This document shows positions 1 to 64,000 of a stretch of DNA of 64,000 bases, one piece after another (the stretch's first letter is position 1; each line of letters opens with the position of its first letter). Made by a program: the position numbers and the translations under genes. The DNA is taken from assembly GCF_016902615.1 (NCBI RefSeq), contig NZ_JACJMB010000002.1, positions 1 to 64,000 of the forward strand, written 5' to 3'. This stretch comes from Collinsella tanakaei (GTDB lineage: Bacteria > Actinomycetota > Coriobacteriia > Coriobacteriales > Coriobacteriaceae). A model generated the notes under the pieces. The model did not search any database. It had not been told where the DNA came from and saw nothing but the letters and a program-made list of their open reading frames with translations.

Positions 1-2
1 GT

Positions 3-482
3 CTAGTACAGGGGTAGGCCGCCGGTGATGGGATCGACCTGGTCGGGAAAGAGCGGTTCGAGCGCCAGGCAGGTGTAGGTCGGCTCCCCGTGGAACTCGG
101 TATAGCCCGCGTCGCGCACGAGCGCCGAGATGAAACCCGCCTCCTGCGCGCGCCGGTGCAGGTCGAGAAGCTCCTCTTCGGAATCGACGTACACGCAGAT
201 CTTGGCGACGCCTTCGGAGAACCACGCCTCAAGGGGCGATGCGGCGGCTCCGGGTTCGAACCCTTGCGTCTTTGCATCGAACGTCGCGTCTTCCAGCGCG
301 ATGGTCTCCGGTGCGAGCTCTATCCAGTCGTCGCCGGAAACGCGGATGTCGCCGAGCCGGTTGTCGCGCACGAGCGCGAGCAGCACCGCCTCGACGCATG
401 CGTGGCCCGCTTGAGCCGCGATCTTGCCTTTGCGCATCTTGAGGTCGCGGCGCATGACGATCATCTGCTTTGCCTTGTACAC
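3..482 (-). CDS. Peptidyl-tRNA hydrolase 2 (PTH2) family protein
   Basis: A 159-residue protein of the size of the PTH2 fold, which hydrolyses the ester bond of peptidyl-tRNA in the cytoplasm. Visible family signs are the N-terminal MRRDLKMRKGK strand, the segment AAQAGHA at residues 22-28, and a C-terminal PITGGLPLY close to the PTH2 ending VTGxLxLL. I chose the GTG at 482 because GGGAGGA lies about nine bases upstream; ATG codons a few residues in are alternatives. It is read alone, away from the next leftward gene. The family call is firm; the exact substrate is inferred. Confidence 0.85.
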   Translation of the reverse strand: MYKAKQMIVMRRDLKMRKGKIAAQAGHACVEAVLLALVRDNRLGDIRVSGDDWIELAPETIALEDATFDAKTQGFEPGAAASPLEAWFSEGVAKICVYVDSEEELLDLHRRAQEAGFISALVRDAGYTEFHGEPTYTCLALEPLFPDQVDPITGGLPLY

Positions 483-599
483 GGTGGAATCCTCCCGGGA
501 TCGATGGCGGGTCGTGCCCTGTGGATGGTATCGCGTACGAAAGTCTAGCGCTAAGTTGTCTGGTGCGCGCGATGCCGCGTGCGGGCGCGGATCCGTGCG

Positions 600-1228
600 C
601 TAGCCGACCGCGTCCAGGATGTCTATCGGCTGCTCGAGAACCCAAGCCGTGTTCGCCGGTTCGGTGTGCGTGAGGTCGCCCCATGCCGCGTAGCCGAAAT
701 CCATGCCCGCGTTGCGCGCCGCCTCGGCATCGGATGCCGCGTCGCCGATGTAGATGGCGTCGGCGGCGGCGACGCCGAGCTGCTCCAGGCAGACGAGGAG
801 CGATTCGGGGTCCGGCTTGTGGCTGCTCACGTCATCGGCCAGCACGGCCGCGCTCATGTAGCGGTCGATTCCCGCGGCGACGATGTCGATCTGGTACTGA
901 GCGCGCGCCTTGGACGATACGACCGCCTGCATCACACCGCGCTTTCGCACCTCTTCGAACACGCGGTCGAAGCCGTCGTAGACCGTGGCCCCCTCCTCGT
1001 ATTCGTTCACGTAGCGCACCCAGCGCGCATGGGTGCCCTCGCGGTCCTCGACGCCGAGCTCCTCCATGACCTTCATGCCCGGATACGCCGCAACCTTAAA
1101 ACCCGGTCGAACGTCCAGTCCTGCCCGGTTTCCTCTTTGATGATGCGCATCAGGGGGTACATATTCATGTTGAGGGTATTGAGGATGGTGCCATCGATAT
1201 CGTAGATGACGGCGCGGTAGCGGCTCAT
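600..1228 (-). pseudogene. HAD-superfamily phosphatase, frameshifted
   Basis: Two overlapping frames together make one HAD hydrolase. The first starts at 1228 (MSRYRAVIYDIDGTILN) with HAD motif I DIDGT and breaks off after WTFDRVLR near 1105. The second resumes at AAYPGMKVMEELGVEDREG and carries motif III (SSHKPDPE) and motif IV (YIGDAASDAEAARNAG) to the stop at 600. The break is at a TTTTAA run, where one base removed would restore the frame. It resembles the phosphoglycolate phosphatase/PGMB subgroup. The break is either a real inactivation or an indel error; later motifs are intact, which suggests it is recent. Confidence 0.75.
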
Positions 1229-1406
1229 GGGGTGCCTCGCAATCGATAGGGGTGACTTCCCCATGGTCGCATAGCGGGCGCGCGCCGCATCGTGCATGTT
1301 CGTGCCGTCTGGTGAGCGGCGTGGCGGCGGCGACGCTCGCACAGTCGGGCGCCGGTCGGGTATAGTTGCGCATGCGAGGAGTGATGCGCATCAAAGGGGT
1401 GTTTCG

Positions 1407-4400
1407 GTGAACGGGGATCGCATGGTCGAGCGCCTCCGCGATGAGGCGGCGCTTTCGAGCACGTACAACAAAGGGCTCGCGCTCGCGCGCGGAGGCGCGG
1501 TCGCCAAGCTGGATTTCATCGTGGGCTCGATCGGCTCCACCGTGTCGCTGTCGGGCAGCGTCGAGGGCTCGCATGGCGCGCGCTACCGCACCGAGGTTCA
1601 GGTCGACGCCTCCGATGACGAGATCCTCGACTACAGCTGCACGTGCCTCGCCGCGGCGAACTACGCGGGCATGTGCAAGCACGAGATCGCGCTCGTGCTC
1701 GAGTATCTCGCCCGCAACGGGATGGGGCCGGTGCTCGCCGCGCGGCCCGCTCCCGTTGCCGCGGCCACGTGGGCACCCGCGCCCAGGGCGCACGCCCAGG
1801 CGCCCACGAGCCCCCAGGTCTCAGAGCTGATGGAGTCGCTTGTCTCCCGGCGGCTCGATCGGGCCGATGCCGCCCGCTACATGCGCCCCCATGACGATGG
1901 GGGCCGCATCGAGCCGGTCGACCTTGCGGTCACGCTCTCGACCGGGCGCGACTCGTATTACGGGGACCGCTCATGGTGCATCAAGCTGAGCGTCCGGCGC
2001 GGGTCGGTGCGCTACGTCGTGAAGAACATCGCCGCGCTGGTGGATGCATGGCGCGCCGGCAGCACGGTCGTGTACGGCAAGAACCTCACCTGCGTCCATG
2101 TGCCCGAGGCGTTCACCGGGCGCGCCGCCGCGCTGATCGATATCGTCACGCGGGTGGTCTCGAGCCAGCAGGCGCTGTTCCTCTCGCGCTGGAAGTATCA
2201 GGAGGCGGGTCGCGGCACCGACATCAAGGACCTGCCGGTGTCCGATGCGGATCTGATCGATATCCTCGACGTCCTGCAGGGCGCCGAGATCACCTTCGAG
2301 CCCGATGACGGTCCCTACGGCACGCGCGGGAAGGCGCGCCGGATGGTCGTGACGTCGGGCGACCCCGAGCCCACGGCGCGCCTCGAGCCGGCGCTCGACG
2401 GCGGATACGACCTGCGCGTCGACGGGGCGTCGTACTGCTTTGCGGCGGCCTCGCGCATGTACGTCACCGACGAGCATGCGTTTCTCCGCTGCACGCCCGA
2501 CTATGCGCGGCGCGCCTCGAGCCTGCTGCCCCGCCTGCTGCCGTGCCGCACCAAGCTGCATATCGCCCCGGGCGACCTGCCGGCATTCTGCCGGGACGCG
2601 CTCCCCATCATGCGGGAGGTCATGAGCCTGGACGCCCCCGAGGCGCTCGACGCGCTGGTTCCTCCCGAGGCCGCGTTCACCTTCAAGATCGGCCTGGACT
2701 GCGGTCGCGTGTCCTGCGACGTGAAGGTGGCGTACGGCTCCTGGGAGGCGCGCCTGTACGGCAGCGGCCCGCGCGAGCTCGCGCCCGCCTTCGGCGGCGC
2801 GCGCGACGGCGCCTCCGTCGCGCCGGCGCGCGACCTCGCGGCCGAGTACCGCGCCATGGAGGCCGTGGAGGCCTATTTCCCCGGTGGACGCATCGAGCGC
2901 GGAGAGCTGCCCGGATTCGACGAGGACGACGACGAGAGGCTCTGCGACCTTCTGTGCCGCGGCCTGGTGGAGCTCGACGGTCTGGGCGAGGTGCTGCTGT
3001 CCGAGCGGCTGCGCGCCATCGAGGTGCGCGACAGCCCGAACCTGACCGTGCGGGCCACGGTGACAAGCGGCCTGCTCGACGTCGCGGTGGACACCAGCGG
3101 GCTGTCGCCGCGCGATCTCGCGGCCTACCTCGCCTCGTACAAGCGTAAGCAGAAGTTCGTGCGCCTGTCGAACGGCGACATCATGCGCTTGGGGGAGGGG
3201 GCGTCGGCGCTGGGCGACCTGGCGGACGGCCTCGGTGTCGACGCCCGCGCGCTCGCCGAGGGCGTGCACGGGCTGTCGGCCAATCGCGTCCTGTTCATCG
3301 ACGGCCTCGCCAAGCGGGCCCGCGGCATGCGCCTGGCGCGCAACGACGCGTTCCGCGCGATCGTGCGCGATTTCGACACCTACGCCGACGCCGACTACCG
3401 GGTGCCCGCCACGCTCGCCGGCGTGCTGCGTCCCTACCAGCGCGACGGTTTCCGCTGGCTGGAGATGCTCGAGCGCTTCGGGTTCGGCGGCATCCTCGCC
3501 GACGACATGGGCCTGGGCAAGACGCTGCAGGTGATCGCCCACATCTTGGCGCGCAGGCAGGCCGATGCGGCGGAAGGGGGCGCATCCTCGCCCACGCTCG
3601 TGGTGTGCCCCGCGTCGCTTGTCTACAACTGGATGAGCGAGCTGGCCAGGTTCGCGCCCGAGCTCGACGCCGCGGCCGTGCTCGGCCCCAAGGCCGCGCG
3701 CCGCCGAATCATCGAGGGCGCGGCGGAGCACGATGTGATCGTGACCTCCTACGACCTCATGAAGCGCGATGTCGACGAGTATGCCGGCATCGTCTTCGCG
3801 CGCGTGGTCCTCGACGAGGCGCAGTACATCAAGAACCCCGCCACGCAGGCCGCCCGCGCCGCGAAGCGCCTCGAGGCCCGGGTGCGCTTCGCGCTCACCG
3901 GCACGCCCATCGAGAACCGAACATCCGAGCTCTGGAGCACCTTCGACTTCCTCATGCCCGGCGTGCTGGGCACGCGCGATGCCTTTGCCAAGGCCTACGA
4001 GGGGCCGGTCGAGGGAGGCGACGCGCGCGCGACCGAGCGCCTGCGCTGCCTCGTCGCGCCGTTCATCCTGCGCCGCCTGAAGGCCGACGTGCTGGCGGAT
4101 CTGCCGCAGAAGACCGAAAGCGTGGTCCGTGCGCGTATGGCGGGGGAGCAGGACAAACTCTACCGGGCGAATCAGGATCGGCTCGCGCGGCAGATCGCCC
4201 ACGAGATGCCGGCGGAGTTCAGGGCCGGAAAGCTCGAGGTGCTCGCGGAGCTCACCCGTCTGCGCCAGATCTGCTGCGACCCCTCGCTTGTCTTCGAGAA
4301 CTACGAGGGCGGCAGCGCAAAGCTCGACACGTGCATGGAGCTTGTGGCGAGCGCGCTCGACGGCGGGCACAGCGTGCTTCTGTTCTCGCAGTTCACGACC

Positions 4401-4832
4401 ATGCTCGACATCATCGCCCGCCGTCTTGCCGAGGCGGGCGTGCGCCACTTCATGCTTACGGGCTCTACCAGTAAGGAGGAGCGCCGCCGTCTCGTCGAGC
4501 GCTTCCAGGCGGGGGAGGCCCCGGTGTTCCTCATCTCGCTGCGCGCGGGCGGCGTGGGCCTCAACCTCACCGCCGCCGACGTCGTGATCCATTACGATCC
4601 GTGGTGGAATCTCGCGGCGCAAAACCAGGCGACCGACCGCGCCTACCGCATCGGGCAGGAGCGCGCCGTCTCCGTCTACAAGCTGATCTGCGCCGACACG
4701 ATCGAGGAGCGGATCTTGAGCATGCAGGAGTCCAAGCGCGAGCTGGCCGAAGGGCTCCTGTCGGGCGAGGGCGTGCGCTCGACGGAGCTCACGCGCGACG
4801 ACGTGCTCGCACTGCTGTCCTCGGGGCGGTAA
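1407..4832 (+). CDS. SWIM zinc-finger SNF2 family helicase
   Basis: A 1141-residue SNF2/Rad54-like ATPase. A SWIM zinc finger near residues 76-95 has CxC spaced to CKH. A long middle segment precedes the helicase core: an LRPYQRDGFRWL Q-like motif, Walker A DDMGLGKT near residue 700, a DEAQ box near 800, LTGTPIENR, and a C-terminal lobe with GGVGLNLTAADVVIHYDPWWN and ending QATDRAYRIGQ. The GTG at 1407 was chosen because AAAGGGG lies seven bases upstream; the open frame begins earlier but has no ribosome site. Such proteins move or remodel nucleoprotein; the client is unknown. It sits alone, convergent with the next gene. Confidence 0.9.
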   Translation: MNGDRMVERLRDEAALSSTYNKGLALARGGAVAKLDFIVGSIGSTVSLSGSVEGSHGARYRTEVQVDASDDEILDYSCTCLAAANYAGMCKHEIALVLEYLARNGMGPVLAARPAPVAAATWAPAPRAHAQAPTSPQVSELMESLVSRRLDRADAARYMRPHDDGGRIEPVDLAVTLSTGRDSYYGDRSWCIKLSVRRGSVRYVVKNIAALVDAWRAGSTVVYGKNLTCVHVPEAFTGRAAALIDIVTRVVSSQQALFLSRWKYQEAGRGTDIKDLPVSDADLIDILDVLQGAEITFEPDDGPYGTRGKARRMVVTSGDPEPTARLEPALDGGYDLRVDGASYCFAAASRMYVTDEHAFLRCTPDYARRASSLLPRLLPCRTKLHIAPGDLPAFCRDALPIMREVMSLDAPEALDALVPPEAAFTFKIGLDCGRVSCDVKVAYGSWEARLYGSGPRELAPAFGGARDGASVAPARDLAAEYRAMEAVEAYFPGGRIERGELPGFDEDDDERLCDLLCRGLVELDGLGEVLLSERLRAIEVRDSPNLTVRATVTSGLLDVAVDTSGLSPRDLAAYLASYKRKQKFVRLSNGDIMRLGEGASALGDLADGLGVDARALAEGVHGLSANRVLFIDGLAKRARGMRLARNDAFRAIVRDFDTYADADYRVPATLAGVLRPYQRDGFRWLEMLERFGFGGILADDMGLGKTLQVIAHILARRQADAAEGGASSPTLVVCPASLVYNWMSELARFAPELDAAAVLGPKAARRRIIEGAAEHDVIVTSYDLMKRDVDEYAGIVFARVVLDEAQYIKNPATQAARAAKRLEARVRFALTGTPIENRTSELWSTFDFLMPGVLGTRDAFAKAYEGPVEGGDARATERLRCLVAPFILRRLKADVLADLPQKTESVVRARMAGEQDKLYRANQDRLARQIAHEMPAEFRAGKLEVLAELTRLRQICCDPSLVFENYEGGSAKLDTCMELVASALDGGHSVLLFSQFTTMLDIIARRLAEAGVRHFMLTGSTSKEERRRLVERFQAGEAPVFLISLRAGGVGLNLTAADVVIHYDPWWNLAAQNQATDRAYRIGQERAVSVYKLICADTIEERILSMQESKRELAEGLLSGEGVRSTELTRDDVLALLSSGR

Positions 4833-4891
4833 GGGCCTCGAGCGGGCCGTGGCCGACCGGCTCGGGGCCCGTGCGTGCGCGTCGGGGCGCG

Positions 4892-5389
4892 TTAGGGGAG
4901 CTGCGCGCGGGCCTCGTCGACGTAGGCGCGCGCGTTCGCGAGGTTGTGCTCGCGCTCCTCGGGGGTGACGGCGCGGATGGTGCGGGCGGGGCTCCCCATG
5001 ACGAGCGTGCCCGCGGGGATATGCTTGCCCTGCGTGACGAGGGCGCCGGCGCCCACGATGCAGCCCTCGCCTATGACGGCGCCGTTCAGGATGATGGCGC
5101 CCATGCCGACAAGAGAAGCGTCGCCTATGGTGCACCCATGCACGATGGCGCCGTGGCCGATCGTGACGTGGGCGCCGATGCGCACCGGTGCCCCGGCATC
5201 CACGTGCACCACGCAGCCGTCTTGGATATTCGAGCCCTCGCCGACGGAGATACCGTCGACATCACCTCGCAAGACGGCGTTGTACCAGATGCTCGCGTCG
5301 CGGGCGATGCGCACGTCGCCGCGCACGACGGCGCCCTGCGCGATATGCGCGCCAGGGTCGATGACCGGTTGCCTGTCCTTCGCGTCCAT
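4892..5389 (-). CDS. Gamma-class carbonic anhydrase-like hexapeptide-repeat protein
   Basis: A 165-residue left-handed beta-helix protein. Hexapeptide repeats run from about residue 10 to 130 (VVRGDVRIARDASIWYNAVL and following turns). Histidines in VVHVD, HVTIGHGAIVHGC are placed as the zinc ligands of gamma carbonic anhydrases (YrdA/PaaY type). The closing GSPARTIRAVTPEE is typical of this family. Many members lack measurable anhydrase activity, so the function is best left as a metal-binding trimeric enzyme or chaperone of that family. Confidence 0.85.
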   Translation of the reverse strand: MDAKDRQPVIDPGAHIAQGAVVRGDVRIARDASIWYNAVLRGDVDGISVGEGSNIQDGCVVHVDAGAPVRIGAHVTIGHGAIVHGCTIGDASLVGMGAIILNGAVIGEGCIVGAGALVTQGKHIPAGTLVMGSPARTIRAVTPEEREHNLANARAYVDEARAQLP

Positions 5390-5501
5390 GTGCGCTCCCC
5401 TCCACGAGGCCGACCGAATCCGCCCCCTTATGGTAATCGCCCCCGGCGCCTCGCGGGGCGTCGGGGGCGATCGTGCCTGACGGTTTACGTGAAGGGCGGT
5501 G

Positions 5502-6569
5502 TCAGAACTGGCCGCCGCCCAGGAACGTGCCGAACCATTCCAGGTTGCCGGCGGACGCGGGCACGCCTTCCCGCCGTGCGCCGAAGACCTGGCCGTCTCC
5601 GATGTAGAACGCCACGTGGCCCGGGAAGAACGCGAGGTCGCCGTACTGCAGGTCGGCGGCGTCGGTCACGAAGCGCTTGCCGTTCGCGCGGAGCAGCTCG
5701 AGCTGGGCGCCGGCGCTGTGGGGCAGCGAGATGCCGATCTGGGAATAGGCGTACATGACGAGGCCGGAGCAGTCGAAGCCCGTCTCGGGCGACGCGCCTC
5801 CATAGCTGTACGGATAGCCCTCGAATCGCAGGGCGATCTCGACTGCGGAGGAAGATGAGGTGTCGATGCCGGAGTCGCTCGACCCGTCGCCGTCCGGCAG
5901 TGCGTCGATGAGGTCGCTAAAGACGACGAGCATCTTCGCCGTCTCGGCGCGCGTGGCGCTATCCTCAGGCGACAGCCGGGCGCCTCCGCCCAAGATGCCC
6001 TCCGTGACGGCCCACGCCATGGCGGGCCGCGCCCAGGAGGCGATGAGGTGCTGGTCGGGGTAGCCCGCAAGGCGGGATTCATCGCCAGAGGCCTCGGTGT
6101 GGGCGACGTTCGCGAGGTACTTGGTCAGCATGCAGGCGAATTCCTGGCGCGTGATCGGGTCGCCGGGGCGCACGAAGCCGTCGCTGCCGGTGAGGACCCC
6201 CGTCTCGGCAGCCCAGTTGATGGCCGGGATATACCATTGGCCTGCCGGCACGTCGACGAACGGGGTCCGGTTGATGCCCGAATAGTCCCCCTCGTCGGCC
6301 CCCGCGATGCGCATGAGCATGGTTGCTGCCTCGGCGCGGGTGATGGGGCTGTCGGGCCGGAGAGACATCGTGCCGTCGCCGTTGTCGGATCCCTTGATGA
6401 TCCCTTGCGCGACGGCCCGATCGATGATGCCCGAGGTCTCGGCCCAGTGGTCGGCGGGAACGTCGGTGAAGCTGCTCGCCCAGGCGGGCTGGGCGCATGC
6501 GCCGCCGAGGGCGAGTGCGAGCGCCAGGGCGGACGTGCAGGAGATGATGCGGATGCGCGGTGAAGTCAT
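5502..6569 (-). CDS. Secreted SLH-domain NlpC/P60 cell-wall peptidase
   Basis: A signal peptide (MTSPRIRIISCTSALALALA, cleavage likely after AWA) is followed by three S-layer homology repeats (each beginning FTDVPADHW, FVDVPAGQW or similar, with ITRAEAATML cores). After a serine-rich linker comes an NlpC/P60 papain-like domain with the cysteine in GFDCSGLVMYAY and the histidine in GHVAFYIGDG. SLH repeats bind secondary wall polymers and NlpC/P60 enzymes cut peptide stems, so it should act in the wall. The ATG at 6569 follows GAGAGGAGCTTC; an in-frame codon eight residues upstream lacks such a site. Confidence 0.88.
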   Translation of the reverse strand: MTSPRIRIISCTSALALALALGGACAQPAWASSFTDVPADHWAETSGIIDRAVAQGIIKGSDNGDGTMSLRPDSPITRAEAATMLMRIAGADEGDYSGINRTPFVDVPAGQWYIPAINWAAETGVLTGSDGFVRPGDPITRQEFACMLTKYLANVAHTEASGDESRLAGYPDQHLIASWARPAMAWAVTEGILGGGARLSPEDSATRAETAKMLVVFSDLIDALPDGDGSSDSGIDTSSSSAVEIALRFEGYPYSYGGASPETGFDCSGLVMYAYSQIGISLPHSAGAQLELLRANGKRFVTDAADLQYGDLAFFPGHVAFYIGDGQVFGARREGVPASAGNLEWFGTFLGGGQF

Positions 6570-6686
6570 GAAGCTCCTCTCGATCTGAGCCACTCTACCA
6601 TGACCTCGTCGCGCTCCACCCCGTCTCCAGACCGCCCCAACCGCAGGTTGGCACCGCCCGCGCCCCTGTCCCTGCGGGCCTTCGCG

Positions 6687-7658
6687 TCAGCGCCACAGGC
6701 CCTTGCGCTTGAAGATGTATGCGGCGACGACGCAGGCCGCGGCGGCGAGGAGCGTGGGGAACACCCAGGTCCCCACGAACGGCACGCCCTCGAACGGCAG
6801 GCTGACGTTCATCCCGTAGAAGCCGAACACGATGTTGGGGATCGCCATGACGATGGTGATGACCGTCAGCACCTTCATGACGATGTTCAGGTTGTTCGAG
6901 ATAACACTCGCGTAGGCGTCCATGGTGCCCGACAGGATGTTGCTGTAGATGTTGCACATCTCCTGCGCCTGGTGCACCTCGATCATGACGTCCTCCATGA
7001 GGTCCTGATCCTCCTCGTAGAGGGTGATCATGTGGCCGTGCATGATCTTGTTGAGCGTGACCTCGGCGCTCTTGAGCGACGTCGAGAAGTAGACGAGCGA
7101 TTTCTCGAGCGAGAGCATCTGCAGCAGCTCCTCGTTGCGCATGGAGCCGTAGAGGTGCTGCTCGGTCTTGGTGGAGAGGCGGTCGATGCGGCGCAGGCAC
7201 ACCAGATAGCTCTGGGAGATGCGTAGCAGCATTTGCAGCAAAAAACGCGTGCGCATGCGCGTGTTCACCTGGCGCACGCGCCCTTGCGCCATGTCCTGCA
7301 CGATGGGGCTCTCCTGAAGGCTCACCGTGACGATGATGTTGCGGTCACGCAGGAAGATGATGGAGATGGGCAGCGTGGTGTACTGCAGCATGGAAGGATC
7401 CTGCATGTCCTCCACGTCCTCTGCGCTCGGGTAGTCCACGATGACGAGGGTCTGGTTGATGTCCTCGTCGTAGTCGATGTGGGAGGTCTCCTCCTCATCG
7501 AGCGCGGAGCGCACGAATTCGGGGGCGATACCTACTGTTTGTTCGAGCCAGGTACTCTCCTCCCTTGTGGGTTCAACGACGTTGATCCAGCATCCGGCTT
7601 CCGGCATATCGATCTTCGACATCGTGCCGTCAAGCCCGGTCATGTAGCACTCGACCAT
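6687..7658 (-). CDS. CorA-type divalent metal ion transporter
   Basis: A 323-residue protein with a long acidic cytoplasmic N-terminal part, a helix-rich middle segment, and two C-terminal membrane segments. The first ends in the YGMN signature (FGFYGMNVSLPF), the selectivity motif of CorA magnesium/cobalt channels, and the protein ends FKRKGLWR. The ATG at 7658 has AAAGGGGG upstream and was preferred over an earlier frame extension. Substrate is not determinable from sequence. Confidence 0.88.
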   Translation of the reverse strand: MVECYMTGLDGTMSKIDMPEAGCWINVVEPTREESTWLEQTVGIAPEFVRSALDEEETSHIDYDEDINQTLVIVDYPSAEDVEDMQDPSMLQYTTLPISIIFLRDRNIIVTVSLQESPIVQDMAQGRVRQVNTRMRTRFLLQMLLRISQSYLVCLRRIDRLSTKTEQHLYGSMRNEELLQMLSLEKSLVYFSTSLKSAEVTLNKIMHGHMITLYEEDQDLMEDVMIEVHQAQEMCNIYSNILSGTMDAYASVISNNLNIVMKVLTVITIVMAIPNIVFGFYGMNVSLPFEGVPFVGTWVFPTLLAAAACVVAAYIFKRKGLWR

Positions 7659-7792
7659 AGGTGCCCCCTTTCGATTGCGAACCGCGAGGAGCGCGGGTAC
7701 GCTTCCCGCGAGCTGCAGCCCGGCTGCAGCCGCGCCAACGATACCCCAAGGCGTCGCGCGGGGGCGTGCGGATTCCAAGTGTCAGGAAGACC

Positions 7793-8659
7793 TTACGCGC
7801 TCTTCACAGGCTGCGGACATTGCTCAACACCGCCCGCATCGCCTGCGCTCAGGGCCCCGTGGACATAGGGGACCGCCAGCTTATCGACCGCGCCGGCACC
7901 GCGCTCGATAAGCTGGCGGCGAATCTGATCCGGTAGCAGGACGCCGGCCGCCTCAGGCGTGCCGCCGAGGCTGCGCAGGCGCTCGAGGTCCTCAGGCGCC
8001 GCCGACACCTGGGCGGCGCCGTCCCGCAGGCGCACGCGCACATGGGCAAGCCCCAGGTCGTGCAGGCGGTCCTCGCAGGCACGCACGGTCTCGAGGTCGC
8101 GCGCGGTGAGCGTCACGCCGCAGGGGATGCGCGTGGCCAGGCAGGCGCCGGCGGGCAGCCTCCATACGTCAAGGCCCCATGCGCGCAGCTGCTCGCGCTC
8201 TTCCGCCTTGGTGATGCCCGCTTCCATAAGGGGGCTGCGGACGCCCAGCTGCACCAGCGCCCGCATGCCGGGGCGATAGTCGCCCGCATCGTCGGCGTTG
8301 CTGCCGTCGACGACCGTGTCGCACCTGCGCTCGCGCGCGACGTCTGTGAGCTTGGCGAAACCGGCATGCTTGCAGTGGTAGCAGCGATCTGCAGGATTCG
8401 CCGCGATCTCGGGCACGTTCAGGGCGTCGAAGGGGATGCGTACCACGGGCAGGCCGAAGCTGCGCGCGTCGCGCTCGAACGCCGCGCGCTCGGGCGTTGT
8501 GGCAAGCGGGTTATCGAGATGCAGCAGCATGGCGCGCTCGGGCAGGTGGTGCGCGCAGATGGCGGCGAGGTACGTGCTGTCAACGCCGCCCGAGTATCCG
8601 ATGCCGATCGTGCCCATGTCTGCGAGGATGTCAACGAGGTGCGAGAGCTTGTCGTCCAT
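7793..8659 (-). CDS. larE: LarE-type ATP-dependent sacrificial sulfur transferase
   Basis: A 288-residue PP-loop ATPase with GYSGGVDST near residue 22 and the cysteine motif DRCYHCKHAGF. LarE enzymes supply sulfur, from their own cysteine, to the nickel-pincer nucleotide cofactor of lactate racemase. No larB or larC lies nearby, so it may serve another nickel-pincer enzyme. The ATG at 8659 is preceded by AGAAAGG. The 3' end contains a perfect 15-base inverted repeat (7873-7919). Family assignment is good; cofactor target is inferred. Confidence 0.82.
   Translation of the reverse strand: MDDKLSHLVDILADMGTIGIGYSGGVDSTYLAAICAHHLPERAMLLHLDNPLATTPERAAFERDARSFGLPVVRIPFDALNVPEIAANPADRCYHCKHAGFAKLTDVARERRCDTVVDGSNADDAGDYRPGMRALVQLGVRSPLMEAGITKAEEREQLRAWGLDVWRLPAGACLATRIPCGVTLTARDLETVRACEDRLHDLGLAHVRVRLRDGAAQVSAAPEDLERLRSLGGTPEAAGVLLPDQIRRQLIERGAGAVDKLAVPYVHGALSAGDAGGVEQCPQPVKSA
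7873..7919. repeat. Perfect 15-base inverted repeat inside the larE 3' end
   Basis: CCGCCAGCTTATCGA at 7873-7887 is exactly complementary to TCGATAAGCTGGCGG at 7905-7919, with a 17-base spacer. It lies wholly within coding sequence (QLIERGAGAVDKLA) about 80 codon-bases before the stop. It could fold as a strong RNA hairpin or be an imprint of a small palindromic element. Confidence 0.7.
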
Positions 8660-8740
8660 GACTGCCTTTCTGCGGAAGCGAACGTGTGCGGTCCGGCGGA
8701 GCCTCGGCGGGCCGGTCGCACCGTACGGTTCCCGCATGCG

Positions 8741-9808
8741 CTACAGGTAGGTGCCGAGGTTGAGCGAGATGGCGTCGGTTGCCTGCAGGGTGGAGGCGCC
8801 GACGGTACTCGCCCGCGTGAGCATGAAGGGGCGCACGAGCTCCTGGTGGTTTTCGGTCGCGAGTTCGGCGCGCCCGGCGGGGGTCTTCGCCGCCTCGATC
8901 TGGGCAAGCAGGAAATGGATGCCGCGCCGGCCGATCTCGTAGCCGATTGGGGCGCAGGTGGTGAGCGGGATGTTGCCGCCCCAGGCGAGCGGGTTGCCAT
9001 CGCACCCGGCCACGGCGATGTCGTCGGGGACGGAGCGGCCCGCCTGCGTGATGCCGGCGATGGCGCCGACCGCGAGTACGTCCGTCAGGCCGCAGACCGC
9101 ATCGGGCCGCTCGCCGGCCGGCAGCTCGGCCAGGCGCCGGCCGAGCTCGAAGCCCTCGGCGGCAAGGTCTGCGGTACCCTCGTTCATGACCACGAGCTCG
9201 ATCTCAGGGTGAAGCTCCATGGTGCGCTCGATGCCGACCAGGCGCTGCGCTAGGCGATCCGTTGCCGCGGCGCCTATGACGGCGAGCCGGCGGATGCCGA
9301 GCGCGGCCAGGTGGCCGGCGATGAGGGCACCCTGCGCGCGGGCGTCGGAGGCGACGTAGTAGCCCGCCGCGTCGCTTACCGTCTCGAGGTGGACGATGGG
9401 GACGCGGCCGGTCGCCGATGGGCGCGTGCTCGCCTGCTGCACGAGCACGCCTGAGACCTGCGTGCCGGCGAAATAGCGCATGTATCGCTCCTCGGTGTCG
9501 GCGTCATCGTTGGCGGTGGCGATCAGCAGGCCATAGCCCTGGCGGTTGGCCTCGACGCTGGCGCCGCTGGCGATCTGCAGGCTGAGGCCGTGGTTCAGCT
9601 GGGGCACCACAAGGCCGAAGGTGGGGTTCGTGCCGCCGGCGAGCAGCCGTGCGCTCTGGTTGGGGGCGTACCCGAGCTTGCGAATGGCCTCGTTCACCGC
9701 GGCGAGCGTCTCGGCGCGCACCTTCTCGGGGTGGTTGAGCGCATTCGATACCGTGCCGAGCGCCACGCCCGCCTCGCGCGCGACGTCGCCGATCGTTACC
9801 TTGCTCAC
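8741..9808 (-). CDS. LacI-family transcriptional regulator
   Basis: A 355-residue regulator with the N-terminal LacI helix-turn-helix (VTIGDVAREAGVALGTVSNA) followed by a periplasmic-binding-like sugar sensor domain. The GTG at 9808 follows AAGGAGGAAGC. It lies 81 bases upstream of larE on the same strand and diverges from glmS, so either could be a target; no clear operator was seen. The effector is unknown. Confidence 0.88.
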   Translation of the reverse strand: MSKVTIGDVAREAGVALGTVSNALNHPEKVRAETLAAVNEAIRKLGYAPNQSARLLAGGTNPTFGLVVPQLNHGLSLQIASGASVEANRQGYGLLIATANDDADTEERYMRYFAGTQVSGVLVQQASTRPSATGRVPIVHLETVSDAAGYYVASDARAQGALIAGHLAALGIRRLAVIGAAATDRLAQRLVGIERTMELHPEIELVVMNEGTADLAAEGFELGRRLAELPAGERPDAVCGLTDVLAVGAIAGITQAGRSVPDDIAVAGCDGNPLAWGGNIPLTTCAPIGYEIGRRGIHFLLAQIEAAKTPAGRAELATENHQELVRPFMLTRASTVGASTLQATDAISLNLGTYL

Positions 9809-10037
9809 GCTTCCTCCTTGGTGCGAAATGGTGCATCGTGTTTGCAATTGTACCGCTTCAATTATGCATGGCCGATATACCCCGTGCAGGTCTTGCCAAT
9901 CGGTTCATCTATCTGTACTTCATGTGGTATTCCGAATTGCATACCAGTCACGGCAGCGTTTCCGTACAATAGGCGCACCAATGCAGACGAGAACATCGAT
10001 GACGCGTGCAGCATGCGTTGTCGGAAGGGAGGTGCCC

Positions 10038-11888
10038 ATGTGCGGAATCGTCGGATACACGGGGGCCGATACGGCGAAGAGCATTCTGACCGACGGGCTG
10101 AAACGCCTGGAATACCGTGGTTACGACTCTGCGGGCGTCGCGCTGGAGCGCATGGGCGATGCCGGCTCCTGCGAACTTGACGTGGTGCGCCGGACGGGTA
10201 AGGTAGCGGGGCTCGAAAGCGAGCTCGTCGCGCGTGACGATGCGAGCACCTGCGGCATCGGCCATACCCGCTGGGCCACGCACGGCCGCCCCACGCAGGC
10301 GAACGCCCACCCGCATGTGAGCTGCGACCATCGCATCGCCGTGGTTCACAACGGCATCATCGAGAACTTCGCCGAACTGCGCGTCGAGCTCGAGGAGCGC
10401 GGGCACCGCTTCGCGAGCGAGACGGACACCGAGGTCTTCGCCCACCTGATCGAGGAGGCCTATGCGCGCGAGCATGACCTCATGGCCGCCGTGCGCGCGG
10501 CCTGTACGCGCGTGGTCGGCGCCTACGGCATCGCCGTCGTGTGCGCCGACGAGCCGGGCGTCATCGCGGTCGCCCGTAAGGACAGCCCCATCGTCGTCGG
10601 TCGCGGCGAGCGCGGCAGCTATGTGGCCTCCGACGTCATCGCCCTGATCGACGCCACGCGCGACGTCGTCGTGCTGGAGGACGGCCAGTTCGCCCGCCTC
10701 TCCCCGGACGGCATCGAGTACACCGACGCCGAGGGCGCGTGCATCGAGCCCGAGGTCACGCATATCGACTGGGATATCGATACGGCGGAAAAGGGCGGCT
10801 ACCCTGATTTTATGCTGAAGGAGATTTACGAGCAGCCGCGCGTCGTGCGCGACACGCTCGTAGGGCGCCTGAGCCCCTCCGGCGAGCTCGATATCGACGA
10901 GCTCGGCCTCAGCTTCGAGGAGCTCGACCTCATCGACCGCGTCTACGTGATCGCGTGCGGCACGAGCTACCATGCGGGCCTTATCGCCAAGAACCTCATC
11001 GAGGGCTGGGCGCGCATCCCCTGCGAAGTCGAGGCGGCAAGCGAGTTCCGCTACCGCAACCCCATCATCACTCCCTCCACGCTCGTGGTCGCCGTGTCTC
11101 AGTCCGGCGAGACGGCCGATACGCTCGCTGCCATCCGCGACGCGCGCATCAAGGGCGCGAAGGTCTTCGGCATCACCAACGTCGTGGGGTCGCCCGTGGC
11201 GCGCGAGTCCGACGGCGTCATCTACACCAAGGCGAACAAGGAGATCGCCGTCGCGTCCACCAAGAGCTTCATCGGCCAGGTGGTGAGCCTGACGCTGCTC
11301 GCTATGCTGCTCGGCCAGGTGAAGGGCCGCCTGACGACCAGGCAGGTTCGCATGCTCTTCCACGAGCTCGGCGACACGGCGGCGCAAATCCAGTGGATCT
11401 TGGATACGCAGGTCGAGGCTGTGCACAAGGCGGCGCTCGCCTGTCGCGACGCGCACTCGGCGCTCTTCGTGGGGCGCGGCATGGGTGCTGCCATCAGCTG
11501 CGAGGGTGCGCTCAAGCTCAAAGAGGTCAGCTACCTGCACGCCGAGGCCTATGCGGCCGGCGAGATGAAGCACGGTCCCATCGCCTTGATCGACCCGGGC
11601 TTCCCGGTCATCGCGGTCACGACGAGAAGTCCTACATACGACAAGGTCGTGTCGAACCTGAAGGAGTGCGAGGCGCGCGGCGCGATGATCGTGGCCATCG
11701 CAACGGCGGGTGACGAGGATATCCGCGCCATCGCCGACCACGTCATCTACATCCCGCCCGTGCGCGACGCCTTTTCCGCCATCACGGCGACTGTGCCGCT
11801 GCAGCTGCTCGCGCGCGACGTGGCGGTGTTGCGCGGATGCGATGTCGATCAGCCGCGCAACCTCGCGAAGAGCGTCACGGTGGAATAA
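10038..11888 (+). CDS. glmS: Glutamine-fructose-6-phosphate aminotransferase
   Basis: A 616-residue GlmS, full length. It makes glucosamine-6-phosphate from fructose-6-phosphate and glutamine, the first step to UDP-GlcNAc for wall and polysaccharide. The N-terminal Cys2 (MCGIVGYTG) is the glutaminase nucleophile, with GHTRWATHG following. Two SIS domains carry the sugar-phosphate site (CGTSYHAGL, SQSGETADT, ending PRNLAKSVTVE). ATG 10038 follows GGAAGGGAGGT. No glmS ribozyme consensus was recognised upstream. The product feeds the UDP-GlcNAc used by WecB in the prophage cassette. Confidence 0.95.
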   Translation: MCGIVGYTGADTAKSILTDGLKRLEYRGYDSAGVALERMGDAGSCELDVVRRTGKVAGLESELVARDDASTCGIGHTRWATHGRPTQANAHPHVSCDHRIAVVHNGIIENFAELRVELEERGHRFASETDTEVFAHLIEEAYAREHDLMAAVRAACTRVVGAYGIAVVCADEPGVIAVARKDSPIVVGRGERGSYVASDVIALIDATRDVVVLEDGQFARLSPDGIEYTDAEGACIEPEVTHIDWDIDTAEKGGYPDFMLKEIYEQPRVVRDTLVGRLSPSGELDIDELGLSFEELDLIDRVYVIACGTSYHAGLIAKNLIEGWARIPCEVEAASEFRYRNPIITPSTLVVAVSQSGETADTLAAIRDARIKGAKVFGITNVVGSPVARESDGVIYTKANKEIAVASTKSFIGQVVSLTLLAMLLGQVKGRLTTRQVRMLFHELGDTAAQIQWILDTQVEAVHKAALACRDAHSALFVGRGMGAAISCEGALKLKEVSYLHAEAYAAGEMKHGPIALIDPGFPVIAVTTRSPTYDKVVSNLKECEARGAMIVAIATAGDEDIRAIADHVIYIPPVRDAFSAITATVPLQLLARDVAVLRGCDVDQPRNLAKSVTVE

Positions 11889-12078
11889 GGACTATAGAGA
11901 GGACACCTGTTGGGCTTCCCGACATGTGCATAGGGCGCGACCGGAGCTTGCAACCCTCCGGTTGCGCCCGTATCTGTGTGGCGGGTGCCTGCGGGTTCGG
12001 ACTGCGTCCTCTTCGCTTGTTACTCGCGTCCGACTCGTCGCAACCGGCCTGCCGCTAAAGACTTTACTCGGTGTTTCC

Positions 12079-13095
12079 CTAGATCAGCGACCGCACGCTC
12101 TCGCGCTCCACAAAGGCGGTGCTCAGGTGCGTCACGCAGGTGTAGGTCGTGGGGCGCTCCACCTGCTCGATGAGCTTGCGCACGGCGATACGGCCTAGGT
12201 CGGTGCGCGGAACGTGTACCGTGGTGAGCGCCGGGTGCACGATGCCGGCGAACTCGACGTCGTCGAATCCCACGATGGAGACGTCACCGGGAATGTCGTA
12301 GCCCATTTCGGCAAGGGCCTTCATGGCGCCCACAGCCAGCGCGTCGTTCTCGGCGAAAAACGCGGTGGGCATGCCCGGTTTGGCTTCGAGCCAGGCGAGC
12401 ATGTCGCGGTAGGCGCTCTCCATCTTGTCGGTGCCGAGTGACACGCGGTACTTGGGGTCCGGCCGCACGCCCGCCTCGGCAAGGGCACGCTCGTAGCCGC
12501 GCTCGCGCAGCGGGAAGTTGCGGATGCGGAGCTTGCCGGCCAAATACCCGATTTCGCGATGGCCCTTGCGCACGAGGTAGCGCACGGCGCGGTAGGCCGA
12601 TCCCTCGTTGGAGAACAGAATCGACTCGATGAAATGCGTGTCGCTCTGGCCGTCCACGAGCACAAGCGGCACGGGGGCGTGCGCGAACAGGTCGTAGTCG
12701 CGCTGCGTCATCTCGGTGCCGAGCAGGATGATGCCCGCCGTCGGGTCGCTCATGATGGCGGCGAGCTCGCGCTGGCAGGTTTCGCTGTCGGCGAGCTCGA
12801 CGGTCGTGTAGGAGACGGTCAGGCCGTTGACGCGGGCCTCCTCCTCGACGCCGTTGACGACCGCCAGACGGAACGACCCCTCGTCGAGCATGCGGCCGGA
12901 GTTGCGGCCCATGACGAACTGGACCTGGCGCAGCTTCGCGGGGCGGCGGTATCCCATGTCGGCGGCGACCCTGCGGATCTCCGAGGCGGTCTCCTCACTC
13001 ACCCCGCGCTTGTTGTTGAGGGCGTTCGAAACGGTTGCGGGGGAGTACCCGGTGCGTCGGCTGATTTCACGGACGCTCACTTTCGATCCGGACAT
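12079..13095 (-). CDS. LacI-family regulator, probable controller of the arabinose unit
   Basis: A 338-residue LacI protein: helix-turn-helix VSVREISRRTGYSPATVSNA, hinge, then a sugar-binding domain (LLGTEMTQRD, FFAENDALAVGA, VSIVGFDDVEFAG). It diverges from the sugar ABC transporter and araA-araB-araD genes. The shared 432-base region holds several GTTTAG/CTAAAC operator-like repeats, one set just in front of its own start. It probably autoregulates and represses the transporter until the sugar binds. The effector is inferred from the neighbours. Confidence 0.85.
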   Translation of the reverse strand: MSGSKVSVREISRRTGYSPATVSNALNNKRGVSEETASEIRRVAADMGYRRPAKLRQVQFVMGRNSGRMLDEGSFRLAVVNGVEEEARVNGLTVSYTTVELADSETCQRELAAIMSDPTAGIILLGTEMTQRDYDLFAHAPVPLVLVDGQSDTHFIESILFSNEGSAYRAVRYLVRKGHREIGYLAGKLRIRNFPLRERGYERALAEAGVRPDPKYRVSLGTDKMESAYRDMLAWLEAKPGMPTAFFAENDALAVGAMKALAEMGYDIPGDVSIVGFDDVEFAGIVHPALTTVHVPRTDLGRIAVRKLIEQVERPTTYTCVTHLSTAFVERESVRSLI

Positions 13096-13527
13096 GCTCC
13101 CCTCCTTCAGCTAAACATTTACTAAACATTTGAAGTGTAACGCTTATGTACCTTATGTGTGCAGCTGAAACACGAACAACCCGTGAACGGTAGATAAATG
13201 GGTTCTCAGCGAAATATCGGCTGGTAGACCGCTGAACTGGTAAATCTATGTACAGGGCAGTAGGTTCATACCTAATAACATACAGCAAAACTAGACAAAC
13301 CGTTTACCAAACAAAAAATACCGTTCATGGGTTAGTACACCCCATTTCTGCTCACTCGTCATATAAATATTTTTGTCGATGTTCGGCAAAGCGTTTAGCA
13401 AATGTTTAGCTGCGTGCCGCCGGACACGTGACGCGGGCGTGCATGCGCCCTGACGGCACAGAGGTTTTGGCCTTTAGGTTTCCCGCTGCGCAGGAAGGCT
13501 GCGGGAGGTTAATGGAAGGGGTATCCC
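13096..13527. promoter_or_regulatory. Divergent control region with repeated LacI-type operators
   Basis: No gene. It is AT-richer than its surroundings. Operator-like sites: CTAAACATTTACTAAACATT at 13111-13130; its inverse GCGTTTAGCAAATGTTTAGC at 13391-13410; and AAACCGTTTACCAAAC at 13297-13312. The first and second sites are near-identical in opposite orientation (CTAAACATTTrCTAAAC). An AT-rich ATATAAATAT at 13361 could hold the -10 of the transporter operon, placing the 13391 site just downstream as a repressor block. The 13111 site sits at the start of the regulator gene and would give autoregulation. Confidence 0.65.
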
Positions 13528-14739
13528 ATGAAAGAGGTATCGAGGCGCAACTTCGTGAAGTTGAGTGCAGCGACCGCCGGTCTCGGTCTGACCGCTGGCG
13601 CGCTTGCAGGCTGCAGCGGCGGCGAGAGCGGTTCCGGCTCTGCTGGCGGTTCCGGCGAAAAGGTTAAGATCGGCGTCTCCATCTGGAGCTCCACTGACGC
13701 TTTGGGTTCCCTGTCCAAGAACATCCTCGATAAGGCCGCCGGCATCCTTGGCATCGACCTTACCTACGTCGACCAGGGTCACGTCTCCGAGCAGGTCACC
13801 GCGTCCATCGAGACGCTGTGCGCCGCCGACTGCCAGGGCATCGTCGTCTGCAACTCCGCTGACTCCGAGATGCAGGCCGCTATCTCCACCTGCGACCAGA
13901 ACCAGGTCTACCTGGCCCAGTTCTACCGCATCATCAACGAGGAGAACAGCCCTGAGGTCTACGCCACCGCTCAGAACTCCCAGTACTATGTCGGCGCCGT
14001 CCACGAGGACGAGGTTGGCAACGGCGAGAAGCTCGTCGAGCTGCTCACCATGGACAACCCCGATGCCTACGAGGGCATCCAGAAGGGCGCCCGCAACATC
14101 TGCCTCGAGGCTTGGACCGTCGGCGACGCCACGTTCCAGCAGCGCTGGATCGGCTACCAGAACGGCGTCGACGCTTGGAACGCCGAGCACCCCGATGACC
14201 CGGTGACCATGACCGAGCCGGTCTACGCCAACACCTCCTCCTCCGAGGGCGCCAAGGTCACGCAGCAGTTCGTGAACAACTATCCCGACATGGATGCCCT
14301 GATCGTCGCCGGCGGCGGCGGCGACCCGCTCGTCGGTTCCGTGGGCCAGCTCGCCAACATGGGCAAGACCGGTACCATCCGCGTCGCCTCCACCGACTTC
14401 CTCGAGGACCTCAAGGAGCAGCTCGAGACCGGCGGTATGTACTGCGAGTCCGGTGGTCACTTCTGCGACCCGCTGTATGCCCTGCTCATGGTCTACAACG
14501 CCATCCAGGGCAAGGAGGACTTCGTCCCCAAGCAGGGCGAGTTCGGCCTGGACATCTCCTTCCCCTACGTCTTCGTGTCCTCCGTGGGCGAGTACGAGGA
14601 CTACGAGAAGTACTTCGTGGACGACGATCCTTACACCGATGACGAGATCAAGGAGCTCGCGGACCTGAGCTTTGACGAGCTCAACGAGGCCGCCACGTCC
14701 CTGTCCATCGAGGACGTGAAGACGCGCCACGGCGAGTAA
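13528..14739 (+). CDS. Sugar ABC transporter substrate-binding lipoprotein (Tat-exported)
   Basis: A 403-residue binding protein. The N-terminus has a twin-arginine motif (SRRNFVKL) and a lipobox LAGC with Cys29, then a glycine/serine linker, indicating Tat export followed by lipid anchoring. The body is a type I periplasmic-binding fold related to ribose/galactose binding proteins. Genes for two permeases and an ATPase follow directly, then araA, araB and araD, so L-arabinose is the likely ligand. Codon use is strongly biased, as in highly expressed genes. Confidence 0.85.
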   Translation: MKEVSRRNFVKLSAATAGLGLTAGALAGCSGGESGSGSAGGSGEKVKIGVSIWSSTDALGSLSKNILDKAAGILGIDLTYVDQGHVSEQVTASIETLCAADCQGIVVCNSADSEMQAAISTCDQNQVYLAQFYRIINEENSPEVYATAQNSQYYVGAVHEDEVGNGEKLVELLTMDNPDAYEGIQKGARNICLEAWTVGDATFQQRWIGYQNGVDAWNAEHPDDPVTMTEPVYANTSSSEGAKVTQQFVNNYPDMDALIVAGGGGDPLVGSVGQLANMGKTGTIRVASTDFLEDLKEQLETGGMYCESGGHFCDPLYALLMVYNAIQGKEDFVPKQGEFGLDISFPYVFVSSVGEYEDYEKYFVDDDPYTDDEIKELADLSFDELNEAATSLSIEDVKTRHGE

Positions 14740-14835
14740 ATCTTTGTGCCATCTTCCTGAAGCGGGGGGCAAGTACCCTTACCGGGTCTTGCCTCCCGCT
14801 TTTAGAGTTGCATCCATCTTGGGAAGGAGAGGTGT

Positions 14836-15783
14836 ATGGACGCAATCAAAAAGCTCCAGCAAAGCCAGTGGTTTGGCGTGGGCTTCCTCGTCATACTCAC
14901 CATTATCTGCTGGGCGATCTTCAAGGTCCTGCGTCCCGATACGTTCGGTTCGCCTGAGCAGATCATGACCTACCTGCAAAGCGCGCTGATCTACGCGGTC
15001 GGCGGCTGCGGTATGTACTTCATCGTCACCCAGGGCCTGTGGGACTTCTCCATCGGCTCTGTCCTCGTGCTGTCCTGCCTGATGTCCATCGGCTGCAGCC
15101 AGATGTTCGGCGTCGTGGGCCTCGTTGCCGCCCCGATCATCTGCGGCGTGCTGCTCGGTTTCTGCAACGGCCTTGCCTACACGGTCCTGCGCATCCCGTC
15201 GCTGATCGTCACCACCGGCCTGTCGCTCATCTACGAGAGCTTCAGCGTGTTCGCCGCCAACTGGGCCGGCACCCGTCTGGACGCCCAGTACAACATGTTC
15301 GGTTCCTATCCGTACAACGTGATCTTGGCGCTGATCGCCTTCTTCCTGTGCGGATTCATCCTGAAGTACACGAAGGTCGGCACCTACATCAACGCCATCG
15401 GCACCAACGAGCTCACCGCGAAGAACATGGGCGTCGACGTCGACAAGTACAAGTTCCTCGCCTTCATCCTGTGCTCGGGCTTCGTCGGCATCATGGCCGT
15501 GCTCTACATCGGCTACGGCACCGCCCAGACGCCCATGACCGGCATGCTGTCCCAGTCGCTGAACTTCACCCCGCTCATGGGCGCGTTCTTCGGCCTGGCC
15601 TTCAAGAAGTACGGCCACCCGGTCGTCGCCATCGCCATCGGCGAGCTCATCATCTCCATGATGTTCGCCGGCTTCGTGGCCCTCGGCATGCCCACGACCA
15701 TCAACAACGTCGTCACGGGCCTCACGCTGCTGATCGTCGTCACCCTGACCGTCAAGCGCGTCAAGGGCGCCGTCGTTAAGTAA
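14836..15783 (+). CDS. Sugar ABC transporter permease (RbsC/AraH type)
   Basis: A 315-residue membrane protein with about eight to ten hydrophobic segments, matching ribose/arabinose-type permeases (BPD_transp_2). The region FNTPLMGAFFGLAFKKYGHP-like after residue 240 fits the family core. It follows the binding protein and is 14 bases ahead of the ATPase gene, which has its own AAAGGAGGG site. It should pair with the second permease as a heterodimeric channel. Confidence 0.85.
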   Translation: MDAIKKLQQSQWFGVGFLVILTIICWAIFKVLRPDTFGSPEQIMTYLQSALIYAVGGCGMYFIVTQGLWDFSIGSVLVLSCLMSIGCSQMFGVVGLVAAPIICGVLLGFCNGLAYTVLRIPSLIVTTGLSLIYESFSVFAANWAGTRLDAQYNMFGSYPYNVILALIAFFLCGFILKYTKVGTYINAIGTNELTAKNMGVDVDKYKFLAFILCSGFVGIMAVLYIGYGTAQTPMTGMLSQSLNFTPLMGAFFGLAFKKYGHPVVAIAIGELIISMMFAGFVALGMPTTINNVVTGLTLLIVVTLTVKRVKGAVVK

Positions 15784-15797
15784 AGGAGGGATACGCT

Positions 15798-17300
15798 GTG
15801 TCAGATAAACTGTTGCTTCACGCAGATAAGATCGACAAGAAGTTCGGCCCCACGCACGCCGTCAAAGAGGTGTCCCTCGACTTCTACGCCGGCGAGATCC
15901 ACGCCCTGATCGGCGAGAACGGCTCCGGCAAGTCCACGTTCACCAACATGCTCACCGGCATCCTGCCCATCGGCAGCGGCACCTTCACGCTCGATGGCAA
16001 GCAGATCGCCCCGAAAAACCAGGTCGACGGCAACCACCTGGGCGTGGCCGTCATCGTTCAGGAGCTCGGTACCCTGAACGGCCTGACGGTCGCCGAGAAC
16101 CTGTTCTTGGGCGACGAGGGCCGCTTCATGAAGTACGGCATCAAGAACACCGCCGCCATGAACAAGAAGGCCCAGGAGCTGCTCGACGGCTTCGGCCTGG
16201 AGAAGGTCCGCGCCACCGCGCCCATCGAGAACTACAACTTCGAGGAGCGCAAGATCATCGAGATCCTGAAGTCCACGTGGTTCGACCCGAAGGTCCTCGT
16301 CGTCGACGAGACCACCACCGCCCTTTCGCAGGACGGCCGCGAGAAGCTCTTCGAGGTCATGCTCGACGTGCGTGCCAAGGGCCACTGCGTCATCTTCATC
16401 TCCCACGACATGGCCGAGGTCCTGCGCATGTCCGACCGCATCTCCATTCTGCGCGATGGTGACTACATCACCACCATCAACGCCAAGGATGTGGACGAGG
16501 ACCGTCTGAAGACCCTCATGGTCGGCCGCGAGATGGACGACAACTACTACCGCACCGACTACCCCAACTACGCGACCGAGCCGCAGGGCGAGATCGCCAT
16601 CATGATGCAGAACGTGAGCGTCCCCGGCTCGCTGGACAACGTGTCCCTCGAGCTCCACAAGGGCGAGATCCTGGGCATCGGCGGCCTGTCCGAGTGCGGC
16701 ATGCACGAGGTCGGCAAGGCTATGTTCGGCGCGTCCTACGACCGCGAGGGCATCGTGCAGCTGGGCGACGGCACGAAGATCAACGACATCAACTCGGCCA
16801 TCAACCACTCCATCGCCTATGCCTCCAAGGACCGTGACAACGAGAGCCTGCTGATCAACGACACCATCCAGGACAACATCACGCTGCCCTCGATGCGCGA
16901 CATGGGCCTGGTTCTTCGCCAGAAGAACCTCAAGGCGTTCGCTAAGAAGTATGCCGACATCATGTCCACCAAGATGGTCGGCGTCGACCAGTACGTCTCG
17001 GCGCTGTCCGGCGGCAACAAGCAGAAGGTCGTGCTTGCGCGCTGGCTGGGCAAGCAGTCCAACATCCTGCTGCTCGACTCGCCGACCCGCGGTATCGACA
17101 TCGGCGTCAAGGCCGACATCTACCAGCTGCTCGCGGAGATGCGCAATCAGGGCAAGGCGATCCTGATCATCTCCGAGGAGATCATGGAGCTCATCGGCAT
17201 GTGCGACCGCATTCTGGTCATGAAGGATGGCAAGATCAACGGACAGCTCTTCCGCAGCCCCGATCTTACCGAGCAAGACATCATCGCGAAGATGATTTAA
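15798..17300 (+). CDS. Two-domain sugar ABC transporter ATPase (RbsA/MglA type)
   Basis: A 500-residue protein with two fused nucleotide-binding domains. The first has Walker A GENGSGKST near residue 40 and a Walker B-like VLVVDETTTALSQ. The second has a degenerate P-loop region (GGLSECGMHE) but a good signature SGGNKQKVVLARWL and Walker B ILLLDSPTRGIDIG, as is usual for RbsA-type subunits. It energises the two flanking permeases. Start follows AAAGGAGGG. Confidence 0.9.
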   Translation: MSDKLLLHADKIDKKFGPTHAVKEVSLDFYAGEIHALIGENGSGKSTFTNMLTGILPIGSGTFTLDGKQIAPKNQVDGNHLGVAVIVQELGTLNGLTVAENLFLGDEGRFMKYGIKNTAAMNKKAQELLDGFGLEKVRATAPIENYNFEERKIIEILKSTWFDPKVLVVDETTTALSQDGREKLFEVMLDVRAKGHCVIFISHDMAEVLRMSDRISILRDGDYITTINAKDVDEDRLKTLMVGREMDDNYYRTDYPNYATEPQGEIAIMMQNVSVPGSLDNVSLELHKGEILGIGGLSECGMHEVGKAMFGASYDREGIVQLGDGTKINDINSAINHSIAYASKDRDNESLLINDTIQDNITLPSMRDMGLVLRQKNLKAFAKKYADIMSTKMVGVDQYVSALSGGNKQKVVLARWLGKQSNILLLDSPTRGIDIGVKADIYQLLAEMRNQGKAILIISEEIMELIGMCDRILVMKDGKINGQLFRSPDLTEQDIIAKMI

Positions 17301-17313
17301 GGAGGCGAAACAG

Positions 17314-18285
17314 ATGGCTTCTACTAATACGAAGGCTGCGGCTGCGGTCGAGGAGAAGAAATTCGACTGGTATCGCGTCAAGAGCTTCTTGCCCATCATC
17401 AGCTTCGTGGCGATCGTTGCGATCTTCGCCATCCTGACGGGCGGTGCGCTCATCACGCCGCGTAACATCACGCTGATCATTTCGGGTGGTTTCACCCTCA
17501 TGATCGCGACGGTGGGCGTCTACATGATCATGTCCATGGGCTGCCTGGACTTCTCCCAGGGCTCCATGATGGGCCTGTCCTGCGCAGTGGTGTGCTTCCT
17601 GTCGCAGTACAACCCGATCCTCGCCGTGCTGGGCGGTATGGCCACCGGCGCCGCGATCGGCCTCATCAACGCCCTGTTCCACGTCAAGGGCCAGGTCCAG
17701 TCGTTCGTGGTCACGATGTGCATGATGTTCCTGCTCCGCGGCGTCATCGCCTACGTCACCACCTCCAACCCGGTCTACGCGGCCACCTACCTGACCGCGC
17801 TCGCCACCAACACGCCGCTGCTCATCGGCATCGTCGTCGTGGTGCTCGTCATCGCCTACCTGGTGCTGCACTTCACGGCCCTCGGCTCCAACCTGAAGGC
17901 TATCGGCGCCTCTGAGTCCGGCGCCCGCTTCGCCGGCATCAACGTCCAGCGCACGAAGATCATCATCTACGTGGTCGCCGGCGCCATCACCGGTTTCGCG
18001 GCACTCATCAACGCCATCCGCATCGGCTCGGTCACCTCGCAGGCCGGCAACATGCTCGAGACCCAGATCCTGATCGCCCTGGTCCTCGGCGGCATGCCCA
18101 TCAACGGCGGCGCCCGCTCGCGCTTCTCCAGCGTGATCACCGGCGTCCTGTCCTACCTCGTGCTGCAGCGCGGCCTGGTGATGCTCGGCTTCACCACCGA
18201 GATCCAGCAGCTCATTCTGGGCGTCGTGTTCGTCGTCATGGTCGCCATCTTCTCCGAGCGCGCGGCCAACCAGGTCATCAAATAG
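17314..18285 (+). CDS. Sugar ABC transporter permease (second subunit)
   Basis: A 323-residue permease of the same family as the product of 14836-15783, with multiple hydrophobic helices and the pattern LGGMPINGGARSRF near residue 260. It begins 13 bases after the ATPase with AAGGAGGCG upstream. Having two distinct permease genes suggests a heterodimeric channel. It is the last transporter gene before a 150-base structured gap and araA. Confidence 0.85.
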   Translation: MASTNTKAAAAVEEKKFDWYRVKSFLPIISFVAIVAIFAILTGGALITPRNITLIISGGFTLMIATVGVYMIMSMGCLDFSQGSMMGLSCAVVCFLSQYNPILAVLGGMATGAAIGLINALFHVKGQVQSFVVTMCMMFLLRGVIAYVTTSNPVYAATYLTALATNTPLLIGIVVVVLVIAYLVLHFTALGSNLKAIGASESGARFAGINVQRTKIIIYVVAGAITGFAALINAIRIGSVTSQAGNMLETQILIALVLGGMPINGGARSRFSSVITGVLSYLVLQRGLVMLGFTTEIQQLILGVVFVVMVAIFSERAANQVIK

Positions 18286-18435
18286 CCCGTCGTGCGGGGG
18301 TCGCTCCCTGCGGCCCCCGCCGCACCTATGGCTTATGGCAGACCGGACGGGTTTTTGCCATAATGCCGCGGGCGCATAACAGCCAAACCCGTCCGCCCCT
18401 ATGTAATCGCCGCGAGAGCAAGGAGATATGCAACT
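18286..18435 (+). promoter_or_regulatory. Structured intergenic region before araA
   Basis: Two stem candidates lie here. GTGCGGGGG near 18296 can pair with CCCCCGCCGCAC near 18314-18325, which may attenuate transcription after the transporter genes. CGGACGGGTTT at 18344-18354 is exactly complementary to AAACCCGTCCG at 18385-18395, enclosing TTGCCATAATG. This may set transporter-versus-enzyme expression levels. No operator like those upstream of the transporter was seen. Confidence 0.5.
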
Positions 18436-19932
18436 ATGCTCGAGATCAAGAAGTACAAGTTCTATTTCTGCCCCTGCACCCAGGACCTGTACGGTGACGA
18501 GGTTCTCCAGCACGTGGCCGAGCACTCCGCCGAGGTCGTCGCCGCGCTGAACGCTTCCGACAAGGTCCCGTTCGAGGTCGTGCTCAAGCCGAACCTGCTG
18601 ACCGCCGACGTCATCCAGGCCACGTTCAACGAGGCCAACATGGATCCCGAGTGCGCCGGCATCATCACCTGGGCCCACACGTTCTCGCCCTCCAAGAACT
18701 ACATCGCCGGTCTCACTGACCTGCGCAAACCGCTGTGCCAGTTCGCGACGCAGTACAACGAGGAGATTCCGTACGACACGATCGACATGGACTTCATGAA
18801 CGAGAATCAGGCTGCCCATGGCGAGCGTGAGCTCGGTCATATCTTCGCCCGTATGCGTTGGAACCATAAGGTCATCTTCGGCTATTGGAAGGACGAGTCG
18901 GTCCTGGCTGAGCTCGGTCAGTGGCAGCGCGTCGCGGTCGGCATCAACGAGAGCCGCAACATCCGCGTCTGCCGCTTCGCCGACACCATGCGCAACGTCG
19001 CGGTGACCGACGGCGACAAGATCGAGGCCCAGCAGGTCTTCGGCTGGACCGTCGACGCTTGGCCTGTCAACGAGCTCGTGCCCTACGTGGACGCCGTCAC
19101 CCCCGCTGAGGTCAAGGCGCTCGCCGACGAGTACTACGACACCTACGACATCGTGCTCGACGGCCGCGATCCCGAGGAGTTCCGCGCTCACGTCGAGGTC
19201 CAGGCTGCGCAGGAGATCGGTATCGAGCGCTTCCTGGTCGACCACAACTACAACGCCTTCTCCGATCACTTCGGCGATCTGGGCGGCCTGAAGCAGCTCC
19301 CGTCGCTCGCCATTCAGCGCCTCATGCAGAAGGGCTACGGCTTCGGCCCCGAGGGCGACTGGAAGACCCCGGCTATGGTCCGCCTCATGAAGGTCATGAC
19401 CGCCGGCGATCCGAACGCCAAGGGCTCCGCCCTCATGGAGGACTACACCTATAACCTGGTCCCGGGCAAGGAGGGTATCCTCGAGTCCCATATGTCCGAG
19501 GTCGACCCGTCCATGGCCGAGGGCAAGATCGCCATTCGCGCCACGCCGCTGTCCATGGGCGACCGTGAGGACCCGGCGCGCCTGATCTTCACCGCCAAGA
19601 CCGGCCCGGCTATCGCCACCTCCCTCATCGACCTGGGCAACCGCTTCCGCCTGATCATCCAGGACGTCGACTGCAAGAAGGTCGAGAAGCCCATGCCGAT
19701 GCTGCCCACCGGCACCATGTTCTGGACCCCGCGCCCGAACCTCAAGGTCGGCACCGAGGCCTGGATCTACGCTGGCGGCGCGCATCACACCGCGGTGTCC
19801 TTCGACCTCACGGCCGATCAGATGATCGACTGGGCCGACGCCATGGGCATCGAGAGCGTGGTCATCGACGCCAACACGAACCTCCGTGACTTCAAGCGCG
19901 ATCTCAAGCTCGGCGAGGTGTACTACCGCTAA
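18436..19932 (+). CDS. araA: L-arabinose isomerase
   Basis: A 498-residue protein of typical AraA length that converts L-arabinose to L-ribulose. Recognisable parts are an N-terminal FYFCPCTQDLYG, the WAHTFSPSKNYIAGL segment, and C-terminal TGTMFWTPRPNLK with AGGAHHTAVSFDL. It uses a divalent metal in the cytoplasm. An AAGGAGATATGC site precedes the ATG. araB-like and araD genes follow, giving the complete route to xylulose-5-phosphate. Confidence 0.92.
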   Translation: MLEIKKYKFYFCPCTQDLYGDEVLQHVAEHSAEVVAALNASDKVPFEVVLKPNLLTADVIQATFNEANMDPECAGIITWAHTFSPSKNYIAGLTDLRKPLCQFATQYNEEIPYDTIDMDFMNENQAAHGERELGHIFARMRWNHKVIFGYWKDESVLAELGQWQRVAVGINESRNIRVCRFADTMRNVAVTDGDKIEAQQVFGWTVDAWPVNELVPYVDAVTPAEVKALADEYYDTYDIVLDGRDPEEFRAHVEVQAAQEIGIERFLVDHNYNAFSDHFGDLGGLKQLPSLAIQRLMQKGYGFGPEGDWKTPAMVRLMKVMTAGDPNAKGSALMEDYTYNLVPGKEGILESHMSEVDPSMAEGKIAIRATPLSMGDREDPARLIFTAKTGPAIATSLIDLGNRFRLIIQDVDCKKVEKPMPMLPTGTMFWTPRPNLKVGTEAWIYAGGAHHTAVSFDLTADQMIDWADAMGIESVVIDANTNLRDFKRDLKLGEVYYR

Positions 19933-20050
19933 CGGGTTCGGGTGCGCCCCTGCAGCGTAAGACTGTGCGGTGCAATCCAGCTTGTCAGGTATCATCAGCC
20001 GCGTCCCGCCCCGTCGGGGCGCGGCCTTCTTCTTTATTGAGGAGAGGCTC

Positions 20051-21658
20051 ATGGCCATGACGAAAGAACAGATCATCGCCGACATCGAGTCCGGGGCGAC
20101 CGCTCTGGGCATCGAGTACGGCTCGACCCGCATCAAGGCGGTGCTCGTCGCATCTGACAACGAGCCTATCGCCATCGGCGCCTTCGACTGGGAGAACTCG
20201 CTGGTCGACGGCTATTGGACCTACAGCGAGGACGAGATCTTCGCCGGGCTCGCCGCGGCCTATGCAGCGTGCAAGGCCGATGTCGCCGAGAAGTACGGCG
20301 TGACGCTGAAGAAGATCGGCGCGCTGGGCATCTCCGCCATGATGCACGGCTACCTGCCGTTCGACACCGCGGGCAACCTGCTCGTGCCGTTCCGCACCTG
20401 GCGCAACACCACCACGACCCAGGCCGCTCACGAGCTCTCCGAGCTCTTCGCGTTCCACACGCCCGAGCGCTGGAGCGTGTCCCACATCTACCAGGCCGTG
20501 CTGAACGGTGAGGAGCATGTGGACAAGATCGACTTCTTCACGACGCTTGCGGGTTTCGCCCACTGGCGTCTGACCGGCGAGAAGGTGCTCTCCGTCGGCG
20601 ACGCGTCCGGCATGTTCCCCATCGACTCTGAGACGCATGACTACGACGCCACCATGCTCGCCAAGTTCGACGAGCTCGTGGCGAGCAAGGGCGTCGCCTG
20701 GAAGGTGGAGGACCTGCTGCCGAAGATCCTCGTTGCGGGCGAGTGCGCGGGGCATCTGAGCGCTGAGGGCGCCAAGCTGCTCGACGCCGACGGCGACCTC
20801 GAGCCCGGCTGTCCGGTCTGCCCGCCTGAGGGCGACGCCGGCACCGGCATGATCGCGACGAACTCCATCGCGCCGCGCACCGGCAACGTGTCCGCCGGCA
20901 CCTCGGTGTTCTCGATGATCGTCCTCGAGCACGCGCTGAAGGACGCCACCGCGCCCGAGATCGACCTCGTGACGACGCCCGTGGGCGACCCCGTCGCGAT
21001 GGTGCACTGCAACAACTGCACGTCCGACATCAACGGCTGGGTGAACCTGCTGTGCGAGTTCGCCGAGCTCATGGGTGCCGATGTGGACAAGGGCGACGCC
21101 TTCGTCAAGCTCTTCGGCGCTGCACTCGACGGCGATAAGGACGCCGGTGGCCTCGTGTCCATCCCGTTCATCTCCGGCGAGACCGTCATGGGCGTCCAGA
21201 CCGGCTACCCGCTGGTGCTGCGCGGCCAGAACTCGAAGTTCAGCATCGCCAACTTCATGCGTATGAACATCATGGCCGCCTTCGGCGCCCTGGCTGCCGG
21301 CAACGAGGCGCTGCGCGCCGAGGACGTGAAGATCGACAAGCTCTATGGCCACGGCGGCATCTTCAAGACCCCGAAGGTCGCCCAGAGCCTGCTTGCCGCG
21401 GCGCTCGAGGCCCCGGTCACCGTCATGGCGACCGCCGGCGAGGGCGGCGCGTGGGGCCAGGCCGTCGCTGCCGCCTACATGGCGTGGCACGAGGAGGGCG
21501 AGTCGCTCGCCGACTACCTCAACAACAAGGTCTTCGCCGACATGGAGGGCACCACGCTCGAGCCCGACCCGGCCGACGTCGAGGGCTACCGTGCGTTCCT
21601 CGCCACCTTCAAGCAGGCCAACGAGGCCGAGAAGGCCGCCGAGCGCGCGTTCGCGTAG
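20051..21658 (+). CDS. araB: FGGY-family sugar kinase, probable L-ribulokinase
   Basis: A 535-residue FGGY carbohydrate kinase with ATP-fold motifs (LGIEYGSTRIKAVLV near residue 18, NVSAGTSVFSMIV, LYGHGGIFKTPKVAQ). Lying between araA and araD it most likely phosphorylates L-ribulose, although this subgroup is often labelled xylulokinase-like. ATG 20051 has GAGGAGAGG upstream. A GC hairpin at about 20000-20025 followed by CTTCTTCTTT lies in the gap and may partly terminate araA transcripts. Confidence 0.85.
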   Translation: MAMTKEQIIADIESGATALGIEYGSTRIKAVLVASDNEPIAIGAFDWENSLVDGYWTYSEDEIFAGLAAAYAACKADVAEKYGVTLKKIGALGISAMMHGYLPFDTAGNLLVPFRTWRNTTTTQAAHELSELFAFHTPERWSVSHIYQAVLNGEEHVDKIDFFTTLAGFAHWRLTGEKVLSVGDASGMFPIDSETHDYDATMLAKFDELVASKGVAWKVEDLLPKILVAGECAGHLSAEGAKLLDADGDLEPGCPVCPPEGDAGTGMIATNSIAPRTGNVSAGTSVFSMIVLEHALKDATAPEIDLVTTPVGDPVAMVHCNNCTSDINGWVNLLCEFAELMGADVDKGDAFVKLFGAALDGDKDAGGLVSIPFISGETVMGVQTGYPLVLRGQNSKFSIANFMRMNIMAAFGALAAGNEALRAEDVKIDKLYGHGGIFKTPKVAQSLLAAALEAPVTVMATAGEGGAWGQAVAAAYMAWHEEGESLADYLNNKVFADMEGTTLEPDPADVEGYRAFLATFKQANEAEKAAERAFA

Positions 21659-21794
21659 CGTTTCGCGTCGCTTCCCCTTCCGCGGCCGCCGGGCATTTTG
21701 TACTAGACGACCATCGTCCGGCGGCCGCCTTCCGAAGGGTCACCGATGCCGGATGCCCTGCGGCACCCGGCTTACGAGAAAGGATTATTCGCCC

Positions 21795-22502
21795 ATGATG
21801 CTCAAAGAGCTTCGCGAGAAGGTCTACGAGGCCAATATGGACCTTCCCAAGCACGGCCTCGTCGTGTTCACCTGGGGCAACGCCTCCGAGTTCGACCGCG
21901 AGAGCGGTCTGTTCGTGATCAAGCCCTCCGGTGTGGATTACGACGAGCTCAGCCCTGAAAACATGGTCGTATGCGACCTCGAGGGCAAGGTCGTCGAGGG
22001 CGACCTCAACCCGTCCTCCGATACCGCGACGCATGCCTTCCTCTATCAGAACTGGGGCGACAAGATCGCCGGCGTCGTGCACACCCATTCCGCCTGGGCG
22101 GTTGCCTGGGCGCAGGCCGGGCGCGACGTGCCCGCCTACGGTACCACGCATGCCGACTACTTCTACGGACCCGTCCCCTGCATGCGCGGCCTGACCGAGA
22201 CCGAGATCGAGGAGGCCTACGAGCTCAACACCGGCAAGGTGATCGTCGAGGGTTTCACCGAGCGCAACATCGACCCGGTGGCCGTGCCCGCCACGCTCGT
22301 GCGCAACCACGGCCCCTTCACCTGGGGTAAGGACGCCGCGCAGGCGGTGTACCATGCCGTGGTGCTCGACGAGGTCTGCAAGATGGCTGCGCGCACCGAG
22401 ATGCTGCAGCCGGGTGTCGAGCCCGCTCCGCAGCACCTGCAGGACAAGCACTACCTGCGCAAGCACGGTCCGAACGCCTACTACGGCCAGGGCGCCCACT
22501 AG
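21795..22502 (+). CDS. araD: L-ribulose-5-phosphate 4-epimerase
   Basis: A 235-residue class II aldolase-fold enzyme that turns L-ribulose-5-phosphate into D-xylulose-5-phosphate. Zinc ligands are the pair in VVHTHSAWA and a later histidine in GTTHADYFYG/NHGPFTWG. Also visible are TWGNASEFDRESGLFVIKPS and the AraD-like substrate loop SSDTATH. Two adjacent ATG codons follow AAAGGATT. A strong hairpin terminator follows the stop. Confidence 0.92.
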   Translation: MMLKELREKVYEANMDLPKHGLVVFTWGNASEFDRESGLFVIKPSGVDYDELSPENMVVCDLEGKVVEGDLNPSSDTATHAFLYQNWGDKIAGVVHTHSAWAVAWAQAGRDVPAYGTTHADYFYGPVPCMRGLTETEIEEAYELNTGKVIVEGFTERNIDPVAVPATLVRNHGPFTWGKDAAQAVYHAVVLDEVCKMAARTEMLQPGVEPAPQHLQDKHYLRKHGPNAYYGQGAH

Positions 22503-22525
22503 CGCAAAGCTCATCGAGAGATGAA

Positions 22526-22564
22526 AAAGCGAGGGATTCCGCGGCATGCGGGGTCCCTCGCTTT
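22526..22564 (+). terminator. Intrinsic terminator after araD (possibly bidirectional)
   Basis: AAAGCGAGGGA at 22526-22536 is complementary to TCCCTCGCTTT at 22554-22564, with further pairing inside. A-rich and T-rich flanks on the two sides would let it act in both directions, ending the arabinose operon and the leftward gene at 22618. Confidence 0.85.
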
Positions 22565-22617
22565 GTGTTGCATGGACTGTGAGCGCGGTCTACGGCCGCT
22601 GGTGGCAGCGCCTCTCC

Positions 22618-23070
22618 CTACGGCTCGATGGTGACGCCCAGCTCGCGGCCGAGGATCTTTGCTGCCTCCGTCGCCGCGAGGGCGCAGTTGTTCTGGCACT
22701 GGCAGACGCGCTCGTCGCTTGTCCACTCCATGCCGCGCGTGAGGATGCGGCAGCACGGGGTGCGACGTCCGATGCCTGCGCAAAACGCGTCGTGCAGCTC
22801 TCCGGAGGCGGGCTTGGCGCGCTCCTTGGTTTCGAGCATGAGGCCCAAGAAGGTCACGCCGCCGGCAAGGGCGCCGCAGATGCAGCCCGAGCCGCCGAGG
22901 CCTGCGCCCATGCCGGCGCCCGCCGCGACCACGCTGCGCGGGAAGTCGGGCTCGAAGGCGTCCCAAAGGGCGGCGATGACCGACTCGCTGCAGTTCAGAT
23001 GGTCGGGCCCGGGCCGGTTGTTACGCTTGGCCGCTTCCTCCAAGGCGCTGAGGCTCACCGTGTCGCGCAT
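22618..23070 (-). CDS. C_GCAxxG_C_C family probable redox protein
   Basis: A 150-residue cysteine-rich protein. NCSESV begins the family pattern, GCICGALAGG is the GCxxG core, and further cysteines occur in AFCAG, TPCCRILTR and CQCQNNC. Such proteins are thought to handle redox or metal chemistry in anaerobes, but no reaction is settled. It is 23 bases downstream of the LysR gene on the same strand and may be co-transcribed. Confidence 0.75.
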   Translation of the reverse strand: MRDTVSLSALEEAAKRNNRPGPDHLNCSESVIAALWDAFEPDFPRSVVAAGAGMGAGLGGSGCICGALAGGVTFLGLMLETKERAKPASGELHDAFCAGIGRRTPCCRILTRGMEWTSDERVCQCQNNCALAATEAAKILGRELGVTIEP

Positions 23071-23093
23071 GTTCGTTCTCCTCTCGTCGATGG

Positions 23094-24062
23094 TTAGAAC
23101 CTAACGATACCCGTTCGGCCGGCATCTGTCGCGGGGGCGTTCGGGGCCGTGGTCTCCGAGGTGGCGTCCGCGTGCTGTGCCGTTCGCCGCCATGCGCGCA
23201 ACAGGGCGCGGTAACGTCCGGCGTAGCGGCTGCCGCGCTGCCAGATGAGCGCGAAGTCGTGCTCGATGGAGAAGTCCGCCGGCGTGATGTCGACAAGCGT
23301 TCCCGCGGCGAGCTCGCGCTCGACGGCGGCGCGGTAGAGGAAGCTGATGCCCGCTTTGGCCTCGACGCAGGCCTTGATGGCGGGGATGCTCGCGAGCTCG
23401 ATGGTGGCGGCGAAGTCTGCCGGTTCAAGGTCACGCGCCGCCAGGTGCTTCTCGAGGATCTCGCGTGTGCCCGAGCCGGTTTCGCGCAGGATAAGCCGGC
23501 ATGTGAGCAGGTCGCGGATAGAGGTGGGGCGCGCTATTGTTTCGGGGGCGGCGACGGCCACGTAGGGCTCGTGCGAGAAGACGGCGCTGTCGAACAGATT
23601 CCGGTTGAACGACCCCTCGACGAGCGCGAAGTCGATGTCGCCGCGGTCGATGAGGGAGACGAGCTCGGCGGTGTTGCCCGCGCACATGAGGAGGCGCTCG
23701 TCGGGATGGCGGGCAAGGTGCGCTGCCAGCAGGCGCGGGGCCACGAAGTCGACAATCGTGCGCGTGCAGCCGAGGCGCAGCGGCGGCATCGCGGTGCCGT
23801 CCGTCGCGAGCGCATGGATCTCCTCCCGCAGGCGGGTATCGTCGTTTTCCATCATGTCGAGGGCACGGTAGAGCAGCTTGCCGGCGCGCGTGGGCTCCAC
23901 GCCGCGCCCCGTTTTGGTGAAGAGCGCGCAGCCGTAGTAGGTCTCCAGCTGGCGGATGTGCTGGGAGACCGCCGGCTGCGTGATGTGGAGCGCCGCGGCG
24001 GCGCGGGTGAAGCTCTTCTGCCGGCAGACCTCCAAAAAGGTGTGCGCGCGGTAGTCCAGCAT
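23094..24062 (-). CDS. LysR-family transcriptional regulator
   Basis: A 322-residue LysR protein with N-terminal winged helix (FLEVCRQKSFTRAAAALHIT, QPAVSQHIRQLE) and a C-terminal effector domain. It is divergent from a YeiH-type transporter gene, an arrangement parallel to yeiE-yeiH in enterobacteria, so it probably controls that gene in response to a small sulfur or nutrient signal. The AT-rich 155-base gap between them is the likely binding site. Confidence 0.87.
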   Translation of the reverse strand: MLDYRAHTFLEVCRQKSFTRAAAALHITQPAVSQHIRQLETYYGCALFTKTGRGVEPTRAGKLLYRALDMMENDDTRLREEIHALATDGTAMPPLRLGCTRTIVDFVAPRLLAAHLARHPDERLLMCAGNTAELVSLIDRGDIDFALVEGSFNRNLFDSAVFSHEPYVAVAAPETIARPTSIRDLLTCRLILRETGSGTREILEKHLAARDLEPADFAATIELASIPAIKACVEAKAGISFLYRAAVERELAAGTLVDITPADFSIEHDFALIWQRGSRYAGRYRALLRAWRRTAQHADATSETTAPNAPATDAGRTGIVRF

Positions 24063-24217
24063 CGCGTCTCCTTTCCTGCGGGCGTGTGGTGCTTGAGCCG
24101 TTGCACGCCGTTCGAAATCACGAATAGTTATGACTCTATAAGCAGATAGATAGAAACGATTATAAAGGCACGTTCTAGCATGAAATCAACGAAATTGGTT
24201 GTTGGAAGGACGTGTAT

Positions 24218-25270
24218 ATGGAACTGGTTAAGAATTTCAGCAGCATGTGGAGGGGCGTGTTGTTCGCGCTCGCCATCTCTATTCCCGCATGGCTGCTCGG
24301 CAAGCAGTTCGAGGTGATCGGCGGGCCGGTGTTCGCCATTCTCTTCGGCATGGTGCTTGCTCTCATCGTGCCGGAGCGCACGGCGGCGCCGCTGCAGACG
24401 GGCGTGAAGTTCACGTCGAAGATAATCCTGCAGTACGCGGTCATCCTGCTGGGCTTCGGCCTCAACCTCACGCAGATCGCGAAGGTCGGCATGACGTCGC
24501 TGCCCATCATCGTGTCGACGATCGCCACCTCGCTCATCGTGTCCTACGTGTTGCGCCGTGCGCTCAAGATTCCGAGCAAGATCTCGACGCTCGTCGGCGT
24601 GGGCTCCTCCATCTGCGGTGGCTCGGCCATCGCGGCGACGGCGCCGGTCATCGATGCGGATGACGAGGAGATCGCCCAGTCCATCAGCGTTATCTTCCTG
24701 TTCAACGTCATCGCGGCGCTCGTGTTCCCCACGCTCGGCGGCATGCTCGGCCTCTCGAACGAGGGCTTCGGCCTCTTCGCGGGCACGGCGGTGAACGACA
24801 CGTCCTCGGTCACGGCCGCCGCGGCCGCGTGGGACGGCATGCATCCGGGTGCCAACACGCTCGATGAGGCGACGATCGTGAAGCTGACGCGCACGCTCGC
24901 CATCATCCCCATCACGCTCGCGCTCGCGTTCATGCAGGTGCGCCGCGCAAAGCGTGCCGCCGCTGCCGGCGAGGGCAACGGCGAGGCCGCCGGCACGTTC
25001 GACCTCAAGAAGATCTTCCCGTTCTTCATCATCTTCTTCGTGCTTGCGAGCGTCATCACCACGGTGTTCGCCCTGCCCGCCGAGGTGACCGTGCCCATCA
25101 AGGAACTTTCCAAGTTCTTCATCATCATGGCCATGGCGGCCATCGGCTTCAACACCAATATCGTCAAACTCGTCCGCACGGGCGGCAAGCCGATCCTCAT
25201 GGGCCTCGTCTGCTGGATCGCCATCGCGGCGGTGTCCCTGGGCATGCAGCACGTGCTCGGAATCTGGTAA
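24218..25270 (+). CDS. YeiH-family putative sulfate/anion exporter
   Basis: A 350-residue polytopic membrane protein of the UPF0324/YeiH (Cons_hypoth698) family. Family sections are [15 protein letters not shown] near residue 35, [20 protein letters not shown] near 130, and a C-terminal [13 protein letters not shown]. The ATG at 24218 lies seven bases after GGAAGGA; a GTG six bases earlier is too close. Members are proposed to export sulfite or sulfate; transport direction is not shown by sequence. Confidence 0.85.
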
Positions 25271-25381
25271 CCAAAGCCGAATCCGAGCTTATTGAGGAAA
25301 ACAACACTATCTACCAGCGAAAGGCAACCGCCAGGCGCCTGGCGGTTGCCTGCGTTTCGCCCTAAAATGCAGCCCTGCGGT

Positions 25382-25390
25382 TGGTAGAAT
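25382..25390 (+). promoter_or_regulatory. Extended -10 promoter of the split HTH gene
   Basis: TGGTAGAAT is a clean extended -10 (TGnTAnAAT) 67 bases upstream of the start at 25457. It is nearly identical to those in front of two prophage moron genes (27900, 50214). No good -35 was seen. Confidence 0.55.
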
Positions 25391-25456
25391 GGGCTTCGCG
25401 GCGCCTGCATACTGGAGATGCCGGCAAGCATTGCAGCCCCAATCGAAAGGCCGACC

Positions 25457-25579
25457 ATGAGCTTTCGCGACAACCTCCAGCACCTGCGTGCCACGCGCAA
25501 CATGACCCAAGAGCAGCTCGCCATGCTGCTCGGCGTATCCCGTCAATCGGTAACCAAATGGGGGACTGAGGGGGTATAA
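25457..25579 (+). pseudogene. XRE-family HTH gene, 5' fragment split by prophage
   Basis: Encodes 35 host residues: MSFRDNLQHLRATRNMTQEQ, then LAMLLGVSRQSVTKW, which is the first two and a half helices of an XRE helix-turn-helix. The frame then enters phage DNA and stops after GTEGV. The missing continuation (EAEKSYPEMDKLLKLCQIF) lies at 63149 in the same orientation. The gene is thus interrupted by integration; the fragment keeps its promoter and start, so a truncated peptide could be made. Confidence 0.9.
25554..25562. other. attL core of the prophage
   Basis: CCAAATGGG here corresponds to CCAACTGGG at 63141-63149. Host codons (ACC AAA TGG) run up to it on the left; phage sequence follows. 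Only TGGG is strictly common if the host codon was AAA, so the true overlap may be very short or tolerant of a mismatch. Confidence 0.75.
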
Positions 25580-25691
25580 GCACCAAGGAGCGCTTCGCAA
25601 CAAAACGCATCATTCCCGCAGGTAGAATACCGTTTTTCTAACTGATGCGCACAACGCAAGAAAACGCTGCGAAACGCTCCTTCCAGGCTCC

Positions 25692-25711
25692 TTCGTACCG
25701 GAATTCGTACC
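25692..25711 (+). promoter_or_regulatory. Integrase arm-type sites, left end
   Basis: Two direct copies of TTCGTACC (25692-25699, 25704-25711), 12 bases apart. A matching pair lies at 63028-63046 inside the other end. Arm sites flanking both halves of attP are expected for lambda-type tyrosine integrases. The 180-base leftmost phage stretch otherwise holds an inverted repeat (25585-25600 with 25667-25682). Confidence 0.65.
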
Positions 25712-25760
25712 GCCCAGAAGCTCCTCAAAAGACGGTTCCAGAAGGGAACGGAGACCCAGA

Positions 25761-26057
25761 ATGGCAACCGACTGGAACGCGCTCACCGCCGAAGAAGACC
25801 GCGCCTACTTCATGGCCGGGATCGTCGAGATCTCCCCGGAGAGCTTCACCCTCGAGGAGAAGCAAGAGATCCTGCGCGACATGGTCGCCGCCTCCGCGGC
25901 CATCGAGAACGCGATGCGAGACGACTTCGCCCGCTTCGACGAGGTCACCCAGACACGCCTCATCGACGCGCTCGCAGGGGCGGGCCCCAGGCACCGCGAC
26001 TGGTGGCACCGCATGCTCGTCGCCGGCCCCAGGCGCCGCGACACGATAACCATCTGA
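25761..26057 (+). CDS. Small prophage-end protein of unknown function
   Basis: A 98-residue acidic-to-basic soluble protein (MATDWNALTAEEDRAYFMAG, later EKQEILRDMVAASAAIENAM) with a probable helical core. It has a GGAGACC site upstream and is followed by a strong hairpin, so it appears as an independent rightward unit just inside attL, opposite to the lysis genes. No family was recognised. Its position next to att fits a lysogeny-expressed accessory gene. Confidence 0.55.
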   Translation: MATDWNALTAEEDRAYFMAGIVEISPESFTLEEKQEILRDMVAASAAIENAMRDDFARFDEVTQTRLIDALAGAGPRHRDWWHRMLVAGPRRRDTITI

Positions 26058-26064
26058 GCCGAGA

Positions 26065-26097
26065 CGGCCCCGCATCCCGAGAGAGGATGCGGGGCCG
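26065..26097. terminator. Strong hairpin after the attL-proximal gene
   Basis: CGGCCCCGCATCC at 26065-26077 pairs perfectly with GGATGCGGGGCCG at 26085-26097 (loop of 7). It begins 8 bases after a stop codon. There is no long T run, so termination efficiency is uncertain. It separates this gene from the convergent lysis genes. Confidence 0.65.
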
Positions 26098-26219
26098 CAC
26101 CTTGAGAAACGGAAAGAGGCGGGCCCGGGGCTTTCCAACCCTTCCCACACGCCTGCGGGCCATGGCAGGGGCCCTCCGGCGCGTGGAAAGCGTTGAAAAG
26201 CCGTGCACCTGGCACGAAC

Positions 26220-26333
26220 CTAACGGCCCGACCTGCCGGCCAGCCACGCCAGCGGCAGGAACGGCAGCGCGTACAGGCACAGTATCGCCGCCAGCACCGT
26301 GGCCACGCCCCAGCGGAGGTCGTCCCGCGTCAC
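26220..26333 (-). CDS. 37-residue membrane protein coupled to the endolysin
   Basis: Starts at a GTG overlapping the endolysin stop (GTGA) and encodes one hydrophobic helix (WGVATVLAAILCLYALPFLP) followed by a basic tail ending GRSGR. The four-base overlap and position at the end of the lysis genes suggest an accessory holin-like or release peptide. It is too short for family assignment. Confidence 0.5.
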   Translation of the reverse strand: MTRDDLRWGVATVLAAILCLYALPFLPLAWLAGRSGR

Positions 26334-27286
26334 AGCAGGATCTCGTTCACGCGCGCCTGCACGGCATCGTAGAGCGAGCCCAGGCGGCGCCTGCGCTCCT
26401 CGCCGTTGCCGTAGTCGCCGCGTATAACAGCCTGGGCGAGAGCCTCGATGTCGGCTCCGCCGGAGCCGCCCGAAGACCCGCCGCCCACGCCCAGGATCTC
26501 GTTGACCCTGGCCTGCACCGCGTCGTAGTTGGCGCCAAGCGCCGCTCGGCGCGCGTCCCCGTTGCCGTACTCGCCGCGGATCACCGCCTGCGCCAGCGCC
26601 TCGATGTCGGGAGCGGCGGGCGCGGGCGCAGCTGCAGCCGGTGCCGCAGAACCCGAGCCGCCTAGCAGGATGCGGTTCACCTCCGCCTGCACCTCGTCGT
26701 AGCGGCTCCCCAGCGCCGCGCGGCGGGCGTCGCCGTTCCCGAACTCGCCCGCGATCACGCGCGCCGCCAAGTCGGCGACGCTGCCGGAGGGAGCGCCCCC
26801 GGAAGGGCCCGGCGCGACAGCTGCCCCGCCGCCTCCCAAGATGCGCGCCTTGAGCGCCGCCCACTTGCCCGCGTCCACGTATGGCGCCGGGCACAGCTTC
26901 CCCGTCACGTCGTAGTGGCGGATCAGCCTCGTCACCCCGTGCGTAGCACGAAGGAACGCCCAGATCTCCGCCAGCGCCGCCACCTGCGAATCGGTGAAGT
27001 CCTCGCCGGCGCTCACGACCTCCACGGACACCGTGCGCTGGTTCTCGGCGAAGTCGCCCACCGCCCACGCGGTGTCCTCGAGGCGCACCGACTGCCGGAT
27101 CGACCCGTCCTTGTCCACGAACAGGTGCGCCGAGGCGCCCGTGCCGGCACGCGAGAAGTACACCAGGTTGTTGTGCGCGCTCGCAGAGGTCGCCGTGTAG
27201 TGCACCGCCATCCCGTCGATCGCGCGCCCGCCGCGCCCGGCGGTGTAGTTCGCGCCACTCGCCTGGACGAACTCGACTATGTTCAC
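26330..27286 (-). CDS. Phage endolysin: N-acetylmuramoyl-L-alanine amidase with three CW_7 repeats
   Basis: A 318-residue lysin. The N-terminal amidase_2 (PGRP-like) domain shows the zinc histidine in MAVHYTATSA and the second in RHYDVTGKLCPAPY. After residue 155 come three CW_7 (Cpl-7-type) wall-binding repeats separated by Gly/Ala/Pro linkers. Each has the core AxxVIxGxxGNGxxRRxxLG; for example DLAARVIAGEFGNGDARRAA. It cuts host peptidoglycan at lysis. It starts at a GTG overlapping the preceding small gene. Confidence 0.9.
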   Translation of the reverse strand: MNIVEFVQASGANYTAGRGGRAIDGMAVHYTATSASAHNNLVYFSRAGTGASAHLFVDKDGSIRQSVRLEDTAWAVGDFAENQRTVSVEVVSAGEDFTDSQVAALAEIWAFLRATHGVTRLIRHYDVTGKLCPAPYVDAGKWAALKARILGGGGAAVAPGPSGGAPSGSVADLAARVIAGEFGNGDARRAALGSRYDEVQAEVNRILLGGSGSAAPAAAAPAPAAPDIEALAQAVIRGEYGNGDARRAALGANYDAVQARVNEILGVGGGSSGGSGGADIEALAQAVIRGDYGNGEERRRRLGSLYDAVQARVNEILL

Positions 27287-27393
27287 TCGCCATCACCTTC
27301 CTCGGGGTCGAAGCCGTCGGGAGCCCCCTCGGGCCCCTGCTCGATCGCCGTCAGCTGCTCGGCCGTCGGCCCGAGCGTCGCCTCGTCACTCAT
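27283..27393 (-). CDS. 36-residue acidic peptide in the lysis operon
   Basis: A short leftward frame (MSDEATLGPTAEQLTAIEQG, ending EEGDGE) lies between the holin and endolysin genes, overlapping the holin end and sharing GTGA with the endolysin start. Strong acidity and tight coupling on both sides support translation. No function can be assigned. Confidence 0.45.
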   Translation of the reverse strand: MSDEATLGPTAEQLTAIEQGPEGAPDGFDPEEGDGE

Positions 27394-27610
27394 CGCGCTC
27401 ACCGCCCGCCGGCAGCGCCGCGCCCAGCTCCGCCATCACCGGCGACAGCACCGCCATCACCAGCGCCACCACCACGGCGCGCCACGTCGGCTCCAGCACC
27501 GCGCAGCCAACCAGCATGTCGACGTTGGCCACCACCACGCCCAGCACGCCCTGCACGATCGTCCGCGCCAAGCGCCACGGCCACTCGTTGCTCGTCAGGA
27601 ACTCCTCCAT
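27386..27610 (-). CDS. Phage holin
   Basis: A 74-residue protein with a short amphipathic start and two hydrophobic segments (VQGVLGVVVANVDMLVG and VVVALVMAVLSPVMAELG) and a charged tail GGERDE, typical of holins that permeabilise the membrane at the time of lysis. It is adjacent to the endolysin and directly follows a small membrane/coiled-coil gene. Confidence 0.7.
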   Translation of the reverse strand: MEEFLTSNEWPWRLARTIVQGVLGVVVANVDMLVGCAVLEPTWRAVVVALVMAVLSPVMAELGAALPAGGERDE

Positions 27611-27826
27611 CTAACGGCCCTCCTTCATGTTCTCGATCTCGGCCTTCACGACGGACACGTCCCGCTCCAGGGCGTAGGTGCGCTCCATCAGGCAGTTGTG
27701 CTTCTCCACCTGCCTCGTCAGGTTGTCGATCTTGACTTCCATCACCGCGCGGTTGCGCGAGTTGGACACCACCACGCCCACGAGGGTGAGCACCCCCGTC
27801 ACGAGCGCCGCGACCACCGACTCCAT
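27611..27826 (-). CDS. Small membrane/coiled-coil lysis protein (XhlA-like)
   Basis: A 71-residue product with an N-terminal hydrophobic helix (MESVVAALVTGVLTLVGVVV) then a coiled-coil-like tail (DNLTRQVEKHNCLMERTY, ALERDVSVVKAEIENM). The ATG at 27826 follows GGGGAGGAGG; longer starts lack a site. This form resembles hemolysin XhlA-type phage proteins that work with holins. Confidence 0.6.
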   Translation of the reverse strand: MESVVAALVTGVLTLVGVVVSNSRNRAVMEVKIDNLTRQVEKHNCLMERTYALERDVSVVKAEIENMKEGR

Positions 27827-27899
27827 GCGCGCCTCCTCCCCGGACGGGACGCCCCGCCCGCCACGAGTGTCCCGCGCGGTCACAAAACGCCTGTTCGGC

Positions 27900-27908
27900 T
27901 GGTAAAAT
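27900..27908 (+). promoter_or_regulatory. Extended -10 promoter of the low-GC moron
   Basis: TGGTAAAAT, a TGn-extended -10, lies about 95 bases upstream of the rightward gene at 28003, inside an otherwise leftward operon. It shares its surroundings (GGCTGGTAAAATGAGC versus CGCTGGTAGAATGAGC) with the promoter of the HEPN gene at 50214. Confidence 0.6.
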
Positions 27909-28002
27909 GAGCGAAGTGTTGCATTCTGTTTCTTCACAAAGAAGTTCACATGGAAGCGAGTTCTGTCGATAATCAGACCGAACGTGAAGTTGGGGGTGCG
28001 AG

Positions 28003-28437
28003 ATGAATAAGGCGAATGTGATAAACGGCCTCAAAGAATTTGGATCTTCAGTAATCGATGGGGTACGGGAAGACTTTCAGACCCAGATAGACCAAGAAAT
28101 TCAAGAGGCTGTGGATCTAGAGTTTTCCCGAGGAATAGACAGGGCGGTAGCGGCGCTATTCGAGGTGACCGAAGACAGGGTCGCTATCGTTACGGCCCTT
28201 CAGAAGCACTGGGGTATTGGCATCAAAGAAGCTGAGGAAAGAGTCCAGTGGGAGGCTCGAACACGCGCGCCGATGCGCAGCCTTGAGAGATTTCTCAAAG
28301 AGAAGAAGAACTACACCGATGATGAGGCGCGTAAATTCATGCGCGACAACAAGGTCGTGTCGCTACTCCGCCAAGATCCGGAGCTTTCTACAATGAAACC
28401 CGAACAGCTCTACAAAGAGCTTCAGAAACGCTCTTAA
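28003..28437 (+). CDS. Moron-like cargo gene, unknown function
   Basis: A 144-residue charged, mostly helical protein (MNKANVINGLKEFGSSVIDG, with FEVTEDRVAIVTALQKHWGI and YTDDEARKFMRDNKVVSLL). It is read against the surrounding late operon, between the fibre and holin genes. It has its own promoter (27900), GGGGGTG ribosome site and a hairpin terminator (28522-28565). Base composition is close to 50 percent GC, well below the flanks, marking separate origin. These are the defining traits of a moron expressed in the lysogen. A defence or conversion role is plausible but not shown. Confidence 0.7.
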   Translation: MNKANVINGLKEFGSSVIDGVREDFQTQIDQEIQEAVDLEFSRGIDRAVAALFEVTEDRVAIVTALQKHWGIGIKEAEERVQWEARTRAPMRSLERFLKEKKNYTDDEARKFMRDNKVVSLLRQDPELSTMKPEQLYKELQKRS

Positions 28438-28521
28438 GCCTTCTTCACTGTCAGAAATTTCAATCCCAGCGTCGCCTAAGAAAGCAAGCGAACCCAAACG
28501 TCGTCCAACGGCTCGCCCACC

Positions 28522-28565
28522 CCTTCGCCGCAGGCAGCGCTAGCTGCGTGTGCACCGAAGGGGCT
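28522..28565. terminator. Terminator-like hairpin between moron and fibre gene
   Basis: CCCCTTCG at 28522-28529 pairs with CGAAGGGG at 28558-28565; an inner GCAGC/GCTGC stem continues it. It lies between convergent genes and may end both the moron and the fibre transcript, although lysis genes lie beyond on the leftward strand. Confidence 0.6.
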
Positions 28566-28577
28566 TCAGTCAGCCTC

Positions 28578-29957
28578 TCACTTCGCCGTCAGATACCCCG
28601 GAGCCCCCGGCGGCTCGTCGATCCGGCAGTAGTCCTCGTCCCTGCCACCGCTGTCGTATGTCGTCCCCGCGCCGCCCACCAGCGCCTCGCAGCCGTAGAA
28701 CATGCCGGACCCCTCGCACCCCGCGGGCAGCGACCAGTCCGCATCCACCCAGATAGTCTCCAGGTTCGAGCACCCCGAGAAGCAGTAGAACAGGTCCGTG
28801 AGCCCCTCGGTCGGAAACCCGGACAGGTCGAGCTCGGTGAGCCCGTCGCAGCTCGAGAACGCGTAGCGCATCTCCCGGACCTCCGGCAGGTTGGAGAGCC
28901 CGGCGACCTCGGCCATCTCCCCGTCGGTGTAGAACCAGTACGACAGGTTCGCGTACGTAAGCCCCGACAGGTCCTCGGAAAACGTCGCCTTCAGCACGTC
29001 CACCCCGGCATCGTCCCAGGCGCGCGACCCGATCGCCCGGTAGCGCGCCGTCGCGCACATCCGCGAGCTCAGCGCGACCTCGCGTCCCTCCTCGGGCTCG
29101 GGATCCAGCGTCAGCACGAGCTCGCCGTCGGCGTACAGGTGGCACGCCACCCATTCGCGCGCATCGGCCGCGGGATCCGTCAGGATGCCGTCCTCGCCGA
29201 ACCCCAGGTGCCCGTCGACGTCCTCGCCGTAGTCGGGCGAATAGCCCATCCCGCCCACCAGGCGGTTGCACCCGTAGAGGCCAAGGCTGCCCGTCTGCTC
29301 TCCGGCAGGCTCCCATCTGGCAGCGTACACGCTCTCCAGCGAAGGGCAGCTCGAGAACACCTGATCGAAGCTCAGCGCGCCCTCGAGCGCCTCGAACCCC
29401 CGCACCTCGGTCATCTGCTGCAGGCTTTGGAACAGGTGCGACGCGTTGGTCAGGCCGCCGCCCGCGAAGTCCGAGTCTATCAGCGCCCGCAGCACCTCGC
29501 TGCGCCGCGTGCGCCAGGGGATGTCGCTCGAGGACGAGAAGCCCTCGGCCGGGATCTCCCATCCCTCCAGGATCACCGCCCCCTCCACGTCGGAGGACCG
29601 GCCGTCGCGGTAGTTCAGCTCGAGCGTCCCGTCGGAGAGCAGCAGCGCGCGCATCTTGACCCCCGTGTCCCATGTGAGCGCGCGGATCGCCGCAGGCATC
29701 TCGGCGGGGGTGTAGGTCGCCGTCGACCCGTTCTGCGTGCGGATCGCGTCGGCCAGGAGCTCGAACACGACCTCGGAGAGGATCCCGGTGCCCGCCTCGG
29801 GCGCGGCGGCGAGCCCCGCGCCCTCGCGCGTCCCGTCCATCTCCAGCACCCGCGAGCTCATCTCCAGCGGCATGTAGCGCGCCTGCTGCCCGTTCTGCTC
29901 GCGGATCGCGTTGGCGATCTCGGTCAGGAGCGCCTTGGTAACCGTTCCCACAGCCAT
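28578..29957 (-). CDS. Tail fibre/receptor-binding protein with BspA-like leucine-rich segment
   Basis: A 459-residue protein. Two copies of a fibre-attachment module open it (LLTEIANAIREQNGQQARYM near residue 10 and LLADAIRTQNGSTATYTPAE near 67). Towards the C-terminus come DUF285/BspA-type units (MRYAFSSCDGLTELDLSGFP, LFYCFSGCSNLETIWVDADW, MFYGCEALVGG). Such folds are displayed and bind surfaces. Position after the collagen-like gene fits a host-recognition tip. No chaperone was seen. Confidence 0.7.
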   Translation of the reverse strand: MAVGTVTKALLTEIANAIREQNGQQARYMPLEMSSRVLEMDGTREGAGLAAAPEAGTGILSEVVFELLADAIRTQNGSTATYTPAEMPAAIRALTWDTGVKMRALLLSDGTLELNYRDGRSSDVEGAVILEGWEIPAEGFSSSSDIPWRTRRSEVLRALIDSDFAGGGLTNASHLFQSLQQMTEVRGFEALEGALSFDQVFSSCPSLESVYAARWEPAGEQTGSLGLYGCNRLVGGMGYSPDYGEDVDGHLGFGEDGILTDPAADAREWVACHLYADGELVLTLDPEPEEGREVALSSRMCATARYRAIGSRAWDDAGVDVLKATFSEDLSGLTYANLSYWFYTDGEMAEVAGLSNLPEVREMRYAFSSCDGLTELDLSGFPTEGLTDLFYCFSGCSNLETIWVDADWSLPAGCEGSGMFYGCEALVGGAGTTYDSGGRDEDYCRIDEPPGAPGYLTAK

Positions 29958-31448
29958 CTAGAACTCCATCTCGGAAAGATCGTCCAGGTCCTCGATCGCC
30001 TGGTCCACATAGGCCTTCGTCGCGTACGCGGAAAGGTCGGGCGCGCTGCCCGGCGCCCCGTCCGCGCCCGGCTCTCCCTGCGGCCCGGGCTCCCCGGCCT
30101 CGCCCTTGAGGCCCGAGAAGGCGAACGCGAACGTCCGCGCCCCCGGCGTACCGCCCATCGTCACGGTGACCGCGGGCGTCCCCGTGGACCCGTCCACCGT
30201 GGCGGTCGCCCCCACGATGTCGGCATCGGCCCCGTCGGCCCCGTCGGCCCCGTTCTCGCCGTCTGCGCCGTCGGCACCCGCCGGCCCGCGCAGCGCCTCC
30301 AGCTGCTCCGCCGTGAAGTCCGAGTACGAGAACGCTTCGCCGGGGTCGCCCTTGTCGCCCTTCGGCCCCGCGAGGTCGGCCGAGCTCGTCCCGCTTGCGC
30401 TCGTCACGGTGAGCACCGTGCCGTCCCACGAGTGCGTGCAGCTCGTGCCGTGCCTGATCACGCGCGCCTCCGCGTGCTGGTGGTCCCAGATCTGGATCTT
30501 GATGCCCTCATCCTCGGGATAGCTGACGAAGAACACCTGCGGGCTGATGCCGTCCGCACCGTCGGCCCCGTCCGCCCCGGCCGGCCCGCGCAGCGCCTCC
30601 AGCTGCTCGGGCGTGAAGTCGGAGTACTCGAACGCGTCGCCCGTATCGCCCTTCTCGCCGCGCAGCGCCGCCACCTGCTCCTCGGTGAGGTCGTCGAACG
30701 TGAGCGCGTCGCCCTTCTGCCCGTGCGCGAGCGTCGCGGTCGTGGTGCCGGAAGCGTCCGTCACGGTGATGAGCGCGCCGGCCTCGGTCTGCTCCACCTT
30801 CGCCGTCGGGCTCACGCCGTCCTGCCCGTCGGCGCCCGCGGCGCCCGGCTCGCCGTCGAAGTCGCCGCGCTCCGCCGCCGCGAGCAGGTCGTCCTTCGCC
30901 TCGGTCGCCGCCGTGGCCGCAGCCGTAGCGGCGGCGATCGCGGCGGACGCCGCCTGCTGCGCCTTCTCGACGGCATCGTCGATCAGCTCGTCGGCCTCCT
31001 CGAACTTCCGGATCGCCTCCAGAAACATCGAGTACCCGTCGCCGCCCGAGCCCTCGACGCCGCCGAGCGCCGCCGCCACGCGCACGGCGAACGGCGCGGA
31101 CGAGATCGCCTCGTCACCGCCGCAGACCACCACCTGCGCGTCGACCGTGCCCTCCGCGCACGCCATCGAGGCGGGCCAGAACACACGGAACCGGCCGTGC
31201 TCGGCGTCCACCGCCTCGAACGGCTCGCAACCGCGCGCCCGCGCCTCGCGGTGGCGCCACAGCAGGTATGCCGTCGCGCCCGTAAGGTCGACCGCCTCGC
31301 CGCCGCGCACCACGGAAAGGTCCATGCCGCGCCCCCGCGCGTCTGCGGGCGAGGCGAGAAGCGGCATCCGCAGCGGCGCGTCGGCGCCGTCCCACGTCAC
31401 CTCGTACAGCCCGTCGCCCGCAAGCGCAAACGTCTCCTCGTCAGCCAT
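29958..31448 (-). CDS. Baseplate/fibre protein with BppU-like N-terminus and collagen-like repeats
   Basis: A 496-residue structural protein. The N-terminal 120 residues (ending in [16 protein letters not shown]) match the pattern of BppU/upper-baseplate domains. Glycine-rich collagen-like runs ([19 protein letters not shown] and similar) alternate with repeated blocks [20 protein letters not shown], present at least twice. It ends DDLSEMEF, nearly the same octapeptide as the adjacent tail-tip gene. Likely a trimeric fibre shaft. Confidence 0.72.
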
Positions 31449-31449
31449 G

Positions 31450-32643
31450 TCAGAACTCCATCTCGCTCAGATCCTCCAGGGAGGAGACCGCCCCCGCGGC
31501 GGCGGCTGCGGCCTCGCCGGCGGCGGAAGCCGCCTCCTCGACCGTGGCCACGCGCGCCGCCACGTCGGCGGACGCCGACCACGACGTGCGCTCCACGGTC
31601 CCCAGCGCAAGCCGGCGCACGATCCCGCCCGCGCCGAGCTCCCGCACGCGCCGCACGCATCGCGCCGTGAACCTCCACGGAGGCACCCGCGCGTCGTCGC
31701 ACACCGCGACGTCGTCTCCCAGCCCCACGAAGCCGCAGCCGCAGACCCGAGCCGCCTCGGCCTCGTAGGCCACGCGGGGACGGCTCAGCCGCGCAAGCTC
31801 CGCCTCGGTGAGCGCCTTCAGCTCGGAGGCGTCCTCGCACTCGGCGAACACCACGCATCCGAACCGGTGCGCCCTGCCGCCGGAACCGTCGGGCCGCCCC
31901 CACACCAGGCGCGCCTCGTCGCTGCCCACCCAGTTCACGCCGTTGTTCACGGCGCCGAAGGTCAGCCGCCTGGCGTAGCCGCCGGTATGCTCGCCGCTCT
32001 CGTCCAGGACCGGCAGCCCGCGCCCAAATCCGTAGAGCGCCGTGAACACCTCGTCCTCCAGCACCGTGCGCGTGCAGGCCATGAGCCCCTTGCCGCGCGT
32101 GAGCCGCGCCCCGCGCCAGCCCCCGCGCCGCGCGGGCAGCGACACCGTGCGCCCGGCGACGCGCCCGCCCTCCACGGCTATCGAGCACTCGAGCTCGCCG
32201 CCCCAGACCTCCTCGACGCGCCTCAGCGCGGCGAGCGCGTTCACGTGGTAGAGCAGGCAGCCGTGCCGCGCATCGCCCGCGCCCACGTAGCCCGCGGTCC
32301 AGCGCGTGTGGGCCAGCACGGCGGCGAGCGCCTCGGCGGCGGTCTTCGCGGACAGGCGCTCCTCCTCGATGAAGTCGCCCAGAAGCTCGCTTATGGAGGA
32401 CTCGGCGTACACATGCGCAGCCCCCGTGAGCGGCTCGTCGGTGCGCACCACCACGTGCTCGCGCCAGGCGCCGTCCTCGGGGTCTCGCCACAGCAGGCGG
32501 GACCCCTTCTCGGGCGCCGCCGCGCAGTCGAACTCGATCGTGTCCTCGCCGCCCAGCTCCTCGGTGTGCGTGAGCGAGGCCACGGCAGACAGGATCCCCA
32601 GCGGGCTGTCGAAGCGGTCGAAGAGGTAGATCGCCGGAACCAT
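31450..32643 (-). CDS. Tail-tip protein (prophage tail/Tal-like)
   Basis: A 397-residue protein of the phage minor structural/tail-associated family that follows Dit in siphoviruses. It opens [20 protein letters not shown] and contains DTIEFDCAA, typical of the baseplate-hub-like N-terminal domain. The C-terminus is an alanine-rich helix ending [11 protein letters not shown]. It is too short to include a separate lytic domain. It should bridge the distal tail ring to the fibre. Confidence 0.7.
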
Positions 32644-33360
32644 CTACAGCCACCTCTCCGTCCACGCCACCTCGTGCGCCGAGCACCCGGAGAACGTCAG
32701 GACGCGCGCGCCGGGCGAGAGCGAGAAGAACGTGCTCTCCACGCCCACGTCGGCGGAGGCGTCCTCGCCGTCCACCGTCACGGACTCGGCGGCGAAGTCC
32801 ATCACCACCTCGTCCCCGGCGGAGAGGCCCCGCTCGACCAGCACGAAGCGCCCGCCGCCGTCCGTCACCTTCACGGCGGAGCCGGCCGCGGCCGTCAGCG
32901 TCATCACGGGCAGCGTCGGCCAGGTGCCCAGCACCTCGAGCTCCGTCCCCGCGCAGGAGCGCCCCGCGCCGTACGCCACCGGGTCGTAGCACGTGAAATC
33001 CACGGCGCACGAGCCGCCCTCGAAAAGGTTGTCCCAGTCCGAGACGCCCGTCACCACCGCGTCGCGCCACGTGAGCGCGTCCTCGCCGGGCAGGGCGAGG
33101 TCCCCGCCGCCGGGCGCGCAGAGCCATGCGCGCAGCAGAGCCCGCAGGCGCGACAGCTCGCCCGGCGTCATCTGCGACCCCGCGTCCAGGTGCAGCCGCA
33201 GCCGCACCTCGCGCGGCGGCAGCTCGCAGCCCAGAAGCAGCGCGCCGGGCCTGCCCGGCACCGCGAGCGCGCGCGGCTCCAGGGCGTGCGCCGCCGGCTC
33301 CTCAAGCTCCGCCTGGACATACGGGGAGAAGTCGCGCCCCGCGTAGGAGAACCCGCTCAC
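32644..33360 (-). CDS. Distal tail protein (Dit-like)
   Basis: A 238-residue protein with Dit features: an N-terminal FSYAGRDFSPYV beta segment, REVRLRLHLDAGS, WRDAVVTGVSDWDNLFEGGS and FTCYDPVAYG. It starts at GTG overlapping the preceding stop (GTGA). Dit forms the ring at the tube end, so a long tail is implied, yet no tube or tape-measure gene precedes it. Confidence 0.72.
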   Translation of the reverse strand: MSGFSYAGRDFSPYVQAELEEPAAHALEPRALAVPGRPGALLLGCELPPREVRLRLHLDAGSQMTPGELSRLRALLRAWLCAPGGGDLALPGEDALTWRDAVVTGVSDWDNLFEGGSCAVDFTCYDPVAYGAGRSCAGTELEVLGTWPTLPVMTLTAAAGSAVKVTDGGGRFVLVERGLSAGDEVVMDFAAESVTVDGEDASADVGVESTFFSLSPGARVLTFSGCSAHEVAWTERWL

Positions 33361-33536
33361 AGCCGCCCCCGGGCGCGCCCGTACGCGGTGGCGCGCCGCT
33401 GCTGCTCGCGCCCCATCCGGTCGGTCTCGGATGCGCTGCGCCGGCTCTCGTCCCGCGCATCGCGGTGAGCCGGTCCCTTCTTGGAATCGTCGCGGACTCG
33501 CTGCCCGCGCACGCGCCCATGTCCGTTACCCAACAT
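33357..33536 (-). CDS. 59-residue basic protein at the site of the missing tail genes
   Basis: A short frame MLGNGHGRVRGQRVRDDSKK, then GPAHRDARDESRRSASETDR and MGREQQRRATAYGRARGRL. It overlaps the tail-terminator gene at its start and the Dit gene at its stop. Strongly basic and charged. It occupies exactly the place where major tail protein, chaperones and tape measure normally lie, so it may be a small linker gene or a remnant of a deleted one. Confidence 0.5.
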   Translation of the reverse strand: MLGNGHGRVRGQRVRDDSKKGPAHRDARDESRRSASETDRMGREQQRRATAYGRARGRL

Positions 33537-33924
33537 GCCTCACCACCGTGCAGATCAAGGTGAACCCCCACAGCCACCGCCCGGACCCGTCGCGCCCGCG
33601 CGGCCCGGCGCCGCCGGAGTCGGCCGAGGCGATCCTTACCCCGTCGACGTCGATCGGCCACGCCGCCCCGCGCAGCGCCCGCTCGGCATCCAGGCAAACG
33701 GCCTCCGCGGCCCCGGCCTCCTCGCGGCACGTGAGCACATCGACGTCCACGCGCCCGCGCTCGCTGCCGTCAGCCAGCCGCGCTTCCCGCGCGAAGGGCC
33801 CCTGGGTCACCACGATCGGCTCGGCGCAAAACCCAGCCGAGGGCGGCGCGCAGAACACGCCCGCGAAGCCCAGCGCACAGAGCATCGACGCCACCGCGCC
33901 CGCCACATCGCCGCAAGGAGCCAT
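33526..33924 (-). CDS. Probable tail-terminator/tail-completion protein
   Basis: A 132-residue protein from ATG 33924 that overlaps the stop of the preceding connector gene. The C-terminal RDGSGRWLWGFTLICTVVRH is the pattern at the end of many small siphoviral tail-terminator proteins. The call rests on size, ending and position among head-tail joining genes. Confidence 0.5.
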   Translation of the reverse strand: MAPCGDVAGAVASMLCALGFAGVFCAPPSAGFCAEPIVVTQGPFAREARLADGSERGRVDVDVLTCREEAGAAEAVCLDAERALRGAAWPIDVDGVRIASADSGGAGPRGRDGSGRWLWGFTLICTVVRHVG

Positions 33925-34253
33925 CAGCCCACCTCCAGTTCCCAGTGGTGCACGTGCCCGCGCACCACGCAGCAGCGCCGGCACCTGAGTACGTGCACGC
34001 TCGGTCCCGCGCCCACCAGCACGCGCGACCCCACGGGAACCTCGAAGGCGCCCTCCGAGCTCACTGCGTCAACGAAGATCCGTCCCGCGCCGCCGTCCGC
34101 GCTGCGGTGGGCGTCGTCCACGGCGGACTCCGCACGCTCGAAGCGCACGTGCCTCACCAGCACGGACGGCCCGTACGTCCCGTCGCCCGCGGCCGGCCGC
34201 ACCAGCATGTCGTCGGGCAGAAGCCTTCTCGGTATCGGCCTCAGAAAGCGCAT
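33924..34253 (-). CDS. Probable head-closure/minor capsid protein
   Basis: A 109-residue protein (MRFLRPIPRRLLPDDMLVRP, ending GHVHHWELEVG) placed after the adaptor gene, in the position and size range of gp16/HCP-type head-closure proteins. It abuts the preceding stop and overlaps the next start. Confidence 0.5.
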   Translation of the reverse strand: MRFLRPIPRRLLPDDMLVRPAAGDGTYGPSVLVRHVRFERAESAVDDAHRSADGGAGRIFVDAVSSEGAFEVPVGSRVLVGAGPSVHVLRCRRCCVVRGHVHHWELEVG

Positions 34254-34637
34254 CTACCTCACCCCGCTCCAGCAAAGCCCTGTTCCCGCCAGCTCCGCGA
34301 GCGCCGCCTCCCGCGCCACCTCGGCGCCGGTCGTCCCGTCGTCGCGGTAGTTCGTCACGGAGAAGGACCCTATCGAGAAGCCGCCCACGCGCCCCTCGCC
34401 GTACTCGGCGAAGGCGTCCGCGGCCGCGCACACGGCGCGCCGCCAGGCGTCTGCCTGATCGTCGTCCCAACCGCCCTGCACCTCGCGCGCACCGGTGAGC
34501 GACCCGACCATGCGCACGGCGGCGGGCATCACCTCGGAGAAGTCCGCCGCCGGCAGCGCCCCGCCGTACCCGTCCTGGTAGAACTCATAGGAGACGGGCG
34601 CGGGGCCGCAGCCCGCCGCGCCCGTCGCCCCGTCCAT
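34254..34637 (-). CDS. Probable head-tail adaptor protein
   Basis: A 127-residue protein starting at an ATG fused to the capsid stop (TGATG). It has helical stretches (DDQADAWRRAVCAAADAFAE) and ends with AREAALAELAGTGLCWSG. Location immediately after the capsid gene and size fit the gp15/gp6-type adaptor below the portal. Confidence 0.5.
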   Translation of the reverse strand: MDGATGAAGCGPAPVSYEFYQDGYGGALPAADFSEVMPAAVRMVGSLTGAREVQGGWDDDQADAWRRAVCAAADAFAEYGEGRVGGFSIGSFSVTNYRDDGTTGAEVAREAALAELAGTGLCWSGVR

Positions 34638-35653
34638 CAGGCCAGCGGCGCGCAGGAGACGTGCACGCCGTCCAGCTTGTTGTCCAGCAGCTCCACGATG
34701 CCGTACTTGCGGTACTTCATCATGTAGCTGTCCAGGTTCTCCAGCTCGTCCGGGCTGAACACGCGGCTCGCCACGTGCTTGTCGAACTTGATCACCGCCG
34801 AGCGCTCCACCACCATGAAGTTGATGGGCGCGCCCGCGCCCACGAGCTCGTAGTACGTGGAGAGGCCGCTCGAGCTCGGGCTCGCCACCTTGGTGTAGGT
34901 GCCGGAGCTCTCGGTGAAGTAGGTCTTGCCCGAGACCACGGAGGTGTCCTCCGTGAGCTGGTAGGTCCCCTCGGCGCGCGAGTACCCGAACTGGTCCTCC
35001 TCGCCGGAGTTGAGCGCGATCGCGCTGTAGAAGCGCGTCTGCGGCACCTCCACGACGCGGCTGAAGCGCTCGAGCACGCGGTTGCTGCGCGCGGGGTTCG
35101 CGAGCGAGAAGTCGTCCAGCACGCCCTTGAGCGTCGGCGTGATGAAGAGGATGCGCGAGCCGGTCGTCACCTCCGCCTCGTCCATCGCGTTCGTCGCGGC
35201 GCGCAGGCTCGCGAGCACGTCCTCGGCGTCGGCGTCGGCGAAGTCCTCGACGGCGGGCGTCACGCCCTCGTGCCCCGCGATCTCGGAGAAGGTGAAGGCG
35301 TCCGCCTCCGGGGCGACCTGCGTGCGCTGCAGCTCGGAGCCCGCCGCCACGAAGCAGTCGAGGACGCCCGCCTCCTCCACGTCCATCACGTCCGCGAGCA
35401 GCTTGATGCCGCGGTCGTAGTTGAACGTCTTGGTCTCGAACTCGTAGGTGATCGAGCCGGTCTTGTAGCCCACGTTGCGCGTGTAGTCGCCGAGCCCCGT
35501 CACCTCGATTTTCGGAATCATGATCTCCTTGGCGTTGCGACCGGCGCGCGCCATGCGGCGCGGCGAGTTCAGGCACGTCGAGCACGCCGCACGCTTGTAG
35601 ACCTCGTCGAGAAGCGCCGTGTAGTTCTTGGTGTAGGCAATCGAATTGGCCAT
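34637..35653 (-). CDS. Major capsid protein
   Basis: A 338-residue HK97-fold-sized protein (MANSIAYTKNYTALLDEVYK, IEVTGLGDYTRNVGYKTGSI, VERSAVIKFDKHVASRVFSP). It directly follows a scaffold-like gene. No protease gene was found, so maturation may not need cleavage or use an unrecognised enzyme. Confidence 0.78.
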   Translation of the reverse strand: MANSIAYTKNYTALLDEVYKRAACSTCLNSPRRMARAGRNAKEIMIPKIEVTGLGDYTRNVGYKTGSITYEFETKTFNYDRGIKLLADVMDVEEAGVLDCFVAAGSELQRTQVAPEADAFTFSEIAGHEGVTPAVEDFADADAEDVLASLRAATNAMDEAEVTTGSRILFITPTLKGVLDDFSLANPARSNRVLERFSRVVEVPQTRFYSAIALNSGEEDQFGYSRAEGTYQLTEDTSVVSGKTYFTESSGTYTKVASPSSSGLSTYYELVGAGAPINFMVVERSAVIKFDKHVASRVFSPDELENLDSYMMKYRKYGIVELLDNKLDGVHVSCAPLA

Positions 35654-35656
35654 CAG

Positions 35657-36193
35657 TTACTCCTCGTCTCCCTCGATGCCGGCGATCTTCCGCCAGCGCT
35701 TCATCTGCGCGCCCTCGTCAGACGCGGCGCCTGCGTTGGGCAGCCCCGTCGTGCCAGCCTGCGCGGGCGTAGACGCACCCGTGCCGAACAGCCAAGGTTC
35801 GGCGATCTTGAGCTTCTCGATGTCGTTGTCGTGGTCTGGCAGGAGCGCGCGGGCCGCCTTGACGTTGCGCGCGCCCGCGAGCTGCAGCTCGAAGCCCACG
35901 CGCTCCTCGTCGCCCCTCCGGCGCAGCTCGTCCATCTCCTTGCGGAGCGCCTCGGCGCCCTCGGCGGTCTTGGCCGCCTCCGCGATCTCGCCCTCGAGCT
36001 CCGCGATGCGCGCGTCGCGCTCCGCGAGCGCCGCCTCGTAGTTCTTCTGCGCTTGCATGGCCACGTCACCGTTGCCGGTCGTATTGGCACCTTGGAACCC
36101 AGCCGTCACCGCCGCCTGCGTCTGGTCGACCTGCGCCTGCGGCTCACCCGCGACCTGCGCCTGCGCGACCGCGCCATCGTTCCCGTCACCCAT
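35657..36193 (-). CDS. Capsid scaffolding protein
   Basis: A 178-residue coiled-coil protein (YEAALAERDARIAELEGEIA, EAAKTAEGAEALRKEMDELR) with Ala/Gln-rich ends, typical of GP20-type phage scaffolds, three bases upstream of the capsid gene. The ATG at 36193 was chosen because the upstream frame extension runs into the structured leader. This is the first structural gene left of the capsule cassette. Confidence 0.75.
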   Translation of the reverse strand: MGDGNDGAVAQAQVAGEPQAQVDQTQAAVTAGFQGANTTGNGDVAMQAQKNYEAALAERDARIAELEGEIAEAAKTAEGAEALRKEMDELRRRGDEERVGFELQLAGARNVKAARALLPDHDNDIEKLKIAEPWLFGTGASTPAQAGTTGLPNAGAASDEGAQMKRWRKIAGIEGDEE

Positions 36194-36286
36194 GAAAAGG
36201 CCCGCCTTTCTCCTCGGGCGGGCAAAGAAATAGCCCGCACCCATCAGATGGGTACAGGCTAAAAACGCGTCACAAAACGAATTATA
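36194..36286 (-). promoter_or_regulatory. Promoter and structured leader of the scaffold-capsid genes
   Basis: On the leftward strand, TATAAT at 36286-36281 gives a -10, without a clear -35. The transcript would begin with ACCCAT/ATGGGT (36240s), then GCGGGC TATTTCTTT GCCCGC, then GCCCGCC/GGCGGGC enclosing GAGGAGAAA. The last two stems share GCCCGC and cannot form together. The final stem holds the purine-rich ribosome-site candidates, and CTTTTC follows just before the ATG, so it might act as terminator or as start-site lock. Confidence 0.55.
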
Positions 36287-36302
36287 CGGGGATTTGTCCT
36301 GC

Positions 36303-36494
36303 CTAATCCTTTATTAAGCCTGTTCCTTTGCAGGTAGGGCAATCTCCTGTCTCGTTGCAAACGTAGCAGGCGGATGTTCCAGTGCCATCGGCTCGAACAT
36401 ACGCAGGCGAAGGGTGCGCGTTGATTCTAATGCGACCCGTTCCATTACAGAGAGAACACTTTCCGGTACCGCGGCAATCTGGGCATTCTTTCAT
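36303..36494 (-). CDS. Small DnaJ-type zinc-finger protein
   Basis: A 63-residue protein with four CxxC pairs: CPDCRGTGKCSLCNGTGRI and CYVCNETGDCPTCKGTGLI. The CxxCxGxG units match the DnaJ/Hsp40 zinc centre without J-domain. Start at 36494 follows AAAGGAAATG. It is the last gene after wecB, less GC-rich than phage genes, and closes the capsule cassette. A role as a folding or regulatory accessory is only a guess. Confidence 0.65.
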   Translation of the reverse strand: MKECPDCRGTGKCSLCNGTGRIRINAHPSPAYVRADGTGTSACYVCNETGDCPTCKGTGLIKD

Positions 36495-36583
36495 GATGCA
36501 TTTCCTTTCGATATTAACAGTCCCACCAGACAAGGATGCTATGTCCGGTATGTATCCGTTAGGGGACTTCGTTCCCGATTTGG

Positions 36584-37687
36584 CTAATCTAGCTTTGATG
36601 CCAAGATATTGGCAATCCTATCGCTCGCATACCCATCGCCATACGGATTGCTCGCATGGGACATGGATTCGTACTCTGCCGGGTCATCCAGCAGCCGGGA
36701 GAACTCGCGGTAGATGGCGTCTTCCTCCGTGCCGACGAGACGGAGCGTGCCGGCCTGAACGCCTTCGGGGCGCTCGGTGGTGTCGCGCATGACGAGCACG
36801 GGCTTGCCGAGGGAGGGCGCCTCCTCCTGGATGCCGCCGGAGTCGGTGAGGATGAGGTGGGAGCGCGCCATGAAGTTGTGGAAGTCCACGACCTCCAACG
36901 GGTCGATGATGCGCAGGCGGTCGAAGCCGTCGAGCTCCTCGTGCGCTGCTTCCCGAACCTGGGGATTCATGTGTATGGGGTAGATGGCCTTGGTGTCCGG
37001 GCGCTCCTCCATGACGCGGCGGATGGCGCGGAACATGCGGTGCATGGGCTCGCCCAGGTTCTCGCGGCGGTGGGCCGTGATGAGGATGAGCCGTGAATCA
37101 GAAGCCCAGTCGAGCTCGGGATGCCGATAATCATCTTGCACCGTGGTGCGCAGGGCGTCGATGCCGGTGTTGCCTGTGACGAAGATCCTCCCGTCCGGCT
37201 TCGCCTCGTCAAGCAGGTTCTGGCGCGAGGTCTCCGTGGGTGCGAAATACCAATGCGATACGACGTCCACCGCCTGGCGGTTGAACTCCTCCGGCCAGGG
37301 GCTGTAGAGGTTGCGGGTGCGCAGCCCTGCCTCCACATGCCCTACCGGAATCTGGAGATAGAATGCAGCCAACGCCGCCGCAAAGGACGTGGTGGTGTCA
37401 CCGTGGACGAGGACGCAGTCTGGCTCCTCGTATTCCACAATCTTCCTGAGGCCCGAGAGCACGTCGCAGGTGATGTCGAAGAGCGTCTGTCCCGGCTTCA
37501 TGACGCGTAGATCGTGATCGGGCTTGACGCCGAAGACCCTGAGCACCTGGTCGAGCATCTCGCGATGCTGGCCGGTGACGCAGACGACGGTATCGAACTC
37601 GTCAGGGCGACTCTTGAACTCCAGAACGAGCGGGCACATCTTGATGGCCTCCGGGCGAGTTCCGAAGACAAGCATGATCCTTTTCAT
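36584..37687 (-). CDS. wecB: UDP-N-acetylglucosamine 2-epimerase
   Basis: A 367-residue non-hydrolysing epimerase that makes UDP-ManNAc from UDP-GlcNAc. Family features: MLVFGTRPEAIKMCPLV at the start, VTGQHREMLDQVL, HVEAGLRT, ITAHRRENLG, and TDSGGIQEEAPSLGKPVLVM. ATG 37687 has GGAGGG upstream. With the dehydrogenase at 41485 it would supply UDP-ManNAc uronic acid for the polymer. Confidence 0.92.
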   Translation of the reverse strand: MKRIMLVFGTRPEAIKMCPLVLEFKSRPDEFDTVVCVTGQHREMLDQVLRVFGVKPDHDLRVMKPGQTLFDITCDVLSGLRKIVEYEEPDCVLVHGDTTTSFAAALAAFYLQIPVGHVEAGLRTRNLYSPWPEEFNRQAVDVVSHWYFAPTETSRQNLLDEAKPDGRIFVTGNTGIDALRTTVQDDYRHPELDWASDSRLILITAHRRENLGEPMHRMFRAIRRVMEERPDTKAIYPIHMNPQVREAAHEELDGFDRLRIIDPLEVVDFHNFMARSHLILTDSGGIQEEAPSLGKPVLVMRDTTERPEGVQAGTLRLVGTEEDAIYREFSRLLDDPAEYESMSHASNPYGDGYASDRIANILASKLD

Positions 37688-37710
37688 TTACCCTCCATCT
37701 AGTCTTTCAA

Positions 37711-39147
37711 TTAGCGATTACGGAGTAGGCGAGTCCCCAGCAAGGAGACGAAGCGCTTTACCTGGTCGTAATTGAGCAGGTAGAAAACGAGGACGGAGAT
37801 AGCCGTCAATGCGAGAGAAGACGCGTAGTATGCCGAGGCGACAAAAGCGGCAGCCAGGGCTATCTCGGCAATCAGAAGACGCCTCCCGCCAACGTGGATA
37901 TAGCGATTGAGGTAGACCTCGGCGACGACGCTTCTGAAAGCAATCGCCGACACTATCGACATTGCTGCAAAGATCGCATCAGACAGCACAAGCACCGAAA
38001 GCAGGCAAAGCACAAGCGAGACTCCGAGAGTCCCCACGTTAATCCAAAGCAGCGCATTCTCCTTGCGCAACGACTTCAGGTAGGTGTTCACCAGGAGCTG
38101 CACCTTGCAATCGAAATAGCAGATGGGGAGCAATATCGCTAGGTAAATTAGGCTGTCTGCGTACTGCGGGAGCCACCAGGACAGAAGCTCGCGTCCAGGG
38201 TAGAACGCGAGGTATATGAGAGGGAGCACGGTTGCAAGCCCCGACCGAATGGCTGCGTAGGCATTTACCTGAGAACTCTCACTCATTCTCCTGATGACAG
38301 GAAAGATCACCATGGACACCTGAGCCATGAATGACAAGAGAAAGTTGATTAGAGATACCGAAAAGGAGATTTTTCCGAACGTCTCAATGCCCCATCGCCA
38401 GTCGATGAGCATTCTGCATGACCCAATGACAAGGGTGCCCGCATAATAGGCTGCGGTGACCTTGATGCCCGCAACCAGATCATCACGAATATCCCTGAGT
38501 CCCTGTCGCAATGACCCGAAGGGGCATTTCAGCGCCCGTGCGGCATACAAATAGCCGATAAGCGAGGATATCCCTTGGCAGGCAAGATAGCAGAGAACAT
38601 AAGAGACGAATCCCTCCGGATTGAGCGCCGTTAAAACAATTAGAGCGACGACCCAGAATGCACCCGACACCATACTTGCCGTCGAATAGATATTGGGCAG
38701 GTTGGCGGCGCGAAATACATAGAACAAAAAAGCTGATGGATTGACAATAAGACCGTCGGCAACGACGAGAAGGAAGATTATTTGCCTGCTATCCCCTGAA
38801 AATGGAACGCAGGTGGCGAGAAGGACAGACGCGCCGACAAGCAACTGGAAGCCGGCCACCAACGCGAACTGTGTCTTGATTCTTGACCAGTCGATTTCCG
38901 ACACCGTTGTCCCACCGAGCCTGAGGAATACGCCATCGTGCACGCCGAGTAAGGCGAGACCCACATATCCCGAATAGAGAACAAACAGCTGCCAGTACGC
39001 GTAGTCCTCAATCCCAAGCAACCTCGGAACAATAAGCGACATAAGTACGCTTGATGCAAGGGAAACTCCTTGGGCCGCGATCGCATAGGCGAGGTTGGAG
39101 GCAAGCCCTCCACGTTCTTCGAGTGAAATTGGAGCAGTCTTTTTCAT
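37711..39147 (-). CDS. wzx: Polysaccharide repeat-unit flippase (Wzx-type)
   Basis: A 478-residue membrane protein with about 12-14 hydrophobic segments and the MATE/MOP-like start (LASNLAYAIAAQGVSLASSV, LLGIEDYAYWQLFVLYSGYVG). It would move lipid-linked repeat units across the membrane. Its ATG overlaps the stop of the polymerase gene. GC content falls to roughly half here, unlike phage genes, indicating acquisition with the cassette. Confidence 0.82.
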   Translation of the reverse strand: MKKTAPISLEERGGLASNLAYAIAAQGVSLASSVLMSLIVPRLLGIEDYAYWQLFVLYSGYVGLALLGVHDGVFLRLGGTTVSEIDWSRIKTQFALVAGFQLLVGASVLLATCVPFSGDSRQIIFLLVVADGLIVNPSAFLFYVFRAANLPNIYSTASMVSGAFWVVALIVLTALNPEGFVSYVLCYLACQGISSLIGYLYAARALKCPFGSLRQGLRDIRDDLVAGIKVTAAYYAGTLVIGSCRMLIDWRWGIETFGKISFSVSLINFLLSFMAQVSMVIFPVIRRMSESSQVNAYAAIRSGLATVLPLIYLAFYPGRELLSWWLPQYADSLIYLAILLPICYFDCKVQLLVNTYLKSLRKENALLWINVGTLGVSLVLCLLSVLVLSDAIFAAMSIVSAIAFRSVVAEVYLNRYIHVGGRRLLIAEIALAAAFVASAYYASSLALTAISVLVFYLLNYDQVKRFVSLLGTRLLRNR

Positions 39148-40409
39148 GCGCGCCCCCTAGGAACAGACATGCTCAGAGCTTCGGAGGCTTCCGGCGATGC
39201 AACGAATGACAGCGCAAGGATAAGAAGGCTGTTCAGCGTATTCTCAAACACAGAAGTGAGCATAAGGGAGAGAACCAGACCACAAAGCACAGCACGGTAT
39301 GCCCTATTCGAGCACTTGTCAGCGGTGCTACAAGCGGAAACAACAGCGCTTGCAAACAGTATGATCCCGAATACACCAGCCGTGAAGCCAATCTGCAGCC
39401 AAAGATTGTGAGCGCTGCCGTAATCGTGCACGTAATAAAACTGCCATAGATCAGTTGCCACATATTGCTGATAACCGTAACCGATTATCGGGGACTCAGC
39501 TATTGAGCCTATTACCGAGTCCCAGATGTAAGTACGCCCCGTAAACGTCGACCCCTGGCTATAGGTGAGGTCTTTCCCCAATATAGTCGCAATTTGGTCG
39601 TAGGGGAGGTAATCTGCAATACGGACGAAAACTATGAGAACAAGAAAGACGGTTGTGATAAGAAGTGCGTTCCTCGATGTCGCAAAACGCTGCACCGGAC
39701 TACTCCACGAGAACAAGATGACAACGATCTCCGCCACCAAGGCGACCATCGAGGTCGCACTTGCCAGAGCCAGTACGAGCACGATTGAAACCGCGCTTGC
39801 CCCCATGAAGGCAGCGCCAAGCCGGCCCTTGGCAAGATAGTCGAACGCCGCAGCGAAGAAGACCAGGAGAAAGCACCAGCGACTTTGAAGGCTTCCACCT
39901 TCAAGAATCCAGCGTGCATCACCATCGAGACGATATATCCCGCCGAGAAGCAACGCCCGCGTCGCTAGCTCAAGAACGACCAGCACGCCGATGACCAATA
40001 GGGTTGCAACTAAAAACGGGAGAACCTCGTCCTTCCTCAACACGGCAATAAGCAGCGCGGGCGCGATGAACATAGCAGTGTTAACAACCAGGTCGTATCT
40101 GAGCCCATTCCCTAAGAGTGTTGCAACAGCGGCCGCCGTGAGGTAAAGGGACAAAAGGACAAGGAAGGGCTCCAGCCTTCCGTTTCTTAACACAAACCTG
40201 TATGCAAGCATTAGACAGGAAAGCAATAACCATCCTGCAAAGACGGTCTTAAGCGGAGCGATTGCAGGCCAATCATTGATTATTGTCGGACGGAAGAACG
40301 GCATGAGCAAGAACATGTAGAGCAAAACCTGCCTCGTCAATCGCTCGGCCTTTCTCGCTTGCGAATATCTTTTCGATGAAATGTGGGAAGAAACCGTAGA
40401 TGCACTCAT
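39144..40409 (-). CDS. wzy: O-antigen/capsule polymerase-like membrane protein (Wzy-type)
   Basis: A 421-residue protein with ten or more hydrophobic segments and a large outer loop near residues 290-320 (TFTGRTYIWDSVIGSIAESP, IGYGYQQYVATD, GSAHNLWLQIGF), the signature of the O-antigen ligase/polymerase (Wzy_C) domain. It would polymerise repeat units outside the membrane. It overlaps both neighbours by four bases. Low GC like wzx. Confidence 0.8.
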   Translation of the reverse strand: MSASTVSSHISSKRYSQARKAERLTRQVLLYMFLLMPFFRPTIINDWPAIAPLKTVFAGWLLLSCLMLAYRFVLRNGRLEPFLVLLSLYLTAAAVATLLGNGLRYDLVVNTAMFIAPALLIAVLRKDEVLPFLVATLLVIGVLVVLELATRALLLGGIYRLDGDARWILEGGSLQSRWCFLLVFFAAAFDYLAKGRLGAAFMGASAVSIVLVLALASATSMVALVAEIVVILFSWSSPVQRFATSRNALLITTVFLVLIVFVRIADYLPYDQIATILGKDLTYSQGSTFTGRTYIWDSVIGSIAESPIIGYGYQQYVATDLWQFYYVHDYGSAHNLWLQIGFTAGVFGIILFASAVVSACSTADKCSNRAYRAVLCGLVLSLMLTSVFENTLNSLLILALSFVASPEASEALSMSVPRGRA

Positions 40410-41476
40410 CGGTCAAGCACCCCAGAATTCGCAAGCCTTTCCACGAGCACAGTCGAAAGCGATTCGACATAATGCTCCCGTGAGTAGTACGTTTCAAAGA
40501 GGTGTTTGAACTCGGCAAGAACCTCGCTCGCCTCTATAGGTTGCGAGCAAAAGTCGACTACAGCATTGACGTCCGGTTCCGCGTCTACAGCGAGTGCGTA
40601 TTTCATTCCCTTGGTTGCTTCTCTGAAGCTGGTGAGGCAACGACTAAATATTGGAATCACTCCTGCGGATAGGTAGGACGAGAGTTTGGTAGGTGTCGCC
40701 ACCCTGTTGACCGCGCAGTCTTCGCGGATGACGAACCCGAAAGAGGCGCCACTCAGTTCCATCGACACTTGGTCGGGGGGGACGCTGCCCACCCAGTAGT
40801 TCTGCACACCAGCCCGCCTCAGCTTCTCCTCGGCCCCACGTTGGTCGAAGCAATATACTTTGAAGAGCGCATCGGGCATGCGCTCTTCAATTCTCTTGAA
40901 CAGGCGTGCGGTTTCGTCGAAGCACTGCCAAGCTGCCAATGAGCCCATGTACACGAAAACCTTGTTGGCATACTTTTCGGGAGCTAGGACGGATTCGGCA
41001 CATAGCTCCGAGTTGAAACAAGGCATGATGCCGTAACGGCCCTTGAAATCAAGGCCGTACTTCGCTTCATAATGCCTCTTCATCTCCGAGGAGACAAAGA
41101 AAACGAACTTGGCTTTCTTTAGGACATAGGATTCCATCAGCGACAGGGCGAGGCGACGCGAGCGACTATGCCTGCGCATGAAGCTCTCTTCCGGCACAAT
41201 CCCTTGGCACCAAACCACAACATTTTTAAATCCTTGTTTTATAAAGCTCAGGGCATCCATGCATGAAGCAACAACGATGAGTGCATCTTTCCTTAATGGG
41301 GAAAAAGCGCTTCGTGTAGAAAACTCAACCGTCTGACACATCCACCCGGAGCGCTCCAAAGCCCCCTTAATAACGTTCATGTAGTTATCTGTCACTTCGG
41401 AGTTCTGGGAAAGAACGACATACGCTTCGCGCGGGAGGTCGAGGGAACGTACTTTGTTTGAATTCGGTCGAGCCAT
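40406..41476 (-). CDS. Glycosyltransferase (GT-B-like)
   Basis: A 356-residue protein with C-terminal GT4-like motifs (NKVFVYMGSLAAWQCFDETA, FGFVIREDCAVNRVATPTKL, SSYLSAGVIPIF). It likely adds one sugar of the repeat unit at the cytoplasmic membrane face. The ATG at 41476 follows the dehydrogenase stop by 8 bases. GC is low, as for wzx/wzy. Donor and acceptor unknown. Confidence 0.72.
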   Translation of the reverse strand: MARPNSNKVRSLDLPREAYVVLSQNSEVTDNYMNVIKGALERSGWMCQTVEFSTRSAFSPLRKDALIVVASCMDALSFIKQGFKNVVVWCQGIVPEESFMRRHSRSRRLALSLMESYVLKKAKFVFFVSSEMKRHYEAKYGLDFKGRYGIMPCFNSELCAESVLAPEKYANKVFVYMGSLAAWQCFDETARLFKRIEERMPDALFKVYCFDQRGAEEKLRRAGVQNYWVGSVPPDQVSMELSGASFGFVIREDCAVNRVATPTKLSSYLSAGVIPIFSRCLTSFREATKGMKYALAVDAEPDVNAVVDFCSQPIEASEVLAEFKHLFETYYSREHYVESLSTVLVERLANSGVLDR

Positions 41477-41484
41477 TAGTCTCC

Positions 41485-42702
41485 CTACAGTTTGCATACG
41501 TTCGCGCCGTTGCCCATGACGTTGCGCGGGTCGATGAGGATGCGGTCGCCGAATGCCTCGGGCTTCCCCTTGACCTCGGAGTGCCCCACCATGACGATCA
41601 CCATGTCGAGCCCGTCCAGGAACTCGTCCATGGAGTGCACCTGGCTGGGCACCTCGTCGCGCTCGACCCACGGATCGTAGACCCTCATGGGCGCGCCGCA
41701 GAGGTGCTCCGCCTGTACCTCCAGGAGCTGGAGCGTGGGGCTCTCGCGGACGTCGTCCACGTCCTCCTTGTAGGTGAGGCCGTAGATGCCGACGCGGGAG
41801 GGGTCGTCGATGCCGTGCTCCTCCATGGCCTCGTGCGCGCGACGCAGCACGTACTCCGGCATCGAGAAGTTGGTCTGCAGGGCCAGCCTGATGAAATTCG
41901 CAGTCTCGGGGTAGTCTCCCACGAGGAACCAGGGGTCCACCGGGATGCAGTGGCCACCCACGCCGGGGCCGGGCTGCAGGATGTTGACCCTGGGATGCTT
42001 GTTGGCGATTCGGATGACCTCGTAGACGTCCATGCCGCCGATGCGGCACACCTTGGCGAGCTCGTTGGCGAAGGCGATGTTCACGGCGCGGTACGTGTTC
42101 TCCACGACCTTGGTCATCTCGGCGGTGCGGATGTCGGTGATGGCGATCTCGCCCTGACAGAAGCTGGCGTAGAGCTTCGCCACGCGCTCGCCGACCTCCG
42201 GGTCGTCCGCCCCGATGGTGCGGTTGTTGTGCAGCAATTCATAGACCATATTGCCCGGGATGATGCGCTCCGGGGCGTGGACGAGGGAGACGTCCTGGCG
42301 GTTCGCCTCCTCGAGCAGCGGCCGAACGAAGCGGTCGATGGTGTTCGGGGAGACGGTGGACTCGATGACGAGGACGGCGCCCTCCGGCGCGACCTCGAGA
42401 ACGGTCCTGCACGCGGCGACCACGTAGCTCGGGTCGATCTTCTTGTCCACCTTGTCGTAGGGGGTGGGCACGCTCACGATGTAGATGTCGCACTTCTGGT
42501 ACTCGGTCGTGAACCTGATGCCGGCCCTCACCGCGTCGGCGAACAGCCCGTCGAGCCCCTCCTCCTTGAAGGTGGTCCTCCCGGCGTTGAGCATGGCGAC
42601 CAGATCTTTGTTGTAGTCCGTCCCCGTGACCTCGACCCCGTGCGAGGCCATCATGAGGGCGGTGGGGAGTCCTATGTAGCCGAGACCTATGACGTTGACC
42701 AT
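41485..42702 (-). CDS. wecC: UDP-N-acetyl-D-mannosamine dehydrogenase
   Basis: A 405-residue UDP-sugar dehydrogenase. It has an N-terminal Rossmann motif (VNVIGLGYIGLPTALMMASH), the hexose-dehydrogenase centre with the nucleophile region QPGPGVGGHCIPVDPWFLVG, and a C-terminal domain (GIYGLTYKEDVDDVRESPTL). It oxidises UDP-ManNAc to the uronate using NAD. The ATG at 42702 follows AAAGGTAG. With wecB this implies an acidic amino-sugar in the polymer. Confidence 0.9.
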   Translation of the reverse strand: MVNVIGLGYIGLPTALMMASHGVEVTGTDYNKDLVAMLNAGRTTFKEEGLDGLFADAVRAGIRFTTEYQKCDIYIVSVPTPYDKVDKKIDPSYVVAACRTVLEVAPEGAVLVIESTVSPNTIDRFVRPLLEEANRQDVSLVHAPERIIPGNMVYELLHNNRTIGADDPEVGERVAKLYASFCQGEIAITDIRTAEMTKVVENTYRAVNIAFANELAKVCRIGGMDVYEVIRIANKHPRVNILQPGPGVGGHCIPVDPWFLVGDYPETANFIRLALQTNFSMPEYVLRRAHEAMEEHGIDDPSRVGIYGLTYKEDVDDVRESPTLQLLEVQAEHLCGAPMRVYDPWVERDEVPSQVHSMDEFLDGLDMVIVMVGHSEVKGKPEAFGDRILIDPRNVMGNGANVCKL

Positions 42703-42738
42703 TGTTCTACCTTTCCGTGTTTGCTGATCCAGCATCCG

Positions 42739-43893
42739 TTACGAGAGGCCGAGAGCTGAAGCCAGCTCGTCCTCGTAGAAGGCAATCGACGCTCCGAGGC
42801 TGCCAGGGTCGAACTCTTCGACGACCCGCCGGTACTCGTCCAGCAGCCCCCCGGCGCAGTCGCTGTACCCCATGCCGTAATCGGACATGACGCCGACGTT
42901 CTTCAGGCCCCACCCCTTGTCGAACATCCCGATCACAGGGGTCCCGGCCCGGAGCGACAGGATCGCGGCGTGGAGCCTCATGGACAGCGTCACGTCCATG
43001 GACTTGTAGATGCTCAGCAGCCTGAACGGGTCGTGCTCCTCGACGAGCGCGGCGCCGTCCGGCAAGAGCCCGACCAGCCGCTCCGAGAGGGCGCGGTCCT
43101 TCTTGGTCTGGACGATCACCGTGTAGGAGAGCTCCGGATGCACCCCGGCGAAACCGGCGAACGCGCCGAGGAGCTCGTCCTGGCGCGCCTTCGCGAGTTC
43201 CCCGATGTCGCCGATCGCGGTCCCTCTGACGATCATCGCGGCGCGCGAGCCGGCAGAACGCGGCGCGTCCTCCGGGTCGTCCATGAAGAAGGCCATGTCC
43301 GTCGACTTGGAGAAGGGGAGCTCCGGGTAGAGGAAGCGCAGTCTCTCGAGCGACGCTCCCTCCCGGACGAACACCTCGTCGAAGAGAGCAAGCTTGCGGC
43401 CCAGGAAAGGCTTCCACCTCGGCGCGACCGCCGCAGTCGACTGGGGCAGGCAGACGACCCGCTTGCCCATTCGCCGCGCCATGCTGATGGGATGGAAGAG
43501 CGCCTCGAGGCGGATGGCGTCCGTGGCGGACGCGCAGCGAAGCAGGTTGCCGCCGTTGAAGAGCACGACGTCCGCCTGTCCGACGAGCGCGGAAACCCTC
43601 TCGTCGCCAATGCGCAGCAGCAGCTTCGCCGCGCCCGCGGCGTACTGCGCGGCGACGGCGCCGCATCCCGCTGAACGGTCGAGGGCGAACGTCCCGGGGA
43701 CGACCTCGACCTCCGGGTAGCGCGCATGAACCATGCCGCGGCTCGCCGCGAAGTCGGGGGCCGCCCCGTCGAACCGCGAGACCATCGTCACGTCAGCGCC
43801 GTGGCGGCGCAGGAAGCCGATTGTCCCGAGGCATATGGCGAGATCGCCCGCGTTCTCGGGGCCGTAGAGGTAGAACACGAGCGCGCGCGTCAC
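42739..43893 (-). CDS. Polysaccharide pyruvyl transferase family protein
   Basis: A 384-residue protein of the pyruvyl transferase family (FYLYGPENAGDLAICLGTIG at the start, VVLFNGGNLLRCASATDAIR, CLPQSTAAV, MRLHAAILSLRAGTPVIGMF near the end). It may attach a pyruvate ketal to a sugar of the polymer. The GTG at 43893 overlaps the preceding stop as GTGA; a GTG nine bases upstream is an alternative. Confidence 0.8.
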   Translation of the reverse strand: MTRALVFYLYGPENAGDLAICLGTIGFLRRHGADVTMVSRFDGAAPDFAASRGMVHARYPEVEVVPGTFALDRSAGCGAVAAQYAAGAAKLLLRIGDERVSALVGQADVVLFNGGNLLRCASATDAIRLEALFHPISMARRMGKRVVCLPQSTAAVAPRWKPFLGRKLALFDEVFVREGASLERLRFLYPELPFSKSTDMAFFMDDPEDAPRSAGSRAAMIVRGTAIGDIGELAKARQDELLGAFAGFAGVHPELSYTVIVQTKKDRALSERLVGLLPDGAALVEEHDPFRLLSIYKSMDVTLSMRLHAAILSLRAGTPVIGMFDKGWGLKNVGVMSDYGMGYSDCAGGLLDEYRRVVEEFDPGSLGASIAFYEDELASALGLS

Positions 43894-44912
43894 AGCGACC
43901 ACCCCCGCCCCTCAAGCGCTCGGCGGAAGCCATCGACGACGACGGCTGCGTCGTAGCGCAGGCAGTCCTCGTAATTGAACGCCGCCATCCGGGCGAGCTC
44001 TTCGCGGCGCCCTTCGCATCGAACGAAAAGCCTCGCTAGGGCAGTAGCGTTCCCTGCGGGAAAAAGCCATCCGTTCCTGCCATCGACAACGATCTCCGAG
44101 TTGTAGCAGACGTCGCTCGCAAGTATCGGCAGCCCTGCCGCCATCGCCTCGGCGAGGACTGCGGGAAAACCCTCTGCTTCATATTCGGAGGGAAACACGA
44201 AGCAGTCGTATCCCGCCAGGGTCTCAACAACCTCAGAGTTAAGGACCACGCCCCTGTACGAGATGGGCTCGTCCTCCCCGATCCCTTCCAGAACCGAGCG
44301 GTCGAAGTCCGCCTTTACCGGGCCGTAGATGTCGAGGGAGGCTTCGAGACCGGAGGCGACCGCCTCCCGGAACGCGCTCACCATGGTGCCCACGCCCTTC
44401 TTGTTCCTCACACTCGAAAGGAAGACAAACCGAAGCGAGCCTCTCGCAACGGGGCGCGGGGCCATCCTTCTTGAAGACAGGTCATCGACGAAGTTGGTCA
44501 TCAGATGGACGTTTTCCACCCCGAGAACTCTGAGCCGCTCGACGACTCCCCGCGTCTCCACGGCGACGAGGGACGCATCCCCCATGCAGTCGAGGAGGCT
44601 ATCGCTGCTCCCCGCCTCGTCGGCGACCGTGCCGCCGATGCACACGAGGGCGTACCTGAACGACGGGTCGGCCTTCGCCTTTCGATGGACGATCGGCCAA
44701 AGGACGGCGCGGCCCTTGCGGGACACGGCGATAATCGCCTGATCATCCTTCGACAACACCGTTCTCGCGATCCCGCCCAGCCTGCTTCCCAAGCGGCGGC
44801 TGTACGTGTTCACGAGCGCGCACCCGCCCACAGGGAACAGGTGCTTGAGGGTGATGGAGTTCTTGATCGCCGGCCCACCGGTTTTTGCGACCGGACCTAC
44901 GAAGAGCGTCAT
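43890..44912 (-). CDS. Glycosyltransferase family 4 protein
   Basis: A 340-residue GT-B enzyme (MTLFVGPVAKTGGPAIKNSI at the start; LRFVFLSSVRNKKGVGTMVS; PSEYEAEGFPAVLAEAMAAG, the GT4 EX7E region). ATG 44912 follows AAGGAGGT and overlaps the stop of the heparinase-like gene (TAATGA). It should act in repeat-unit assembly. Sugar specificity cannot be read. Confidence 0.82.
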   Translation of the reverse strand: MTLFVGPVAKTGGPAIKNSITLKHLFPVGGCALVNTYSRRLGSRLGGIARTVLSKDDQAIIAVSRKGRAVLWPIVHRKAKADPSFRYALVCIGGTVADEAGSSDSLLDCMGDASLVAVETRGVVERLRVLGVENVHLMTNFVDDLSSRRMAPRPVARGSLRFVFLSSVRNKKGVGTMVSAFREAVASGLEASLDIYGPVKADFDRSVLEGIGEDEPISYRGVVLNSEVVETLAGYDCFVFPSEYEAEGFPAVLAEAMAAGLPILASDVCYNSEIVVDGRNGWLFPAGNATALARLFVRCEGRREELARMAAFNYEDCLRYDAAVVVDGFRRALEGRGWSL

Positions 44913-46507
44913 TAGGAGACCTCCTTGCCCGCATCGATCGTGTAGGAGACGGACCCCTTGCCCGCCACGACGACGTCCCGGCACTCCTCCAGACGAGACA
45001 GCTGTCGGGAGTACTTGCCTACGCCCCTTGTCATCTCGCATCCGGAAGTTGCCTCGACGGACGGGGATGCGTTCCGAGGGGAATGGATGTGGGATTCAAG
45101 ATGAGCTCCGTCCCCGGACTCGTCCGCGACACGGAGGAGGCCGTCGCAAAGCTCGATGGAGCGGCTGAGGGTCTTGCCGCCCGGAAGCCCGACAGACGCC
45201 AGCACGCTATTGCCGCCGAAGGCGGCGCCCAGCAGTCGGTATCCCCGCCCCACGCGGTGCTCGCCCCAGCACTCGAGCTGCTCCTCGCCGTCCACCACGC
45301 ATGTGTTGTGCGCGGCGGTGGAGCGGAAGTAGGGGCGCAGCCCGCTCTGGTAGGCGTAGGTCCCGGAGTTGACGACCACGGGCTCGCCCCTGTAGGACAG
45401 CTCGAAAGAGAGGCAGTCGCAGTGGGCGTGCCCGAGCATGTAGGAGGGGCCGGGCTCGCCTGCATCGACCATCACGGCCACGTCACCGCCGTAGAGCTTG
45501 TAGTAGCCGGCGTCGGGAAACGCCGTCTTAGTGTCGTCAGCATCCATGCCGAGCAGGCGCGAGCACGCGGCGGCGAGCGGGCAGCACTCCTTGGCCACGC
45601 CGTCGGCGGAGTCGTTGAAGAAGGGGGTCTTCCCCATGCCGCGCTCGAGCGACGCCATGGCGTCGAGCATGGACTTGGCCTTGGGCATGAAGTTGCCGGG
45701 GAGCGCGAAGCCGAGCTGAGTGGAGGCGACGTAGACCCGCAGCATCCCCTCAAGCACGAGTTTGTGGTACATGAGGCTGCGCTCGAAGTGGACGCCGTCG
45801 GGCAGGACCTGCTCGTTGAGCTGCCCCTCCAGGCGGCGCATCACCCTCGCATGGACATCGCTTTCCCCGAACGCGGCGGACGCAATCGCGAGCGTCTTCA
45901 GGTTCTCCCACCAGTGGTTGGCCCGCAGGTGCGTCTCCTGGTTGGCGAGCAGATGTTTGTACTGGCGGTACATGCTCTCGCGCATCTCCGCGAAGAACGC
46001 CCCGTCCCCCTGGAGCGCCCCGCCGAATAGATCGATTGCTATGAGCCAGTTGAGCAGGCGGAGCGAGATTGTGTAGGGATGCCAGGCGTCGCCCTCCGGA
46101 TAGGGGCACGCGAGCATCCACGAGCGGACGAGCCCCTTGTAGCCGTCGATGCAGCGGCCCTCGCCCGTCTCGCGCCAGCGCGCGGCGAGGGCAACGCCCC
46201 ACTCGAAGTAGTGCAGGTTGAAGCTCCAAAGGTGGGACGCGCCGGGAACGTCCCAGGTACCCAGATCGACCTTCCGGCGCTCGTTGATGAGCAGGAACTC
46301 CCCCTTGAACAGCGCCTCGGCGTCGAAGCGAGCGAGGTAGCGCGGGTCGAGGTCTAGCTCGGGGATAGTAATGCGGGGCATGCGCAACGGATGCTCGCCC
46401 GCGAAGGCGCGCTCTGACAGCCGGCGACGGCCTCGCAGCCGCGCGAAGACCATCCCCGTCCTCATGCGCCGTACCGTCCTGAGGTAGAGGAGGGCCTTGC
46501 TAAACAT
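44912..46507 (-). CDS. Heparinase II/III-like polysaccharide enzyme
   Basis: A 531-residue protein with the alpha/alpha toroid followed by the heparinase II/III C-terminal beta domain. Clear pieces: FNLHYFEWGVALAARWRETG, LLANQETHLRANHWWENLKT, MLGHAHCDCLSFELSYRGEP and the RSTAAHNTCVVDGEEQ active region. Such proteins occur in capsule and exopolysaccharide loci, where they may trim, cut or epimerise uronate polymers, consistent with a ManNAcA product. No signal peptide is obvious. The start overlaps the preceding gene by a few bases. Confidence 0.8.
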   Translation of the reverse strand: MFSKALLYLRTVRRMRTGMVFARLRGRRRLSERAFAGEHPLRMPRITIPELDLDPRYLARFDAEALFKGEFLLINERRKVDLGTWDVPGASHLWSFNLHYFEWGVALAARWRETGEGRCIDGYKGLVRSWMLACPYPEGDAWHPYTISLRLLNWLIAIDLFGGALQGDGAFFAEMRESMYRQYKHLLANQETHLRANHWWENLKTLAIASAAFGESDVHARVMRRLEGQLNEQVLPDGVHFERSLMYHKLVLEGMLRVYVASTQLGFALPGNFMPKAKSMLDAMASLERGMGKTPFFNDSADGVAKECCPLAAACSRLLGMDADDTKTAFPDAGYYKLYGGDVAVMVDAGEPGPSYMLGHAHCDCLSFELSYRGEPVVVNSGTYAYQSGLRPYFRSTAAHNTCVVDGEEQLECWGEHRVGRGYRLLGAAFGGNSVLASVGLPGGKTLSRSIELCDGLLRVADESGDGAHLESHIHSPRNASPSVEATSGCEMTRGVGKYSRQLSRLEECRDVVVAGKGSVSYTIDAGKEVS

Positions 46508-47678
46508 GGCGGCCCTCCAGCTCCCCGATCTCCTCGGCGAACGCTTTTGCGAACCGCTGGCGCGAGTGGTTCTCGACAACCCGCGCCGAGGCGGCGGCGC
46601 GCTCCGCATCCGAGAACGGGCGCTCCATCAGCCGGTCAAACGCTGCGAGAAGTGCTACGGGGTCCTCCGGAGCGGCGTGCGCGCCGAGCCCGCATTCGTC
46701 CAGCAGGTCGGCCGCGTCGCCCTCCGCGGCGAGCAGCACTGGGCACCCGCAGGCGAGCGCCTCGTACATCTTCGTCGGGATGCTGTCGCGCAGGCGCGAG
46801 CTCACGAGGGGCACGTAGGAGACGGCCGCATGCTTGAGCACGGTGTAGACGCCCCGGGCGTCCACCTTCCCGCAGAACTCGACGTTGCCGATGCCGTCGT
46901 CATTCGCCCGCGCCTCCAGCTTCGCCCTGTCGGCGCCGTCCCCGAACAGCAGGAACCGCACACTGGGACGCGCCTTGGCGATGCCCAGCAGCGTGCCGAG
47001 CCCCTGGGCGAGCCCGATGTTGCCCACGTAGGCGCACACCGGGCCGTCATCCAGGCGCAGGCGTTCTGCGAGGTCGGGGTCCTCAAGGTTCCCCAGGAAC
47101 GCCTCGTCAATCCCGTTGGGGACGAGGACGACCTTGCCGTTCGGCACGCGCCCTCTCAACTTCTCGACCTTACCCGGGGACACCGAGACCACAAGGTCAG
47201 CAGCGGCATAGGCCTTCCTGGCAACGCGCTCGAAGAAGCGGCCGTAGAGACTGCCCGGCGCGAAGCTGCCCATCTCGTAGGCAACGTCGGGCCATATGTC
47301 TCGCACGTCCAAGACAAGCCTGGCGCGCTTCCTCTTGGCGATCTTCACCGCCGACGACATGAGCAGGAGGGGCGGAGTCGTGCAAACCACGGCATCGAAA
47401 TCCCCGAGCCCCTCTGCCACCTTGACTGCCTCGTGGGCTCCGCCGAAGTTATTGCGCAGGCGGTTCACGAGCGTCTTGTCTACGAGCGGGAAGGTGTCGA
47501 AGAGCGTGACGCACTCCGAGATCTCATAGCCCTCGGGTACTCCGATTAGGCTGTCGGTCGAGGCGAGCACGCGCACATCGTGCCCGGCGTCCTGCAGGGC
47601 TTCCACGAGCACAGCGGTGCGGTTGGCGCACGCCGTCCTGGCGGGGCGGTAGGTGTCCGCGAGGTAGAGGACTCTCAT
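46500..47678 (-). CDS. Glycosyltransferase family 4 protein
   Basis: A 392-residue GT4 enzyme (MRVLYLADTYRPARTACANR; VLVPNGIDEAFLGNLEDPDL; AYVGNIGLAQGLGTLLGIAK; SIPTKMYEALACGCPVLLAA). It resembles WbuB-type transferases that follow the initiating transferase and often add the second sugar. ATG 47678 overlaps the stop of the initiating enzyme and follows GGGGAGGGGG. Confidence 0.85.
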   Translation of the reverse strand: MRVLYLADTYRPARTACANRTAVLVEALQDAGHDVRVLASTDSLIGVPEGYEISECVTLFDTFPLVDKTLVNRLRNNFGGAHEAVKVAEGLGDFDAVVCTTPPLLLMSSAVKIAKRKRARLVLDVRDIWPDVAYEMGSFAPGSLYGRFFERVARKAYAAADLVVSVSPGKVEKLRGRVPNGKVVLVPNGIDEAFLGNLEDPDLAERLRLDDGPVCAYVGNIGLAQGLGTLLGIAKARPSVRFLLFGDGADRAKLEARANDDGIGNVEFCGKVDARGVYTVLKHAAVSYVPLVSSRLRDSIPTKMYEALACGCPVLLAAEGDAADLLDECGLGAHAAPEDPVALLAAFDRLMERPFSDAERAAASARVVENHSRQRFAKAFAEEIGELEGRHV

Positions 47679-48451
47679 CGCGCCCCCTCCCCGGTAGCCA
47701 TCGTGCGCAGCGTCTTCCACACGATGAAGAGGTCCATCGCGACGCTGCGGTTCTCTATGTACTCGATGTCCAGTAGCGCCTTCTCCTTCGGCAGCAACTC
47801 GTATCCGCCCTCAACCTGCGCGAGCCCGGTGATGCCCGGGCGCACAGCCAGGCGCTGCTCCCAGCCGTCGATGCGGTCGCGGAACGCCTCGTGGAAGACG
47901 GGGCGCTCCGGTCTGGGCCCGATGAGCGACATGTCACCCTTGACGACGTTCCAGAACTGCGGGATCTCGTCCAGGCGGCTGTTGCGCAGCTTCCGCCCGA
48001 GCGGCGTCACGCGCGGGTCGTCACCAGCGGCCCACTGGGCGCCGCGCGCCTCGGCGTCGATGTACATCGAGCGGAACTTGTAGACCTTGAAGAGCTTCCC
48101 GCCCCTGCCCACGCGCGTCTGCGCGTAGATGGCAGGGCCGGGATCTTGCCGCTTGATCATGAGTGCAATCGCGCCCATGGGGATTGCAAGCACCACGAGC
48201 GCCGCCGAGCATGCAACGACGTCGAAAGCACGTTTGGCCAAGCGATAAACCGGGCCGCCACCGATACGTTTCAGTTTCGGCAACACCACGGTCCCCTCGT
48301 CGGGCAGCAGCTTCGCGAGCACGTCCGGCGCGATCGGGCACTCCGTAAGGCCAGGCGTATGGCACAGCGCGTTCAGAACCGCCTTCGCCTCGCGCTCGCT
48401 CCCGACCGCGTCCGCCGCCTCCAGCAGCTCCTCGACATCGGACGCGGGCAT
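47675..48451 (-). CDS. Initiating undecaprenyl-phosphate sugar-1-phosphate transferase
   Basis: A polyprenyl-phosphate hexose-1-phosphate transferase of the WcaJ/PglC type, about 258 residues from the chosen start. It has an unusual 65-residue N-terminal segment, one membrane helix (ACSAALVVLAIPMGAIALMI), then the catalytic domain (GRGGKLFKVYKFRSMYIDAE, RKLRNSRLDEIPQFWNVVKG, MSLIGPRPERP, RPGITGLAQVEGG). It links the first sugar to the lipid carrier. Start at 48451 is preferred for its GAGGAG site; the frame stays open to 48616, running through a G10 tract. Confidence 0.87.
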   Translation of the reverse strand: MPASDVEELLEAADAVGSEREAKAVLNALCHTPGLTECPIAPDVLAKLLPDEGTVVLPKLKRIGGGPVYRLAKRAFDVVACSAALVVLAIPMGAIALMIKRQDPGPAIYAQTRVGRGGKLFKVYKFRSMYIDAEARGAQWAAGDDPRVTPLGRKLRNSRLDEIPQFWNVVKGDMSLIGPRPERPVFHEAFRDRIDGWEQRLAVRPGITGLAQVEGGYELLPKEKALLDIEYIENRSVAMDLFIVWKTLRTMATGEGAR

Positions 48452-48623
48452 GCCGCCGCTCCTCATAGCGCAACAGCACGCCCGCGGCGCGCCGACCCTT
48501 CCGTTGTCGCTACCGAGCGCATGAGCGCCCCCCCCCCGCGTTTTCAGCGGGGAAATCCCGTATGTCTTCTGCCATCTCTTCCAAAACACCCGACCCGTGT
48601 GCCCATAACCTGACATGCACGCG
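48452..48623 (-). promoter_or_regulatory. Capsule leader with a ten-G tract and hairpin
   Basis: Between the NusG-like gene and the initiating transferase lies a 172-base leader. Leftward-strand CCCCGC TGAAAAC GCGGGG forms a hairpin whose 3' arm runs into ten consecutive G (C10 at 48528-48537). Specialised NusG proteins of LoaP type act through leader hairpins, so this is a candidate target; tract-length change could alter the hairpin or, if translation starts at 48616, the frame. Confidence 0.55.
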
Positions 48624-49235
48624 CTAGCTTTTGAACGGCACGTCCAGCGGCATCTGCTCCGTGAACGCCCCGTCCCAGCCCAAAGAAACTTCGCAGCGCC
48701 TGCGGTGACGGTCCACCTTGCGGATCCGCGGCTCCTGACCGACCAGGGGGCCCTCCTGCACGTGCAGGACGCCGTCCACGATCACGGCGGTGGAGCTGCG
48801 CAGGACGTGGCCTTCGTCCATGCAGCGCTCGAACCACTCCTGGGCGTCCGGCGCGAGCGGCATCCACGAGCGCCCGTCCGCGCCGGCGAGCTCAACCTGC
48901 ACGGATAGCTTTGAGAGCGCCTTGGAGAGCTCCGCCGGGTCCGCCGACACGGCGAACGCGTAGCCCCGGTAGGCGGTAACGCGCTGCAGCTCCCACACCC
49001 CGGCGCGCTTGAACCAGCGCTCCTTCACGAGCGGGAAGCAGTCCATAAGCAGGTCGCGGGGCAGCGCGCGCAGCAGCTTGGAGCACGTCGCCGCCTCCGA
49101 GCCCTCGCGCACCTTCAGCAGGTACCAGCGCACGCGCCCCTTGGGCACGCGGCGCCCGCAGGGGAGGCTGCCGGCGAGCGTGCCGACGGGGCGGACCGCG
49201 CGCGAGCGCGTGCGCTCTGCAACCATCTCGGCCAT
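48624..49235 (-). CDS. Specialised NusG paralogue (LoaP/UpxY-type antiterminator)
   Basis: A 203-residue NusG-like protein: NGN domain (VRWYLLKVREGSEAATCSKL, VTAYRGYAFAV) and C-terminal KOW-like domain (VQEGPLVGQEPRIRKVDRHR). Operon-specific NusG proteins at the head of capsule or antibiotic operons keep RNA polymerase elongating through long clusters. The neighbours support this: it is first in line before ten polysaccharide genes. GGGAGGG precedes the ATG. Placed directly downstream of the invertible segment. Confidence 0.82.
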   Translation of the reverse strand: MAEMVAERTRSRAVRPVGTLAGSLPCGRRVPKGRVRWYLLKVREGSEAATCSKLLRALPRDLLMDCFPLVKERWFKRAGVWELQRVTAYRGYAFAVSADPAELSKALSKLSVQVELAGADGRSWMPLAPDAQEWFERCMDEGHVLRSSTAVIVDGVLHVQEGPLVGQEPRIRKVDRHRRRCEVSLGWDGAFTEQMPLDVPFKS

Positions 49236-49274
49236 GTTGCCGACCCTCCCTCCATCGGCCCTCCCGCGCCAAGC

Positions 49275-49426
49275 GCGCGAAAAGGTACACCTTTTGAAAC
49301 GGTGGGTTTTCGCAGTCAGACGGCTTGTCGAGATGTGAAGAGCTGGGGTTTTGTCGGAGTAAATGCGGGAGGGGTATGTATAATGGTGATGTTTTTGGAT
49401 GCGTCAAAAGGTGTGCTTTTTGCTGC
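49275..49426. promoter_or_regulatory. Probable invertible promoter segment
   Basis: Two 26-base sites in inverse orientation: left 49275-49300 with dyad AAAAGGT AC ACCTTTT; right 49401-49426 with AAAAGGT GT GCTTTTT. Aligned in inverse orientation they agree at 19 of 26 positions, including the central dinucleotide and nine adjoining bases. Dyads with an asymmetric two-base centre are the form of serine-invertase sites. The about 124 bases between contain TGTATAAT (49377-49384) facing right, and a weaker leftward TTGACG (overlapping the right site) plus TATACA spaced 19. Inversion would turn the strong -10 towards the NusG-like gene. Confidence 0.75.
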
Positions 49427-49471
49427 AGCGGAAAACTGCCATTTACCAGCGCAAACACAGCCGCATGGCCA

Positions 49472-50086
49472 CTATTCCGAAGCCCCTTTCGCCCGGTCCT
49501 CCCGCAGCCACTTGTCGAACGTCGAGATCGACACCTTGAGGCGCGATGCCGCCTCCGACCTGGTGATATGCCCGTCCAGGTACGCCTTCCGCGTGGATTT
49601 GTACGTCCCGGGCCTTCTCTTCTTCGGCCGTCCGAATTTGACCCCGCGCGCCTTAGCCGCCGCGATCCCCTCGGCCTGCCGCTGGTGGATGCTCTCGCGC
49701 TCCACCTGCGCCACGTAGGAGAGCAGCTGCAGCACGATGTCCCCAATCAGCACGCCCGTGATCCCGTCGCGCTCGCGCCGCGTGTCCAGAAGCGGCATGT
49801 CGAGCACCACCACGGAAGCCCCGCGCACCTTGGTGATGTCGCGCCATTGCTCGATGATCTCCTCGTAGCTGCGCCCGAACCGGTCGATCGACTTCACCAC
49901 GAGCACGTCGCCCTCGCGCAGCGCCTCCTTCATGGCGATCCACTGCGGCCGCTCGAAGTCCTTGCCGCTCGCCTTGTCCGCGAAGATGTCCTCCCGAGCC
50001 ACCCCGAACTCCGTGAGCGCGTCCATCTGCCGATCCAGGTTCTGCTCCCGCGTCGACACCCGCGCGTACCCGTACGTCCTCGCCAT
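49472..50086 (-). CDS. Serine recombinase of the Hin/Pin DNA invertase type
   Basis: A 204-residue small serine recombinase. Catalytic Ser10 lies in YGYARVSTREQNLDRQ; FADKASGKDFERPQ and VKSIDRFGRSYEEI follow; the long helix and a C-terminal Hin-type helix-turn-helix (GHITRSEAASRLKVSISTFD) complete it. Length equals DNA invertases, not large integrases. It is 46 bases from the right inverted site, upstream of the NusG-like gene. It is most simply the invertase of that segment; resolvase activity is an alternative. Confidence 0.85.
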   Translation of the reverse strand: MARTYGYARVSTREQNLDRQMDALTEFGVAREDIFADKASGKDFERPQWIAMKEALREGDVLVVKSIDRFGRSYEEIIEQWRDITKVRGASVVVLDMPLLDTRRERDGITGVLIGDIVLQLLSYVAQVERESIHQRQAEGIAAAKARGVKFGRPKKRRPGTYKSTRKAYLDGHITRSEAASRLKVSISTFDKWLREDRAKGASE

Positions 50087-50213
50087 CAAAACCCCGCCTT
50101 CCCGCCCGCGCGTCACCCGCCCCGACCTGCGCGGGCGCAAGCAGGCAGGGGCTCACGCGCCAACGTTAAAAGGCGGTCGCAAACCGCCCGCCATACCCGG
50201 GTTTCCAACGCGC

Positions 50214-50222
50214 TGGTAGAAT
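50214..50222 (+). promoter_or_regulatory. Extended -10 promoter of the HEPN gene
   Basis: TGGTAGAAT is 28 bases upstream of the GTG at 50250, with GGAGG between. Same element as at 25382 and nearly that at 27900, suggesting constitutive expression in the lysogen. Confidence 0.55.
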
Positions 50223-50249
50223 GAGCCGGTAGCGGAACGGAGGCTCCAG

Positions 50250-51254
50250 GTGGAAAACAAAGCCCAAACGACCCAGATCCAAGACGACAACGCAAACATC
50301 GGCGCAGCCGAGGCGCACCCCAAGCCGATGCTCACCGTCGACCAGCAGATAGCCCACATGAAAGCGAAGGGCATAACCTTCGACCTCGTCTCCGAGGCAG
50401 AGGCCGCAGCCCACCTGCGCGCCAAGTGCCAGTTCTTCCGCGTCTACGCCTACCGCCGCAACTTCGACCGCCACGTCGGCGGCGACCGCGACGGGCAGTA
50501 CGTCGGCCTCGGCTTCGGGCATCTCCGCGTCCTGTCGAACCTCGACCGCAAGCTGCGCGACACCCTGCTCCCCATGGCGCTCGACCTGGAGCACTTTGCC
50601 AAGGTGCGCCTGCTCGCCGCAGCCGAAGACGCCGGCGAAGACGGCTACGCCGTCATGCGCGGCTACATGGCGTCCGTCACGGACAAGCAGAGATCCCATC
50701 TGGAGCGCGAGCTCGACCGCCGCGAGGACGATCCCTATGCCGGCGATGTCGTGCGCAAGTACCGGCACGACATGCCGCTCTGGGCGTTCTGCGAGGTCGT
50801 CTCGTTCGGCGCCTTCCTCGGCGTCCTGAGGTTCTGCGCCGACCGCTGGGGCGACGCGGAGCTCTCGGACCTCCATTACCACCTCAAGTGGGTAAAGTCG
50901 ATCCGCAACGCTTCCGCGCACGGCTCATGCGCAGTCAACGACCTCTCCGAGCGCCCGTCGCGCCGCTGGCGAGCGCCCGACGCCGTCACGAGGGCGCTCG
51001 CCTCGTGCGGCGTCCCGAAGCGCTTGCGCGCAAAGCGGCTCAGGAGCCCGCGCATGGCCCAGATGTGCACGCTGCTGTACCTCTACGACCGGACCGTCCC
51101 CGAGGGCACCGTGCGCACCGACCGCGAGCGTGCGCTGGCCGACCTGTTCGGCTACCTTCACGGCGAGGGCGCCTGCCTCCCGAGCGAGAACCCGGCAGTT
51201 TCCTCGCTCACCTTCGCCGAGCGCTTGACACGCGGCCTCGGTCTGATAGACTGA
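50250..51254 (+). CDS. AbiF/AbiD-type (Abi_2) HEPN RNase-like protein
   Basis: A 334-residue Abi_2 family protein. LTVDQQIAHMKAKGITFD opens the domain, YAYRRNF and LDRKLRDTLLPMALDLEHF follow, and the HEPN RNase motif R-x4-H is RNASAH at residues 219-224 (WVKSIRNASAHGS). Such proteins cause abortive infection or act as toxins by cutting RNA. It is read rightward, against the neighbouring genes, with its own promoter, and is followed after 8 bases by tandem structured RNA modules. GTG start with GGAGG. A phage-exclusion role in the lysogen is likely but inferred. Confidence 0.82.
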   Translation: MENKAQTTQIQDDNANIGAAEAHPKPMLTVDQQIAHMKAKGITFDLVSEAEAAAHLRAKCQFFRVYAYRRNFDRHVGGDRDGQYVGLGFGHLRVLSNLDRKLRDTLLPMALDLEHFAKVRLLAAAEDAGEDGYAVMRGYMASVTDKQRSHLERELDRREDDPYAGDVVRKYRHDMPLWAFCEVVSFGAFLGVLRFCADRWGDAELSDLHYHLKWVKSIRNASAHGSCAVNDLSERPSRRWRAPDAVTRALASCGVPKRLRAKRLRSPRMAQMCTLLYLYDRTVPEGTVRTDRERALADLFGYLHGEGACLPSENPAVSSLTFAERLTRGLGLID

Positions 51255-51262
51255 CTCGCATA

Positions 51263-51399
51263 CAGCAAAACCTCCTCGGAGGTTTTTACGGGGCGGGAGT
51301 GCGAAAGCGTTTCTGCCCCGGTTTTCATTTGCCACAGAAAAGCCCTCGGGCTTTGTAAGGCGGGGTCGCGCAAGCGGTTCCGCCTAGTTTTTATTGACG
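51263..51399 (+). ncRNA. Tandem two-hairpin RNA modules, candidate RNA antitoxin
   Basis: Unit A (51263-51332): hairpin AAAACCTC-CTCG-GAGGTTTT, then a 13-pair stem from GGGGCGGGAGTGC to GCGTTTCTGCCCC capped by GAAA, then GGTTTTCATT. Unit B (51333-51399): AAAGCC-CTCG-GGCTTT, then a 12-pair stem AGGCGGGGTCGC/GCGGTTCCGCCT capped by GCAA, then AGTTTTTATT. Both units keep the same caps (CUCG, GNRA) and U-tracts, while stem bases change together. Two plain terminators in series are the alternative. Position just after an AbiF-type gene favours a guide or antitoxin RNA. Confidence 0.7.
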
Positions 51400-51402
51400 A
51401 GA

Positions 51403-51824
51403 GATCCCACACCCCACAGCCACCCGCTGCCCGTCGAGGGCCGCACCGCAGCCCATCCGCCTGCGCTCCGTTGCGCGCACGGCTCGGACCCGCCCCGCCC
51501 TGCGCGGAGAGCTCCACTCACGGCCATGCCCGCCGCTCCGGCTGTGTATGCTCCGCGGCTCGGGCCAGCCAGCTCCGCCTGCGTGTTGCTCCCGGCTCAG
51601 GTCAGCCGGCTGCGCCGTCTGCCCTTCGCGGCGGTCGCACACTCCGGCTGCGCTGTCTGTCCCTCGCGGCGCTGCGCATACACAGCCTCCGCTCTGGGCA
51701 TGGCCTGCCGGGGGTTCGACATGCGCAGGTCGGGTCGGTTCCTCGCGGCGGCGCACACTCCGCTACGGCGGCCGGGCTGCTACGTTTTTCTTCACGTTCG
51801 CGGGTGGCTGTGGGGTGTGGGATC
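51403..51824. repeat. 422-base block with perfect 25-base inverted ends
   Basis: Positions 51403-51427 (GATCCCACACCCCACAGCCA then CCCGC) are exactly complementary to 51800-51824. Between them is a very GC-rich stretch with internal 38-base near-repeats (units starting at 51606 and 51644, CCGGCTGCG core). Open frames on both strands look like composition artefacts. It could be a miniature element, a remnant of the cargo junction, or a long RNA stem-loop. Confidence 0.65.
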
Positions 51825-52192
51825 CGTTCGCGTCTCTCACTGAGGGGGGTGCAGGCGCCTCACGCTGACGCACGGCCGCCGCGGGGCCGAGAGCGCGTCG
51901 CCCACAGGCAGCGATGCCCACGCGCCCGCGAGCGAGCCGGACTCCGTCCCGAGCGACACCATGCCTCGCAAGAGCGCCCCGAAGCCCCTGACGGGGCCTC
52001 GGGGCTTGCCCAACCGGAAGTCTGATACCCGCCGCCCAAGCCGGGAAGCCGGGGCGCGTGCGCCGGGTCGCAGCCGCCGTCCGCACCGGCGCCGCGATCA
52101 TCCGGCCGCGGCTCGGGCACCCGTCCGCCCCCACAGGCGCTTCGTCTGCGCCTCCGCGCCCGCCGGAGCGGCCGCGTCCCTCGCCTCGGACA
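51825..52192. other. Truncated or unrecognised region after the portal gene
   Basis: 368 bases without a confident gene. On the leftward strand the frame begun at 52196 (see next entry) stops at 52098 and is then open again in the same register to a stop at 51837; its last part (LLRGMVSLGTESGSLAGAWA, SLPVGDALSAPRR) has coding-like third-base GC. A head morphogenesis gene would be expected here, so this may be its broken remains beside the cargo insertion. Confidence 0.4.
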
Positions 52193-52196
52193 TCAT
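52098..52196 (-). CDS. 32-residue frame coupled to the portal stop
   Basis: ATG at 52196 overlaps the portal stop as ATGA. The peptide MMSEARDAAAPAGAEAQTKR, then LWGRTGARAAAG, ends at TGA. Translational coupling suggests the true start of the next structural gene, cut short. Whether it is expressed is unknown. Confidence 0.35.
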   Translation of the reverse strand: MMSEARDAAAPAGAEAQTKRLWGRTGARAAAG

Positions 52197-53758
52197 CTCA
52201 TCCGCGCCGGCGCGCCCGTCGCCCGCTCCTCGCGGCGGCGCCCGCGCCCCGGCACCCCGTCCTGGGCTGCGTTGCCGCCATCCGAACCGCCGCGGCTCGC
52301 AGCGGACCCGCCAGACGCCCCTCCGCGCCTCGCAGCGACCTCGCCCTCGCCGTACCACTTGGCTCGGTACTCCCACGGCTCCATGAGCCCCGCCGCGACC
52401 TCGTCCATGTCCTGCCGCTTCTCGGCCGTCGTGTCCGTGATGATGCTGTCGTCGAACGTCACCCTGATCCCGCCCTCGTCGGGCAGCCCCACGCCGATTC
52501 GCCGCTCCACCGCGAGCAGTGCCCGGCAGATCCCTGCGATGGCGCCCTCGAGCGCGCGCTCGTGCCGTCGGATGTTCCTCATCAGCGCCGAGTTGTCGGC
52601 CGACACCTCCGTGGCGGTCTTCACGTAGCCCACGTTCTCGAGGTCGAAGTAGTTGATGCCGAACCCGCAGAGGTCCCCGAGGGTCTGCAGCGCCACGCGG
52701 AACGCCCTCGCCTGGTCCTCGGTGCGGAGCTGCGGCGCGAACTCGTGAATCGTGTCCTCCGTGCTCATGACCTTCCTGAACACGGTGCAGTCAGCCTTGC
52801 CGAACGGGATCGACACGCGCCCGCCCTTGCCGTCGCGCTCCATATCGAACATCACGTCCGAGAGGAACACGCGCATCTTCCCGTTGTCGATCTCCGACAT
52901 CATCGCGTCGTAGCAGAGGTCCACCGCCTGGATCGCGTCCACCGCGTCCGCGAACACGCTCTGCCCGTAGGGCGACATGTCCACGCGCGTGTTGTCGATT
53001 GCCGGCTTCACGATGGCGAACGTAGGCCACACAGACCCCGTGTCGTACATCCGGCACACGCCCTCGGGCTCGACGCGGTTCCCGTCCCGGTCGAAGCAGG
53101 CCGTCACGATCCTATACGTGCCCTCGCCCGCGTCATCGGCAAGGCGAGAAGGACCCGCGCCCGCGCCCTCTCCAAGAGATTCGCCAGGCGAGAAGAATGC
53201 CCCGCCCGCGCCCCTCAGGTGCAGCTGCACCTGGTCGACGGCCCTCCCGCGCCAGAACGCCCGCGTCACGAACGCGCACTCCGTCACGCCCTCCTCGTCC
53301 CACGTGAGCGGCACCACCATGCGAGCGTCGTAGCGCCTCACGCGCACCTCTCGGGACCCCGCATCGACCCACAAAGCCCACGCGCCCGTCCCCAGGCCGA
53401 ACGCCCGCACCACGCACTCCTGCGCCGAGGCGAGAAACCCGGTCCGCGCCATCCACGCCGCGAGCCAGTCCGTGCACGCCTGCTCGGAGCACGCCACCTG
53501 CGTCCTGTCGTTCAGCAGCAGCGACCCCCACTCCCTACACACCCGCATCGCCGGGTGGATCGAGCGCCGGTGCACCTCGTACAGGCGCCCCACGCCGTCC
53601 GTGTCGCGATAGTCGTAGAAGTCCCCGAGCGCCCGCATCCACCTATCCCACGCCCGGATGTGAGGCTCCATGTCCTCCAGCGGCAGCGAGAACCCCAGCC
53701 CCCGCAGCCACGCCCGAACGTGCTCCGGCACCCAATACTCGTCATCCAGCCCCTGCAC
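52193..53758 (-). CDS. Phage portal protein
   Basis: A 521-residue portal of the SPP1-gp6/A118 type (YWVPEHVRAWLRGLGFSLPL, LLNDRTQVACSEQACTDWLA, FGINYFDLENVGYVKTATEV, RNIRRHERALEGAIAGICRA). It forms the dodecameric ring for DNA entry. GTG 53758 was chosen for GGGAGGTG upstream. It ends with a basic low-complexity tail. It is separated from the large terminase by an unusual 890-base gap. Confidence 0.85.
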   Translation of the reverse strand: MQGLDDEYWVPEHVRAWLRGLGFSLPLEDMEPHIRAWDRWMRALGDFYDYRDTDGVGRLYEVHRRSIHPAMRVCREWGSLLLNDRTQVACSEQACTDWLAAWMARTGFLASAQECVVRAFGLGTGAWALWVDAGSREVRVRRYDARMVVPLTWDEEGVTECAFVTRAFWRGRAVDQVQLHLRGAGGAFFSPGESLGEGAGAGPSRLADDAGEGTYRIVTACFDRDGNRVEPEGVCRMYDTGSVWPTFAIVKPAIDNTRVDMSPYGQSVFADAVDAIQAVDLCYDAMMSEIDNGKMRVFLSDVMFDMERDGKGGRVSIPFGKADCTVFRKVMSTEDTIHEFAPQLRTEDQARAFRVALQTLGDLCGFGINYFDLENVGYVKTATEVSADNSALMRNIRRHERALEGAIAGICRALLAVERRIGVGLPDEGGIRVTFDDSIITDTTAEKRQDMDEVAAGLMEPWEYRAKWYGEGEVAARRGGASGGSAASRGGSDGGNAAQDGVPGRGRRREERATGAPARMR

Positions 53759-54649
53759 AGTGCACCTCCCGCGTCGTCTCATCCACTACGCCGAAAGGTA
53801 CGCGCCCGTCCCAAACTCCTCATGCTTCTGGGTCTGCTGCCGTTGCTTTCCCTTCTTCCCCTTATGCCGCTATATCCGCTATCCCATAGAGGGCACGGGC
53901 GTGTTCATGTGCACGCGCGCGAGAGCCCCGTTATTCGGGTGCCCCTCTTATTGCCGCTATCCATGTTCATGTTCCTGCTTATGCGGGCTGCATAAGCAGG
54001 CTCCTCGCGCCCAAGGTCGCTCGTCCGTCGCGCCGCCAAGGTCGGCGCTCTTGTTCCGCAAGCCAGCCCGGCCGCCGCCGCGCGCCGGCGCCCACATCGC
54101 ATCTCCCGGCGGCGCCCGGTCCGTCTTGCTCCACGCTCCGGCAGCCCCGCGAGCGGGTCTGCCTCCGCAGCTACGGGTGCCTGCTGCGCAGTCACCCTCC
54201 GCACCGCTCCGTGCCCGCTTCGCGGTCACTGCGCGGGCTCCGCAAGCCCCCTTGCGGGGCCTTGCTCCGCAGGGGAGGAGAAGAACGAGAAGGACGCCCA
54301 TCCACGCACGTCCACCAGCGCTTTTTCACATTCCGGAGATAAGCTGTTGATAACCCCTCGGCGCTCCGCGCGAACCGTCGCCCCGTGTCCTGAAGCGTTT
54401 CATGCCGAGAAGAACACCCGAAATCCCCCTTGTGGAAAACCCCGGTCACGGTCCGCACGATGGCCCCACGGGGCGGTGGCCGCCCTCGTGTCGTGAATCT
54501 CGCCGGCACCGTCCCGCGCTCACGCACACCCCGTTCGTTGCTCTCCCGTTTTTTAGCTGCCGAGAAGGACGCGCGGCAACCTCTCCCGGCTACCGCGCGC
54601 CCCGCACTCCCTCGCAACCCTCGTTTGCCGAGAAGGACGCCCGCGCACA
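53759..54649. other. 890-base non-coding-like gap between terminase and portal
   Basis: No confident gene. A leftward frame (54192-54653) overlaps the terminase stop as GTGA but has weak codon bias. The region holds four copies of a CTTCTCGGCA/CTTCTCGTTC element, a perfect 11-pair hairpin CCTGCTTATGC/GCATAAGCAGG (53974-54000), GC-rich runs like those at 51428-51799, and three DnaA-box-like sequences (54332, 54345, 54431). It may be regulatory, an origin, or the remains of an invading element. Confidence 0.5.
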
Positions 54650-55927
54650 TCACCCTCGCAGCACGTCGTCCATCATCGCGTAGCGCACCGCGTCGATCGA
54701 GTGGTCGTTGCCGTCCGGGATGTCGTCCACCCACGTCCCGTCGCGGTCGCGGTCGTACTCCTTGAGCCGGAACTCCTCGTAGGCGAGCGGGCACCGCTCC
54801 GGGTCGATGCGGATCTCGCGCAAGCCCGCCAGCCACTCGTACGACAGCCGCCGCATGTTGGACTTCCTCGCCGGCCGAACGCGAAGCCCCGCCTCGCGCC
54901 GCCACACGGCCATGCTCTGCTTGCCGTCCGGAGTGTCGTCGCACCATATCAGCTCGTCGTGGAGGTGGGCGTCCTCGCCCGGAGCGTCCGCGTAGGTGAG
55001 CGCATCGGTCACCAACGCCGCCGTCTCGGCAGGCGTCTTGCGGTTCGCCGACAGCTCGCCGAAGATCGTGAGCCGCCGCTCGCCGGGCTCCCAGCCGCAG
55101 CGCACGAACCGCCACGGGTCCGGGAACCACCCCCAGTCCACGCCGCAGCGCGTGCGCGAGAAGCCCCGCACCCGCGCATCGGACAGCCGCACCGAGACGA
55201 CGTTGTTGAACACCGAGCCGCCGGTGCCCGTCACCTCGCCCAGGTACTCGCTCCGCCAAGCACGCTCGTCCACCGAGCGCAGGTACTCCGCCTCCTCGAC
55301 AAAGGGGGCGCCCAGCCACTCGGGGTGGCTCTCGACGACGTCGAGGTAGCTCGACTGCCGAACCAGCGTGTCCGCCCGCCGCTCGCGCTCCAGCTCCTCG
55401 CGGTTCACCCAGCTCCAGAGCGTCCGGGGAGGGTTGTAGGAGTAGAAGATCCAGAAGTCGTCCCCGCCGCGCCTGAGCGAGTTCAGGATCGAGCGCACCG
55501 CGTCGATGCCGTCGAACTGGTCGAGCTCCTCGAACCACACCACGGCGACGTACCCGCGCGAGAACTTCACGCCCTTGAGCTTCAAGGGGTCGTCCGCCCC
55601 GCGGAACACGATGCGCTGCCCGGTCGGCAGGTACGTGAGCTCCATCGGAGAGATCCGCGCCCGGAACCACTGGTCGAGCCCCAGCGCCGAGACCGCCCAC
55701 GTCACCTGCTGGAACACCGAGTCGCGCAGCGTGTTGCTGAACCGCCGCACCACCACCGCGTTCGCCTCCGGGTGCGCCAGGAGGAGAAGGATGATGCACA
55801 CGCTGATGAAGCTCGACTTCGTGGAGCCGCGCCCGCCGTGGAGCCAGTAGTGCGTGTGCCCGTGGGCCATCACGTCGCCGAGCACGTCGTGGAACTTGGG
55901 GATTACGAGCGCCGATGCGTCAACCAT
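54650..55927 (-). CDS. Terminase large subunit
   Basis: A 425-residue packaging motor. Walker A is HGGRGSTKSSF near residue 32; Walker B and the adjacent acidic pair are VAVVWFEELDQFDG; the C-terminal nuclease domain shows CGVDWGWFPD and ends DDIPDGNDHSIDAVRYAMMD. It matches the PBSX/SPP1 (terminase_3) group. It overlaps the small subunit by eight bases. Confidence 0.9.
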   Translation of the reverse strand: MVDASALVIPKFHDVLGDVMAHGHTHYWLHGGRGSTKSSFISVCIILLLLAHPEANAVVVRRFSNTLRDSVFQQVTWAVSALGLDQWFRARISPMELTYLPTGQRIVFRGADDPLKLKGVKFSRGYVAVVWFEELDQFDGIDAVRSILNSLRRGGDDFWIFYSYNPPRTLWSWVNREELERERRADTLVRQSSYLDVVESHPEWLGAPFVEEAEYLRSVDERAWRSEYLGEVTGTGGSVFNNVVSVRLSDARVRGFSRTRCGVDWGWFPDPWRFVRCGWEPGERRLTIFGELSANRKTPAETAALVTDALTYADAPGEDAHLHDELIWCDDTPDGKQSMAVWRREAGLRVRPARKSNMRRLSYEWLAGLREIRIDPERCPLAYEEFRLKEYDRDRDGTWVDDIPDGNDHSIDAVRYAMMDDVLRG

Positions 55928-56342
55928 TCGAGCCGCCCTCGTCGAATCCCGGCAACTTCTCCTGCACCGGCTGTGCCACCACGCCGAGCACGATCCTCGG
56001 CGCGGCGTCCGCCTTCGCGTCGTCGCGCTGGCGCTCGGCCTTGCCGAACTCGTCGGGGTACTTGCGCTCCAGGAGCCACGCGGCGGCCGTCCAATACTGG
56101 TTGCGCGCGAGCGCCGCCGAGCGGATCGTCGTGAGCAGCGTCCGCTTGAACGCCGATTCTTCCTTTTTTAGTCCCTCGCTTAACTCGCGCTGCAGCCTGT
56201 TCTTGGGGTCGCCGATCCACCGGTAGAAAGTGGACTCGTGGATTCCCAGCGCGCAGACGATGTCGCCGTTGGAGAGCCCGTCCGCCTTGAGGCGGATCGC
56301 CTCGTCCACCATCTCCTGCGTCAGCTTCGCCCGCCTCGCCAT
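55920..56342 (-). CDS. Terminase small subunit
   Basis: A 140-residue DNA-binding subunit with an N-terminal helix-turn-helix (LTQEMVDEAIRLKADGLSNG, DIVCALGIHESTFYRWIGDP) and a helical assembly region. It recognises the packaging site. First gene of the leftward head operon; overlap with the large subunit supports the pair. Confidence 0.82.
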   Translation of the reverse strand: MARRAKLTQEMVDEAIRLKADGLSNGDIVCALGIHESTFYRWIGDPKNRLQRELSEGLKKEESAFKRTLLTTIRSAALARNQYWTAAAWLLERKYPDEFGKAERQRDDAKADAAPRIVLGVVAQPVQEKLPGFDEGGSNG

Positions 56343-56551
56343 GCAATCACCCCCGTGAGCGTCATAGATTCCCTCACGGTGGATTCTCAGAGCCTGTCAC
56401 AAGGAATAGAATGGATGCGCGCCAATAGCTTGTTAGCGCCATGATGGAGTTTGGCCTCTGCCTGTTTGAGCTTGCTCAAGGAGGTGGTTGGATGAGCGGA
56501 TTTGTATCTGCCCTGTCAAGCTTTTGCTCACTGGTGGCTACGTGGCTAGGC

Positions 56552-56625
56552 GGCGGTGGCCGAGCGCTCGTCATGGACTATCAAGGTTCTAGCCACATCT
56601 GGTTCGAATCCAGACACCGCCGCCA
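56552..56625 (+). tRNA. tRNA-like sequence with atypical anticodon arm and encoded CCA
   Basis: A perfect seven-pair acceptor (GGCGGTG with CACCGCC), a T arm TCTGG-TTCGAAT-CCAGA, discriminator G and CCA are clear. The rest is short (71 bases before CCA). The D region CGAG-CG-CTCG lacks a normal loop, and the best anticodon stem GGAC/GTTC encloses TATCAAG, which would expose TCA but with A at position 33. Either a degenerate tRNA, a phage tRNA with unusual arms, or a tRNA mimic. Isotype not assigned. Confidence 0.5.
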
Positions 56626-56627
56626 GA

Positions 56628-57041
56628 TTACTTCTTCCGCTCCCGCTTACCCTTCAGCCCGTACTTCCGGCACAGCCGCGAGTTGCGTTGCCGCATCATG
56701 TCCCGTTCGCGCCGCACGTCGTCGATCTCGGACGCCTCCTCGGCGGCAACCCGCTCGCGCTCCAGCTGCTCGTTGAAGGCGCGCTCCTGCGCCAGGTGGT
56801 ACTCCTCGGTGCACCGCCGGCACATGCCGGTCTGCCGATTGATCTTAACGCCTACCGCGCCGCAGGAGGGGCACACCGTCTGCACCGCCAGTGAGCAGTG
56901 GATACGGCTCGCGCGCATCTCCACCGCCCGCACAGAGTGGCGCACGCCGCAGCGCCGCTCGATCTCGGTGGCGGCGAACGCCGCGCCCCTGAAGCTCACC
57001 TCGCGCAGGACGTCGTCCTGCTCCTCCGTCCACCAGCTCAT
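56628..57041 (-). CDS. SANT/Myb-like and zinc-ribbon DNA-binding protein
   Basis: A 137-residue protein: N-terminal helical motif like SANT/phage Gcr-type regulators (MSWWTEEQDDVLREVSFRGA, then CGVRHSVRAVEMRASRI), a zinc ribbon CPSCGAVGV...MCRRC, and a basic helical tail ending GKRERKK. Probably binds DNA near the repeated GTCTCAA sites just upstream of it. A late-gene regulator is plausible. ATG 57041 follows GAGGGGG. Confidence 0.6.
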   Translation of the reverse strand: MSWWTEEQDDVLREVSFRGAAFAATEIERRCGVRHSVRAVEMRASRIHCSLAVQTVCPSCGAVGVKINRQTGMCRRCTEEYHLAQERAFNEQLERERVAAEEASEIDDVRRERDMMRQRNSRLCRKYGLKGKRERKK

Positions 57042-57060
57042 CTTCGCCCCCTCCCGGCCC

Positions 57061-57335
57061 GTCTCATACGCCGCCCGCGTGCGCCATCGCGCCGAACACT
57101 GCCGCTTGAGACACAATGCAAGCCCGCTGCCAGCGCAAATGCCGCCCGTCTCAACGTCTCAAGCAGAACAGCACCCGGGCACCTTGCGCGCATGTGCGCG
57201 CGCACGCCCGCGCGCGATGCCCCATCAACTCTCCTTCCCGTCAAGACAGCAAGACAAGAGGGGTGGGCAACCACCCTCACCAGCCGGTACGGCCGTCTCA
57301 AACCCCGTCTCAACATGGCGCGCCTCCTTGAGACG
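57061..57335. promoter_or_regulatory. Cluster of GTCTCAA iteron-like sites
   Basis: Seven GTCTCA-type copies: 57061 (GTCTCAT), 57106 (inverse), 57148, 57156, 57296, 57308 and 57329 (inverse, inside the primase gene end). Pairs spaced 8 and 12 bases occur. The intervening 268 bases have no gene and contain a hairpin GGGTGG-GCAA-CCACCC near 57262. Position between a replication gene and a DNA-binding protein fits an origin or operator array. Confidence 0.55.
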
Positions 57336-60039
57336 CGATGCCGGCGGCGCCAGCGCCCGTGGCCCCGGCAGACCGGTCGAGAAACGCCTCCAGCGCCTCG
57401 TTGTCGATGCAGACGCAGTAGACGCGCCCGGCGTTGCGGAACCGCTTCTGCCGGGTGTAGCGGTGTCCCGAGTCGCGCACGAGGATGCGCTCCTCGTCCA
57501 TGCGCCGCAGCGTCTTGGCACGGTCGAAGTTCGCGCCCGCGAGCGCCCGCTCCAGCACGCTCGAGAACACGTACCAGCGAAACCCCGCCGCGCACGATTT
57601 CTCCTCGATGGCGCCCCAGCGCTCCAGCCGGTCGTTCTCGCAGTAGTCGTCGAAGTGGATGCGGTTGCCCGCCAGCCATTCCGCGACGAATTGGATGGCG
57701 CGCGTGTCGGTGTCGCTCTCCGTCCCCGTCGCGTTGCCGAGCGCCCACGCCGCCATCGTCATCGCTCCGTCCAGGCACGACGCCCATTCGGAGCCCGGTG
57801 CGAGCACGTAGTACTCGGCGAGCGCGTCGGCGAGCGCCAGCAGCGCGATGTTGTCCGCCTGGGGGTGCCCGGAGGCGATGTCGCCCACGCCGTCGCGCAC
57901 GAGGGAGAACAGGTCAGCGTAGAACGCCGGCTCGTTCCTCTTCAGCGCCGCCACGTACGCCCGCCCCGCCGTCCCGTGCTGCCGGGCGACGAGCCGGTGC
58001 ATCGCCTGGGCCGCGCGCACGTCGGCGAAGGGCTCGCCCGAGAGCTCCAGCGTGCGGTTCGAGGCCCCCTGCTGCGTCGAGTCCCCGACGATGGGGATCT
58101 CGCCCGTGGCGATCGTGAGCGAGCGCCAGCTGCCCGCCCGCATCATCGAGCGGTCGGAGTTGAGCGCCCCGCGCTCGTGACCGAGCGAGAGCGAGTAGAG
58201 GAGGTCCTCCACGATCTGGCGCTTAGTCGCCTGCCCGCCGGGCGCCCCCTTGCTCTGCAGCTCGTCGATGATCACGGGGATGTCATGGAGCAGCGCCGCG
58301 GCCCTCACGATGCTCTTGGGCGTGTCCGCGAAGGTGCGGAAGTAGGAGTCCGACCCCTCGGTCGGGTCGCCCCACACGCTGCCCGCCGCCTTGAGCGTCG
58401 GCGTCTTGCCGCTGCGGCTCCTGCCCCACAGGTAGACGATGAAGGTCTGCACGCCGAGAAGCGCCACGAGAGGCGAGGCGAAGCTCGCCGCCAGGACGCA
58501 GCGGAACAGGGGCGACGCCGCGCGCGCCGGGGCGACGCCCGCGACCCACTCGGCAAGCGTGCCGGCCGGCTCCATGAAGGGGCGCGCCTTCAGCGCCTCG
58601 TCGGGCGAGGGGTCGAAGCGCACCTCGCCGCCCGCGTCGTAGGGCATGAACGCGCCGAGCGGGCCGTCCGCCCAGCCCAGATGCGTCACGCTGCGCGCGC
58701 GGGGACGCTCGCCCGCGCACCGGCGCTCGCAGTCGGTGAGGTAGCGCACCACGTCCTTGGAATTCGTGCTCGATATGTTTGCCCCGAGCGGCGCCAGCGC
58801 CCCGATGATGCGCGTCTGGTTGAGCAGCACGTCGCGGTCGAGCGCCCGCTCGCGCATGCCGCCCGCCACAGCCACGCGCACGAGCGCGCGCACGTCTCCC
58901 GTGTCGACGTCCACCAGGTCGCAGGCGATCCAGGGCGCGGTCGCCGTCACGGTGTAGCGCAGCTCGCCGGCCGCGTCCGCCGCCCAGAGCCGCCCGCGGT
59001 CGTCCACGTGCCAGCCCTCGGTCGAGGGCGCCCCATCTGTGGCCTCCCTCGGCGCGGCGTCATCGTCGGGTACCCCTTGCTGCTCGCGCCGCGTTGCAGT
59101 CGAACACGCGTTCTTATTTTGAGGGCGAGAAGGCCGTTCCGCCCGCCGGTCCCTCGGCCTGTATTCGTCCGTGCATCCCGCAATCGCGCGCTCGATGGTC
59201 TGCGCGCCGTACGTCGTCCCGCCGCGCCGGCTGTCCCACTTGTCGCGCATGAGGCCGCTCCTGCGGAAGATCCGGTCCATGCGGCCGGCATCGCGCCCGC
59301 ACCAAAAGGCTAGGTGGGAGCACAGCGCCATGTCGGCGGCCGACCGGTCGCCTCCCTGCGCGGAGCAGTCGCCGGCCATCAGCGCCCGGATGGCGTCGCC
59401 GCTCCTCGACGCGTACATGCGCTCCAGGAGCGCGTCGTCATCCATGCCGTCGGACGAGCCCGTGCCCGCCGCCGACAGCGCCGGCTGCGCCGCGGCCTCC
59501 GGCTCGATCCACGTCCGGTACGCCCGCTCGACGACGGCAGGATTCTCCGAGATGGCATCGTGCCCCTCGAAGAGCGCCCCGGTAACAGTGAAGTACCGGT
59601 CGCGGTCGTACATCTCCACCACGCGCCCGCCGGGCTGGCCGCGGCGCGAGCGCTGCGCCCAGTCGGGTTTGCTCCCGCGGAAGATGAGGTGGAGCCCGTC
59701 CCCGGAAGGGGACACCTCGGTGTACGTCCCGGCCTGCTCGACGACCCAGCGGTACTCAGCGTCCAGCGTCCCGCCCTCGATCACGTGGTCGAGGTCGAGC
59801 CCGGTGTACGCCCGGTCGGGCCCGAACACGAAGCCAACGCCGTCGCAGCGCCACCGCCCGACTGCGGCCACGGCCTCCTCGAAGGTCGCCCACGTCGCCG
59901 GGTCGGTCGACTTGGCCATGCGCCCGTTCGCCGCGCACACCGGGATCTTCGTCGCCTTGCCGCCGCGCTCCTCGCGCCGCCAGCACACCCAGCGCGCCTC
60001 CGCCCGCAGCTCAGCGGGCACGTATTCTAGCGATGCCAT
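57310..60039 (-). CDS. Phage primase-polymerase/helicase fusion
   Basis: A 909-residue replication protein. The N-terminal half is a Prim-Pol-like domain (VGFVFGPDRAYTGLDLDHVI, SPSGDGLHLIFRG); the C-terminal half is a DUF927-type helicase with Walker A VYLWGRSRSGKTPTLKAAGS near residue 540, Walker B-like IPVIIDELQSKG, and a C-terminal winged-helix-like section. Such proteins prime and unwind phage DNA. Start set at ATG 60039 where the conserved part begins, although the ribosome site is weak. Confidence 0.82.
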   Translation of the reverse strand: MASLEYVPAELRAEARWVCWRREERGGKATKIPVCAANGRMAKSTDPATWATFEEAVAAVGRWRCDGVGFVFGPDRAYTGLDLDHVIEGGTLDAEYRWVVEQAGTYTEVSPSGDGLHLIFRGSKPDWAQRSRRGQPGGRVVEMYDRDRYFTVTGALFEGHDAISENPAVVERAYRTWIEPEAAAQPALSAAGTGSSDGMDDDALLERMYASRSGDAIRALMAGDCSAQGGDRSAADMALCSHLAFWCGRDAGRMDRIFRRSGLMRDKWDSRRGGTTYGAQTIERAIAGCTDEYRPRDRRAERPSRPQNKNACSTATRREQQGVPDDDAAPREATDGAPSTEGWHVDDRGRLWAADAAGELRYTVTATAPWIACDLVDVDTGDVRALVRVAVAGGMRERALDRDVLLNQTRIIGALAPLGANISSTNSKDVVRYLTDCERRCAGERPRARSVTHLGWADGPLGAFMPYDAGGEVRFDPSPDEALKARPFMEPAGTLAEWVAGVAPARAASPLFRCVLAASFASPLVALLGVQTFIVYLWGRSRSGKTPTLKAAGSVWGDPTEGSDSYFRTFADTPKSIVRAAALLHDIPVIIDELQSKGAPGGQATKRQIVEDLLYSLSLGHERGALNSDRSMMRAGSWRSLTIATGEIPIVGDSTQQGASNRTLELSGEPFADVRAAQAMHRLVARQHGTAGRAYVAALKRNEPAFYADLFSLVRDGVGDIASGHPQADNIALLALADALAEYYVLAPGSEWASCLDGAMTMAAWALGNATGTESDTDTRAIQFVAEWLAGNRIHFDDYCENDRLERWGAIEEKSCAAGFRWYVFSSVLERALAGANFDRAKTLRRMDEERILVRDSGHRYTRQKRFRNAGRVYCVCIDNEALEAFLDRSAGATGAGAAGIASQGGAPC

Positions 60040-60222
60040 GGAGAAGCACCGCCCGTCGCCGTATGCGCTACACTGTCTCCCCGAAGAATCCCGCCAGGAA
60101 TCTTCATCGCGGCGGGCGTGGCTGCAACCGCGCTCGCCGCCCCTTCGGGGCCGTATCCGACCGGTCCGCCGCATCCGGGCGCGCCTGCAAGCGCCCCCGC
60201 ACCGGCACCCGGCCACCACCGC

Positions 60223-60438
60223 TCAGCGGGCGCGCGCGTCGTCGCCATGCCCCACCATTCCCTTCGCCGTGTTTGGGAACACCAGATCCCTGCAGATGTA
60301 GATCCGCCCGTCAACCTTGTCCGCCGGAATCCGCCCGGCGGCGATGCTTCGCCGTATAGAGTTCACGTGCTCTCCGGTCGCGTCGGCAAGCTGCTTCGGC
60401 GTCATCAGCAGCGGCAGCTCGTGGAAGCTCCTGACCAT
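60223..60438 (-). CDS. Excisionase-like HTH protein
   Basis: A 71-residue MerR/HTH_17-type protein (LLMTPKQLADATGEHVNSIR, RSIAAGRIPADKVDGRIYIC) with GGAGGGG before ATG 60438. It is the first leftward gene from the switch. Small proteins of this kind act as excisionases or as early regulators. No second recombination factor is present, so it is the best Xis candidate. Confidence 0.68.
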   Translation of the reverse strand: MVRSFHELPLLMTPKQLADATGEHVNSIRRSIAAGRIPADKVDGRIYICRDLVFPNTAKGMVGHGDDARAR

Positions 60439-60509
60439 GACCCCTCCCTTCCTGCGGCAAAGCCGCGCCCTCGCGAGGGCTCCCTTGTGTCCCCCGTCCG
60501 TACGCGCTA

Positions 60510-60597
60510 CATTACCACGCTTAGAATCACATTGCGATACAAACTCGCCTAATGATTGTAAAACTGGTTGCTTGGTGATTCTCAATGTTGTAATATG
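60510..60597. promoter_or_regulatory. Divergent lysogeny switch with paired operators
   Basis: Rightward promoter for the repressor: TTGCTT (60568-60573), 17 bases, TAATAT (60591-60596). GTGATTCTCAATGTTGTAAT at 60575-60594 and its inverse counterpart GTGATTCTAAGCGTGGTAAT (leftward strand, 60530-60511) agree at 16 of 20 positions and each covers a -10-like TAAT. They are the likely repressor operators governing lysogenic and early leftward transcription. Confidence 0.68.
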
Positions 60598-60674
60598 ATT
60601 CCAACGGATACTACAGGAGGCATCTCTACGTACCGGGCCTCCATAGGACGCACGCATCCGAGGAGGGCCGAGCC

Positions 60675-61472
60675 GTGCCTAACAGCCTGCAAAATCTCAG
60701 GAAGGAGGCGGGATACCGCACGGCAAAGGACTTCGCCGAGGCGGTGGACATACCCGCACCCACCTACACCCGCTACGAGCAGGAACCCGCCAAGATCCCC
60801 ATCGAGCGCGCCTGGATCATCGCCGACTTCCTCGGCTGCACCATCGACGCCGTCGTCGGCCGCACGCCCATCAAGCCCAGCGAGATGCGCGGCCCCGTGC
60901 AGCGCGCCTACGACGCCCTGTCCGACAAGAACAAGGGCCTGCTCGACGACTACCTCGACTACATCCAGTACAAGGACGGCAAGGAGCAGGCGCGCGACCG
61001 CGCGCAGGACCAGCGCCGCTACGAGGAGCTCGTCCAGCAGTACAGCCGCCAGTTCTACGAGTCCATGGGCTCGGGCGAAGCCGACTTCATCGACCTGGTG
61101 TCGCTCGGCGACGCCGACGCCCTGCGCGCGCGGTTCCTCGAGTTCGTGGAGACGCGCCTCGCCGACGAGCGCGACCGCGAGATCGCCGACGCCCTCGACA
61201 TGGCGGAGAGCGTAGGGCGCCGCAACGCCCGCGACAACGGCTGGGAGTTCGAGGTGGCGGGCGAGCGCTTCCTCATACGCGACACGAAGCCCAAGGAGCC
61301 CCTGTCGATCGAGCTCGCCTGCTACAAGCTCTCCAACATGCTCTCCGCACAGTACGAGGAGCGAGACCGCGAGGTTCTGGAGGGCATCACGTCCGCCTAC
61401 GACGGCATGCGCCGGCGCCGCAACGCCTTTGCCCACGGCCTCGGCGGCTCGTTCGACAACAACCGCGGCTAA
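60675..61472 (+). CDS. XRE-family phage repressor
   Basis: A 265-residue regulator with an N-terminal XRE helix-turn-helix (LQNLRKEAGYRTAKDFAEAV, DIPAPTYTRYEQEPAKIPIE) and a long helical C-terminal part without a LexA-type serine/lysine protease signature. GTG 60675 follows GAGGAGGG. It faces away from early genes across paired operators, as expected for the lysogeny repressor, and precedes the integrase. Confidence 0.75.
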   Translation: MPNSLQNLRKEAGYRTAKDFAEAVDIPAPTYTRYEQEPAKIPIERAWIIADFLGCTIDAVVGRTPIKPSEMRGPVQRAYDALSDKNKGLLDDYLDYIQYKDGKEQARDRAQDQRRYEELVQQYSRQFYESMGSGEADFIDLVSLGDADALRARFLEFVETRLADERDREIADALDMAESVGRRNARDNGWEFEVAGERFLIRDTKPKEPLSIELACYKLSNMLSAQYEERDREVLEGITSAYDGMRRRRNAFAHGLGGSFDNNRG

Positions 61473-61692
61473 CAGGAAGGAGGCATCGCACAAACAATAC
61501 GGGCCCGCAGGAGCTGGTACCTCCCACGAGCCCAAAGACAGTCCCAACCAAGCGCTAACAAGGAAAGGACCGGTGACATTATATGCCATCGACCGACCAT
61601 GCGGCCACAGGCGCCGCCATCTGCGCATACCGCGCGGCAATGCCCATCAGCCATCAAACCGCTGTCCGCCTCCTCGAGAGGAGGTGCTAAAC

Positions 61693-63117
61693 ATGGCCAA
61701 GGTAACCGGAGAGGGCACCATCGTCCAGCTCGAGAAGGACAAGCCCAAGAGCAAGTGCCGCAAGTGGCAGCTGCGCGTCCCCGTGGGGCTCGACCCCCGC
61801 ACGGGCAAGTACAAGACCCGCACGCGCCGCGTCAACGACATGACCTACACCCAGGCCAAGAAGGCTCTGCGCGACTTCATCGAGGAGATCGAGGACGACC
61901 GCGTCTGGAAGCGCACCGGCACCACCTTCGAGGAGTGCGCCGCCGACTTCATGGAGCGGCGCGACCTGTCCGGCGAGTTCTCTCAGAACACGCAGCTGCG
62001 CTATCGTCGCTGCTTCAAGGCCGTCTCCCGCCACATCGGCAAGGCCGACGTCGCCCTCATCACGCCCGAGATGATCGAGGACATGTACGCGGCGATGCGC
62101 CAGGGCGACACGCTTTCGGGAAAACCGTCGAGCGGGGCCTACCTGAACCAGATCAACAAGACCCTCGACCTCATGTTCCGCGACCTCGTTGAGCGCGAGG
62201 TCATCGTGCGCAACCCCATCGACAAGGTGGCGACGCCCAAAGTCGACACCAAGGAGAAGCAGGCCCTCACGCCGGCTCGCATGCGACAGCTCGTCGATCA
62301 GCTCGAGGTCGAGACCTCGTGCGACATCGGCTACTTCCTCGCCATCACGATGGGGCTCCGCCGGGGCGAGATCTGCGCGCTGTCGTGGCGAGACATCGAC
62401 TTCGACAACAAGGTGCTCACCGTCAACCACAACTTCGACGCGTTCCGCAACCTCAAGGAGGCGAAGACCCACGCCGGCATGAGGAACCTCCCCATGCCCG
62501 AGTTCGTCTGCGATGCGCTGCTGCGCCGCAAGAAGGCCCAGCAGGAGTACTTCCTCACGCGCAACTACCTCCACCGGGGGCTCAAGAAGGGCTGGAGCGA
62601 GCAGACCGAGGACACGCCCGTCGTGCTCGACTTCTACGCCCAGCGCGTGCATCCCGACACCTTCGGCAAATGGTGGGAGCGCGACCGCAGGCTCCTCGGC
62701 CTGGACGGCTGGTGCCTCCACGAGCTGCGCCACTCCTACCTCTCGATGCTCGCCCAGCAGGGCGTGCACCCCAAGGTGATGCAGGAGCTCGCCGGCCACG
62801 CCAGCGCCACGATCACCATGGACATCTACACCCATGTGAACATGGACCAGAAGCGTAAGGCCGCCGACGTCATGGAGGACGCTTTCCAGAGCATCGGCGC
62901 CGAGGAGGAGTTCATGGTGAAGCACGCCGAGGACGCCCCGAAGGGCCGCCCCTACAAGGTCCGCCACGTCCGCCCGTCACGCCGCACGAGAGCACCAGAG
63001 CAAGCCCCGGTACAAACCGAGGAACGATTCGTACCAGATTCGTACCAGCAGCCCGACCGCCCCAAGTTCCAAGTAATCACCACCGCCCCTGACCTGCGAG
63101 TTTCAGAGGCAATCTAA
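61693..63117 (+). CDS. int: Tyrosine site-specific integrase
   Basis: A 474-residue phage integrase: an N-terminal arm-binding domain, SAM-like core-binding domain (FSQNTQLRYRRCFKAVSRHI), and catalytic domain with Arg224 (GLRRGEICALSW), His343-x-x-Arg346 (HELRHSYLSML), His369 (LAGHAS) and nucleophile Tyr379 (MDIYTHVN). ATG 61693 follows AGGAGGTG. The last 40 codons contain the TTCGTACC arm sites. It ends 24 bases before the attR core, the usual arrangement. Confidence 0.95.
   Translation: MAKVTGEGTIVQLEKDKPKSKCRKWQLRVPVGLDPRTGKYKTRTRRVNDMTYTQAKKALRDFIEEIEDDRVWKRTGTTFEECAADFMERRDLSGEFSQNTQLRYRRCFKAVSRHIGKADVALITPEMIEDMYAAMRQGDTLSGKPSSGAYLNQINKTLDLMFRDLVEREVIVRNPIDKVATPKVDTKEKQALTPARMRQLVDQLEVETSCDIGYFLAITMGLRRGEICALSWRDIDFDNKVLTVNHNFDAFRNLKEAKTHAGMRNLPMPEFVCDALLRRKKAQQEYFLTRNYLHRGLKKGWSEQTEDTPVVLDFYAQRVHPDTFGKWWERDRRLLGLDGWCLHELRHSYLSMLAQQGVHPKVMQELAGHASATITMDIYTHVNMDQKRKAADVMEDAFQSIGAEEEFMVKHAEDAPKGRPYKVRHVRPSRRTRAPEQAPVQTEERFVPDSYQQPDRPKFQVITTAPDLRVSEAI
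63028..63046 (+). promoter_or_regulatory. Integrase arm-type sites, right end
   Basis: TTCGTACC at 63028-63035 and 63039-63046, inside the integrase coding end, matching the pair near attL. In the circular phage these would lie on both sides of the core. Confidence 0.65.
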
Positions 63118-63140
63118 CAAGTTCAACCAACGAACCGTCT

Positions 63141-63149
63141 CCAACTGGG
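63141..63149. other. attR core of the prophage
   Basis: CCAACTGGG matches CCAAATGGG of attL except the fifth base. Host codons resume with GAG GCA GAA AAG. The phage side upstream reads RTVSN in the same frame, mimicking the HTH family sequence, so attP resembles the gene. Confidence 0.75.
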
Positions 63150-64000
63150 AGGCAGAAAAGAGCTATCCCGAGATGGACAAGCTCCTCAAGCTCTGCCAGA
63201 TTTTCGAATGTACGCTCGACGATCTCGTGCAGGGCGATCTGACCGGCCGTGCGCCCGAGCCCAAGGCGGCGTCCGTGCCCGCCGGTCCGCCGACCGACAT
63301 CTGCGGCTACGACGAGCATCAGCGTATGATGGCCTGGAAGATTCCCACCGGCGTTGCGGCCATCCTGGTCGGCATCGCCATCGGGCTGTTCTTTGAAGGT
63401 GCGGTCGACTTGGCTTCGGTGGGAGCGCGCGACGGCCTCTTCGTCATCATTGTCCTTGCAGGTATCCTCGTCGGCCTTGCGTTCCTTGTCCCCGCCGGCA
63501 TGGATCATTCCGCGTTCATCAAAGCGCACCCTTTCGTCGAGGACTTCTACACCGAGGATGATCGCCTGGGCGCACGCAAATCGTTTACGGTCGGCCTCAT
63601 CATGGGCATCGCCCTCATTTTTGTGGGTATCGGCTGCCTGGTCATGCTCGAGGAGATGGCCACCGAAAACGTTGCCCTGTTCTTCCTGCTGTTTTTCATC
63701 GCGCTGGGCGTGTGGAACATCATCCACTATGGCATGCTGCTCGGCCGCACTGATGTCGCAGAATACAACCGTTCCGTTGCGGAGGACCTCGAGGTCGAGG
63801 ACATCGTCAGCGCGCAGCTGGACGACGAGCGCCGTGAGGCTTTGCTGGCGAGCAAACGCGCCGACCAAAAGATCGGCGCTGTATGCGGCGCCATCATGAT
63901 CGTGGCCACTATCATCGCCTTTGTGCTGCTGTTCGCACCGGTGCTGTCTTCCCCCGACCCCGACGCCTTCGAGCCACTCGGCACCTCGTCTGCATGGTTT
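63143..64000 (+). pseudogene. XRE-HTH membrane protein gene, 3' part split by prophage (runs off window)
   Basis: Continues the fragment at 25457: NWEAEKSYPEMDKLLKLCQI, FECTLDDLVQGDL completes the HTH domain. A linker leads to four hydrophobic segments (VAAILVGIAIGLFF, LFVIIVLAGILVGLAFLV, LIMGIALIFVGIGCLVML, VALFFLLFFIALGVWNII) and a later one near the window end. No start codon or promoter is left with it. The intact protein would be a membrane-anchored regulator; its end lies beyond the window. Confidence 0.88.

Follow-up and report, generated by a model that had tools for sequence, protein, structure and literature searches.

The question raised by this locus is what kind of particle, if any, can be encoded by a phage-like element whose neck genes lead directly into the genes of a siphoviral tail tip. 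The window, that is, the whole stretch of 64,000 nucleotides from Collinsella tanakaei analysed here, had been described in an earlier note as carrying neck genes that run into a Dit-like gene with only a 59-codon frame between them. This order was borne out on the minus strand, where the operon reads scaffold, capsid, adaptor, stopper, p152, p59, Dit, Tal, fibre, p459, a holin-like pair and endolysin. The only frame between p152 and Dit is the 59-codon frame at 33357-33536 (minus strand), a space into which tube and tape-measure genes cannot fit. The structural cassette and the lysis end comprise the following features.

35657-36193, minus strand: scaffold (phrog_31118, 1.3e-50; PF06810 below the cut-off; start inferred from the alignment)
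34637-35653, minus strand: major capsid protein (phrog_422, 3.7e-69)
34254-34640, minus strand: head-tail adaptor (phrog_541, 1.4e-16)
33924-34253, minus strand: stopper (phrog_793; PF10665 at 24.1 bits against a cut-off of 25)
33526-33984, minus strand: p152, predicted tail terminator of 152 aa (AF2 model, fold matches)
33357-33536, minus strand: p59, small basic protein in the tube and tape-measure place (conserved QRRA..YGRARG end)
32644-33360, minus strand: Dit, distal tail protein (PF22768, 3.1e-23)
31450-32643, minus strand: short Tal, 397 aa (PF06605, 1.9e-11)
29958-31448, minus strand: fibre (phrog_32779, tail fibre families; weak BppU_N and collagen matches)
28578-29957, minus strand: p459, likely a second receptor-binding protein (phrog_29123; weak LRR_5/DUF285 matches)
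27611-27949, minus strand: p112, XhlA-like lysis accessory protein (weak match)
27386-27610, minus strand: holin-like protein (two hydrophobic stretches; its homologue adjoins the lysin in PMBT5)
26330-27286, minus strand: endolysin (PF01510, PF08230; phrog_7698)
25761-26057, plus strand: distal-end protein of 98 aa (five other loci hold relatives)

A siphoviral-type terminator, Dit and Tal are all present in the element. The stopper gene overlaps p152 in the window, and no tail completion gene lies ahead of the terminator; in the accessible part of one source, a table of five siphoviruses places tail completion genes ahead of those for terminator and tube (PMC11099176). The further claim that no tube or tape-measure candidate exists elsewhere in the element withstood the profile searches that the earlier note had proposed as its test, and no such gene was found in the window: a PHROGs scan of 20 window proteins (23.1-42.0 kb) returned no tube or tape-measure family, and neither emerged when the element's other main ORFs were scanned with Pfam. 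Across the window's whole genome, there was no match to PF10145, to the tape measure of the G038 type or to the tube protein of the G038 type, and such genome-wide negatives are weak because these proteins diverge fast. The reported absence of a capsid protease also stood, with neither a head maturation protease nor an HNH endonuclease among the ORFs scanned with Pfam (small ORFs being covered incompletely). The scaffold gene occupies the protease place, as in Eggerthella phage PMBT5, for which no protease is named among the 31 features listed. When p459 was considered as a tape measure or needle, Pfam gave weak LRR_5/DUF285 matches instead.

The sole candidate for a hidden tube protein was p152, and this possibility was rejected, as its AlphaFold model (pLDDT 86.9, from a 39-sequence alignment) resembles terminators, with match lists that leave other folds possible. 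Foldseek placed lambda gpU, T5 p142, SaPI1 neck and GTA chains among the first matches, the best E value being 2.8e-5 to 2gjv (function unknown), and VIA-align gave Z scores of 12-13 against T5 p142, mycobacteriophage connector chains and lambda gpU over 118-128 residues at an rmsd of ~3. Relatives of p152 matched PF12691 and PF11367 below the cut-off. From the model, we take p152 to be the tail terminator.

The comparison with complete phages, also suggested by the earlier note, showed that complete relatives hold the tube module at the gap position. In the complete prophages of G038 and G028, the capsid, TerL, portal, adaptor, stopper, Dit and Tal are homologous to those of the window and follow the same order, but extra genes lie between stopper and Dit. 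In G038, a PF11114 gene takes the place of a tail completion gene and is accompanied by a terminator (PF12691), a tube-like protein that carries a Big_2 domain and is called tube from its position, chaperone-like genes and a tape measure (PF10145). Between the capsid stop and the start of Dit lie 5615 bp in PMBT5, whose capsid shares 36% identity with that of the window, and 1190-1361 bp in 65 family loci; Tal measures 389-428 aa in 63 family loci and 850-937 aa in the complete phages. The complete siphophage relatives (PMBT5, G038, G028) carry ~4-5 kb more than the window family and have no p59. The losses all concern the tube, and the neck and tip are retained; a siphovirus encodes a tube and a tape measure, and the window element encodes neither. 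The capsid itself has an insertion of ~45 residues (residues ~228-272, gene 34637-35653) that is present in the nearest relatives and missing from G017, G049 and PMBT5.

To place the gap in its wider distribution, a capsid scan of an 84,980-species collection yielded 77 loci and one of IMG/VR yielded 36, and 115 targets (these 113 plus two own copies) were mapped with profile HMMs grown from the window genes. The 77 loci were found mainly in Olsenella, Collinsella, other Atopobiaceae and Eggerthellaceae, along with a single Bifidobacterium and distant Clostridia. A complete set of capsid, p152 and Dit occurred in 71 of the 115 loci, representing 60 distinct DNAs, as some loci are one contig in two collections. 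The distance from terminator stop to Dit start was 130-250 bp (median, 165) in all 71, none of which has room for a tube and tape measure. Tape-measure matches occurred in just 12 other loci, all with distant capsids and none with a Dit match. Among 30 capsid loci with more than 4 kb downstream and no Dit, 17 are distant (12 of them with tape-measure matches) and 13 are remnants in Coriobacteriia or Bifidobacterium. The capsid tree, for which 65 of 107 sequences were kept and 3 added (those dropped had neither label or were partial or duplicate capsids), contained one split between 56 tube-less and 12 tape-measure-bearing members (support, 0.80), and a single ancestral loss fits this one split. 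All 13 cassette genes gave median dN/dS values of 0.34-0.65, calculated by NG86 on GC-rich, partly saturated pairs and therefore rough at such GC content and divergence. With the constant gap, these dN/dS values and the split in the tree, the suggestion that the element is defective finds no support. The missing tube and tape-measure genes are a family trait, not local decay, and the original observation gains weight because of this. Tube-less elements are a widespread family in gut Coriobacteriia, one that is undescribed in the open-access literature searched (most subscription papers and bioRxiv lying beyond its scope).

The small frame in the gap is also a conserved gene. A p59 HMM match (E 1e-5) was found in 63 of the 71 loci holding capsid, p152 and Dit, and a p59-like end could be read by eye in the remaining eight (shown for six distinct DNAs), L086, L088 and L089 being clear cases and L109, L132 and L138 less so. 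Its C-terminal end (E.QRRA..YGRARG) is strikingly conserved, which may be due in part to the ribosome site of the overlapping Dit gene, and the median dN/dS over the whole gene is 0.60 (520 pairs). A weak structural model (pLDDT 66) predicts a disordered basic start and a helix at residues 26-56. The idea that p59 is the remnant end of a tape measure was rejected, with hhalign against 12 tape-measure C-termini returning a probability of 0.2%, and a search of 50,697 phage records with one 49-aa relative as the query found no match at E up to 5.

The integrated element spans ~25563-63140 (~37.6 kb). Its ends were defined by an empty site in the relative G008, which has no capsid match and in which window positions 25440-25562 (100%) are contiguous with the sequence from 63141 on (97%). 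A 9-bp core is common to both element ends, and a host HTH gene is split by the element (25.45-25.56 kb and 63.14 kb onwards). Exact repeats of at least 13 bp, tried as att sites of the window, gave one unconvincing match. Integration is site-specific, and recent movement is indicated because a close relative has the empty site. In G050, a direct repeat of 47 bp, lying where a tRNA-Glu gene ends, marks the limits of a homologous element of ~31 kb. A view of the 26-36 kb cassette as an element without terminase and portal proved wrong, as both were found at 55.9-52.2 kb, far upstream of the cassette and on the other side of ~15 kb of cargo. The ends, early genes and packaging genes are as follows.

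25554-25562, no strand: left attachment core CCAAATGGG (empty site in the relative G008, L227)
63141-63149, no strand: right attachment core CCAACTGGG, one mismatch (empty-site comparison)
61429-63117, plus strand: integrase (PF00589, 7.5e-21)
60675-61472, plus strand: repressor-like HTH protein (PF01381)
60223-60657, minus strand: HTH protein, excisionase- or activator-like (PF12728, weak, 23 bits)
57310-60219, minus strand: primase-helicase (PF22763, PF06048, PF18662 Cch HTH)
56628-57116, minus strand: 162-aa protein of no family (conserved in mapped elements)
55920-56342, minus strand: small terminase (TerS) candidate (HTH domains just upstream of TerL; conserved)
54650-55927, minus strand: large terminase, TerL (PF04466, 2.4e-39)
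52193-53782, minus strand: portal (PF05133; 64% to the G049 portal)

Eleven elements were mapped from the integrase-like gene to the structural genes, and in all eleven, the cargo follows TerL and portal and is itself followed by the scaffold-capsid block. Full-coverage Dit and Tal were present in ten, G017 having lost most of Dit, Tal and fibre. Spans from integrase to lysin are 31-37 kb. G056, G050 and G101 have early genes of another type and no matched lysis gene, and the lysis gene of G100 was likewise unmatched among the mapped elements. Broken elements are common, and TerL was not found in 4 of 19 element-bearing genomes (G030, G102, G103, G105); the window genome belongs to the same genus as G030 and G016. 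A second copy of the element in the window's genome (L008/L009, contig C16; capsid at 11279-12304, 75%) carries Gabija and an LlaJI-type restriction gene, with a stop in Tal and a split fibre.

The gap between portal and scaffold is a fixed cargo site, filled mostly by defence genes in relatives and by a polysaccharide locus in the window.

50250-51254, plus strand: AbiD-like gene (PF07751; PADLOC AbiD, 3.5e-20)
49472-50140, minus strand: resolvase (PF00239)
36584-49235, minus strand: polysaccharide locus (multiple genes)
36269-36276, minus strand: TTTGTGAC, the right edge of the cargo site, where homology between loci begins

Homology sharply begins at TTTGTGAC, just before the scaffold, in 16 aligned loci (two of which start inside the stretch), and the genes to its left are unrelated between loci. 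The site was recognised at window positions 36269-53782, in L008, L041, L043, L045, L047 and L049, and also in L051, L078, L087 and L115. Of 20 larger cargo proteins picked by size from 12 loci, 18 matched PADLOC defence models at E up to 1e-10 and two had no match; the matches include type II and III restriction-modification, Gabija GajA/GajB, AbiD and PDC-S06, and the pVip match of one protein (1e-12) is partial. The polysaccharide locus of the window encodes a sugar transferase, glycosyltransferases and heparinase-like, pyruvyl transferase, UDP-glucose dehydrogenase-like and Wzy-like proteins, together with a UDP-GlcNAc 2-epimerase homologue. Both the window and G017 carry an AbiD gene, a resolvase and polysaccharide genes; the cargo of G017 (L046/L215) has the same AbiD/resolvase start as window positions 49472-51254 (94-95%) and another polysaccharide set. 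In the hotspots of P2, P4 and PICIs, defence genes likewise vary at a constant position flanked by conserved phage genes, whereas the cargo here sits between portal and scaffold of a tube-less Coriobacteriia element. A conserved, GC-rich and apparently noncoding stretch follows the portal (51394-51843) and lies at the left cargo edge in several elements, and a 76-aa cysteine-rich protein with a weak DnaJ CXXCXGXG match is encoded just before the cargo edge (36303-36533).

The best reading, which we hold to be modestly probable, is that of a phage, or an element resembling one, in which the neck would be joined to a siphoviral tip without a tube, so that the tail would be very short. A short-tailed particle of this kind was one of several options in the earlier note and is the best supported of them; the defective option found no support. 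The family would descend from a long-tailed siphophage, and an ancestor would have lost the whole tube module, which comprised the tail completion and tube proteins, the chaperones, the tape measure and the extended end of Tal. The element would build its own head and package DNA with its own terminase, the neck would be closed by adaptor, stopper and terminator, and the Dit ring would sit immediately beneath the terminator ring, tube rings being absent. The short Tal and two fibre-type proteins would form the tip, p59 might act through its basic start and weakly modelled helix as a plug or spacer replacing the tape measure, and particles would be released by holin and endolysin. Direct seating of Dit is plausible because Dit and tube proteins have a common ring fold; to our knowledge, there is no example of terminator-Dit docking. 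Its own Tal, fibres and lysis genes, together with the spans of 31-37 kb, argue for self-sufficiency, short of proof. This short-tailed reading is weakened by an early module (integrase, repressor, HTH, Cch-like primase) like that of satellites, by the many broken copies and by the 4 of 19 element-bearing genomes in which TerL was not found. The fuller version, in which the tube module was dropped whole, the terminator carries Dit, p59 replaces the tape measure and exchangeable anti-phage or polysaccharide cargo rides at a fixed place, is put forward tentatively, at slightly less than an even chance.

The main rival, a helper-dependent satellite, is rather unlikely in our estimate. It would make its own head, neck, tip and fibres, and a siphophage, either resident or infecting, would supply tube and tape measure; the satellite's Dit, Tal and fibres would then cap the borrowed tube and determine the host range. 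The satellite-like early genes and the retained terminator, which could meet a helper tube, are consistent with this arrangement, but tape measures are normally matched to the Dit and Tal encoded alongside them, making a borrowed tube with a foreign tip awkward, and the element is phage-sized with its own lysis genes. Searches with PF10145 and the G038 tape measure covered 21 genomes, of which 19 bear the element and two are complete-phage controls; both controls matched. PF10145 tape measures were found in 3 of the 19 (G045, G102, G104) and G038-type ones in 2 of the 19 (G102, G106), and these four genomes may hold resident helpers; the other 15, including the window's, had no tape-measure match by either query, which argues against a resident helper, although a helper may also infect from outside or carry a tape measure of another family. 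A full-length G038-type tube protein was found in none of the 19, the matches in G017, G104 and G108 spanning only the C-terminal half, the site of the Ig-like domain. Precedent exists in cf-PICIs and Streptomyces satellites, which, in the accessible part of the source, encode their own heads and depend on helpers for tails (PMC10690885). The window element is like cf-PICIs in being integrated, in its satellite-like early genes and in encoding its own capsid, portal, connectors and terminases; cf-PICIs as described there (PMC10690885) have no tail genes of their own, whereas the window element encodes Dit, Tal and fibres as well as lysis genes and has a scaffold in the protease place. The head maturation protease and HNH endonuclease of cf-PICIs were not seen among the Pfam-scanned ORFs of the window element. 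The Streptomyces satellites MulchRoom and MiniFlayer, the latter podovirus-like, have their own terminases, portal, scaffold, capsid and adaptor, and the accessible part of the source describes no Dit/Tal cassette in them, a comparison by description rather than sequence (PMC10690885). The Mulch/Flayer satellites are also described there (PMC10690885) as being without a primase, unlike the window element with its primase-helicase at 57310-60219.

A particle that does not serve self-transfer, with a domesticated head and tip that hosts would maintain, perhaps to interfere with infecting phages or to move host or defence DNA in a GTA-like manner, is improbable. The defence matches in 18 of the 20 chosen cargo proteins and the many genomes with several copies or stubs would suit such a role, but integrase, att sites, TerS/TerL candidates, fibres and lysis genes are conserved together, and the empty site in a close relative points to recent movement. 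Chance deletion in a dead, decaying prophage is very improbable: broken copies do exist, including the C16 copy and G017, but the gap recurs identically in 60 distinct DNAs, and the intact frames and purifying selection also stand against it. An unrecognised tube and tape measure elsewhere in the element or host genome is barely credible, for although these proteins diverge fast and the genome-wide queries were PF10145 and the G038 proteins only, the core genes shared by the family leave no candidate, p152 appears to be the terminator, and the searches of the window's own genome were negative.

Phages are usually regarded as deeply divided by tail type. If the short-tailed reading is true, a natural siphoviral neck and tip without a tube would show a short tail arising from a long one, a new way of building a phage tail in a widespread, defence-carrying element of gut Coriobacteriia, and the family would put to the test a direct seating of Dit on the terminator. 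The element would also be a common vehicle in these bacteria for defence systems such as Gabija, restriction-modification, AbiD and others. Every part but p59 resembles known phage families. Partial loci were observed as well. In L053 (G056:C11), L055 (G016:C8) and L056 (G078:C91), the scaffold and the first 84-122 capsid codons are followed by another gene, which we take to be DUF262/GmrSD-like; in G078, the capsid stub reads in frame into this gene. Outside Coriobacteriia, a remnant on a Bifidobacterium pullorum subsp. gallinarum contig (L100) retains scaffold and capsid (74%), with p459 and lysin-type matches directly after the capsid.

Follow-up and report, generated by a model that had tools for sequence, protein, structure and literature searches.

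A candidate phase-variable capsule cassette with an invertible promoter and its own serine invertase in a Collinsella prophage

Introduction

In the PS loci of Bacteroides fragilis, short inverted repeats bound a promoter that is turned by a small serine invertase, and a NusG paralogue leads the operon, with Mpi acting in trans as the distant master invertase (PMC10939037, PMC4747536). In Eggerthella lenta, a member of the Coriobacteriia, reversible inversions at capsule clusters with LoaP change both the capsule and phage sensitivity, but these span ~2 Mb between GATAAGCGCGGTTATG repeats, with no adjoining recombinase and no promoter flip; the 2026 preprint itself sets such megabase inversions near capsule clusters and loaP apart from short promoter inversions (PMC13174815). 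The LoaP of Bacillus velezensis, which serves antibiotic operons for which no invertible promoter is described, binds a UNCG-type leader hairpin that lies between promoter and operon and is required for antitermination (PMC12691694). Serine recombinases are also found in prophages, as in the cryptic E. coli prophages with PinQ/e14, where a flip of 1.8 kb of prophage DNA gives a chimeric tail-fibre protein and alters phage adsorption, with neither promoter nor polysaccharide involved (PMC12529663).

The window, that is, the whole 64,000-nucleotide stretch analyzed here, belongs to contig C2 of a Collinsella genome of 2.45 Mb. The initial annotation had read a short segment in it as an invertible promoter that switches a prophage capsule operon by the logic of Bacteroides. 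The invertible promoter, the serine invertase, the NusG-family first gene and the capsule operon of that logic held up, while UpxY had to be replaced by a LoaP-like protein; the switch does lie inside a prophage but is not confined there, since it also occurs on Collinsella chromosomes. The best explanation of the locus, and in our judgment a highly probable one, is a phage-borne, phase-variable capsule cassette that is flipped by its own invertase, so that a promoter is turned ON or OFF and the operon is read with the aid of LoaP antitermination.

Results

Architecture of the switch

The elements of the switch are as follows.
49280..49295, + strand: proximal recombination site AAAAGGT-AC-ACCTTTT, central dinucleotide at 49287-49288, kept upstream of all close loaP homologues.
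49288..49413, no strand: candidate invertible segment, 126 bases centre to centre, in the window with its promoter away from loaP (OFF).
49379..49384, + strand: -10 hexamer TATAAT within TGTATAAT (49377-49384), 21 bases from the segment edge and pointing away from the capsule genes.
49406..49421, - strand: distal recombination site, read on that strand as AAAAAGC-AC-ACCTTTT, central dinucleotide at 49413-49414.

The two dyads flank the segment with TATAAT in inverted arrangement. As the initial annotation had counted, the imperfect dyads of 26 bases in which they lie (49275-49300 and 49401-49426) have 19 of 26 positions in common when one is inverted; the conserved core is 16 to 18 bases, with 7-base arms around a central AC or GT, and is identical at 16 of 18 positions, two positions separating the distal site of the window from its proximal partner. 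Common to the two sites is the 16-base dyad AAAARGT-AC-ACCTTTT, whose central AC is asymmetric. Serine invertases such as Hin and Gin cut their crossover sites at the central dinucleotide, and the asymmetric AC fits the arrangement expected of them. Taken alone, the pair in the window is marginal against chance, because 16 of 20 matching positions were reached in 1 of 200 dinucleotide shuffles, and what makes it convincing is that every close homologue examined has a site pair in the same position. Such a pair is present at all 15 homologous loci whose LoaP is 53-93% identical and at 18 of 19 more distant Collinsella loci, the other one (L024) having the proximal site only. The two sites also covary, with AAAAGGTACAGGTTTT at each end in L054 and AAAACGTACACGTTTT at each end in L056, and the central AC is retained in nearly all loci.

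An exact TATAAT stands 18-24 bases inside one edge at 31 of 35 loci (a count that includes L018, where an insertion enlarges the segment), and most of the others have a near match, while only ~4% of shuffled segments contain the hexamer anywhere. The promoter scan found no good -35 at 16-18 bases from TATAAT in the window switch, and the promoter may therefore need an activator or another feature. The hexamer points to the right, away from the capsule genes, as had been proposed, and inversion in silico places its end 81 bases before the ATG of the NusG-like gene (about 80 had been predicted). A weak promoter match (9/12) is directed toward loaP in the window orientation, so the OFF state may leak, and because no terminator-like site was found in the window sequence between the codirectional invertase and loaP genes, read-through from the former could give low loaP expression in both states. 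The same missing terminator, together with an OFF-state -10 that aims at the 3' end of the invertase gene and a leader G tract that varies in length among relatives, could be accommodated by a scheme in which the promoter produces an antisense transcript or a small RNA across the invertase gene and capsule control lies elsewhere, for example in read-through plus the LoaP leader or in slippage at the G tract. Such a scheme is very unlikely given that the ON-state -10 keeps a fixed short distance before loaP in prophage and chromosomal loci.

Two further elements accompany the switch. In most loci, a GCAGGTAGA-like motif is conserved just beyond the distal site, at a distance of 25-40 bases; its window copy is GCTGGTAAA at ~49444-49452, and it is a possible accessory or boundary element. 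Inside the segment, an imperfect dyad, TGTAAAGA...TCTTCACA, adjoins the -10 and is common to several relatives (L044-L049); it is a possible operator that travels with the promoter.

The serine invertase

The switch is bordered on its right by the recombinase gene.
49472..50086, - strand: small serine recombinase, 204 aa, candidate invertase (Pfam PF00239, E 7.7e-32; PHROG DNA invertase, E 2.8e-56).

Its stop codon and the right 26-mer are separated by 45 bases, and the left 26-mer and the start of the NusG-like gene by 39, each within a base of the distances first given (46 and 40). The protein, which had been described as a serine recombinase of Hin/Pin size, contains the motifs YGYARVST and IDRFGRS and, over ~200 aa, consists of a resolvase catalytic domain with the YxRVS serine motif and a C-terminal HTH-like tail, as do small serine DNA invertases of the Hin/Gin/Mpi type. 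The Mpi model, the best NCBIfam equivalog, gives 52.7 bits against a cutoff of 272, and the enzyme is, as judged from its sequence, Mpi-like rather than Mpi. Since the deep branches of the invertase alignment were not resolved, coevolution of site and invertase was assessed from the site sequences only.

Orientation of the segment in related loci

Relatives of LoaP were sought in 100 related genomes and in GTDB contigs. The closest, with a LoaP 93% identical to that of the window, is on the metagenome-assembled contig L055, in which the flanks match those of the window on both sides while the segment is reversed, with an identity of 0.91 when flipped and 0.34 when aligned directly; the existence of the inverted form, on which the first reading of the locus depended, is thus borne out. 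In BLAST alignments the flank matches stop inside the sites and the reversed match runs from site to site, all on one contig with flanks collinear to those of the window, and when the window is flipped in silico from one site centre to the other, the regional identity to L055 rises from 0.892 to 0.955. TATAAT faces loaP in L055 (ON) and away from it in the window (OFF). Among the loci whose LoaP is 53-65% identical, L051, L052, L053, L056 and L059 are ON and L044-L050 and L064 are OFF, as probably is L054. L055 and L059 are metagenome assemblies binned as Atopobiaceae, with uncertain hosts; the evidence on orientation lies within single contigs, and it is repeated in near-complete genomes with the chromosomal form described below.

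In 19 further Collinsella genomes, a LoaP 43-49% identical to that of the window heads sugar-transferase loci and is preceded by the same switch, with the sites AAAAGGTACAGGTTTT and AAAACCTGTACTTTTG 116 bases apart start to start. These loci appear to be chromosomal because their 3.5-kb stretches give no phage-gene matches and because they recur across the genus. The segment is found in both orientations here also. Between L016 and L017, for example, flank identity is 97%, and the segments reach 99% when inverted and 50% when aligned directly; over 17 loci, the mean identity of pairs with opposite labels is 0.82 with one member inverted, against 0.47 in direct alignment. When placed on a tree built from the loaP flanks, orientation requires 6 changes (bootstrap 5-6) and does not cluster, as expected of a reversible switch. 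Thus inverted sites bound a promoter-like sequence, and both orientations occur between the same flanks across related genomes; from the opposite orientations in L055 and the window and across the chromosomal loci, we infer that the element is invertible in nature.

It might be argued that the segment has rarely been inverted in evolution and is a static promoter region, the invertase being used for dimer resolution or tail-fibre variation, and the several relatives that have a switch without an adjoining invertase would agree with this. We consider it very unlikely because orientation differs between loci whose flanks are 95-97% identical and is scattered on the tree, because the breakpoints lie within the sites, and because all 23 genomes searched carry an invertase homologue. 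In the window genome, moreover, there is no second site pair at up to 2 mismatches, and the sole invertase homologue stands beside the switch.

The assumption that the invertase is necessarily adjacent to its switch was rejected, since the chromosomal switches have theirs hundreds of kilobases off, as in G043, with loaP at 471 kb and its invertase at 1104 kb. Where Collinsella has the switch on the chromosome, the distant protein is ~62% identical to that of the window and nearly invariant across species, and this invariance suggests a trans-acting master invertase comparable to Mpi. Action in trans would therefore be normal in this family of enzymes, and a chromosomal or other recombinase might likewise invert the window switch and make the phage gene dispensable. 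That is quite improbable because the phage gene is the only homologue in the window genome at E<=1e-10.

Some observations on individual genomes are added here. Collinsella ihumii GD8, of the same genus as the window genome, has three loaP switches, and an invertase adjoins two of them. At L018, an insertion of ~300 bases enlarges the invertible segment and leaves the promoter end toward loaP intact. In the 3.4-Mb, single-contig genome of an order-level relative, a LoaP-like gene (38%) and an invertase (66%) lie together with the site pair AAAATGTAGACTTTTT/AAAAAGTCTACGTTTT (L031, positions 500-1700), by which the switch reaches beyond the family of Collinsella. In G043, G014, G007, G020 and others, AAAAGGGACAGGTTTA or a close variant is scattered through each genome in ~20-35 copies, one of them ~30 bases from the distant invertase gene; these copies look like a REP-type repeat or a regulator motif.

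The LoaP-like protein and its leader

On the other side of the switch are the first gene of the operon and the leader that follows it.
48624..49235, - strand: LoaP-like NusG paralogue, 203 aa, first operon gene (NCBIfam antiterm_LoaP, E 1.5e-22, subthreshold).
48452..48623, - strand: leader between loaP and the first sugar-transferase gene, with two adjacent hairpins at ~48521-48563 and a 10-G tract; candidate LoaP RNA target.

The protein has no Pfam match at E 0.001, and with the LoaP model NF033641 it scores 80.5 bits, short of the curated cutoff of 125 bits; by sequence it is a LoaP-like relative and no formal member of LoaP. Membership in UpxY was rejected, LoaP being its only NCBIfam match. 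Its AlphaFold (AF2) model (pLDDT 84.6) has the NGN + KOW fold of NusG-type proteins, and the best structural match is the NusG-RNA complex 8f5g (TM 0.78), of which all top three PDB matches are chains.

The prophage relatives retain two adjacent hairpins between loaP and the sugar-transferase gene. Two hairpins were predicted in 5 of 6 folded leaders, including that of the window, with arms that differ in sequence and yet pair, such as GCGC-UCAU-GCGC in the window and GGCA-CUCGA-UGCC in L049; L047 folds otherwise, and none are obvious in the chromosomal loci. By analogy with Bacillus, these hairpins might serve the same role as the one bound by its LoaP, and their resemblance to the UNCG type is putative. 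The G tract of the leader, a run of 10 G on the - strand at 48528-48537, is matched by runs of 5-11 G in the leaders of L012-L030, with lengths varying among related genomes, and is possibly a second, slippage-based layer of phase variation.

The capsule operon and the prophage cargo slot

The remainder of the cassette and the prophage around it comprise the following.
47675..48451, - strand: undecaprenyl-phosphate sugar transferase of WbaP/WcaJ type (PF02397, E 5.8e-63), start picked by domain comparison.
36584..47720, - strand: remaining capsule operon, with GT4, heparinase-like, GT4, pyruvyl transferase, nucleotide-sugar dehydrogenase, glycosyltransferase, Wzy-like, flippase-like and UDP-GlcNAc 2-epimerase genes.
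50250..51254, + strand: Abi-like gene (AbiD model) between portal and invertase (PHROG 2158, E 6.6e-24; PADLOC AbiD, E 3.5e-20).
25560..63124, no strand: prophage of 37.6 kb, ends approximate, both inside one HTH regulator gene.
Phage genes within it: terminase, 54650-55927; portal, 52193-53782; scaffold, 35657-36244; capsid, 34637-35653; integrase, 61684-63117.

The flippase-like membrane protein gave no family match. Repressor-like, primase, tail and endolysin genes complete a set that, with an interrupted attachment gene, is that of a temperate tailed phage. The HTH regulator gene starts at ~25.4-25.56 kb and continues from 63.12 kb, and intact copies 95-97% identical are present in G008 and G023. 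Because both prophage ends split this one gene, the cassette is inside the prophage and not beside it, which agrees with the location first proposed. The ends were set by the split gene, and no exact direct repeat was found at them.

Four prophages (the window, C. ihumii contig C15, and the L055 and L059 contigs) have structural genes that are mostly 72-99% identical and carry, in a shared slot flanked by portal and scaffold, a unit of Abi-like gene, invertase, nearly identical switch and loaP, while the capsule operons behind the unit differ, with sugar transferases 36-41% identical and other genes unlike in kind. In three IMG/VR prophages of other genomes, the portal is followed by the Abi-like gene and the invertase, directly after which the sequence ends. 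In other relatives the slot is occupied by restriction-modification genes of type III or type II and by further defence-like genes (L128, L130, L131 and G101 contig 14, L079-L080) or, in Eggerthella phage PMBT5, by a Lar-type restriction-alleviation gene. On L137, an IMG/VR phage contig (6369-14369), an invertase (67%) and an ON switch precede JAB, ThiF and FtsK/HerA-like genes, with loaP absent at the expected place, which hints at phase-variable defence genes. The scan of viral_contigs with the loaP alignment gave no relatives and the search for the site-pair pattern gave none, one likely reason being that at least 3 IMG/VR predictions of this family end just after the invertase gene, and the L137 pair deviates from the exact pattern; INPHARED phages also contained no LoaP relative. 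From these gene contents, the slot resembles a hotspot for cargo that concerns the cell surface and defence, with the capsule locus as one of several exchangeable cargoes, which refines the initial annotation. It seems reasonably likely that the head module of one lineage of Coriobacteriia phages includes a cargo slot with exchangeable coat or defence operons, some of them under a portable invertase and invertible promoter, and that lysogens of these phages make switchable phage-encoded capsules.

Discussion

The working of the cassette can be considered as follows. A temperate Collinsella siphophage would carry the phase-variable capsule cassette, and its small serine invertase, so assigned by its domain and motifs, would exchange the two inverted 16-18-base sites, ~106 bases apart, and flip the intervening segment. 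In the ON state, the promoter 21 bases inside the edge, if active, would read into loaP and the capsule operon; in the OFF state, as in the window, it would read in the opposite direction, toward the invertase gene and its 3' end. LoaP would be made first in the ON state and probably load on a hairpin of the loaP-wbaP leader, so that polymerase could read the 12-kb operon, whose product would be a surface polysaccharide that alters phage susceptibility or host interaction. The host thus probably gains from the phage a new surface coat that it can switch on and off. If this is true, a phage gives its host a complete switchable capsule, which may block competing phages and change the encounter between the bacterium and its host, and the coding for capsules is swapped between phages like a cassette. 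Control of capsules by invertible promoters would also extend to Collinsella, a major gut genus outside Bacteroides, on the chromosome as well as in phages.

No published invertible promoter of Collinsella was found in the open literature searched, and earlier genome-wide catalogues of invertons in subscription journals may list Collinsella sites, so the novelty of the switch is provisional. Among the described systems, PinQ/e14 shares with this locus a prophage serine recombinase that flips prophage DNA and differs in what is flipped, a protein-coding stretch there and a promoter for polysaccharide genes here. The LoaP of B. velezensis is a NusG paralogue of the same kind, and its leader hairpin has a putative structural match in those described here. 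E. lenta has in common with Collinsella the class, LoaP and reversible inversion, but its inversions are of another scale and mechanism, and its 16-bp repeat, GATAAGCGCGGTTATG, was absent from the two order-level relatives searched. The PS loci of B. fragilis resemble the present locus in the bounded promoter, the small serine invertase and the NusG paralogue at the head of the operon, and the chromosomal Collinsella loci appear to use, like those under Mpi, one distant invertase in trans. The Collinsella locus is unlike them in belonging to Actinomycetota, in having a LoaP-like protein in place of UpxY and another site sequence, and in that the whole unit, with its own invertase, is in a phage; what would be new relative to Mpi-dependent capsule switching in Bacteroides is therefore a switch that is phage-borne, actinomycetotal and coupled to LoaP.
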